DNA of 32,583 bases from Flavobacteriales bacterium (GTDB taxonomy: Bacteria > Bacteroidota > Bacteroidia > Flavobacteriales_D > Sanyastnellaceae). The notes beneath the pieces are model-generated. The model searched no databases, was not told the DNA's origin, and worked only from the letters and a program-made list of their open reading frames with translations. The position numbers and the translations under genes were made by a program. Shown piece after piece: positions 1-32,583 of this stretch (position 1 is its first letter; each line of letters begins with the position of its first letter). The DNA is taken from assembly GCA_029238785.1 (NCBI GenBank), contig JAQWFN010000090.1, forward strand, positions 1 through 32,583. The letters are read 5' to 3'.

Positions 1-660
1 TACTTCTTCAAAAGTACTTTTGTGCCACAAGCGCAGGTGTCCGTCTTTCCCTCCCGTAATGATCAAGGGTTTATTGGGGTGATGAAGCATGCAGAAAACG
101 CCGCCTTCATGGGCTTTCCATTCTGCTTTGGTGTTGAAGTAAATGGGGTCGAGCACGCTTGCCATACCGTTACTTTGACCAATAAATACATTTCCGTCGT
201 CCAGCAACTCAATGCACCTGATTTTGGATGGATGAAGCGGTATGCTTCTTAACAATTCCATTTCTGGGTAGCTCCAAAGGTTGAGCCTTCCGCCACCGCC
301 GCCGCTGAGCAGCTGCTGAGCGCCCGTTTGTCCTTCGCGAAGCAAAAGAAAAGAAAACACCCCTTTTTCATGAGCTTGTAGCAAACGCAATTCCTTGCCC
401 TGCTTTAAATCAATCACGTGAATTCCACCAATGCTGTTACCTAAGAGCAGAAGTCCTTGTTCACTGTCGTGAAGTACCTTAAACGCAGGATTTTCCAATT
501 TAACGCTGAAGGGCAATACTTCCATTTGAGGGATGCTCCATTCGGCCACAAAACGATCGCCAGAGCAGGTGAAAATGCTTTCGCTGCTCTTTCCGCGGGT
601 GATGCTGTATATCGGACCAGCGTGTCCTTTCGTTTCTCCTATTTTGATCAATTGGCTCAC
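1..660 (-). CDS. WD40-repeat protein (3' end beyond the window)
   Basis: This is the first 220 codons of a minus-strand beta-propeller protein that runs off the left edge. Several WD-type blades are visible: an opening blade with GHAGPIYSI and closing AEWSI, one with AHEKGVFSF closing RLNLWSYPEME, and one with AHEGGVFCMLHHP closing GGKDGHLRLWHKS. There is no signal peptide, so it is probably a cytoplasmic scaffold or protein-binding propeller; its partner is unknown. The start is GTG at 660, because an in-frame TGA lies two codons upstream and no ATG is available. A good -7 box (TATCTTTG, 665-672) ends four bases before the GTG, so the mRNA is probably leaderless. A run of glycine codons (GGGGGR) makes a local GC-rich patch near 285-305. 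The family call is firm and the function unknown. Confidence 0.85.
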   Translation of the reverse strand, partial: MSQLIKIGETKGHAGPIYSITRGKSSESIFTCSGDRFVAEWSIPQMEVLPFSVKLENPAFKVLHDSEQGLLLLGNSIGGIHVIDLKQGKELRLLQAHEKGVFSFLLLREGQTGAQQLLSGGGGGRLNLWSYPEMELLRSIPLHPSKIRCIELLDDGNVFIGQSNGMASVLDPIYFNTKAEWKAHEGGVFCMLHHPNKPLIITGGKDGHLRLWHKSTFEEV

Positions 661-664
661 GCAT

Positions 665-672
665 CAAAGATA
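665..672 (-). promoter_or_regulatory. Promoter -7 box of the WD40 gene
   Basis: On the minus strand this reads TATCTTTG, a full match to the Bacteroidota -7 consensus TAnnTTTG. Only four bases separate it from the GTG start at 660, so transcription should begin at or beside the start codon. No clear -33 TTG is present at the usual spacing. Confidence 0.55.
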
Positions 673-697
673 CATTGTGTAATTTATTTAGCCGACT

Positions 698-705
698 TAT
701 CTTAG
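698..705 (+). promoter_or_regulatory. Divergent promoter for the small membrane peptide gene
   Basis: TATCTTAG matches TAnnTTTG at 7 of 8 positions, and a TTG at 675-677 lies 20 bases upstream as a -33 element. It is back to back with the WD40-gene promoter. The ATG of the 27-residue frame follows seven bases after the box. Confidence 0.4.
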
Positions 706-712
706 CATAACT

Positions 713-796
713 ATGAGACTTATTTTCGCTGGGGCCGCTGTGCTCATTATTATTCTGTACATCATCAATCGCAAGAAATTACGCGGAGGAGAGTAG
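713..796 (+). CDS. Putative 27-residue single-helix membrane peptide
   Basis: This short frame starts with ATG at 713 and stops with TAG at 796. The peptide begins MRLIFAGAAVLIIILYIINR and ends KKLRGGE. It is one hydrophobic helix of about 17 residues followed by a basic tail, the usual pattern for a small inner-membrane protein with a cytoplasmic positive C-terminus. It lies between a divergent promoter and hisS, 48 bases before the hisS ATG, in the hisS direction. I do not recognise a family. Support comes from the coherent hydrophobic composition and the promoter in front. It could still be a chance frame in an A/T-rich spacer. Confidence 0.5.
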   Translation: MRLIFAGAAVLIIILYIINRKKLRGGE

Positions 797-818
797 GCCT
801 TTTCCGTGGTCGTTTTTG

Positions 819-826
819 TAGTTTTG
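819..826 (+). promoter_or_regulatory. hisS promoter -7 box
   Basis: TAGTTTTG is a full match to TAnnTTTG, 18 bases before the hisS ATG at 845. The -33 region has only a T-rich stretch and no clean TTG. Its position favours ATG 845 as the start over upstream in-frame GTG codons. Confidence 0.5.
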
Positions 827-844
827 CATTTCAATTTCGATGAC

Positions 845-2209
845 ATGTCAAAACCTGCGATATTAAAAGGAACTCGTGATTTCGGTCCGGAAATCATGGT
901 GAAGCGCAATTACATTTTTAATACCATTCGTTCCACCTTTGAGCGCTTTGGTTTCTTGCCCATTGAAACTCCGGCCATGGAGCGCATTGAAACCCTCACG
1001 GGCAAGTACGGAGAAGAGGGCGATCAGTTGATCTTTAAGATTCTGAATAACGGTGATTTCTTGTCGAAAGCGGATCAAGAAGCAATTGCTGAAGGCGACT
1101 CGAAAAAAACCAGTTTCAGTATTTCCAAAAAGGCCCTTCGTTATGATTTAACGGTGCCTTTCGCTCGTTTTGTGGTGATGAACCAAAGTGCTTTGAGCTT
1201 TCCTTTCAAGCGCTACCAAATTCAACCCGTTTGGAGAGGAGATCGTCCGGGAAGAGGCAGGTACCAGGAATTCTACCAGTGCGATGTGGATGTGGTGGGC
1301 AGCGATAGTTTGATCAATGAAGTGGAGTTGATTCAAATTTTCGAAAACGTGCTGAGCGACTTACAGATTCCAAATTTCAGGATTAAGCTGAACAACAGAA
1401 AAATCCTCGCTGGATTGGCCGATTTAATCGGGGCTTCTTCGATGATGACCGACATGTGTGTAGCCATTGATAAGCTGGATAAAATAGGAGAGGAGAAAGT
1501 AAAAGAAGAACTTATTAATCGAGGTTTTTCAAATGAACAGGTAGAACAGTTGTCGCCCATATTCTCTTTACCTCAAGACAGTAAAGCCGCTTTAGCCTTG
1601 GTGAGTGAATTGCTCAAAGGAAATGAACTTGGTGAGAAAGGTCTAGCAGAGCTCAATTACGTTATTGGTATTTGTGAAAGCTTGGGTGTTGGCTTAGAAA
1701 GCTTAGCGTTTGACCCGCTTTTAGCACGTGGTTTGAATTATTACACAGGGGCCATTTTTGAGGTGAAGGTGGACAATGTGAGTGTGGGAAGCATTTGTGG
1801 TGGAGGAAGGTATGACGACCTTACCGGTATTTTTGGTTTGCCCAATGTTTCTGGTGTTGGGATTTCATTTGGTGCAGACAGAATTTACGATGTACTTGAA
1901 GAATTGAACCTGTTTCCAGAAAGCACCAAAGGAACCGTGAAATTGCTTTTTGTGAACTTTGGTGAGGAAGAAGCCTTGTATTGCATGAAGCTGCTTAAAG
2001 AATTACGAGCACAAGGATTGAGAGCAGAGATCTATCCAGGCGCTGCGAAGATGGCCAAACAAATGAAGTATGCCAACGACAAAAACATACCTTACGTTGC
2101 TGTTGTTGGTTCTAGAGAAATGGAAACGGGACTCATTACTATCAAGAATATGGCTAGCGGAGAGCAAGAGTCAGTAGACCGATCAGAGCTGTTCGAGTAT
2201 CTTGTTTAA
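845..2209 (+). CDS. hisS: Histidine--tRNA ligase
   Basis: This cytoplasmic class II aminoacyl-tRNA synthetase charges tRNA-His using ATP; 454 residues is normal for the family. From the ATG at 845 the protein begins MSKPAILKGTRDFGPE. The catalytic core shows RYDLTVPFARFV, the motif 2 region WRGDRPGRGRYQEFYQCDVD, the HisRS-specific histidine motifs ARGLNYYTGAIFEV and GGGRYDDLTGIFG, and motif 3 GVGISFGADRI. The last hundred or so residues form the anticodon-binding domain (LRAEIYPGAAKMAKQMKYA). An in-frame GTG at 806 would add 13 residues with no family counterpart and lies upstream of the -7 box, so the ATG is preferred. The gene appears monocistronic or shared only with the small peptide gene upstream, and is followed by a terminator-bearing spacer. 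Confidence 0.96.
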   Translation: MSKPAILKGTRDFGPEIMVKRNYIFNTIRSTFERFGFLPIETPAMERIETLTGKYGEEGDQLIFKILNNGDFLSKADQEAIAEGDSKKTSFSISKKALRYDLTVPFARFVVMNQSALSFPFKRYQIQPVWRGDRPGRGRYQEFYQCDVDVVGSDSLINEVELIQIFENVLSDLQIPNFRIKLNNRKILAGLADLIGASSMMTDMCVAIDKLDKIGEEKVKEELINRGFSNEQVEQLSPIFSLPQDSKAALALVSELLKGNELGEKGLAELNYVIGICESLGVGLESLAFDPLLARGLNYYTGAIFEVKVDNVSVGSICGGGRYDDLTGIFGLPNVSGVGISFGADRIYDVLEELNLFPESTKGTVKLLFVNFGEEEALYCMKLLKELRAQGLRAEIYPGAAKMAKQMKYANDKNIPYVAVVGSREMETGLITIKNMASGEQESVDRSELFEYLV

Positions 2210-2254
2210 GTGGCATTAGTTTGAAAATAAGTAGCTTATGTGCTATTCAACACT

Positions 2255-2370
2255 TACATTTGTATTTCAAATCCCACTTATTGGGATAAAGACTTTGCTA
2301 CCGTCACAAAGTGACATACTAATTTAAAACATGGACAGGCCCTTTCTCACGATGGGGCTTTTTCATTTTT
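2255..2370 (+). ncRNA. Candidate small RNA downstream of hisS (unit A)
   Basis: A consensus -7 box TACATTTG (2255-2262) is followed by about 100 bases without a credible reading frame. That stretch holds a perfect hairpin ATCCCA-CTTAT-TGGGAT (2271-2287), a dyad foldable as ACTTTG/CAAAGT (2292-2312) or GTCAC-AAA-GTGAC (2303-2315), and a G+C-rich stem with a T-rich tail (2337-2370). Promoter, structure and terminator together fit a small RNA. It may instead be the structured 3' UTR of hisS. No known RNA family was recognised. Confidence 0.4.
2337..2370 (+). terminator. Rho-independent terminator after hisS / unit A
   Basis: The stem pairs AGGCCC (2337-2342) with GGGCTT (2355-2360), with two G.T-tolerant positions, and is followed by a T-rich run to 2370. 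It is oriented to end plus-strand transcripts from hisS or the candidate small RNA. Confidence 0.6.
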
Positions 2371-2390
2371 GTAACAAAGGGTCTTGTGTT

Positions 2391-2515
2391 TTTTGTTATT
2401 AAATAAAATAACACAGCTTTGTAGATCTTTAGGTTTGCCACCTGTTCAAAGTTCTTGAACTTGAACCACACTAAGAACCCCATTAGTTTGAATCGGGTTT
2501 TTCTTTTGTTGAAGG
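2391..2515 (+). ncRNA. Candidate small RNA (unit B) with its own promoter and terminator
   Basis: A second promoter-like pair lies here: TTTTG at 2391-2395 and CAGCTTTG at 2414-2421 (7 of 8 to TAnnTTTG), with an 18-base spacer. The following segment contains AGGT-TTGCC-ACCT, a perfect AAGTTC-TT-GAACTT dyad (2449-2462), and a terminal stem AAGAACCC (2473-2480) with GGGTTTTTCTT (2495-2505). It is convergent with meaB, whose stop lies at 2534, so the last stem may serve mainly as a bidirectional terminator. Confidence 0.33.
2473..2507. terminator. Terminator between unit B and meaB
   Basis: AAGAACCC and GGGTTTTTCTT pair around a 14-base loop. Read on the plus strand, the stem leads into a T-rich tail. 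It sits 27 bases beyond the meaB stop codon, so it could also block read-through from the minus strand. Confidence 0.45.
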
Positions 2516-2533
2516 TTTCCAGTGCAAAATATT

Positions 2534-3562
2534 TCAGAGGGAAAGGAGCTTTTTCGCAGCACTTTGTGGATCGATATTGCCGGAAGCAACAGCTTCTCTC
2601 AGCAATTTCAGCTCCTGAAGCTTGCCTTCCTGAGATAAAAATGCTTGAAGCATTCCTTCGCGAAGCAAATTATCAAACCATCCTATATTCTGCTCTTTCC
2701 GTTGAGTTTGTAGGTAGCCGTTTTCACTGAGTTGTTTGAAATATAGGTCAATGTTGTTTTTGACTTCATCAAGTCCAATGTTCTCGTAGGCCGAAGTAAG
2801 AAAAACCTGAGGGCTCCATTGATTTTTAGCGGGAGGGAAGAGGTGAAGTGCATTTTTATATTCTGCTTTAGCTCTTTTAGACGCCAAGGTGTTTTCTCCA
2901 TCAACCTTAGTTATAGCGATCCCATCTGCCATTTCCATGATTCCCCGTTTGATGCCTTGAAGTTCGTCTCCGGCTCCTGCCAGCATCAAAAGAAGGAAGT
3001 AATCGACCATCGATCTGACGGCAATTTCAGACTGACCAACTCCCACAGTTTCAATCAGAATAACATCATAACCCGCCGCTTCGCAGAGTAGCATGGCTTC
3101 TCGTGTACGTGCAGCTACACCTCCAAGGGCATCGTTTGCCGGGCTAGGGCGGATAAAAGCTTGCTCGTGATTTGACAGCATTTCCATTCTTGTTTTATCG
3201 CCAAGAATGCTCCCTTTTGTTCGCTGACTGCTTGGGTCGATGGCCAGCACAGCCACTTTATGTTTGGCAGCGATGAGGTTTAGTCCAAACTGTTCAATAA
3301 ACGTACTTTTTCCAACACCCGGAACCCCCGTTATTCCAATTCGCTTTGCTTTTCCTGTGTGGGGTAAGATGTTTTGAATTAGCTCACGACTAAAGATTTG
3401 ATCATCTGTTGCAGTGCTCTCACAAAGCGTAATTGCGGTGGCGAGAGCATTTCTATCGCCCAAAATGAGTTGTTGATAGAGAAGCCCAATATCTTTTCTC
3501 GCTTTAACTCGAGCTAAGAGGCGCTCTTTTGCTTTTAATTGTGCTTTTTTACCTTGATCCAT
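2534..3562 (-). CDS. meaB: MeaB/ArgK-family G3E P-loop GTPase, methylmalonyl-CoA mutase chaperone
   Basis: This cytoplasmic GTPase protects and reloads adenosylcobalamin-dependent methylmalonyl-CoA mutase. With the ATG at 3562 the protein is 342 residues, normal for the family. Visible motifs are the Walker A P-loop GVPGVGKS (79-86), the MeaB signature VLAIDPSSQRTKGSILGDKTRM, the switch region RPSPANDALGGVAARTREAM, the G3-like IETVGVGQSE, and TKVDG in place of the usual NKADG base-recognition motif. A TTG seven codons upstream is also possible, but the ATG agrees with a -7 box at 3570-3577. No mutase gene lies in the window, so its client is elsewhere. It is 35 bases downstream of the receiver gene and may be transcribed both from that operon and from its own promoter. 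Confidence 0.92.
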   Translation of the reverse strand: MDQGKKAQLKAKERLLARVKARKDIGLLYQQLILGDRNALATAITLCESTATDDQIFSRELIQNILPHTGKAKRIGITGVPGVGKSTFIEQFGLNLIAAKHKVAVLAIDPSSQRTKGSILGDKTRMEMLSNHEQAFIRPSPANDALGGVAARTREAMLLCEAAGYDVILIETVGVGQSEIAVRSMVDYFLLLMLAGAGDELQGIKRGIMEMADGIAITKVDGENTLASKRAKAEYKNALHLFPPAKNQWSPQVFLTSAYENIGLDEVKNNIDLYFKQLSENGYLQTQRKEQNIGWFDNLLREGMLQAFLSQEGKLQELKLLREAVASGNIDPQSAAKKLLSL

Positions 3563-3569
3563 CCTTGTG

Positions 3570-3577
3570 CGAAGATA
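3570..3577 (-). promoter_or_regulatory. Possible internal promoter for meaB
   Basis: The minus strand reads TATCTTCG, 7 of 8 to TAnnTTTG, seven bases before the meaB ATG at 3562. It would give meaB expression independent of the upstream signalling operon and a nearly leaderless mRNA. Confidence 0.35.
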
Positions 3578-3597
3578 AGACAAGGAATTTAGATGAA

Positions 3598-4005
3598 TCA
3601 GAAATCCATTCGACGTTCCGTGGTTACCAATATTTCTTTAAGTGTTCTAATGGTAATGGGTTTGCAAACAAAGCCGTAAACCGTATCGAAATTAAAGGCT
3701 TTTTCTCGATCTCTCAAATCTAGAGAAGAGGTAATCATGAAGATTTTAATTCCTTTTGTTTTTTCAGCTGGAAACTTGTTAAATGCTTGTAGAAAGTCAA
3801 AACCATTGATTTCGGGCATATTGATATCGAGAAACAAAAACTCTGGAAAATCTTCATCGTTGGCAATCAGTTGTTTAAAATAATCTAATCCTCGTTGGCT
3901 CGATTTAAATTCAAGTACTTCTGATCCAGGATGGTGATGCTTGATCGTGGTTGAATGAACCAGGTTCATTGTTGTATCGTCGTCTATTAATACAAATTTA
4001 TTCAT
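3598..4005 (-). CDS. Single-domain CheY-like response regulator
   Basis: This 135-residue stand-alone receiver domain has no output domain. The acidic pocket is D8-D9-D10 (LIDDD), the phospho-acceptor is D60 in FLFLDINMPEING, the switch hydroxyl residue is T92/S93 (MITSS), and the conserved lysine is K115 in CKP. Its start overlaps the end of the upstream kinase gene by eight bases, so it is almost certainly the cognate phospho-acceptor. With no DNA-binding or enzymatic domain it probably acts by protein contact or as a phosphorelay intermediate. The role is inferred from family and context; the domain call is firm. Confidence 0.93.
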   Translation of the reverse strand: MNKFVLIDDDTTMNLVHSTTIKHHHPGSEVLEFKSSQRGLDYFKQLIANDEDFPEFLFLDINMPEINGFDFLQAFNKFPAEKTKGIKIFMITSSLDLRDREKAFNFDTVYGFVCKPITIRTLKEILVTTERRMDF

Positions 4006-6910
4006 GTGCTAGTGTTTTGTGAGGATGCTCGATGATGAAAGTAGAACCCTGGCCCCATTCAGAATTTACGCTTAATTTACCACCGAATTTATCTACGATC
4101 TCTTTGCAAAGGTATAAACCTAATCCAGTTCCAATGCTTTCACTGGTGCCGCGATAGAACATGTCAAATACTTTAGTGAGGCTTTTCTGTGTAATTCCTT
4201 GTCCATTGTCTTCTATGCGGATGAAAGTGCTCGTATCTCCATGAGAAATATGCACCTTTACAAAGGCTTCAGGTATGTTTCTGCGGTACTTAACGGCATT
4301 ACCAATGATGTTTTTCAGCAAAACACTCATTCTGGTTTCATCTGTAATTATTCTTGGGTTTCCGTCAATTTCTATTTCTAGCTCGATTCCCTCCGGAGCA
4401 GAGAACTTGAGGTCGGCAAAAATGGGCTCAACTAACTTAGCCAAATCAACTTCTTTCAATTCAAGATCTAAACGCGCATTTCGAGAATAATCGAGAATTT
4501 CTTGAATGGTAGAATCCAGTCGTAAAACGCTGTCTTCAGCAAGCTTAAGGTAAGTCTCTACATTTTTGTCAAGGCTTGATGTTTGGAAAATGAGATTAAT
4601 GAGCCCTTTTATCGCAAGAAGCGGAGAACGTAAGTCGTGAGAAACACTATAAACGAAGTTATCCAACTCAGTGTTTATTTTCTTGAGTTCTTCGTTTTTG
4701 GTGGTCACAGAGCTTTGAATTTCTTTTAGTTCAGAAATATTTACACCAGAGATGACCAGGTACTCGAGTTCATTCTTTTGGTTTACGTGGGGCAGAATAT
4801 TTCTCAGGATATACTTGTCTTCCCCATTGTCGTAAGTCATTTTTTCTTCAAGCTGAACCAATTTTAATGATGCTAAGGATGCTTCAATCTTGCTTAGAAA
4901 ATCTTGTCTGTCAGAGAGCAAACCTTTTATGCTTTTGCCTTCGCTATTTGCCCAAGCTGGTTCTTGTTCAGCGAGCAGGTTGTTGTAAAACGCGACCTTT
5001 AAATCAGGAGTTATTACTGCAATTTTAGCGGGGGAGTTATTCAGGACATTTTCGTAAAACTGCTTCAAAGTATCTACTTCCTTTAGGTAGCTATCTCTTT
5101 CTGCCAAGGCTCGTTCAAAATTAATGTTGAGCTGTTTCTCTGAACTGATATCAAGAATAATATTGATGTAACCCGATGTTTTGCTGCTTTGATTAAGAAC
5201 ATTTCCCGTGCTCACTAGGAGGTGCAAGGCCTTTTCTTCGCTATCTAAAATTTCAATTTCAAAAACTTCGTCATCAATTTTACGAAACGAAACAATGTCT
5301 TTATCGATCACTCTTTGCTGTAACGCCAGTTCAGGATTTTGGCCGAGCACAAGGTGTTGAGGATGAAGAATGCTTGTGTTTTTAAAGAACAATTCGTTCA
5401 TGAAGATCAGTTCTCCATTCAAATTAGTTTCGATGAGGCCGAGATTCATGTTTTCAATGATTCTTCGGTACTTTTCTTCACTTGCCCGAAGCTTCTCTTG
5501 CGACAACCTGGTTTCAGTGATATCCACCGAACTACCAATCAATCGTTGAAGTTCACCTTGTTCGTCTGTTTCAGCAATCGTAAGTGTTTTGAGGTAGCGC
5601 CATTGTCCGTCATTTATTCGTTTGATTCTGTATTCCAACTCAACAGATTCTGCTTCTTTTGAATACAGTTTTTGCTGACTATCAAGAACGTATTGTAAAT
5701 CATCTGGATGCACACAAGTTCTCCAAACAGCTACGAGATCTTCTTTTGTTTCATTGCGCTTAACGCCATATTGGTTCATTAGGATATCGTTCCAAACAAT
5801 GGTATTGTCCATAAACTCCCTTTCCCATATACCGATTTGTGATTTTTCGGCAATTTGTTCAAAACGAGAATTGATTCTTAAGATCTCTTCTTTGGCCCTG
5901 ATCTCATCTGTAATGTCTTTCTGAAGAGAAATGAAGTTTAAAAGATTCCCTTGCTCGTCAAGAACAGGCGTTATTTCGAGTTGGTTGTAATACCTGCTTC
6001 CCGACTTGTGGTAGTTAAGCAGTGTAACTTCCACATTCTTTTTTTTACTTAACGCTTCCGATAAAATTTCACGAGTGTTATCGTCCGTTTCGGGTCCATG
6101 CAAAAACTCTTTAGGTTTTTTACCAATTACCTCGTCGAGCGAAAAACCGGAAGACTCAGAGAAGGAATCGTTTGCCCATTCAATCCTACCTTGGTTGTCG
6201 GTAATGATGACACCATTTTTTGTTTTAGTAGCAATTAAAGAGAGTTTTTTTAATTCCAACTCGGAAGCAGAGATTGTATTGATTTGTTGCTGAATTTGTT
6301 CCGACTTTTTAATGTTGCCGAGTAAGGATTGAACTTGTTGACCAAATACATTGTAAATGGAATCTTGTCTAGGTTCTAGCTTTCTATAAAGCGGTTCGTT
6401 TTTCACTGAGACCATACCTATAATGAGCAGTGTATTTCCAGCGTCAACGTCAGTATATCTGAAATAAATGGCCTTAGCAAATTGATTGAGGTAGTGCAGT
6501 TCTGTTTTTAGATTTAGCCCCTCACGAATAGCTCCAGTGCCTTGAGTTTGCGAGGAGACAACTTCGATGTCGTCCAATAAAGGGCGCATTTTATCGCAGA
6601 CAACTTCAATACCATCATGGAAAAGGTGGAGGTATTGATCAGCGCCACTCAACTTCTCAAAAACGTAAGCTGTTTCCACCTCAAAAATGTCAACAATAGC
6701 TTCAGATGTCAAAGCGAGAAGTTGTTTGGTATCCGTTGTTTTTAGTGCTGCGGAGTTAAAATCGCTCATGCGTTTATACTGCACCAATTCTTGATCCAAA
6801 CGGTCTCTTGTATTAATGAGCTCTTGTTCAGTATTGGAAAAGCGAGTTACCCGAAGCTGTAGTTTCCGGTAATCTTCTAATAAGCTGTCAAAGTCAGGGT
6901 TATCTAGCAA
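3998..6910 (-). CDS. GAF/multi-PAS sensor histidine kinase of the FIST operon
   Basis: This is a 970-residue soluble kinase with no transmembrane segment. In order it has an N-terminal coiled coil (about 10-48), a GAF-like domain (about 50-205), PAS1 (about 222-338, with GVIITDNQGRIEWAN), PAS2 of the PAS_3 type (about 348-475), PAS3 (about 485-605), a divergent PAS4 (about 627-745), a HisKA dimerisation domain with phospho-acceptor H758 in SVSHDLRSP, and HATPase_c with N871, G1 box EDNGQG (900-905) and G2 box GTGLG (927-931). The start is TTG at 6910, since an in-frame TGA lies two codons upstream. The first internal ATG, at 6769, would delete the coiled coil. It lies 17 bases after the FIST gene and overlaps the receiver gene, so it probably reads the FIST ligand state and phosphorylates that receiver. 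Confidence 0.92.
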   Translation of the reverse strand: MLDNPDFDSLLEDYRKLQLRVTRFSNTEQELINTRDRLDQELVQYKRMSDFNSAALKTTDTKQLLALTSEAIVDIFEVETAYVFEKLSGADQYLHLFHDGIEVVCDKMRPLLDDIEVVSSQTQGTGAIREGLNLKTELHYLNQFAKAIYFRYTDVDAGNTLLIIGMVSVKNEPLYRKLEPRQDSIYNVFGQQVQSLLGNIKKSEQIQQQINTISASELELKKLSLIATKTKNGVIITDNQGRIEWANDSFSESSGFSLDEVIGKKPKEFLHGPETDDNTREILSEALSKKKNVEVTLLNYHKSGSRYYNQLEITPVLDEQGNLLNFISLQKDITDEIRAKEEILRINSRFEQIAEKSQIGIWEREFMDNTIVWNDILMNQYGVKRNETKEDLVAVWRTCVHPDDLQYVLDSQQKLYSKEAESVELEYRIKRINDGQWRYLKTLTIAETDEQGELQRLIGSSVDITETRLSQEKLRASEEKYRRIIENMNLGLIETNLNGELIFMNELFFKNTSILHPQHLVLGQNPELALQQRVIDKDIVSFRKIDDEVFEIEILDSEEKALHLLVSTGNVLNQSSKTSGYINIILDISSEKQLNINFERALAERDSYLKEVDTLKQFYENVLNNSPAKIAVITPDLKVAFYNNLLAEQEPAWANSEGKSIKGLLSDRQDFLSKIEASLASLKLVQLEEKMTYDNGEDKYILRNILPHVNQKNELEYLVISGVNISELKEIQSSVTTKNEELKKINTELDNFVYSVSHDLRSPLLAIKGLINLIFQTSSLDKNVETYLKLAEDSVLRLDSTIQEILDYSRNARLDLELKEVDLAKLVEPIFADLKFSAPEGIELEIEIDGNPRIITDETRMSVLLKNIIGNAVKYRRNIPEAFVKVHISHGDTSTFIRIEDNGQGITQKSLTKVFDMFYRGTSESIGTGLGLYLCKEIVDKFGGKLSVNSEWGQGSTFIIEHPHKTLAHE

Positions 6911-6927
6911 AATTCAGCGAAAGAGTG

Positions 6928-8112
6928 TTAACGATAAAGTACGTATAAAGCTGTGGTGTAATTATGGTATTCGTTTTTTCCACCAAGTCGTGCGAATTCA
7001 CCAAAACCATACATCCCTAGCCACGGCGGGCAAGCGTTGTTTTGATAGAATGGGAATTGCATTTTACCTACCAGCTCTTCTTTAATGATTCTGTTAAAAA
7101 GGAAACGTCCACGAGCAAGACAATCGGCATGGAATACAGCAACGGGCTTTCCGTCACCCATTCTTACTCTCATGCTTTCCACCATCTTATCCATCTCCGA
7201 GAAAATGAGTTCTTCATCTCTGGTGGTGAGCCATAATTTGGTTCCTTCAGGACAATTGGTTGCAAAATGCATATCTGTTCCTTCAATGCTTGTAACAACA
7301 CGAAGAATGTGTTTGTTACCGTATTCTTTAGCGAGGTCTATTGATAGTTCTTCTCCCAATGCACCAATCGGAATCGTATCTCCGCAGTTTGCCGAAGCAT
7401 CAAGTCCTAAGCGTTCGGTGTATTCTTCCCAAGCGGGCTTGCCGTTAAGCTCTTTGATCACATGTCCATCTGATTTCGTAACAATAAGCGGTTCTCCAAC
7501 CGCAACAAAACCATGCGTAGCTTGTGTGTCAACCTTTAATGTTGGGTCTGAAAAACCTACGGCAAAGGCACCATGTTCAAAAACCTCACGGTCCACAGCT
7601 TGATAACTGATGTGTCCTTTCATGTTGTCTGAAGAGGTTGCTCCAAAAATGGTCACCCCTTCGCCAAGCACTTCTTCAAATGCACGAATGCACTGATCAT
7701 TTGCAATATCAATCCCCGAGGCAAGGAAGTAAATCATGTTAATGGACGAAGAAGACGCTTTTAGACTGTGGGCCATTTTTAAGCATTCTTCATAAGCTGT
7801 TTTACCGGAGATGCTGGAAGTGTGCGCCAAATGAAAGTCTTTTCCTTTAACGGCCATAATGCCAATGTCTTTCATGGATTCACTAACGCCTTCTCGACCA
7901 ACAATACCACAACACGATGAAGTCACGACCCTTGCATTGGGTGCCATTTCTGTTGCTTGATCTACTAGGTCTTGAAAATTATGACCAATTGATGCATTGA
8001 TAATGATGAGGTCTGCACTTGCGTAATCATCGCCCAAGGCGATTTCCATGCACTCTTGAATTGCTCGTTTTGAATTAACAATACGCGCACTTGCTGAATA
8101 AAATTCCAACAT
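6928..8112 (-). CDS. FIST-domain ligand-sensing protein
   Basis: This 394-residue cytoplasmic protein has FIST_N (about 30-235, with TSSCCGIVG and IFGATSSDN) followed by FIST_C (about 245-390, ending NACPPWLGMYGFGEFARLGG and NYTTALYVLY). FIST domains are stand-alone sensory modules for small ligands. One characterised branch, NosP, binds haem and nitric oxide and controls a co-encoded histidine kinase. Here the gene is followed 17 bases later by a large kinase gene and then a receiver gene, matching that architecture. Whether haem is bound cannot be told from sequence; the CC pair and scattered His residues are only possible ligands. The ATG at 8112 is the first start. A weak -7-like CATATTTG (8142-8149) precedes it. 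The family call is strong and the ligand unknown. Confidence 0.92.
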   Translation of the reverse strand: MLEFYSASARIVNSKRAIQECMEIALGDDYASADLIIINASIGHNFQDLVDQATEMAPNARVVTSSCCGIVGREGVSESMKDIGIMAVKGKDFHLAHTSSISGKTAYEECLKMAHSLKASSSSINMIYFLASGIDIANDQCIRAFEEVLGEGVTIFGATSSDNMKGHISYQAVDREVFEHGAFAVGFSDPTLKVDTQATHGFVAVGEPLIVTKSDGHVIKELNGKPAWEEYTERLGLDASANCGDTIPIGALGEELSIDLAKEYGNKHILRVVTSIEGTDMHFATNCPEGTKLWLTTRDEELIFSEMDKMVESMRVRMGDGKPVAVFHADCLARGRFLFNRIIKEELVGKMQFPFYQNNACPPWLGMYGFGEFARLGGKNEYHNYTTALYVLYR

Positions 8113-8288
8113 AGTTTCTTTACTTTTTGAGGTTAGCGGAGCAAATATGAGGTAATTGCTTTAAAAGCTTTGTAGGAAGATTGCTGAAAAATTGACAGTA
8201 GTGGAGAATCTATATTATTCTTTGTTAATGGGCTTTACACATTTTGAGCTAATGGGAAGAGGTAAATTTTTTGACGATTATTTCAAGA

Positions 8289-9143
8289 TCAATACTCTGA
8301 TGAACTAAACTGAATCATCATGTTGTTATAAATCATCTTTAAGCCCGCGCTTCTATCGTCGAAAAACTGAAAATGAAATAGTACCCCATCTTCATCGAGA
8401 GCATCAAAAATTTGATATCTTTTTCCCGATTCAGTGTATTCAATTTCTACATCAGAGATTTTCCTGTAGGTCACAACATCCCCATTAGCTTTGTAATGTG
8501 CAATATCTCCGTTCTTATTGTAGTTCATCACAAAAGTGTTGTTGCCTTCTGACCAATCGCTCCAAGTCTTGGTTTGAGGATCGTAAATGGTAACAAGGTC
8601 GTAATCTTCTCGAAACCGATCAATTTTATTATCGTCATTATTAATCGGTGTTGTTTCCTCCTCCGCACTAATCGTTGAATTGTTGTTCAAGCCTGAGCCC
8701 ATGATTCCTTTGTATTCTAAGACATTTAAATCTGCAGTGGTTATTTCCATGGTGAATGTTGTTCCTTGAGGTTTAAATACCTTGGTGAGCACAACGTCAG
8801 CACTCCCAGAATTGCTATCATAATTGTTTTGAAAATGCCATCTGAACGTATAAATCTGAAATGAAAAGTGATCTTGAGTTTCTTCGTACTCTTCCGTTTC
8901 TAGATTTGTAATAAGACCAAAACTCTGTGTGTTTGGTTTTGGTCGACAATTTGACATGTATAATTCACCATCTCCATCAGAAGTATAAAAGGCGAGATAT
9001 GCATTGTCGTCTGTGTAAGACTGAGAAACATTTACTTCGTTATGTTTTGCCTGTTTGATAATGAATGTTGCAACTATTTCCTGTTGGGAAAAACCAAGTT
9101 GTAAGCTTAGTGTAAAGAGGATTAAGGTCAGAATTCCTTTCAT
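8289..9143 (-). CDS. Exported protein of unknown function
   Basis: This 284-residue protein starts with a clear signal peptide (MKGILTLILFTLSLQLGFSQ), so it is exported to the periplasm or outer membrane. The mature part is acidic and polar, rich in Asp, Asn, Thr and Tyr, with an Asn/Thr/Glu-rich linker around residues 150-172 (STISAEEETTPINND) separating two likely beta-rich halves. The second half contains repeated short strand-turn units such as NYNKNGDIAHYKANGDVVTY. I do not recognise a family. The gene is transcribed alone, with a -7-like TAACTTTA upstream and the 9203-9250 terminator separating it from the next gene on the same strand. Confidence 0.8.
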   Translation of the reverse strand: MKGILTLILFTLSLQLGFSQQEIVATFIIKQAKHNEVNVSQSYTDDNAYLAFYTSDGDGELYMSNCRPKPNTQSFGLITNLETEEYEETQDHFSFQIYTFRWHFQNNYDSNSGSADVVLTKVFKPQGTTFTMEITTADLNVLEYKGIMGSGLNNNSTISAEEETTPINNDDNKIDRFREDYDLVTIYDPQTKTWSDWSEGNNTFVMNYNKNGDIAHYKANGDVVTYRKISDVEIEYTESGKRYQIFDALDEDGVLFHFQFFDDRSAGLKMIYNNMMIQFSSSEY

Positions 9144-9202
9144 AACGTATATTTTTACACTATAAAGTTATAGAATCCAGCTAGAAGATAAAATTACGAT
9201 TG

Positions 9203-9250
9203 GAAAAAAGAGAGAGAGAGCTTGATTTTACAGCTCTCTGAGGTTTTTCT
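9203..9250. terminator. Bidirectional rho-independent terminator
   Basis: A perfect 8-bp stem AGAGAGCT (9215-9222) / AGCTCTCT (9232-9239) with a 9-base loop is flanked by an A-run on the left and a T-run on the right. The minus-strand tail (rich in T after the stem) ends the 9279-9917 transcript. The GA-dinucleotide run at 9210-9220 is part of the stem. Confidence 0.75.
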
Positions 9251-9278
9251 TTCAACTTAATCTTTAAAAACTTGTACT

Positions 9279-9917
9279 CTAGTAATTCCTCACCCAATTG
9301 GGATCATTAGCTGCCTTAATCAATCGAAAGGCACTTGCTCCAATAGCGAAATCATTCATCCTTTGAATTCCAAATTCAGAAAGCTTTGCAAGTTGAGCTG
9401 CGTCTGGCGCATGTTTGAAATTAGACCAACCACGTTCAGAAGAAGGGGCGTTTTCAACTTTGCCATCTTCCTGATCTTTCTCAAAATCGCCGGGTTTGGT
9501 TTGGTGTCGGAGCTTCCACAAATTATCAAGAACATGACAAGAACCCAAGTAGCGCTGTGCACTAGAGTCGTATTCCGACTTACACATGTTGACACCGTAT
9601 TTTAAAAAGAGGTTTGTTTTCTGTGGATTGGCCTTTGAGCTCATTCCACCCGTTCCAATGAGGATAAATTCTTCTTGATTGAGGTGTTTTTTACCCACAA
9701 TGTTTCCCTTGTGTACCGTAACTTCTGCAAAGGTGATTACTTCGCCATAATTGGGCATGAGGGAAAAGGCCAATTCGTAGCTCACGGCTGGAAGACCGAT
9801 TTTTGCGAGTGAATCTTTTTCTAGTTGTTTCCTAGAATCCCCAATATTACTGCATAATACGGGAATAAATAAAAGGAAACACAAGCCAAGAATGCTATGT
9901 GTTTGCTGCGGTGACAT
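9279..9917 (-). CDS. Exported protein of unknown function
   Basis: This 212-residue protein has an N-terminal hydrophobic segment (SILGLCFLLFIPVLCSN) that looks like a signal peptide. VLC does not make a good lipobox, so it is probably not a lipoprotein. The body is hydrophilic with two cysteines (NMCKSEY and LGSCHVLD) that might form a disulfide, and a charged linker (KPGDFEKDQEDGKVEN). No family is recognised. It is transcribed away from the DUF6265-like lipoprotein gene, so the roughly 100-bp spacer is shared regulatory sequence. It ends at a strong terminator and is probably monocistronic. Confidence 0.72.
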   Translation of the reverse strand: MSPQQTHSILGLCFLLFIPVLCSNIGDSRKQLEKDSLAKIGLPAVSYELAFSLMPNYGEVITFAEVTVHKGNIVGKKHLNQEEFILIGTGGMSSKANPQKTNLFLKYGVNMCKSEYDSSAQRYLGSCHVLDNLWKLRHQTKPGDFEKDQEDGKVENAPSSERGWSNFKHAPDAAQLAKLSEFGIQRMNDFAIGASAFRLIKAANDPNWVRNY

Positions 9918-10005
9918 GTTTTGTTAGGTTGAAAAACCTGTACGTTTTTAATCAAAAAAATGTTCCAATAAAGGGAAGAATGTATTTTAGAACGACGAAC
10001 ATTCT

Positions 10006-10013
10006 TAACTTCG
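10006..10013 (+). promoter_or_regulatory. Promoter -7 box of the DUF6265-like lipoprotein gene
   Basis: TAACTTCG, 7 of 8 to TAnnTTTG, ends five bases before the ATG at 10019. This supports that ATG over the longer upstream reading frame and predicts a leaderless or nearly leaderless mRNA. Confidence 0.45.
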
Positions 10014-10018
10014 TACTT

Positions 10019-10498
10019 ATGCATTTAAAGTTGCTCTTCGGTTTATTCATCGCTTCTGCTTTGTTTTCTTGTAAAACGGAAAATAATACTGTGGACGCTA
10101 GATTTGAGTTCGACCGTTTGTGTGGCAAATGGATGGATGCTATCAAAGACAACGCTTTTAACGAAGAGTGGAGGCGAGAAAACGAGAATCTTATTGTTGG
10201 GAAGGGCTATGTTCTAAGTGAAAACGATACTGTTTTTATCGAAAGGCTCTCGATCGAAATTGCTAAGAATAAAGTAGTTTATGCGGCTGAAGTGAGCAAC
10301 CAGAATAAGGACATGAAGGTTCCATTCACGGCAGTGAAGCAAACAAACAATAAAGTAGTTTTTGAAAACGTACAGCACGATTTTCCTCAACGCATCATTT
10401 ATCATCTCACTTCAGATAAAGAACTTCGTGTGGCTATTGAAGGTTATGAAAACGGAGTATATCGAAAACTTAAATTCGATTTTCTTAGGGCTGACTAG
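10019..10498 (+). CDS. DUF6265-like lipoprotein
   Basis: This 159-residue protein has a lipoprotein signal peptide ending LFSC, with the lipidated cysteine at about residue 18. The mature domain matches the DUF6265 pattern: an opening FDRLCGKWMD, a middle EEWRRENENLIVGKGY, and the hallmark VFENVQHDFPQRIIYHL followed by a short terminal strand. Members are small lipocalin-like beta-barrels of unknown function anchored in the envelope. The frame is open further upstream to 9899, but that extension has no signal peptide logic and the -7 box lies inside it. The gene is divergent from the unknown exported gene to its left and reads towards the 10560 gene. Confidence 0.8.
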   Translation: MHLKLLFGLFIASALFSCKTENNTVDARFEFDRLCGKWMDAIKDNAFNEEWRRENENLIVGKGYVLSENDTVFIERLSIEIAKNKVVYAAEVSNQNKDMKVPFTAVKQTNNKVVFENVQHDFPQRIIYHLTSDKELRVAIEGYENGVYRKLKFDFLRAD

Positions 10499-10559
10499 TC
10501 AACTCTAAACGGAACACCAATTATTCATTGTGGTACTTCTTTTGTAGTAAGCGCGCCAG

Positions 10560-11354
10560 ATGAAACGTTACAAACACATGAAAAGAAGCCTTTTTCTAAT
10601 TTCCTTTTTGTTTTTCGGCTTGATGAGTTTGAAGTCATTAGCACAAGACAGCACCTTAAATGCTAACGATAGCTTGGTTTATGTTAGTGGCGTGATTACC
10701 GATCAGCAAGGTATTGGTTTGGGAGATTTGATGGTGGTCAACCGAAGCACGGGGCAAGGTGTTTTTGGTGAAGGCGATGGGTCTTTTCTGGTGAAAATTA
10801 AAAAGGGAGACGAACTGCAATTTGGCGCATTTGGATATACATCTTACCGAGTTTCTTTCAAAGACAGCGCTTATAAAAAGCAATATAACATCAAGGTTTC
10901 CCTTCAACGTTTGAGAATTGAGTTGGCAGAAGCTCAAGTTATTGCTCCACGAGAACTTCGCGATATTATAGCTGATATTGAAGAGTTGGGATACAATGAA
11001 AAAGATTATAAAGTAAGTGGAGTAGACGCCCTTTCGAGTCCGATTACCTTCCTCTATGAAACCTTTTCAAAACGCGAGCAAAGCAAACGAGAAGCCTTTT
11101 CACTTGAGAACAGAGATCGGCGAAGAGAACTTCTGAGGGAACTGTTCATCAAGTACGTAGAGTACGACATCATTTCTTTGGATGATGACGAATTTGATGA
11201 TTTTATCGCTTATTGTGATCCGGGTGATGAGCGCCTAAAACGGTGGACCCAATACGAATTCATCCTTTATGTTAAAGAGCGCTTTATTGATTTCAAAAGT
11301 ATAGGAAAGAAGATGAAGGACAGCGATTTTGAGTATCATCTTGATGATAAATAA
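10560..11354 (+). CDS. Exported CarboxypepD_reg-like domain protein
   Basis: This 264-residue protein has a signal peptide (core RSLFLISFLFFGLMSLKSLA, cleaved near AQD). It is followed by one carboxypeptidase-D regulatory-like beta-sandwich, about residues 40-120 (VSGVITDQQGIGLGDLMVVN through VSLQRL), the fold commonly found at the N-terminus of TonB-dependent receptors. Here no barrel follows. The rest is a charged, helical Glu/Arg/Asp-rich region (REAFSLENRDRRRELLREL). It is probably a periplasmic or outer-membrane-associated adaptor. ATG at 10560 or 10578 could be used; the second gives a more typical signal peptide. It is 61 bases after the lipoprotein gene and convergent with the 11394 gene. 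Molecular role unknown. Confidence 0.82.
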   Translation: MKRYKHMKRSLFLISFLFFGLMSLKSLAQDSTLNANDSLVYVSGVITDQQGIGLGDLMVVNRSTGQGVFGEGDGSFLVKIKKGDELQFGAFGYTSYRVSFKDSAYKKQYNIKVSLQRLRIELAEAQVIAPRELRDIIADIEELGYNEKDYKVSGVDALSSPITFLYETFSKREQSKREAFSLENRDRRRELLRELFIKYVEYDIISLDDDEFDDFIAYCDPGDERLKRWTQYEFILYVKERFIDFKSIGKKMKDSDFEYHLDDK

Positions 11355-11393
11355 GCTGTCTTCTTTTAAAGAAAAAGGCGATACTGCAGAAAG

Positions 11394-11771
11394 CTATTCT
11401 GCGAGATAAGCACTGTCGATATAGAATACGAAAATCTTCACTAAAAACATCACCATAACAAAGGCGATAGCAGCGATGCGGATGGTTTTATTACGACCTT
11501 CAAATTGCTCAAATCTTCCAACTAAATCCACAAAAAGGGTAGCTGCCCCGAGGAACTCTAGAATGGTGAAGTAGCCTTTGTTTTCCTTTAATATTTTAAA
11601 GCCTTCCACGAAGAAAGCAGGGTAGAGGCTCGGTAAAAATTTACCGATGAGGAAAATCACATTAACTAGAATAAGTACAATGATGATGACATTAAGAATA
11701 AGACGATCGGTTTTTCGATTTTGAGTTTGCTCCACCGTTGTAATTTTGGGCAAAGGTGATGAAAGTTTCAA
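11394..11771 (-). CDS. Small integral membrane protein of unknown function
   Basis: This protein of about 125 residues has three likely transmembrane helices (LNVIIIVLILVNVIFLIG, a weaker one around FTILEFLGAATLFVDLV, and IAAIAFVMVMFLVKIFVFY) and a basic linker GRNKTIR between the last two. The start is uncertain. There is no ATG in frame; TTG at 11771 is the most upstream of the usual starts, and GTG at 11735 is possible. It lies 25 bases behind the PorP/SprF gene on the same strand and is probably the last gene of that operon. No family recognised. Confidence 0.7.
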   Translation of the reverse strand: MKLSSPLPKITTVEQTQNRKTDRLILNVIIIVLILVNVIFLIGKFLPSLYPAFFVEGFKILKENKGYFTILEFLGAATLFVDLVGRFEQFEGRNKTIRIAAIAFVMVMFLVKIFVFYIDSAYLAE

Positions 11772-11796
11772 TTTGAACCAAGCTCTTGGCCATGGG

Positions 11797-12804
11797 CTAT
11801 AGATAATCTGGGCAAGGACGTTCTTTTATGGTGGGTGGGCGGAATTTATTCATCAAATAAACCACACTTATTTCAAAGCCACCCCTGTTCTGACTCGCTA
11901 CTTCAAGGTCGGAATAATTGATGTCATAACTCAAACCAACCTTCCACTGGTCGTATTCCATACCTGCAACGATATACCCCGCATCCCGAGTTCTGAAATA
12001 CACTCCAGCGTATAAGGTTCGCCAGAAAAGATCATCATCCATCAAGACATACCTGTCTTGAGCACCTATGAGTACTTCGCGGTAGGAAGATTGAAAACTG
12101 AGCATAAAGGCCCCTTGGATATCCCAATGCTCATCTATAGCTCTGGATCCGTCGAATTGAACTCCTATTCTTGGGTTCAAGCGAACATCTTCATCGTCAT
12201 AAAAACTCTGGCCTGGAGCATGCCATTGGTAAACAGAAAGACCTCCTTGAACTCGTTCTCTTCTCGACCATTCTTTGAAATAGGCAGCACCGAAATTTAA
12301 CTGTAGAAAGCTGAAGTTTTCTTGCCTCAAATTCTCTTGAGTACTCAAACTTGGACTGTATTGAATGCCGTTCCATTGATTGTCGAAACGGAGCTGACTC
12401 AAGTCGATACTCTGCCTAGTAAAGCCTACTTGAGCACCTATGGATAAAGATTCTCCCGCTCGTTTTGGCAATAAGATGCGCTTAGCGAGCGATCCGTTGA
12501 GTTGGAAGGTGTTGAAACGAGAGTCACCAGCGCGGTCTTGCATGATGAATAAGCCCGCAGCATAATCATCCCTTCCAAAGGCTTCTTTTACATCGCCCGC
12601 AAAACCAAAAGTAACAAAGGGCTCTGTTACAGAACGCCACTGTGTTCTCTGAATGGCAGATAGGCGATAGTCTGCGTTGAACTGACCAGTATAAGCGGGA
12701 TTGTAGTGCAAGGGAGCAGCTTGGAATTGCGAGAAATGGATGTCTTGTGCCGAGAGTCCATCAAGCAGAAAAAAGAACAATATGAGGGTGAAAGCCTGCC
12801 TCAT
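11797..12804 (-). CDS. PorP/SprF-family outer-membrane protein
   Basis: This 335-residue protein has a signal peptide (ending DGLSAQ) and then the family's hallmark start QDIHFSQFQAAPLHYNPAYTG. A series of aromatic-rich beta strands ends in CPDYL, as is common in the family. Members form outer-membrane barrels that cooperate with type IX secretion. In Flavobacterium johnsoniae, SprF is needed for surface attachment of the co-encoded type B substrate SprB. Here the gene overlaps the stop codon of the giant type B substrate by four bases (ATGA), so it is almost certainly the dedicated attachment partner of that protein. Family call firm; the partner relationship is inferred from context. Confidence 0.93.
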   Translation of the reverse strand: MRQAFTLILFFFLLDGLSAQDIHFSQFQAAPLHYNPAYTGQFNADYRLSAIQRTQWRSVTEPFVTFGFAGDVKEAFGRDDYAAGLFIMQDRAGDSRFNTFQLNGSLAKRILLPKRAGESLSIGAQVGFTRQSIDLSQLRFDNQWNGIQYSPSLSTQENLRQENFSFLQLNFGAAYFKEWSRRERVQGGLSVYQWHAPGQSFYDDEDVRLNPRIGVQFDGSRAIDEHWDIQGAFMLSFQSSYREVLIGAQDRYVLMDDDLFWRTLYAGVYFRTRDAGYIVAGMEYDQWKVGLSYDINYSDLEVASQNRGGFEISVVYLMNKFRPPTIKERPCPDYL

Positions 12805-15800
12805 CTCAATAAAGTGATATTGCCTTTTTCAAAGTACTCTTGTCCGTCTTCACAAACCACGGTGAGGTGGTAAACAAATACTGCCGGGTCTGCATCTTTA
12901 CCCTTGTAGGTTCCATCCCAACCGTCGCTTAATTTCGTGCTTTCAAACACCAGTTCTCCCCAGCGGTTAAAAATCTGTAGCTTCATGTCGGTAACAAAAT
13001 TTGCTCGAACAAAAAGCACGTCATTTTCTTCATCCCCATTGGGAGAAAAGGCGTTGGGAACATAGACGTTTGGCGGACCACAAGTGAAGTCGAGCACCCT
13101 CAGTTCAACGCTCGCGTCGTAGATGCAATCTTCATCGATCACTTGCACGTTGTAGATGGTGCTTTCTGCTGGGCTAGCAATAACGCTCTGACCTGTTGTT
13201 TGGTTCAAACCTTCTTCCGGACTCCAAATGTATTCGTAGCCTGGAGGATTGGCCGTTAGCACACTGCTTTCGTCTGATTGAATGAGTGAAGGACTAGCAA
13301 TGGCGTTAATGCTGTTAGGGTTAAGGGTAGAAACTTGAACGAAAATGTCATCCTCACTGGTACAACCGTTTCCATTATCGGCGAAAACGGTAAAAAGCGC
13401 ATCGTTTTGAACAATGGCTGTAATGCTTGTAGAGTTTTCACCACTCAAAATCACTGCATCGCTGCTGGTCCATGAATAATCCAAAAGATTACTTGGATTA
13501 AGCACATTCAAGCTAATGGTATCGCCAAAGCAAGCCACTAAATCGCCCTCAATTAAGGTCTGACTATTAATAAATTCAATGTTAACTTCCGCTTCTCGTG
13601 AACAGAATTCAGTGCTGAGGCTGACATAATAGGTGATCGGACCATCGGGCGTGATGGCGATGTCAGGATCGTTGTTGTTGTCGTTCAAGACAGTGCTGAA
13701 ATTAAACTGGTCGCTCCAGATGATGGAAGTACCTTCAGGGTAGTTGCTCACGTTGAGTTCGATTTCCTCTTCGTTGCAAAGAATCAGGTCTGGGGAAACA
13801 TTAAATGGAAGTGCATCAACTTGGATTTCTTGATAGAGTGTATCTACGCAAACTCCCGTATCAATGAGCAAGGTGTAGAATTCGTCGTTCTCTGCAATGA
13901 GAAAGGAATTGGCGCTATTTGGGCTTGAGAGGCCAGTGCTCGGAATCCAGGTGTAAGCGAACTCGGGGTTTTCGTTCATCAAACCAATGGTGAGCGAATC
14001 GCCTGCGCATAGTTGTGCAAGCGCTTCAGTACTTACGTTGGCCTCCACAATTTCAATCGTTCTGCGCAAGGTGTCGCTCATGTTACAAGTGAGCGGGTTA
14101 CTCACTGCGAGCGTTACCTCATAAACCCCAGGTTCTAAGTACTGGTGTTGTGGGGAGAAGGTGTTGCTTTGCGTGTTGTCTCCGAAGTCCCAAGATACTT
14201 GAGAAATGTTCACGCTATTGTTAATGAAAGGGATGGCTTCGTTAGCGCAAATTGTTGGTGGAAGGTTGAAATCGGCAATGGTAATGGGCAATTCAAAGTC
14301 GAACTTAAAAACGCCATTATTGCAGTTGTTGCTGTTGTTCGTTGGGCTGTGTGCATTGGCAGGGAAGATGGGGAAATCATCGTTACTTCCGCAACCTGCG
14401 CAAACCGATTGATAGATTTGACCTTTTCTGTCAAACCTGCTCGTACCACCATCCACGTGCTCGTTGCTTGTTAGTCCGCCAAAATAAGAAGCGTAAACCA
14501 GCGCTGAGGCATCATCTTCAATCACGAGGATATAAAAATCAGAACCATTTGTGGCGCTTTGGAAAGCATCTGGGGTAATGTCCATGTTGAAGACATTGTC
14601 TGTATTTGGGTTGGAAGAAGTATTTGTACTACCGCCCCAACCGGAGAGGTATATTTTTCCGCAAACATCAACAAGAAAGGCAGTAGGACTGAGGTTTGGT
14701 TCGCCAGATCCTGTTCCAAAGACCGTACTCCAAATGAGGGTGTTGAGGTCGTCTGAGAACTTTGCTACGTGCATTCCACTGGAGGGAGTTCCGTAATCTG
14801 CATTGAAAATAAAGGTACTTCCTGGCGCTTGAGTTTGTCCGTAAATATGCACTTGATTATCCCCATCAAGTTCTACGAAATACGATTGATCGTAAGCCGG
14901 TGAGCCAATGTAGGTGCCTGCGGTGATGCTACTTCCATCACCTTGAATTCTTCCCAAGAAACCGTCTGCGCTTCCGCCTTGGTAATTTGGTTCCCAATTG
15001 TTTAAGAAATTTAAGTTGGCAGACGTTGTACCACCACAAAAGGCAATATCGTTCGCATCACTCACCGCGAGCGAATAAACGCCGTCATCTCCAGATCCGC
15101 CGTAGTAAGTACTCCAAATGATTTCGCTCAGTTCTGGGTTGAGTTTTGTGATGATGCCATCTAGTCCGCCGGCATTGCTGTTTTGGAGTCCGTTTAGAAT
15201 AGGAAAGTCATTGGAATAGGTGCAAGAGGCGATGAGGATATTTTCGTCTTCATCAAGTTCTACTTCACCTCTGAATTCATCGGCGTAGTTAAATTTCAGA
15301 ATGGGCGAGGCGTTTACACCATCATTTCCGCTTCCGCCGAGAAAAGTTGAGGCAATGAGCGAGGCTCCACTGGCAGAGAGTTTGGTGATTACGATATCAG
15401 AACCATTGACATACTGCACTCCAACACCTGAGGGTGCGATGTTACTTCCTCCTTGGAAATTGGAGGAATTGGCGCTGCTGCTCGTGGGATAATTCGGAGA
15501 GCTGGAAGTGCCTAAAACAATAAGTTCACCAGCATCATTACAAATCAGACTGTGCGGAAGTTCGTCGTTTGCTCCACCAATGAAGGTGCTGTAAATCATC
15601 GAAGTACCGTCGAGTTCGTACTTCGAAATAGCGATGTCTGTTCCTGCTAGGTTACCCTGACCATCGCCACCGCCCCAAACTTCTTGATATGCTCCAAGCG
15701 TAGTAGGGTAGCCGTTTCCAAAAGCGGAGCTACCGCTGTAAAGATGTCCGTCGTTGTCAAAGGTTGCCGTGAAGCCAAAGTTGTCGCTAAACGAACCGCT

Positions 15801-16529
15801 GTAAGTAGAAAAAATCAATTCGGGGTCGATAATTAGCGCGTAGTTAGGATCGTATCCTTTAGGGAACTCGAAGCTCAAGTGGTTTTCATTCAACACATAC
15901 TTGCAGGGCACTCGTATGTTTTCTCCTGCAATTTCTTGGTAGGCGATGGGGGCTTGTTCGATGATTTCATGAGTGCTCAGGACGATGTGTAATCGTCCGT
16001 TTTTAATGCCGATGTTTTCCTGACCAAGATACTTGAGTTGAATGTCCTCTGCCTTTGATCCGGGTGCGATGATGAAATCATATTTCAGCGCGCCGTCTTT
16101 ACTGTAGAAGTGGGCGTCAATGCCGGGATAGATTTGATTGAGCCAAGCTCCTCGGTAGGAAGCCACTTTTGATGCCCACTTGGATTTATCATCACCCAGA
16201 AAAAAATTGTAATACGTATCGAATGGAGCTTCGCCTTCGAATGAATGGGATTGCGCATTGATGAAGGACACCTTGTAGGCGTGACCATAAGCCTTTGCAT
16301 CAGGATTGTTGCTTCCACCACCATGGATGGCTTGAATTTCACTGAAGTCGTGCATGTCGTAAAGCAGCGCACCTTCTTCGATGTAAAGTTGACCACTATT
16401 TAACTTGAAAGCGCCATGAACGTGTGCGGGCCATTGTCCTTTGTTTTCAATCATAGGGAAACTGCTCTGCGTAAATCCGCTAAGTGTTAAGAGCAGGAGG
16501 GAGAAGATCAATAGGTACCTTATCATCAT
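12801..16529 (-). CDS. Giant SBBP/PKD surface protein with T9SS type B sorting domain
   Basis: This 1242-residue secreted protein begins with a signal peptide (ending SGFTQ) and a DUF7948-like domain (FPMIENKGQWPAHVHGAFKL). About six SBBP-type propeller blades follow, each opening with a form of YSTFIGG or WSTYYGGSGDD. Then come one PKD domain (VSWDFGDNTQSNTFSPQHQY), three or four Ig-like Cys-containing repeats, and a C-terminal gliding-motility type B signal (VPNAFSPNGDEENDVLFV, then NRWGELVFES). It should be exported by the type IX system and held on the cell surface with the overlapping PorP/SprF protein. The role is probably adhesion or gliding; the ligand is unknown. The start is ATG at 16529, or 16526. 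A TTG at 16535 is less likely. Confidence 0.93.
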   Translation of the reverse strand: MMIRYLLIFSLLLLTLSGFTQSSFPMIENKGQWPAHVHGAFKLNSGQLYIEEGALLYDMHDFSEIQAIHGGGSNNPDAKAYGHAYKVSFINAQSHSFEGEAPFDTYYNFFLGDDKSKWASKVASYRGAWLNQIYPGIDAHFYSKDGALKYDFIIAPGSKAEDIQLKYLGQENIGIKNGRLHIVLSTHEIIEQAPIAYQEIAGENIRVPCKYVLNENHLSFEFPKGYDPNYALIIDPELIFSTYSGSFSDNFGFTATFDNDGHLYSGSSAFGNGYPTTLGAYQEVWGGGDGQGNLAGTDIAISKYELDGTSMIYSTFIGGANDELPHSLICNDAGELIVLGTSSSPNYPTSSSANSSNFQGGSNIAPSGVGVQYVNGSDIVITKLSASGASLIASTFLGGSGNDGVNASPILKFNYADEFRGEVELDEDENILIASCTYSNDFPILNGLQNSNAGGLDGIITKLNPELSEIIWSTYYGGSGDDGVYSLAVSDANDIAFCGGTTSANLNFLNNWEPNYQGGSADGFLGRIQGDGSSITAGTYIGSPAYDQSYFVELDGDNQVHIYGQTQAPGSTFIFNADYGTPSSGMHVAKFSDDLNTLIWSTVFGTGSGEPNLSPTAFLVDVCGKIYLSGWGGSTNTSSNPNTDNVFNMDITPDAFQSATNGSDFYILVIEDDASALVYASYFGGLTSNEHVDGGTSRFDRKGQIYQSVCAGCGSNDDFPIFPANAHSPTNNSNNCNNGVFKFDFELPITIADFNLPPTICANEAIPFINNSVNISQVSWDFGDNTQSNTFSPQHQYLEPGVYEVTLAVSNPLTCNMSDTLRRTIEIVEANVSTEALAQLCAGDSLTIGLMNENPEFAYTWIPSTGLSSPNSANSFLIAENDEFYTLLIDTGVCVDTLYQEIQVDALPFNVSPDLILCNEEEIELNVSNYPEGTSIIWSDQFNFSTVLNDNNNDPDIAITPDGPITYYVSLSTEFCSREAEVNIEFINSQTLIEGDLVACFGDTISLNVLNPSNLLDYSWTSSDAVILSGENSTSITAIVQNDALFTVFADNGNGCTSEDDIFVQVSTLNPNSINAIASPSLIQSDESSVLTANPPGYEYIWSPEEGLNQTTGQSVIASPAESTIYNVQVIDEDCIYDASVELRVLDFTCGPPNVYVPNAFSPNGDEENDVLFVRANFVTDMKLQIFNRWGELVFESTKLSDGWDGTYKGKDADPAVFVYHLTVVCEDGQEYFEKGNITLLR

Positions 16530-16567
16530 TGCCAAGTTAATGAATTATGTGGCTAATTAGGAGATGC

Positions 16568-16600
16568 AAAAAAGCAGAAAACCGTTGCTTTCTGCTTTTT
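16568..16600. terminator. Strong bidirectional terminator
   Basis: GCAGAAA (16574-16580) pairs perfectly with TTTCTGC (16589-16595). The A-run before and T-run after extend the pairing by about five more bases. Either strand ends in a U-tract. It lies about 35 bases after the PspC gene stop and ends the PadR-PspC transcript while insulating the surface-protein operon. Confidence 0.85.
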
Positions 16601-16634
16601 GATGAATAGGTATGTTATTTCTTGTGTGCTTATT

Positions 16635-18206
16635 TTAATCGCAATTCAGGCACTTTATTTCGTCTTGGAGTACCAAAACTGATTTTCCTTTCAGGTTTCT
16701 CGGCATGTAATTTTTAAATCCGGCTCTGCCTTTCGTTATACGATCGAGGTTTTTGGGGAGCGACATCACCGTGCTGTCGGGCAAGAAGAGCAACAAATCC
16801 AGTTCGTGCATGCGGTATTTATCTTCAAGGTCTCCTGAGAAGTGGGCTTGAAGAAAAAGCGTATCGTTTTCGAATCGATAATTATAATCCATGCGGTCTG
16901 CAATTTCTAGGGCTTCAGACCTTGTAGAACCTTGAACAGAGAAGCGTGATTCAAGGCGGGGCTTGTCTTCGCTAGTAGAGCTTATTCTGAATTTAGGAAA
17001 GCCATAGATAATTCGATCGCCATCAATTTTCATGAGTTCGTGGTAGTTGCCATCACTCAATTCAATCTGATTATGAAAGTATTCATCGTTTTCAATCACC
17101 AGCACCAAAGAATCATTTGAAATGTTGAGTGTTTGTGTTCTCATTTCAAGGCTAGCTTCAGAGCTGTATTTCGTTCCTTGTGATATTCCCACAGTAATTG
17201 CAAGAGCAACACCGATGATGAACAGCACGAAAAGACTTACGCCAATACCTTTTACTCGATTTGTACTTCTGATCAGCAAGGTAATCCCAAGATAGATGAG
17301 GCTAATCAGAGGAACTCCCGCTAGCAGAATAATAGCAATTGTGGCTAAGATGAGCATCGTAGGATTGATGAAGATGAAGTCTTGAAGGAAAGAATAACTC
17401 ACTGCTTCTCCGATGGGAGTTCCTTGAGTGAAGCCAATTATTCCTACGATTAATCCAACCGACATCATCAATCCAAAAATGAGGGCTGCTCCGCCAATCA
17501 AGACACGTAGAATGTGAGCGATTCCTCCAGCCACTTTCTCTACGTTTTCGGCCACCTTTTTGGAACCCGTTTTGCTAAAACGTTCTCCCTTTTCAGCGGC
17601 CTTTTTTCCAAAACCCTTGATCGATTCCCCCATGTTATTCAGCTCCTCGTTGATGCTTCGAGAGATGTTTTCGACATTGATTTGTTCTCCTCTCATGTGG
17701 AGTTTTTCTGCGCGTGTTTTAGCTTCGGGAATTAGCACCCAGAGTAGGATGTAGATTGGGATTCCAGCAAAACCAAGAAGCACAAGCGCAATAAAAATGG
17801 CTCTAAGCCAGAGCGGGTCCCACCCAAGGTAATGGCTAAATCCAGAACAAACGCCTCCAAGGATTCCTTCTTCCGTATCGCGATAGAACTTTCTGTTTTT
17901 GCGCGTGCTGTTTGAAGCAGTATTGTTGAAGTTGCTTTCTTCCTCGCTTTCATATTGCTCAGGTTTTCCCATGATGAGAATGACCTCTTCAACATCTGCG
18001 TTGGTGATGATTTGTTTGGCGTCGTTCAGTTTTTCGCTGAATAATTCTGCAATTCGTGCTTCTATATCTGCTATGATTTCGTCACCACCTTCTTGATTGC
18101 CGTAGGCCAATTCAATTGTTTTGAGGTAGTTGAGCAGGTTTTGATAGGCCTGTTCATCGATATTAAAGGCGAAACCGCCAATGTTTGCTGTGATGGTCTT
18201 GTTCAT
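16635..18206 (-). CDS. PspC-domain membrane protein
   Basis: This 523-residue protein has a soluble N-terminal domain (about 1-95, GGFAFNIDEQAYQNLLNYL) and then a PspC domain (about 104-172: RKFYRDTEEGILGGVCSGFS with helix LRAIFIALVLLGFAGIPIYI). A charged amphipathic linker (SIKGFGKKAAEKGERF) is followed by three further membrane segments (near GGAALIFGLMMSVGLIVGII, ILATIAIILLAGVPLISLIY and VSLFVLFIIGVALAITVGIS). A C-terminal extracytoplasmic domain ends in the CLNC pair. PspC proteins relate to the phage-shock envelope-stress response; this long Bacteroidota form is usually encoded with a PadR regulator. Its ATG overlaps the padR stop by four bases. Fold calls are firm; the role in envelope stress is inferred. 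Confidence 0.9.
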   Translation of the reverse strand: MNKTITANIGGFAFNIDEQAYQNLLNYLKTIELAYGNQEGGDEIIADIEARIAELFSEKLNDAKQIITNADVEEVILIMGKPEQYESEEESNFNNTASNSTRKNRKFYRDTEEGILGGVCSGFSHYLGWDPLWLRAIFIALVLLGFAGIPIYILLWVLIPEAKTRAEKLHMRGEQINVENISRSINEELNNMGESIKGFGKKAAEKGERFSKTGSKKVAENVEKVAGGIAHILRVLIGGAALIFGLMMSVGLIVGIIGFTQGTPIGEAVSYSFLQDFIFINPTMLILATIAIILLAGVPLISLIYLGITLLIRSTNRVKGIGVSLFVLFIIGVALAITVGISQGTKYSSEASLEMRTQTLNISNDSLVLVIENDEYFHNQIELSDGNYHELMKIDGDRIIYGFPKFRISSTSEDKPRLESRFSVQGSTRSEALEIADRMDYNYRFENDTLFLQAHFSGDLEDKYRMHELDLLLFLPDSTVMSLPKNLDRITKGRAGFKNYMPRNLKGKSVLVLQDEIKCLNCD

Positions 18207-18541
18207 GATTTGGCCGATTTAGAAGTCGTTAATGTTACAGCATTGCTGAGCTCTTTCCAGGTTTTATCGAGCTCCTTGAGAAACATGCTGCCGGTTTCCG
18301 TTAATGAATAGTATTTGCGTGGCGGACCAGAATTTGATTCTTCCCAGCGGTATTGGAGTAGTCCTGCATTCTTCAATCTTGTGAGTAAAGGGTAGAGGGT
18401 GCCTTCCACGATGATCAGTTTGGCATCTTTAAGTGATGCAATGATATCAGAAGGATAGGCCTCTTGCTTATCAAGAATGGAAAGAATGCAATACTCCAAC
18501 ACCCCTTTACGCATTTGGGCTTTTGTGTTTTCGATGTTCAT
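18203..18541 (-). CDS. PadR-family transcriptional regulator
   Basis: This 112-residue winged-helix repressor shows the PadR pattern QMRKGVLEYCILSILDKQEA, YPSDIIASLKDAKLIIVEGT and LYPLLTRLKNAGLLQYRWEE, with PPRKYYSLTETG on the wing. A short C-terminal helix serves for dimerisation. PadR proteins usually repress their own promoter and an adjacent membrane protein gene. Here the gene overlaps the PspC gene by four bases and a promoter with an inverted repeat lies directly upstream. It probably controls the two-gene operon in response to an unknown membrane-related signal. Confidence 0.93.
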   Translation of the reverse strand: MNIENTKAQMRKGVLEYCILSILDKQEAYPSDIIASLKDAKLIIVEGTLYPLLTRLKNAGLLQYRWEESNSGPPRKYYSLTETGSMFLKELDKTWKELSNAVTLTTSKSAKS

Positions 18542-18545
18542 TCAG

Positions 18546-18596
18546 CTTGTGTTTAATGCAAATATATATCTAAAAGAAGGTACTATGTAACACAAG
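18546..18596 (-). promoter_or_regulatory. padR promoter with flanking inverted repeat (candidate operator)
   Basis: The minus strand carries a full-consensus -7 box TATATTTG (18559-18566), 17 bases before the padR ATG. It is flanked by two inverted arms: CTTGTGTT (plus strand 18546-18553) and AACACAAG (18589-18596). The sequence AAGGTACT is also directly repeated at 18577-18584 and 18594-18601. These arms are good candidates for the PadR binding site, giving autoregulation. Confidence 0.5.
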
Positions 18597-18678
18597 GTAC
18601 TTTTAAAATTTGCTATTCATCTAAATGAGGACGAGCAAAGTCCTTTCGATTTGTCGTATGTGCTTGATAATGAAACCT

Positions 18679-18725
18679 TATGATATCATATTCGTAAATA
18701 AGCTTCCATGTTGCAAGATACATGG
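18679..18725. promoter_or_regulatory. Palindrome and hairpin ahead of the 33-residue peptide gene
   Basis: TATGATATCATA (18679-18690) is a perfect 12-bp palindrome. Sixteen bases later CCATGT (18706-18711) and ACATGG (18720-18725) form a perfect hairpin with an 8-base loop. The hairpin ends 25 bases before the ATG at 18751, so it could lie in the 5' leader. No convincing -7 box was found here. Confidence 0.35.
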
Positions 18726-18750
18726 CTTAAACACTTAAAACTAAAAACAT

Positions 18751-18852
18751 ATGGCTACTATTCGAACCAAAGCTCGGACCTTTAGTCCGGGTGCACGAAA
18801 AACAGTAATATTCTTGTTAGGAATCGGAGCATTAGTACTTTTGCTTGTATAA
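18751..18852 (+). CDS. Putative 33-residue membrane peptide
   Basis: ATG at 18751 and TAA at 18850-18852 enclose a peptide starting MATIRTKARTFSPGARKT, a basic stretch, followed by one hydrophobic helix (VIFLLGIGALVLLLV) that ends the protein. This tail-anchored-like layout (positive inside, helix last) is typical of real small membrane proteins. It lies in the 650-bp spacer between padR and the MBOAT gene and reads towards the 55-residue lipoprotein gene and a terminator. No family recognised. It could be a stress peptide linked to the neighbouring PadR/PspC genes, but that is only inference. Confidence 0.6.
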   Translation: MATIRTKARTFSPGARKTVIFLLGIGALVLLLV

Positions 18853-18944
18853 CAAATTTGGGATTGCAAAAAGGAGGTTGTATTTTCCTCATACTTTTGA
18901 AACCAAAATAGAGTCGGTCTCGTAAGACATATGTATTACAGATC

Positions 18945-18952
18945 TAACTTTA
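18945..18952 (+). promoter_or_regulatory. Possible -7 box of the 55-residue lipoprotein gene
   Basis: TAACTTTA is 7 of 8 to TAnnTTTG and lies 13 bases before the ATG at 18966. No clear -33 element is seen. Confidence 0.3.
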
Positions 18953-18965
18953 AACCAAATTTGAA

Positions 18966-19133
18966 ATGAATATTACGGAAGAGAAGTACCACGAGGTACT
19001 CCAGAAACTTATTATGTTGTTTCTAGGCTTGCTCACCATGAGCGTTGTTCTTACTTCTTGCCACGCATCAGAGTCTTGTGCGGCATATGGCGACATTGAT
19101 CATACAGAACACCCCCTACAAATTTCAGAGTAA
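18966..19133 (+). CDS. Putative 55-residue small lipoprotein
   Basis: This frame runs from ATG at 18966 to TAA at 19131-19133. The peptide has a charged N-terminus (MNITEEKYHEVLQK), a hydrophobic helix (LIMLFLGLLTMSVVL), and then TSC, which resembles a lipobox with the cysteine at residue 32. A short acidic/His tail contains CAAYGD. The N-region is longer and more acidic than usual, so an internal ATG (residue 17 or 25) may be the true start. A strong terminator follows 33 bases after the stop codon on the same strand, which supports real transcription. Family not recognised. Confidence 0.55.
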   Translation: MNITEEKYHEVLQKLIMLFLGLLTMSVVLTSCHASESCAAYGDIDHTEHPLQISE

Positions 19134-19166
19134 AACTGATTTAGTTTTGACTCCAAAGATTACAAG

Positions 19167-19192
19167 GCCAGCTCATTGAGTTGGCTTTTTTT
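19167..19192 (+). terminator. Rho-independent terminator of the small-protein transcript
   Basis: GCCAGCTC (19167-19174) and GAGTTGGC (19178-19185) form an 8-bp stem with one G.T pair and a 3-base loop, followed by seven T. The U-tract is only on the plus strand, so it ends transcripts of the small genes at 18751-19133. The MBOAT gene stop lies three bases later on the other strand. Confidence 0.85.
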
Positions 19193-19194
19193 GT

Positions 19195-20919
19195 TTAGAA
19201 CTGGAAGTAGATGAAGGGTTGCGCATCCGCACTAATTACTTGGTATAAGACGAGTAATGCCACAACTGTAATCCCCAGTTGAAGTGGGATGGGGAGGGAG
19301 ATAAAGGTGTTTCTGTACCACATCTTCCATTTTGAAGGCAGCCAGTGGATTAAATACCCCAAAATCATCACTACAAACACTGGGGCAAAACCAGTAATGA
19401 CCTCCCAAGCGATACTTAAGTCCATCTTTCTAATAATCTGGTTCAACATGGTATTGGCATTCAAAAGTTCTTCCAAGATATTATGCGCTTCGCCAATATC
19501 TTCCCAGGAGTTATTTGAGCCACTTCGGAACCAAATTCGGGTGAAACTGATGAATTGAAAGGTAAGAAAGATCCCGAGCACACGGTTCCACCATTTGCTT
19601 TTGTTTTTCCACGGACTAACGCGGTTCCAAAGTTTAAAAACGACCAGGCCTAAACCATTTAAAGCCCCCCAAATAACGAAGTTCCAGCTAGCTCCGTGCC
19701 ACAATCCACCAAGAAGCATGGTCATCATCATGTTGATGTTGGTGGTGCTCCATTTTCCAAAAGAGGGGATAAACCTACCCAAGATATAAGCGAGCAATAA
19801 GATTCCAATAGTTAGCCCTAAAACAAACCAAGACCCTGAGATGAAAAAGATGAAGGCCACAATAAAGCTCAAAGAGACAAAACTGAACAATGATCCTCCA
19901 CGATTTCCACCCATAGGAATGTACAAGTAATCTTTAAGCCATGAGCTTAAACTCATGTGCCATCGCTTCCAAAAGTTCCCTACGCTGTCTGCCTTGTAAG
20001 GAGAGTTGAAGTTTTGAGGAAGTGTAAATCCAAGCAATAGTGCGATGCCAATAGCGATGTCGGTATACCCTGAGAAATCGGCGTAAACCTGCAAGCTGTA
20101 ACCATAAAGCGCCATGAGGTTTTCAAAACCGGTGTAGGAGGCAGGTGCTTCAAAAACTCGATCAATAAAATTCAAGGCGAGGTAATCGGCTAAAAAGAGT
20201 TTTTTCAACAAGCCATTCAAAATCCAAAATAAAGCAAGTCCGAAAGTAGCCTTACTCAACTGGTATTTCTGGTACAGCTGTGGAACAAAATCAGCAGCAC
20301 GAACTATTGGTCCGGCCACCAATTGAGGAAAAAAGCTCACATAAAAACCAAAGTCGATGATGTTCTTAACGGGTTTTACATCTTTTCTGAAGATATCCAC
20401 GGCATACGAGATGGTTTGAAAAGTGTAAAAACTGATGCCCACAGGCAGAGCAATGGTTTCAAAACGGAAGCCAGTTCCGAAGAGTTCATTCGAAAGTTTT
20501 GCAAAGTGATTGATGGGGTGGTAGGCTGTTCCAAAAAGGTTATTGAAGCTATCTGCGAAAAAGTAGGCGTACTTAAAATAGATCAGTATGAGTAGGTTTA
20601 CGGTAATGCTCAGGGCCAACCACAATTTTCGATGAATTTGAACTTCACTTTTGAAAATGGCATTTCCAATAAAATAATCTGAAACTGTAGAAAACAGGAG
20701 CAAGTAGAAGAACCACTCAGAGGTTTTGTAGTAAAAGTAGATACTCACCAAAAACAAGAAGCCGTTTCTGACAGCTGTATGTTTGTGCACAAGGCTATAA
20801 GCAAGCAACACGAAAGCGAAAAAGTACCAAAAGAGTAAATTGGTAAAAATCAGCGGCGAGCTTTTATCAAACAAGACGACTTGCTTGATGGATTCCCAAG
20901 ATATTTCAAGTAAGGTCAT
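19195..20919 (-). CDS. MBOAT-family O-acyltransferase (AlgI/PatA-like)
   Basis: This 574-residue polytopic inner-membrane protein moves an acyl group, typically acetyl, across the membrane for attachment to an exported glycan. The MBOAT core is clear: ALPVGISFYTFQTISYAVDI (158-177), FFPQLVAGPIVRA, YADFSGYTDIAIG, NFWKRWHMSLSSW with H321, and GGLWHGASWNFVIWG with the conserved catalytic H408. Its length and opening are like AlgI and PatA. Its ATG overlaps the stop of the upstream SGNH gene by four bases, and it is the last gene of a four-gene operon. The partnership with SGNH proteins matches PatA/PatB peptidoglycan O-acetylation and AlgI/J/X alginate acetylation. The glycan acceptor cannot be read from sequence; the LysM partner favours peptidoglycan. 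Confidence 0.93.
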   Translation of the reverse strand: MTLLEISWESIKQVVLFDKSSPLIFTNLLFWYFFAFVLLAYSLVHKHTAVRNGFLFLVSIYFYYKTSEWFFYLLLFSTVSDYFIGNAIFKSEVQIHRKLWLALSITVNLLILIYFKYAYFFADSFNNLFGTAYHPINHFAKLSNELFGTGFRFETIALPVGISFYTFQTISYAVDIFRKDVKPVKNIIDFGFYVSFFPQLVAGPIVRAADFVPQLYQKYQLSKATFGLALFWILNGLLKKLFLADYLALNFIDRVFEAPASYTGFENLMALYGYSLQVYADFSGYTDIAIGIALLLGFTLPQNFNSPYKADSVGNFWKRWHMSLSSWLKDYLYIPMGGNRGGSLFSFVSLSFIVAFIFFISGSWFVLGLTIGILLLAYILGRFIPSFGKWSTTNINMMMTMLLGGLWHGASWNFVIWGALNGLGLVVFKLWNRVSPWKNKSKWWNRVLGIFLTFQFISFTRIWFRSGSNNSWEDIGEAHNILEELLNANTMLNQIIRKMDLSIAWEVITGFAPVFVVMILGYLIHWLPSKWKMWYRNTFISLPIPLQLGITVVALLVLYQVISADAQPFIYFQF

Positions 20920-22202
20920 TCTTGATTGCTGTTGTTTGTCAAATATTTTTTCTCGAGGTGAGTTCCATAAGCTTGGCGAATGGCTTCAAACATCATGTCT
21001 GCCTGAAGCACATATCCTTCCCTGCTGAAGTGGATTTTATCTGCTTTCGCCAAACCGGCCTTTTCCCAGTCAAGTATGCTTCCTAATCCGCCCATTACTT
21101 CAAAGAGGTCGTAAACGGCGCCATTATATTCTTCAGCCAATTCATACATGGCTTCTTGCACTACAAGGGCATTTTTGTTGGGGTGTTTCCTTCTGTAGTA
21201 GCTGTCGTTATTGGTGATCCACAAGAACTGAACATTGGGCCTTACAGCTCGAAATTGCTCAGCAAGTTCTTTATAACGGAGCTTAAATTCTTCTTTGTTG
21301 AAATCGCTTTTACTCATGTAAGCATCGTTAATGCCTATGCCAAAAACAACGAGATCAGCGTTGAGTAATTCGAGTTCTTTAGGCATTTGTTCGCAGCGGA
21401 GGTATGATTTGGTACTTGCTCCATTAACACCTATTTCGTGGTAGGCAATACCGCCTTCATTATTATCGAGTAAACCGCCATAGATGCTTACGCTTTGACC
21501 TTCATCAAGATAAAAACGCAATTGCAAACTGTCTTGGGCTTCTTCCCATACATAGGTGCTTGTGCGAAGAAGGGTATCAACAATCACTTGATCTGGATGG
21601 AGTAGGGTGAGGTCGGGCTGAAGCTCAACGTTGTGAATGAGGGTAAAGGCATGAAAGCCATATCTGCTCGAATCGCTTCTTATGGCGAAAAGGTCTAATC
21701 CACAGGTGTCAGACATGCTGCTCACTTCCATCCCACACATTCCCCAAATTGCTTGGTGCTTATTGTGCGCACAACGCTGGGCATCCCACTCTCCAATACG
21801 CTCAAAACGCAGGTTACTTGGTCCGTTTGTTTTGGCGAGCTTGAAGGGAAAAAACAATCCTCTCTTAGCATCCATTCCAGGGGTGATGTTTTGAAAATGC
21901 TCCCGGAGTCGTTCACTGAGCACTCCAGCTTGCACATGGCTGCCTCCCATATGCACAATGTTGAATGTGCTGTTTTCCTCAAAAAGTGCTTGGTCCATCT
22001 TTTCCCATAGGAATTGATACGCATTTGGTCCGGAAGGAAAAATCAGTTCATTTTTATCGAGCTTCAAGAAATCGTAATGGGGCAGAGGCAAGGGCACGGG
22101 TTCATAATCAAGGCTCTTGGTTTTGGGCGTTTCTGAAGTATTCAGAACGGCCATGCTTGCACTGAAAAGCGCTACGATTCCTGTTACAGCTAGAAATTTC
22201 AT
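20916..22202 (-). CDS. SGNH-fold periplasmic protein, variant GDS motif
   Basis: This 428-residue protein has an N-terminal signal or anchor segment (MKFLAVTGIVALFSASMAVL). The SGNH fold shows a block I variant HMGGSHVQAG with the nucleophile candidate S88 (the usual GDS Asp is Gly), block III FGIGINDAY, and the DxxH pair D388-H391 in DKIHFSREGY. It probably transfers or removes acyl groups on a periplasmic glycan, using acyl supplied by the MBOAT protein whose gene it overlaps by four bases. ATG at 22202 directly follows the upstream gene's stop (TAGTATG). An ATG at 22217 would overlap the upstream gene by 14 bases and add MEKIS. The Ser/Asp/His set looks intact, so activity is plausible despite the altered block I. 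Confidence 0.87.
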   Translation of the reverse strand: MKFLAVTGIVALFSASMAVLNTSETPKTKSLDYEPVPLPLPHYDFLKLDKNELIFPSGPNAYQFLWEKMDQALFEENSTFNIVHMGGSHVQAGVLSERLREHFQNITPGMDAKRGLFFPFKLAKTNGPSNLRFERIGEWDAQRCAHNKHQAIWGMCGMEVSSMSDTCGLDLFAIRSDSSRYGFHAFTLIHNVELQPDLTLLHPDQVIVDTLLRTSTYVWEEAQDSLQLRFYLDEGQSVSIYGGLLDNNEGGIAYHEIGVNGASTKSYLRCEQMPKELELLNADLVVFGIGINDAYMSKSDFNKEEFKLRYKELAEQFRAVRPNVQFLWITNNDSYYRRKHPNKNALVVQEAMYELAEEYNGAVYDLFEVMGGLGSILDWEKAGLAKADKIHFSREGYVLQADMMFEAIRQAYGTHLEKKYLTNNSNQE

Positions 22203-22203
22203 A

Positions 22204-23682
22204 CTAATCTTTTCCATTTCTAAGTTTCCAAGCAGCATACTCTTTCATAAATGCTTGATTGAAAAGCTCTGCGATTTCTTTGGCTCCTTTAGCGGTGAAG
22301 TGCACGTAGTCTTTTCCTGCCAGCGGTGGATCAGCATTTACCCAACTTGCCATGGAGTTTTTGCCTCCCATCACTTCATAAATGTCCCAAAACGCACAAC
22401 CATTATTTAACGCAGCGGCTTTTAAGGCATCTCTCACCTGAGTTAAGTAGGGGTAAGTAACGAAGTCTTCTCCTACTTTGGTGGCCATGTCTGAAGGACC
22501 AATCACTACAAAAGTGGCTTCGGGGAGCAGTTGTTTTAGTCGGTTTATCTGTGCAGCAAACCAACGTCCGTAGTTTTGTGCTTGAGTAGAATCTTTCACA
22601 TAAGGCACGCTATTTCCGCCATATTGCAGCAAGACCAATCTGGTGTTCAAATGTTTGTATTGTTCTGCAAGTTGGCTTTGGTCTATTTTCTTGAATAAAG
22701 TTCCTGAGCTTCCTCGCATTGGAATATTGTGCACCTGAACTCCTCGGTAACTTCCAAAGTTGACAGCGTAAAACTCTGGTGAAGCCTCTCCAATGACTTC
22801 TATTTTGAAGTTTTTGACACTTTCTTGGAAGTTGATGGACTTGTGTTTAAAATCGTTGCTGATTCCAAGGCTATCGCTTGCAATAATACTATCGTTAAGC
22901 CAGTAGTTGATGCGCGCAGGACTCGGTGTATGACCGTAGAAAATTCCAGCTCTTTGGAAACTTCTGGTGTTGGAATAGCCCAATCTGGATGGTTCAAAAA
23001 GTACAAATGCATTGCTATCTTGGATGCTTTGTGCTTGTCCGAAAGCAGCAAGCAAGCCATAGCGTTTATGCTCAATTCGTTCGTCTTTCTTACCGTAAAG
23101 CGTGAAGCGTTCGAAGCTTTTAATGTCTTTTTGTTTGATGGCTGATGAGGGAACTACTTCAACCACGGGTACAAGTCCCGGACCTTTTCCTCCCCATTTC
23201 CCTTGCCAGTTTTTTCTTAGAACGTTGGTTATTCTATCAGTTTCAATTTGAGAATCGCCATAATGAAGCACGTCAACTAAGGCTTTATCGCTATTTTCAA
23301 GCGCCTCGAAAAGGTCATCAAAAAAGCTTTTATCTTTATTGGGTAGTTGAATTTGGAGTCGTTCAATGGCTTTTTGAATGGCCGCTTCTTTTAATCGAGC
23401 AATTTCAGCTGAATCAATTGTTTCGTTTTCATTTTCTGGCTGAAGATCGAGCTCGTTTTGAATGCTATCTTCTTCTAAATGATAGCTCGCAAGTAGTGCA
23501 TTCACATCAAGCTTTTCTTTCTTTTTCTTGAAGGGGTTGTAATCGGCCGTTTTGGCAAATTTCAACTCGAGATTGTTTCCAAGTTGAATGTTGTTTTCAG
23601 GCCAAAGGGCAGAAATAGTGAAAGAAGAAGCACCAACGATGAAGAGGCAAAGGAATGTTGTAAACGGTGAAATCTGACTCAT
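22204..23682 (-). CDS. SGNH-fold periplasmic protein with coiled-coil N-region
   Basis: This 492-residue protein opens with a signal or anchor segment (FTTFLCLFIVGASSFTISAL), then a charged helical stretch (about 50-115, with AEIARLKEAAIQKAIERLQI). The SGNH domain has block I LHYGDSQIETD with nucleophile S144, block III changed to LQYGGNSV, and D458/H461 in KDYVHFTAKG. HYGDSQ is the form seen in AlgX/PatB-like acyltransferases. The gene overlaps the LysM gene by four bases, and the next SGNH gene starts one base after its stop. The two SGNH proteins share the closing pattern YEVMGG/FEVMGG near the C-terminus, so they are paralogues, possibly one transferase and one esterase. Confidence 0.87.
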   Translation of the reverse strand: MSQISPFTTFLCLFIVGASSFTISALWPENNIQLGNNLELKFAKTADYNPFKKKKEKLDVNALLASYHLEEDSIQNELDLQPENENETIDSAEIARLKEAAIQKAIERLQIQLPNKDKSFFDDLFEALENSDKALVDVLHYGDSQIETDRITNVLRKNWQGKWGGKGPGLVPVVEVVPSSAIKQKDIKSFERFTLYGKKDERIEHKRYGLLAAFGQAQSIQDSNAFVLFEPSRLGYSNTRSFQRAGIFYGHTPSPARINYWLNDSIIASDSLGISNDFKHKSINFQESVKNFKIEVIGEASPEFYAVNFGSYRGVQVHNIPMRGSSGTLFKKIDQSQLAEQYKHLNTRLVLLQYGGNSVPYVKDSTQAQNYGRWFAAQINRLKQLLPEATFVVIGPSDMATKVGEDFVTYPYLTQVRDALKAAALNNGCAFWDIYEVMGGKNSMASWVNADPPLAGKDYVHFTAKGAKEIAELFNQAFMKEYAAWKLRNGKD

Positions 23683-25055
23683 TTGGGTGAATGTATGATG
23701 AGTTTTTGTCCAGGACGTATGTCTGTACTAATCTTGTTCCATTTCATGATGTCTTCTGCTGAAACACCAGGGAATTTCTGAGCAATTTGCCAAAGACTGT
23801 CTCCACTTTTAACGGTGTAGGTCTCGGTTTCATTTGAATTTGGAGGACGATCAGCAACTTTATTTGAGGCTCTGGGCTCGCTTGTCGCCTTAGACTTATT
23901 TTGAGCTTTATCAGCTGTATAAATGAGGAGTCGTTGACCAACATTAATGCGGTCGCTTCTTAAGTTATTCCAGTCCATGATTTGACTTACCCTCACTCCA
24001 AAGTTATCTGCTATTTTTCCGAGTACATCACCGCTGCGCACAATGTATTCGTTTTCCTTGCCGCTTTCCACAATTTTCTCTTTGGCTTTAACTGGAGGCT
24101 TCCATTGATATAAGCTATCAGCCATGCTCAAGAACAACTCCATTTTTTCGACAGGGATTATAATGGGCACTTCTCGATGAGGAGCAGGGAGTCGGTTTCC
24201 TATGTAAGCCGGGTTCAGCTCTTCAAAGGTGCTTTTTTTCAAACCAAGAACTTGCACTAAGGCTTCTTTATAAATGGTATCTGCAATGGGAATGGCATCA
24301 AAACTATTGAGTTCATTCAGCCAAAAAACCAATTGGTTTTCTCGTTCAAAATTCCCTCGCAGGCGCATGCAAACTTTCAAAGCGGTGAACACCTGGAACA
24401 TTTCAAGATCGGCAACAATTTCAGATTCCTTGCGTGCATTGGTCCATTTAGCTCCTTTCACATGAGCCGCGATGGTTTTGATGTGGTTCATTTCAAAAAC
24501 CTCGAAGTAGGCTCGAAGCAGTTCAGTAGTGGCTTCTGTGGCGAGAGAAGCAGCTCTGCGTTCATCGATGTCTTGATCGATATGCAGCCCTTGTCTTTTG
24601 GCATTCACAAAATCAAGTGCCCAAAGACCAGCTTGATCTGAACTGTTTCTAAAAGTTGGGTTTAAACCACTTAGTACCATCGTCAAAAAAGCATAATCCC
24701 GATCCATTTCAACCCGATCGAGGTGTTTATGCAATAGTGGGAAATACAAATCGGCTAAGGACTGTATTTCTAGAAAGCGCTCACAATTTTGGCTTAAGAG
24801 TAGGTCAATATATTCCATCTCGAGTTCCTTGTTTGAAGGAATTGTGAGCAGGGCTTGTTCAAGAGCGCTTGGAGCAGCTATTTGTTCTTTGAAAGTTGGC
24901 GGACAAGGTTTGTTTGTGCTCAAACGTTGGGAGATCTTTTGATGGAACCACGGGAGTGAAGCCTGATTCCATCGTTCCGCGAGCTCATTAGGAGCATGCT
25001 GCGCCGATACTGCGAAGGAAAGCGGGAATAAAAAAAGAAAAACCAACTTTTTCAT
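23679..25055 (-). CDS. LysM protein with degenerate MltD-like lytic transglycosylase domain
   Basis: This 458-residue periplasmic protein has a signal peptide MKKLVFLFLFPLSFAVSAQ. A lytic-transglycosylase-like domain (about 105-310) is recognisable by LNP at 131-133, QAGLW (141-145), GLHIDQDIDERR (156-167) and a later LNPAYIGNRLPAP. The catalytic Glu of the family's ES-x-FNP motif is Leu here (L128 in MVLSGLNP), and the YNAG motif reads HVKG (198-201), so it should be inactive. Two LysM domains follow (335-380 and 411-458), joined by a Ser/Lys/Asn-rich linker, and should bind peptidoglycan. It is the first gene of the SGNH/SGNH/MBOAT operon. ATG at 25055 is chosen because it gives a standard signal peptide and follows a -7 box. 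Confidence 0.88.
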   Translation of the reverse strand: MKKLVFLFLFPLSFAVSAQHAPNELAERWNQASLPWFHQKISQRLSTNKPCPPTFKEQIAAPSALEQALLTIPSNKELEMEYIDLLLSQNCERFLEIQSLADLYFPLLHKHLDRVEMDRDYAFLTMVLSGLNPTFRNSSDQAGLWALDFVNAKRQGLHIDQDIDERRAASLATEATTELLRAYFEVFEMNHIKTIAAHVKGAKWTNARKESEIVADLEMFQVFTALKVCMRLRGNFERENQLVFWLNELNSFDAIPIADTIYKEALVQVLGLKKSTFEELNPAYIGNRLPAPHREVPIIIPVEKMELFLSMADSLYQWKPPVKAKEKIVESGKENEYIVRSGDVLGKIADNFGVRVSQIMDWNNLRSDRINVGQRLLIYTADKAQNKSKATSEPRASNKVADRPPNSNETETYTVKSGDSLWQIAQKFPGVSAEDIMKWNKISTDIRPGQKLIIHSPK

Positions 25056-25059
25056 ACTG

Positions 25060-25067
25060 TAAAGATA
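25060..25067 (-). promoter_or_regulatory. Promoter -7 box of the acylation operon
   Basis: The minus strand reads TATCTTTA, 7 of 8 to TAnnTTTG, four bases before the ATG at 25055. It predicts a nearly leaderless mRNA for the LysM-SGNH-SGNH-MBOAT operon. Confidence 0.5.
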
Positions 25068-25117
25068 AAGGCCGTGCATGGGCTGTTTGAAAGAGAAAGG
25101 CATGAAGTTATGAACGA

Positions 25118-25132
25118 CAAACTATGAGTTTG
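25118..25132. promoter_or_regulatory. Dyad in the divergent LysM/Hpt spacer
   Basis: CAAACT-ATG-AGTTTG is a perfect 6-bp inverted repeat with a 3-base centre, roughly midway between the divergent genes at 25055 and 25233. It could be an operator for either operon. Confidence 0.3.
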
Positions 25133-25232
25133 CCTTAAAAGCTTCAGTTTTTTCCTACAAAGAAGCATTGTATTCAACGAAACTTTAGAAGAAAAATGTC
25201 CGTAATAGAACATAACCGCTTTAAACACCACT

Positions 25233-25712
25233 ATGAAAATGCACACTCACTATGCCAATGCGCTAAGCGCACGCTTACAAGAAATGAAAGCGAAAGGCTA
25301 CTCCTCAGGATCGATACAACTCGACTCTAAACCTCATGATTTTACCTTCTCGAGCTTCTTTGAATCGAGTCATTTTCAAGGGTTCTATATGGGTGGTTTG
25401 CCGCATGTTCTTGAACTATTTGAGATTTTCCGGACAGCTTTTCCGAACAAGTGGGATAGCTTAACAAAAGGTATGAATTGTGGAGATGAACTGCAGATAT
25501 ATCATGCTGCCCACAATCTTAAACCCTTGTTTAGAATGATTGGTATAGATCGGTTCAACAAGCACTTAAATATGCTAACTTCAAAAGAAAGCGATTTAGG
25601 TGAAGAAAAGCTTGCTGCCTTTCAAAGCATTGAGTCAAGGCTTCCGCAAATCATGTACATGACAGCGATTGAAATTGCTCGAATGAAGAACTTCATTAAA
25701 GCAACAGCCTAA
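25233..25712 (+). CDS. Histidine phosphotransfer (Hpt) domain protein
   Basis: This 159-residue soluble protein has a four-helix Hpt-like region in its second half. The phospho-acceptor is probably H94 in IYHAAHNLKPLFRMIG, which matches the Hpt signature (AHxLKxxxxxxG). Helices before (LPHVLELFEIFRTAFPNKWD) and after (KLAAFQSIESRLPQI) fit the bundle. The first about 45 residues are not Hpt-like. It lies 30 bases before a LytTR response regulator gene in the same direction and probably hands phosphate to it. No kinase gene is adjacent; the donor may be distant. ATG 25233 or 25239 could be used. Confidence 0.85.
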   Translation: MKMHTHYANALSARLQEMKAKGYSSGSIQLDSKPHDFTFSSFFESSHFQGFYMGGLPHVLELFEIFRTAFPNKWDSLTKGMNCGDELQIYHAAHNLKPLFRMIGIDRFNKHLNMLTSKESDLGEEKLAAFQSIESRLPQIMYMTAIEIARMKNFIKATA

Positions 25713-25742
25713 ACACACTAACACTAGCAAACACCCTACATT

Positions 25743-26444
25743 ATGAAGTTGAAATGTTTAATTGTGGACGATGAGCCGATGGCGAGAGCTTCGGTGAAAC
25801 ATTTGTGCGAAAGACATGAAGCCCTAAAGTTCGTTGGATCTTGTGAGAATGCGAAGCAAGCATTGGATTTTCTCTCTGGTAATCATGTTGATCTTGTATT
25901 TCTTGATATTGAAATGCCGGGTTTAGATGGAATTCAGTTTTTGAAGTCACTAAAAAAAGCACCAAATATCATCATCACAACATCTCACAAAAACTATGCG
26001 TTCGAAGCTTTTGAGGTAAAGGCCCTCGACTTTATTTCAAAACCAATAGAATACCGCCGTTTTAAGGAGGCTGTTCAAAAGGTGATCGACCTTGAAGCCT
26101 TGAAGAATAATGAGAATACCGAAGAAGGTTTTATGTATGTAAAAACCGATGGCAAACTCACAAGGGTAGATTATACCGATATTCTCTACATCGAGAGCAT
26201 GCGTGATTATGTTAACATTAGAACTAAAGAAGGTCGCTTAGTGGTGCACTCAACCCTCAAGAAAATTCACGAGTCACTTTCTGATGATCGAAGATTTGTT
26301 CGTGTCCATAGAAGTTTCATTTGTAACATCAATCAAGTTGAAGACTTATTGAAGAACGAAGTTATCATTGGCGACTACTCATTACCTGTTTCAAGATCGC
26401 ACAAGCAAGGTTTAATCTATAGTTTGAGAGAAAAATCAGCCTGA
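25743..26444 (+). CDS. LytTR-family DNA-binding response regulator
   Basis: This 233-residue two-domain regulator has an N-terminal receiver (about 1-122) with D9/D10, phospho-acceptor D55 (LVFLDIEMPGLDG), switch T80 and K100 (FISKPIEY). A C-terminal LytTR DNA-binding domain (about 130-228) shows MYVKTDGKLTRVDYTDILYI, FVRVHRSFICNINQVE and LPVSRSHKQG. It is most like the LytR/AlgR regulators common in Bacteroidota. Its partner is the Hpt protein just upstream. Targets are unknown; candidates include its own operon and the divergent envelope acylation operon. Confidence 0.94.
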   Translation: MKLKCLIVDDEPMARASVKHLCERHEALKFVGSCENAKQALDFLSGNHVDLVFLDIEMPGLDGIQFLKSLKKAPNIIITTSHKNYAFEAFEVKALDFISKPIEYRRFKEAVQKVIDLEALKNNENTEEGFMYVKTDGKLTRVDYTDILYIESMRDYVNIRTKEGRLVVHSTLKKIHESLSDDRRFVRVHRSFICNINQVEDLLKNEVIIGDYSLPVSRSHKQGLIYSLREKSA

Positions 26445-26520
26445 ATTACCAAAAATCGAAAATATTGGTCGGTTCATCGAAAGTTTACTCGGTCATTGAA
26501 AACACTCCATTACTTTAGTA

Positions 26521-26604
26521 TTGCGATAGAGGATGGTGAACTGAAATCGCAAACACAATTTATTGTGTTGGAGAGGGTTGGATGGTGTTCCAACCCTTTT
26601 TTTT
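26521..26604 (+). ncRNA. Structured 3' element or small RNA after the LytTR gene
   Basis: Three nested or successive perfect stems lie in 84 bases: TTGCGAT (26521-26527) with ATCGCAA (26546-26552), AACACAA-TTTA-TTGTGTT (26552-26569), and the terminator stem GGGTTGG/CCAACCC. A -7-like TACTTTAG (26511-26518) lies just upstream, so transcription starting near 26523 would give a short highly folded RNA. No open frame is evident. It may instead be the 3' UTR of the Hpt-LytTR mRNA. Confidence 0.4.
26575..26604 (+). terminator. Rho-independent terminator of the Hpt-LytTR operon
   Basis: GGGTTGG (26575-26581) pairs with CCAACCC (26590-26596) around an 8-base loop and is followed by eight T (26597-26604). 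Confidence 0.9.
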
Positions 26605-26646
26605 GTTTGTTTAACAGATGAGGTCCCTGAGATAAGTAATGATAAT

Positions 26647-26661
26647 AATAGCTTTGCTATT
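26647..26661 (+). promoter_or_regulatory. Promoter -7 box inside a dyad, for the 26676-29410 operon
   Basis: TAGCTTTG (26649-26656) fully matches TAnnTTTG and lies 19 bases before the ATG at 26676. It sits inside a perfect dyad AATAGC-TTT-GCTATT (26647-26661), so a regulator binding there would cover the -7 box. No clear -33 TTG is present, which also hints at activator or alternative control. Confidence 0.5.
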
Positions 26662-26675
26662 TTTAGCGGCCCAGA

Positions 26676-27251
26676 ATGAAAATACAGCTTAAAGCGCTCA
26701 CCATTGTTTTCTTGCTTATCTTACAGTTCAATGCTTTTGGACAATTGGATGAGCGCGAAAGCATGTTCAGACCCCTTATAGGAGGAGGCTTTTTGAGTGG
26801 AGGTAGTTTCTCGCCAAATCAATTGAATTATTTAAGTGGAGGCGTAGTTCGTGCAGGTCTTCAAACCACATTTCTCAAAAAACACAACGCGGCAATACTT
26901 CTTGGTATTAATCAATTTGATAGGGACGTTTTCTATCCCTTAATGCTTCAATTTCGTTGGGTGAATAAGCCCGATAAGGCTTTAGGATTCCTTACTTCAT
27001 TTGGATATTCACCAGGAAAAGGTGAGTTCGAAATCGAGAGCGATGATTACGAACTAGAAGGAGGCTTCTACTTGGAATTTGGTGCTCAGTGGAAATTTGA
27101 TTTGGGCGCTCAGTGGGCCATGATGCCGAGCATTTCAGTTTCTCGACAAAGAGCAATACTTGAATATAATCCTGAGTTTAGTTCGAGCTATGAGGTTCAA
27201 GACGACCGAATTGCAGTGGTGTTTGCTATTAATCTTCAACTCGGACATTAA
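26676..27251 (+). CDS. Small outer-membrane beta-barrel-like protein
   Basis: This 191-residue protein has a signal peptide (ALTIVFLLILQFNAFGQ). The mature sequence has alternating hydrophobic/polar strands with many Gly and aromatic residues (LSGGVVRAGLQTTFLKKHNA, ALGFLTSFGYSPGKG, GGFYLEFGAQWKFDLGAQWA), and the C-terminus ends in a strand (VVFAINLQLGH). This suggests an 8-stranded-type outer-membrane barrel, but no named family is recognised. Its stop codon overlaps the ATG of the CotH gene by one base (TAATG), so the two are translated together and probably work together. Confidence 0.78.
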   Translation: MKIQLKALTIVFLLILQFNAFGQLDERESMFRPLIGGGFLSGGSFSPNQLNYLSGGVVRAGLQTTFLKKHNAAILLGINQFDRDVFYPLMLQFRWVNKPDKALGFLTSFGYSPGKGEFEIESDDYELEGGFYLEFGAQWKFDLGAQWAMMPSISVSRQRAILEYNPEFSSSYEVQDDRIAVVFAINLQLGH

Positions 27252-29410
27252 TGATGAAACTCCTCTTCGCCACCGCTTTGCTGATACTATCTTCGATGCA
27301 TCTTCTGGCTCAAGAGCTTGTATTGTCTGAGTATGGACCAACAAGCGGATTTAATGATCATTCAGCGTGGTTTGAAGTTCAAAATAGGAGTGAAGAAGGA
27401 ATTAATTTAAGTGAACTTGAGCTCTATTTGAATGATGATCTCATTTATACTGGTCCAGATTCGCTGCTCGGTGTTGGAGGCTTTTTTGTTTTTCATGCTG
27501 ATGGATATAGAAGCAGCAGAAAACCACAACTGGCTCACCGAAGCATGTTTTCTCCCACTAGAGGGAGCTACATCTTGCACTTCAATAATACATCATCTTC
27601 ACTAAAAGAGCAATGTGTTCCCGAAGGCATGAGCTACGGATTAAATGAGAACAACAATGAAGTCCATTTCAGAATGGCGAGTAGAGGAGAAGAAAACGGA
27701 GGGGAAGAAGTGCTGTTTCTGCCCAATGATCCTTTACCAAGTTTAGCTTCAGGTTTCTATCCAAACCCAATTAGTGTGACTTTTGAACAGCAAGAGTGGG
27801 AAGGGCAAAAGACGGTTTATAGTTTAAACGGTGTTTCTCTTCAATCGAGCAATACAGAAGCATCTTCAAAAGGCATTTCTATCACCAATCAAAGCTTTGC
27901 AGATTTGAGTTACATCCCTGCTTCTGGTGAACACATCGAACCAAATGGAAATGTTCAAACAGCACAAACGATTCACGCTCAATCTTTCCAATACACCTGT
28001 GCCGTGAGTAAGGTTGTGCGCGAAGTTTATTTCATTGGTGAAGCGCTTTCAAACAAATATAAATTACCTGTAATCACGATCACTACTGAAGACGAAGCGC
28101 TCTTTGGAGCTAGAGGTATTTATGGATACGGCGAATCTGGACATAATTTTGATATGAAAGGAGAACTTTGGGAAAGAGATGCTAGTCTTCACTTTTTTGA
28201 TGACGGAGAATTGAAACTCAGTCAAGATGTAGGGCTTCGAATTCGCGGTAAATCAAGCCGATGGGCTCCCCAAAAGAGCTTTAAGATTTATGCGCGATCG
28301 GTCTATGGAAGAAACCAATTACCCAACGTATTTTTCGACGATGAGGTAGACTTTCTAAAGCGCATTAACCTTAGAAGTGCGCATAATGATTATATCCGAA
28401 GCATGATGACCGACCATGTGGCCATGACTTCGGCGAAAGAACAGAACTTCGATACGCCAAACAGCAAACATGCTATTCTTTTTCTGAATGGCGAGTTCTG
28501 GGGGGTCTATGCCATACAGGATAGTATGGATGAGCATTATCCAGATAGTTATTATGGTGTTGACGATGATAATGTTGAGTTGGTTGATGGGAGCGAGAGT
28601 AGCACCCTAAACTACACAGAGATCATCAACTATGCAGTGGCTCATCCAAACATGACTGATGAAGACGTGGCTTGGATTGAAGATCGAGTGGATTTACCTT
28701 CATTACTAGAATATCACGCCTTTCAGATTTATATGGCCAATTGGGACTGGCCTCAAAAAAATGTCAAAGCCTGGTTAAGTGAAGCCGAAAACCAAGATTT
28801 GCGCTATTTCTTTTTTGATTGTGATGCCTGCTTTAACGAATATGAAAATGAGAGTTTGGGAAGATTTTATCCAGAACTCAATACTTCACGACATTCGATA
28901 TTGCTCTCGAGTCTTTTAAGAAATGAGGAAGTGAGGAAACAATTCAGCAATACCTTAGTAACCTTGCTTCAAGGTCCTTTGAAAACAAGCACGCTCTTAA
29001 GTATTATTGATGAAACCGAGCAAAACATACAGCCGCACATTGATGAGCATATTGCACGTTGGGGTTATCCTCAAAACCGCTCAACTTGGGAGAATTCAGT
29101 TGAAAGTATGCGTTTGTTTGCAATCAAAAGACCTCAAAAGATTCAAGACATGGTGAGCTTACTTTTAGGTGATAAGATTGGAGTCTACCCTAATCCAGTT
29201 CAAGCTTGGAGTACTTTAAATTTGATTAGTTTTGGTTTGTTGACGGACGAATTTTCTTTTGAAATCTTTAACCTCAGTGGCATGAAGCTGCAAGAAGGGA
29301 TTTCAAACAATGAACAAGTGCCATTGAATGAGCTGTCGCCAGGAAATTACATTTTGAAGATCAATAAAGGCGGTTTTAATGCCTACACCCGCTTTGTAGT
29401 GATGCCCTAA
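27251..29410 (+). CDS. CotH-kinase-family protein with T9SS type A sorting tail
   Basis: This 719-residue secreted protein has a signal peptide (LLFATALLILSSMHLLAQ). A lamin-tail-like domain follows (about 20-115: LVLSEYGPTSGFNDHSAWFE). The CotH region (about 270-630) contains LRIRGKSSRWAPQKSFKIYA, LNGEFWGVYAIQDSMDEHYP, NWDWPQKNVKAW and FFFDCDACF, which correspond to the family's ATP/metal-binding motifs. The last about 75 residues are a type A type IX signal (VYPNPVQAWSTLNLI, ending NAYTRFVVMP). CotH proteins are atypical kinases that phosphorylate spore-coat or surface proteins. Here it would act outside the cell or on the surface, where the phosphate donor is unclear. ATG 27251 or 27254 may be used. 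Confidence 0.9.
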   Translation: MMKLLFATALLILSSMHLLAQELVLSEYGPTSGFNDHSAWFEVQNRSEEGINLSELELYLNDDLIYTGPDSLLGVGGFFVFHADGYRSSRKPQLAHRSMFSPTRGSYILHFNNTSSSLKEQCVPEGMSYGLNENNNEVHFRMASRGEENGGEEVLFLPNDPLPSLASGFYPNPISVTFEQQEWEGQKTVYSLNGVSLQSSNTEASSKGISITNQSFADLSYIPASGEHIEPNGNVQTAQTIHAQSFQYTCAVSKVVREVYFIGEALSNKYKLPVITITTEDEALFGARGIYGYGESGHNFDMKGELWERDASLHFFDDGELKLSQDVGLRIRGKSSRWAPQKSFKIYARSVYGRNQLPNVFFDDEVDFLKRINLRSAHNDYIRSMMTDHVAMTSAKEQNFDTPNSKHAILFLNGEFWGVYAIQDSMDEHYPDSYYGVDDDNVELVDGSESSTLNYTEIINYAVAHPNMTDEDVAWIEDRVDLPSLLEYHAFQIYMANWDWPQKNVKAWLSEAENQDLRYFFFDCDACFNEYENESLGRFYPELNTSRHSILLSSLLRNEEVRKQFSNTLVTLLQGPLKTSTLLSIIDETEQNIQPHIDEHIARWGYPQNRSTWENSVESMRLFAIKRPQKIQDMVSLLLGDKIGVYPNPVQAWSTLNLISFGLLTDEFSFEIFNLSGMKLQEGISNNEQVPLNELSPGNYILKINKGGFNAYTRFVVMP

Positions 29411-29800
29411 GCTCCGAAGAAGAGCTCGTGAAGATACCTCCAAGGAGCAAAAGTAAAAATACCCGCTACAATGATCCCAGCGAAATACAAAATGAGCATG
29501 CCTCTTCTGTGCGCCTTGATGCGCATCTTCCTAACGTGATTAATAGAAGTAGGGACGGTGTATAAGGTGACGAAACTCAATAGATGAATCCAAACAAAAT
29601 GATTCAGAAACTGAGGTCCTACACGTGCTTCCATAAACACGCTCACACTGGCGGAGAAGAACATCAAAACCATATAAACCCAGCCTATTTTTTTATGGTG
29701 GGGTACCCTTCTTCATCAAGAGTACGATAGTTCCTAAGATGAATGCCACCAATACGGTCCACATATGCATCATCATCAAAATGTAATAGCTCGAACTCAT
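29407..29800 (-). pseudogene. DUF2306 membrane protein gene interrupted by a one-base frame change
   Basis: Two adjoining minus-strand frames together make one DUF2306-like protein of about 130 residues. The first (29800-29693) reads MSSSYYILMMMHMWTVLVAF and onwards to MKKGTPP-stop. The second continues with HKKIGWVYMVLMFFSASVSV and WIHLLSFVTLYTVP, then KAHRRGMLILYFAGIIVAGI and FTFAPWR. Dropping one C from the GGTACCCCAC stretch, or a +1 slip at CCA-TAA, joins them to the family's usual KGTxxHKxxGW. Four transmembrane helices result. It may be a recent pseudogene, a base error, or frameshifted expression. It starts 3 bases after the peptidase gene stop and its own stop overlaps the CotH stop. 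Confidence 0.8.
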
Positions 29801-29803
29801 GAT

Positions 29804-30880
29804 CTATTGATTAAATGTACCCTCGTTCACATCAACAATGAAATCAATCAATCCATCATAGTAGATTTCGGCATTATCGTATTGACTCAAGTGCGAACCA
29901 TTGGGGCAGAAGTGGAATCGACCGTTTTGAACGTTTTCAGCCAACCATTTCATTTGCTCAGGATCCATGGTGTCGTGCTTAGCACCGATGCTCAAAACAG
30001 GAACGCTGAGATTCACAATGTCTTTTTTCACATCCCAATGCTTTAAGTTGGCGTCTCCCTTGATGCCGAATTCAGACGGACCCTGCATGTGATTGTACAC
30101 CACATAGTTGATGTGATTGAACGAGCGATTTACTGGTTCTGGCCACTCGGTCAGGGGTCTTCTGAGGATGTGTTCTGTGTAGTAATGCTCGCTTACCAGT
30201 TCGCCATACCTTGGGTTCATGTAATCTTCCGCTACTTCAAGAGCTTGTATTTCTGCGAGTACTGCTGGATCCATCATGGGAGCGAGTACTTCTGATGAGT
30301 AAATCTGATATTCTGGTAGAGAAGGAACCATGTTTGAAATGATCAAACCTTTGAGGTGTTCTTGGTACTTTAAGGCATATTGAAGTCCTAAAATACCTCC
30401 CCAGCTTTGTCCATACAGGTAAAAGTTACCTTTATCAAGGTCTAAAGCTTGACGAACTTGTTCTACTTCTTCAACAAATCGATCAAGTTTCCAAAGGGAA
30501 GTATCCTCCGGCTGATCGCTATAATAACTGCCCAATTGGTCGTAATAAATAAACTCAATTCCCGCCTCAGGGAAGTAGCTTTCAAAACACTCAAAGAGTT
30601 CATGCGTTAGTCCAGGACCACCGTGTAGCAGTAAAACCCGCATATCCGGATTATTCCCCACCTGCTTGGTCCAAACATTAAAACGGCCTTTAGCTGTTTC
30701 TACAGGTACCATTTTTACGCCACCACTATTTTTCAAAAGGGAGTCGGTATATGAATAGTAAGAATTCGTGCTTGCAGGGGAGTGCTCGGTATTGGTTTGA
30801 CCTGGCGTTTTGGTCTGATCAGCGCAAGACATCATCAGCCCGAAAAAACAAAAAGCAAGAAAGTAAGCGTAATTTTTCAT
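29804..30880 (-). CDS. Proline iminopeptidase-like alpha/beta hydrolase lipoprotein
   Basis: This 358-residue enzyme has a lipoprotein signal peptide (lipobox LMMSC, Cys19) and a Ser/Pro/Thr-rich spacer to about residue 45. The alpha/beta-hydrolase fold shows the oxyanion motif LLLHGGPG (83-90), a typical YDQLGSYYSDQP loop, the nucleophile S159 in YGQSWGG, D303 (GAKHDTMD) and H330 (NGSHLSQ). The HGGPG/GQSWGG pair is that of the S33 proline iminopeptidase family, which removes N-terminal proline or cleaves small peptides and amides. Lipidation implies the enzyme sits in the envelope and may help use exported peptides. The DUF2306 gene follows three bases downstream. Substrate is inferred from family only. 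Confidence 0.92.
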   Translation of the reverse strand: MKNYAYFLAFCFFGLMMSCADQTKTPGQTNTEHSPASTNSYYSYTDSLLKNSGGVKMVPVETAKGRFNVWTKQVGNNPDMRVLLLHGGPGLTHELFECFESYFPEAGIEFIYYDQLGSYYSDQPEDTSLWKLDRFVEEVEQVRQALDLDKGNFYLYGQSWGGILGLQYALKYQEHLKGLIISNMVPSLPEYQIYSSEVLAPMMDPAVLAEIQALEVAEDYMNPRYGELVSEHYYTEHILRRPLTEWPEPVNRSFNHINYVVYNHMQGPSEFGIKGDANLKHWDVKKDIVNLSVPVLSIGAKHDTMDPEQMKWLAENVQNGRFHFCPNGSHLSQYDNAEIYYDGLIDFIVDVNEGTFNQ

Positions 30881-30885
30881 GTTCG

Positions 30886-30915
30886 AAAAGATACAAGTAC
30901 TTCTCGAAATTCAAA
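30886..30915 (-). promoter_or_regulatory. Promoter of the peptidase lipoprotein gene
   Basis: On the minus strand TTTG (30912-30915) and TATCTTTT (30886-30893, 7 of 8) are separated by 18 bases, close to the Bacteroidota promoter pattern. The -33 element overlaps the hemN stop codon. The ATG at 30880 lies five bases after the box, again nearly leaderless. Confidence 0.6.
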
Positions 30916-32272
30916 TGGTTTTGCTAAATCGCTTTACTTGGTCTTGTTTTAAATGAGCATCGAAGCACATGCAGGTGTTTCTTACGAAGGTTTCTCCACG
31001 TTCAGTAACTTTAATTCCGCCAGGTTCTAGAACGCACAAATCATCATTTATTAAGGTTTCGAGTTCATTTTTAATCTGAGTGAAGCGACTTTTATTTTCA
31101 AATTCGGGAGTCCAAGTTGCTTCAAAGTGACAAATGATATCGAGAATAATTTGTCTTAATTCAAGATCTTCTGGGCTGTGTTCATGACCTCGGAAAACAG
31201 GTATGATTCCAGCGTTTGCGGCGTCTTGATAAGTGTTTACGGATTTTAGATTTTGACCAAAGGCGCCCCAAACATCGCTAATTGCCGACATCCCTAGTCC
31301 AATCATGATCTTCGTATTGTTCGTGGTATAGCCCATGAAGTTGCGGTGCAAGCTTTTGTTTTTAAGGGCGATGGCCAATTTGTCTGTGGGTAAGGCAAAA
31401 TGGTCCATTCCTACCTCAACATAGCCTTCATCCAAAAGACGTGCTTTTGCGCTTTCATATAATTGTCGTTTCACTTGTGGCGAAGGAAGGTCGCTTTCGT
31501 CGTAAGCGCGCTGACCAGATCCCGGGACCCAAGGAACATGCGCATAGCTGTACAAACTGATTCTGTCTGGACGAAGTTGTAGCGTTAACTCAATGCTTCT
31601 ATTAAGGTGAGCCAGTGTTTGCTTCGGAAGACCGAACATCAGGTCATGACTTATAGAAGTATATCCTGTTTCTTTTGCGTTCAAATGCGCCTGCTCAACA
31701 TGCTCAAAAGGTTGAATACGGTTGATGACCTTTTGTACTTCTTCAGGGTAGTCTTGAACGCCATAACTCACACGGGTAAATCCCAGTTGAGCCAGGCCCA
31801 ATAGGTGTTTGAAGCTTGTATTGTTGGGGTGACCTTCAAAACCAAGTTCTACATCTTCATCCAATTCGCAGGTGTCGAGGAGGTAGCTCAAAAAATCTAC
31901 AAGGTTTTTCGGGCTGAAGAAGGTAGGGCTTCCTCCACCAATTTGCAGTTCTTTGAGAAGTGGTTTTTCGCCCATCAGATTAAGGTAGCTTTTCCATTCT
32001 GATTTAAGCGCTGTGATATAAGGCAACTCCAATTCGTGTCGTTTAGTGATGTGCTTATGACAACCACAAAAGGTACAAAGCGATTCACAGAAAGGCAGGT
32101 GAATGTAGATGCTTATACCGTCTTTTTTATTTTCTGAATAAAACGATTTCACCAAAGAGGGCCAATTCTCTGGAAAGTTGCCATCGCTCTTCCAATGAGG
32201 TACAGTGGGGTAGCTTGTATAGCGCGGCCCAGGAACATTGTACTTATTAATCAGGTCTGAATGTTTTGTCAT
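30911..32272 (-). CDS. hemN: Oxygen-independent coproporphyrinogen III oxidase
   Basis: This 453-residue radical-SAM enzyme converts coproporphyrinogen III to protoporphyrinogen IX without oxygen in haem synthesis. The N-terminus has the HemN hallmark YNVPGPRYTSYPTVPHW. The 4Fe-4S binding cysteines are C62, C66 and C69 (FCESLCTFCGC, with C71 next). ELQIGGGSPTFF and SLYSYAHVPW are also visible. Length and motifs indicate true HemN and not the shorter HemW. The ATG at 32272 lies 17 bases after an upstream unknown gene, suggesting a shared transcript. It would serve haem supply under low oxygen; whether an FNR-like regulator controls it cannot be seen here. Confidence 0.95.
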   Translation of the reverse strand: MTKHSDLINKYNVPGPRYTSYPTVPHWKSDGNFPENWPSLVKSFYSENKKDGISIYIHLPFCESLCTFCGCHKHITKRHELELPYITALKSEWKSYLNLMGEKPLLKELQIGGGSPTFFSPKNLVDFLSYLLDTCELDEDVELGFEGHPNNTSFKHLLGLAQLGFTRVSYGVQDYPEEVQKVINRIQPFEHVEQAHLNAKETGYTSISHDLMFGLPKQTLAHLNRSIELTLQLRPDRISLYSYAHVPWVPGSGQRAYDESDLPSPQVKRQLYESAKARLLDEGYVEVGMDHFALPTDKLAIALKNKSLHRNFMGYTTNNTKIMIGLGMSAISDVWGAFGQNLKSVNTYQDAANAGIIPVFRGHEHSPEDLELRQIILDIICHFEATWTPEFENKSRFTQIKNELETLINDDLCVLEPGGIKVTERGETFVRNTCMCFDAHLKQDQVKRFSKTI

Positions 32273-32289
32273 GATGGTCTGTGTTGAGC

Positions 32290-32583
32290 CTAAACAAGCG
32301 GGTCGCTTTGGTTTTGAGCAAGCGTAGTTTTGATTTTGAGTGCTTTCAATTGTGCTGCTGCAGTTGTCAGAATCTGTTTTTCGCGTGAATTGTAAGGGAC
32401 CAGTTTGAAGTCGTGATTTGCCATATACAGGATCACTTCAATAGGTCTTAATGAAGCTATTTGGGCGGCCCATGTTTGCATGAGGTCATTGCTGGAATTT
32501 GAAATATTGTTACCTCTATACTCGCCCTCGTAGAAGATACTTTGCACTGAAAACTCGCCTTTCAGGTGCTTTTTGATTAGAGT
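32290..32583 (-). CDS. Unidentified gene, N-terminal part beyond the window
   Basis: The last 97 codons of a minus-strand gene enter from the right edge and stop at 32290. The visible part is soluble and mixed alpha/beta, with IASLRPIEVILYMANHDFKL and a helical AAAQLKALKIKTTLA tail. The frame stays open to the window edge. An internal GTG at 32547 is not needed as the start. It lies 17 bases upstream of hemN on the same strand, so the two are probably co-transcribed. No family recognised. Confidence 0.65.
   Translation of the reverse strand, partial: TLIKKHLKGEFSVQSIFYEGEYRGNNISNSSNDLMQTWAAQIASLRPIEVILYMANHDFKLVPYNSREKQILTTAAAQLKALKIKTTLAQNQSDPLV

Follow-up and report, generated by a model that had tools for sequence, protein, structure and literature searches.

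The window, a stretch of 32,583 nucleotides from a Flavobacteriales bacterium (contig JAQWFN010000090.1), contains a four-gene unit which we interpret, with a probability of about one half, as a Bacteroidota O-acetylpeptidoglycan cluster in which a non-catalytic paralogue of the lytic transglycosylase MltD is the partner of Ape1-type SGNH enzymes. The operon, found in many Bacteroidota, probably adds and removes acetyl groups of the cell wall. Since the leading LysM protein has lost the residue needed for cutting, it probably assists or guides its neighbours instead of acting as an enzyme. Peptidoglycan O-acetylation sets lysozyme resistance and restrains autolysins. The placement of acetyl groups in the Bacteroidota is little described in the open-access literature searched, and among the matches listed there no paper was recognised as describing an O-acetylation operon with a Glu-less transglycosylase. 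The transglycosylase that leads the cluster, conserved and apparently without catalysis, offers a direct handle on the spatial control of O-acetylation.

The genes follow in the order LysM protein, SGNH1, SGNH2, MBOAT, and the features are as follows.

23679..25103, minus strand: LysM protein, Glu-less MltD-type, with two LysM domains (474-aa ORF, Pfam, comparison with MltD, predicted fold)
24354..24791, minus strand: SLT (transglycosylase-fold) domain, about residues 105-250 (Pfam, predicted fold, profile-profile alignment)
24672..24674, minus strand: Leu codon, residue 144, at the position of the catalytic Glu (pairwise, multiple and profile-profile alignments)
24453..24467, minus strand: AHVKG, residues 213-217, replacing the AYNxG motif (alignments)
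23916..24053, minus strand: first LysM domain, about residues 351-396 (Pfam)
23691..23825, minus strand: second LysM domain, about residues 427-471 (Pfam)
22204..23682, minus strand: SGNH1, predicted Ape1-type, with an N-terminal helix and GDSQIE ... DYVH (alignment, predicted fold, profile)
20916..22238, minus strand: SGNH2, second predicted Ape1-type SGNH protein, GGSHVQ ... DKIH, likely start at 22202 (alignment, profile)
19195..20919, minus strand: MBOAT acyltransferase, PatA/DltB-like (Pfam, NCBIfam, alignment, PDB profile matches)
19198..19215, minus strand: C-terminal hexapeptide FIYFQF of the MBOAT, the acyl-Tyr shuttle motif of PatA-type MBOATs (alignment, motif count)

The first-pass annotation described a LysM-headed unit joined by four-base overlaps or a one-base gap and continuing into two SGNH genes and an MBOAT gene, and the checked ORFs lie where it placed them. 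The LysM gene overlaps SGNH1 by four bases (23679-23682), as SGNH2 does the MBOAT gene (20916-20919), while one base separates the SGNH1 stop from an internal ATG of SGNH2 at 22202. The LysM ORF is longer than had been given, extending to 25103, but 25055, its third Met, is still the likely start and opens a putative signal peptide, as judged by eye. Pfam assigns two LysM domains and a weak SLT domain to the LysM protein, GDSL to both SGNH1 and SGNH2, and MBOAT to the last gene product. The N-terminal helix of SGNH1 is probably a membrane anchor.

The SLT match of the LysM protein scores 24.9 bits, against the cut-off of 21.3. Comparison of a predicted structure with transglycosylases, proposed earlier, yields the MltD fold: the model matches MltD of P. 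aeruginosa (8rhe) with Z 20.6 over 244 residues. The two proteins share the SLT and mid-region fold, the C-terminal LysM domains and a homologous profile, whereas the window protein lacks both the Glu and AYNxG, has many otherwise invariant residues changed, and heads an MBOAT/SGNH operon. The reported replacement of the catalytic Glu by Leu and of YNAG by HVKG is borne out by the pairwise alignment with P. aeruginosa MltD, by a multiple alignment including 15 Glu-bearing MltD relatives that stand alone, and by the profile-profile alignment (hhalign) to a Glu-bearing MltD profile, with a probability of 99.8. Residue 144 of the 474-aa ORF is L128 in the earlier numbering. Among the 66 proteins grouped as Glu-less, nine other residues are seen at this position. 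An intact catalytic Glu elsewhere in the domain, which would have spoken against a dead enzyme, did not emerge from a conserved-column search over the 66 proteins. Within the compared region this search revealed no conserved acidic residue that sets the Glu-less proteins apart; the only acidic positions conserved in at least 75% of it, D180 and E181 of the window protein, are frequent in the Glu-bearing set as well. A relocated catalytic acid is thereby rejected for this set, as far as the compared region goes. Judging by its residues, the LysM protein appears to be no longer a transglycosylase.

The predicted structure of SGNH1 matches Ape1 over almost the whole chain (4k3u_B, Z 37.5, 339 of 349 residues; C. 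jejuni Ape1, 8gld, Z 36.0), while the scores against PatB are 14.6 (8tlb, 190 residues) and 13.7 (7tlv). Ape1 is the first PDB profile match for both SGNH proteins, with E 3.3e-23 for SGNH2 against 4k3u, and no PatB chain appears at E<=1 in the PDB profile searches with either. S144, D458 and H461 of SGNH1, which we take to be the catalytic residues, are invariant in 36 sequences and align with Ape1, whereas S100, D400 and H403 of SGNH2 are invariant in 11 sequences. By its modelled fold SGNH1 is of the Ape1 type (peptidoglycan O-acetylesterase family) and resembles PatB less, and SGNH2 is assigned to the same type by its profile and by the Ser and DxxH. Unlike known Ape1, these are two tandem paralogues upstream of an MBOAT gene, and no PatB-like gene was recognised in the cluster. 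The earlier comparison was with the acetylating pair PatA/PatB: the MBOAT carries the C-terminal FxYxxF shuttle motif of PatA (PMC12148441), but its SGNH partners appear Ape1-like rather than PatB-like. As both are of the Ape1 type, the partner activity is equally likely to be de-acetylation or acetyl transfer.

In Bacteroides and Porphyromonas the O-acetylpeptidoglycan (OAP) cluster consists of ape1b, ape1c and pat (PMC1199599), that is, of SGNH, SGNH and MBOAT genes in the same order as in the window. The accessible part of that paper names no transglycosylase or LysM gene for Bacteroides, whereas a Glu-less MltD leads the window unit. It gives 27.0% and 69.4% O-acetylation for Bacteroides with such clusters, and a range of 56-66% is stated for three Bacteroides species in the accessible part of a review (PMC11382707). 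Homologous clusters with a leading GDSL gene of 221-236 aa may be a closer match to the Bacteroides cluster.

LtgA of Neisseria is an Slt70-type enzyme, not MltD. According to the accessible part of PMC7083599, it forms a complex with Ape1 and enhances it, strains with LtgA E481A look normal, and the pat operon of Neisseria is patA, patB, ape1. The window likewise encodes a predicted transglycosylase-fold protein beside a predicted Ape1-type enzyme; LtgA differs in being catalytically active.

On the reading we prefer, the MBOAT would attach an acyl group, probably acetyl, to the Tyr in its C-terminal FIYFQF, from where an Ape1-type SGNH protein would take it over; of the two SGNH proteins, one would probably transfer the group to peptidoglycan, and the other would probably remove it. 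Through its LysM domains the Glu-less paralogue would be anchored to the sacculus, and the transglycosylase fold would dock on an Ape1-type SGNH enzyme, stabilising or stimulating it, as LtgA does with Ape1. We infer that the target is peptidoglycan, that the group is acetyl and that the labour is divided in this way; the physical contact between the LysM and SGNH proteins is suggested by the Neisseria analogy. A dedicated Bacteroidota pseudo-lytic-transglycosylase subunit, binding the sacculus and switching on or positioning the Ape1-type enzymes, is a tentative proposal at somewhat less than even odds. If true, it would generalise the LtgA-Ape1 observation beyond Neisseria, the transglycosylase fold serving a partner rather than cutting, and the substrate-recognition fold of an enzyme blocked by acetylation would have become a controller of acetylation.

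Alternatively, as the first-pass annotation supposed, the pseudo-transglycosylase could guide acetyl transfer itself, presenting MurNAc sites to the SGNH and MBOAT proteins through LysM and possibly through the old groove. The linkage and co-occurrence of its gene with MBOAT agree with this, as do the two LysM domains of the window protein, the LysM match in every one of the 28 Glu-less and 16 Glu-bearing members scanned, and the retention of GxW and DxR. However, Glu-bearing MltD shows little or no variation at Q171, M173, N223 and G227 (numbering of the intact MltD of the same genome), residues which the Glu-less set has lost, five of these 44 members miss the SLT model at E 0.001, and the SGNH proteins are Ape1-like. 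We consider such guidance unlikely. Because so many MltD-invariant residues are lost, the LysM domains are likelier than the dead cleft to contact the glycan, and "reading" of the glycan by that cleft, many of whose groove residues are gone, is weakened, as far as its residues tell.

Co-occurrence was assessed over 120 genomes, one of them the window's own, as raw counts that ignore shared ancestry. An MBOAT orthologue is present in 38 of the 42 genomes with the Glu-less protein and in 23 of the 78 without it; for SGNH1 the respective numbers are 39 and 35. The Glu-less gene is unlinked in 15 genomes (the residue at the Glu position was read in 13, G028 and G064 being assigned by profile only), and SGNH1, SGNH2 and the MBOAT orthologue are each present in 14 of these, the latter once in pieces. 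In two further genomes, G063 and G030, the Glu-less gene lies away from contig ends, and there is no SGNH1 or MBOAT match. The specific partners of the Glu-less protein are SGNH1 and MBOAT. This bears on the possibility that the LysM protein regulates active autolysins, competing with intact MltD or modulating it, and shares no more than expression with the acetylation genes. Inactive LytM-domain factors act in this way on other wall enzymes, and there is a precedent in DipM (PMC10336132). The intact-MltD profile is matched, by profile match only, in 41 of the 42 genomes with the Glu-less protein, in two of them in pieces; but 73 of the 78 genomes without it match too, so the association is not specific. 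We regard a regulator of this kind as distinctly unlikely.

The MBOAT domain (PF03062) scores 78.9 bits. FIYFQF is invariant in 10 MBOAT sequences, and FxYxxF is found at the MBOAT end in 130 of 135 sequences longer than 400 aa, the sets overlapping. At the same time, the protein resembles DltB both in its PDB profile matches and in the DltB NCBIfam model, with 149.5 bits, below the cut-off of 375, and related, Dlt-like clusters around the same SGNH family encode an AMP-binding enzyme together with a carrier protein. These clusters show that acetyl is not necessarily the acyl group in every member of the family. The target might then be another envelope polymer (exopolysaccharide or LPS), or the group aminoacyl or another acyl, as in the Dlt pathway. 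For the window this is quite improbable: the ten proteins in the scanned interval around the operon (16635-29410) include neither the AMP-binding DltA nor the carrier DltC, and the Ape1 fold, LysM and MltD all indicate peptidoglycan.

The genome-context survey suggested earlier shows that the association of the Glu-less MltD paralogue with the MBOAT/SGNH unit is conserved across the window's family and order; linked Glu-less genes are also seen in other Bacteroidota. Phaeocystidibacter luteus LMG 25704 (L113), a culturable, non-pathogenic relative, has the operon with Met at the Glu position. The catalytic Glu is absent in all 28 alignable operon-linked copies from this family and order, namely all 12 linked loci examined at first (among them L050, whose contig stops within SGNH2) and all 16 full-length loci added later. 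In the only close pair (G013-G032) dN/dS is 0.066 for the LysM gene and 0.035 for its SLT part; in a more distant pair (G029-G010) it is 0.20, similar to 0.21 for SGNH1. The LysM gene is under purifying selection, and since all 28 linked copies lack the Glu while dN/dS is low, the loss is conserved rather than a local decay. A decaying pseudogene product hitch-hiking in the operon, with which the strong divergence and the shortening to 225 aa in two genomes belonging to the same genus would agree, is scarcely credible, being disfavoured by dN/dS and residue conservation, by open frames in 28 genomes, and by the persistence of gene and partners after the operon split.

The Glu is intact in 17 of the 52 loci with a LysM gene upstream of the SGNH/MBOAT genes; hence a dead enzyme is not required at this place in the operon. 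The first-pass annotation had counted active, unlinked relatives against its reading. This objection holds in part: Glu-bearing relatives do exist, both standalone (the 15 above) and linked, but on a quick tree the linked ones separate from the strongly diverged Glu-less sequences, and the Glu state needs one change; this tree is unrooted, with six rows (near-copies or fragments) dropped, one gapped row uncounted and long branches flagged. In the SGNH1 tree, the 17 Glu-linked loci form one group together with two loci without a LysM gene, and 39 of the 43 other linked loci read Glu-less, L099, L119, L124 and L134 being not reliably readable at the Glu column. Independent recent losses of the Glu are thus not favoured. 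The Bacteroidota provide a natural comparison, the same operon with intact and with dead MltD, and, if the proposal of a dedicated subunit is true, the two versions in the same position would record a conversion of enzyme to regulator, or the reverse replacement.

Among 395 genomes drawn across the phylum, an SGNH1 homologue (E<=1e-30) was detected in 70. Loci were fetched from 40 of these, one each and mostly the top-ranked, apart from the window's genome and the linked G006; a LysM gene lies upstream in one (L196, Glu-less) and not in the other 39. A LysM gene universal in SGNH1 clusters is therefore rejected, and many lineages can do without the helper. Finally, the window's own genome encodes a third GDSL protein and a second MBOAT, so that a separate transferase is possible.

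The window, contig C132 of a 3.1-Mb draft genome, carries an operon of four genes, in the order of transcription:

23679-25103, minus strand: LysM protein, an ORF with two Pfam LysM domains and a weak SLT match (24.9 bits, cut-off 21.3)
22204-23682, minus strand: SGNH1, an ORF with Pfam GDSL
20916-22238, minus strand: SGNH2, an ORF with Pfam GDSL; a start at 22202 is possible
19195-20919, minus strand: MBOAT, an ORF with Pfam MBOAT

The LysM protein and SGNH1 genes overlap by four bases, as do those of SGNH2 and MBOAT; a one-base gap separates SGNH1 and SGNH2 if the latter starts at 22202. Aligned to MltD of P. aeruginosa, the LysM protein has Leu in the column of the catalytic Glu. Fifteen standalone MltD relatives have VVESALNP or a near variant, plus AYNxG; the corresponding motifs here are MVLSGLNP and AHVKG. 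The ORFs, Pfam and this alignment thus confirm the first-pass annotation in that a Glu-less LysM protein heads an SGNH-SGNH-MBOAT unit. A profile-profile comparison of 25 Glu-less with 15 Glu-bearing proteins aligned 217 columns (probability 99.8). The AlphaFold2 model of the LysM protein (mean pLDDT 87.7) matches MltD 8rhe with Z 20.6 over 244 residues (rmsd 4.0), the scores against MltF (Z 14.0) and MltE (Z 13.1) being far lower. The same genome encodes three further SLT proteins (81-106 bits), among them an intact MltD, L073.

The earlier interpretation, an apparently dead transglycosylase in an acylation operon, is supported in part: it holds for the Glu-less MltD-type protein in an acylation cluster, but both SGNH proteins are Ape1-type, SGNH1 by fold and profile and SGNH2 by profile. 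The SGNH1 model (pLDDT 86.1) superposes on 339 residues of Ape1 4k3u with Z 37.5; C. jejuni Ape1 gives Z 36.0 and PatB Z 14.6. In PDB profile searches Ape1 was the top match for both SGNH1 (E 6.6e-30) and SGNH2 (E 3.3e-23), and PatB was absent from the matches of either at E<=1. Both conserve Ser, Asp and His without exception. The MBOAT protein ends in FIYFQF, matching the C-terminal shuttle motif of PatA, whose Tyr is acetylated according to PMC12148441. Clusters of the ape1b-ape1c-pat type were described by Weadge 2005, with the three proteins listed for Bacteroides and Porphyromonas and O-acetylation given as 69.4% in B. fragilis and 27.0% in B. thetaiotaomicron (PMC1199599); for three Bacteroides species, the range in a later review is 56-66% (PMC11382707). 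The window operon is a variant of this known cluster type, with a candidate partner role for the Glu-less MltD. Since the ape names are sequence-based, and Ape2 subsequently proved to be PatB (PMC6174289), one of SGNH1 and SGNH2 may be the transferase. Alternatively, as the genome has one further GDSL protein (contig C6) and a second, distant MBOAT (contig C74), the transferase is possibly encoded elsewhere.

The nearest experimental precedent for the LysM/SGNH pairing is the complex of LtgA and Ape1 in Neisseria, where LtgA boosts Ape1 on a substrate not used by LtgA itself, and LtgA E481A strains have no morphological defect (PMC7083599). There a transglycosylase stands beside Ape1; here a Glu-less MltD is encoded with two Ape1-type proteins. 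In the simplest reading, which we infer from this analogy, the Glu-less MltD would be an LtgA-like partner of the Ape1-type proteins, made permanent.

Loss of otherwise invariant residues weakens a bolder reading, in which glycan sites would be read by the dead cleft. The alignment comprised 99 sequences, 33 with Glu and 66 without, after 10 near-copies or fragments were dropped. The Glu column of the 66 holds L (36), T (7), A (6), V, I and C (4 each), M and Q (2 each) and F (1). Common to both sets are, in L073 numbering, S154, N157, G168, W170, L182, D189, R191, T198, A200, A201, A221, G225, N316 and P317; Q171, M173, N223, G227 and many more are gone from the Glu-less set.

Glu is absent in all 12 linked copies (those upstream of SGNH1) of the first set, window counted, where the contig of L050 ends inside SGNH2, and in 16/16 additional full-length linked copies from other genomes, the short forms L191, L192 and L194 (two more genera) not being counted. 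By the Nei-Gojobori method (own script), dN/dS of the LysM gene in the close genome pair G013-G032 is 0.066 (N-terminal part 0.058, SLT 0.035, middle 0.072, LysM 0.142), and that of SGNH1, SGNH2 and MBOAT is 0.015, 0.037 and 0.030. For G029-G010 (dS 1.05-1.50) the values are 0.203, 0.210, 0.174 and 0.110 in operon order; the window-G001 comparison is at or near dS saturation. Local decay of the LysM gene is rejected, given the consistent Glu-less state of these linked copies and the low dN/dS in G013-G032. A 225-aa short form with SLT nearly gone (L191:7421-8098, L192:4873-5550; LysM verified by Pfam in L191) is followed by one SGNH gene, then MBOAT.

An SGNH1 profile search of genome contigs, from which the best 80 of at least 590 loci were taken, found a LysM/MltD gene directly upstream in 52, a contig end in 4 and no such gene in 24. 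Seventeen upstream copies are Glu-bearing (two pairs near-copies), 31 Glu-less and 4 unreadable. Titles of the Glu-bearing linked loci, mostly MAGs with possibly wrong names, are Bacteroidales, Bacteroides, Draconibacterium, Chitinophaga and unplaced Bacteroidetes, with Chlorobi bins for three. In the SGNH1 tree, which contains one long branch, all 17 group together with two loci lacking the gene (SH-aLRT 99); a quick tree, built from 88 LysM proteins and carrying long-branch warnings, has one change of Glu state. With two near-copies left out, 10 of 15 Glu-linked genomes have one MltD match above 290 bits, presumably the operon copy, and five have two; G516, among the ten, has an extra 213-bit partial match. 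Since all five Glu-less linked genomes tested retain at least one match above 290 bits, a dead operon copy can, judging by these matches, leave wall cutting to another MltD.

With the Glu-less profile, 42 of 120 genomes score at least 141 bits, and the next one down scores 124. The MBOAT orthologue (E<=1e-120) is present in 38/42 of these vs 23/78 others (Fisher p 4.9e-11), and SGNH1 (E<=1e-30) in 39/42 vs 35/78 (p 1.2e-7), the genomes being related and non-independent. In six of the 23 (G015, G066, G098, G111, G115, G118) a Glu-less LysM gene is present in short or divergent form. The gene is linked in 24 of the 42, split from the operon by contig ends in G002, apart from SGNH1 in 15 (residue read in 13; G028 and G064 by profile only), and in two exceptions, G063 and G030, lies away from contig ends, yet SGNH1 and MBOAT have no match. 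Among the 15, SGNH1 and SGNH2 are each found in 14 (neither in G071, 77% complete). The MBOAT orthologue scores 824 bits or more in 13 of them, is fragmented in one and has no match in G026. The Glu-bearing MltD profile is matched in 41/42 Glu-less genomes (in pieces in G017 and G021) and in 73/78 others.

Phylum-wide, SGNH1 homologues (E<=1e-30) occur in 70/395 genomes sampled. Of 40 loci, one each from 40 of the 70 with the window's genome and G006 excluded, one has a LysM gene, Glu-less there too. Taken with the counts above, the Glu-less leader gene characterises the window's family and has a scattered, non-universal distribution elsewhere.

At eight of eight loci inspected (L206, L208, L213, L217, L218, L220, L223, L227) MBOAT adjoins a carrier-like ORF of 77-80 aa with GWDS and a 565-586 aa gene, AMP-binding in L208, the sole one tested; other Bacteroidota would thus have a cluster for acylation that resembles Dlt. 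In split-operon genomes SGNH1 adjoins a TPR-PD40-OmpA protein (5/5 tested: L157, L159, L160, L162, L163), a make-up known from the T9SS protein PorE. Upstream of the window operon lies a LytTR response regulator (25743-26444), homologues of which (42% and 39% identity) occur in L041 and L042 at a distance of about 3 kb from the Glu-less gene, which is unlinked there; this suggests that the three may be one ancestral locus from which the other three genes moved away. Directly downstream of MBOAT are a PadR-type regulator and a PspC protein (16635-18541); in L237 MBOAT is followed by a 111-aa ORF, PadR-like by eye. The window also encodes a protein that combines a CotH kinase domain and a sorting tail for type IX secretion (27251-29410) and a PorP/SprF-family T9SS membrane protein above the NCBIfam cut-off (11797-12804), directly upstream of which, on the same strand, is a 1244-aa ORF (12801-16535).
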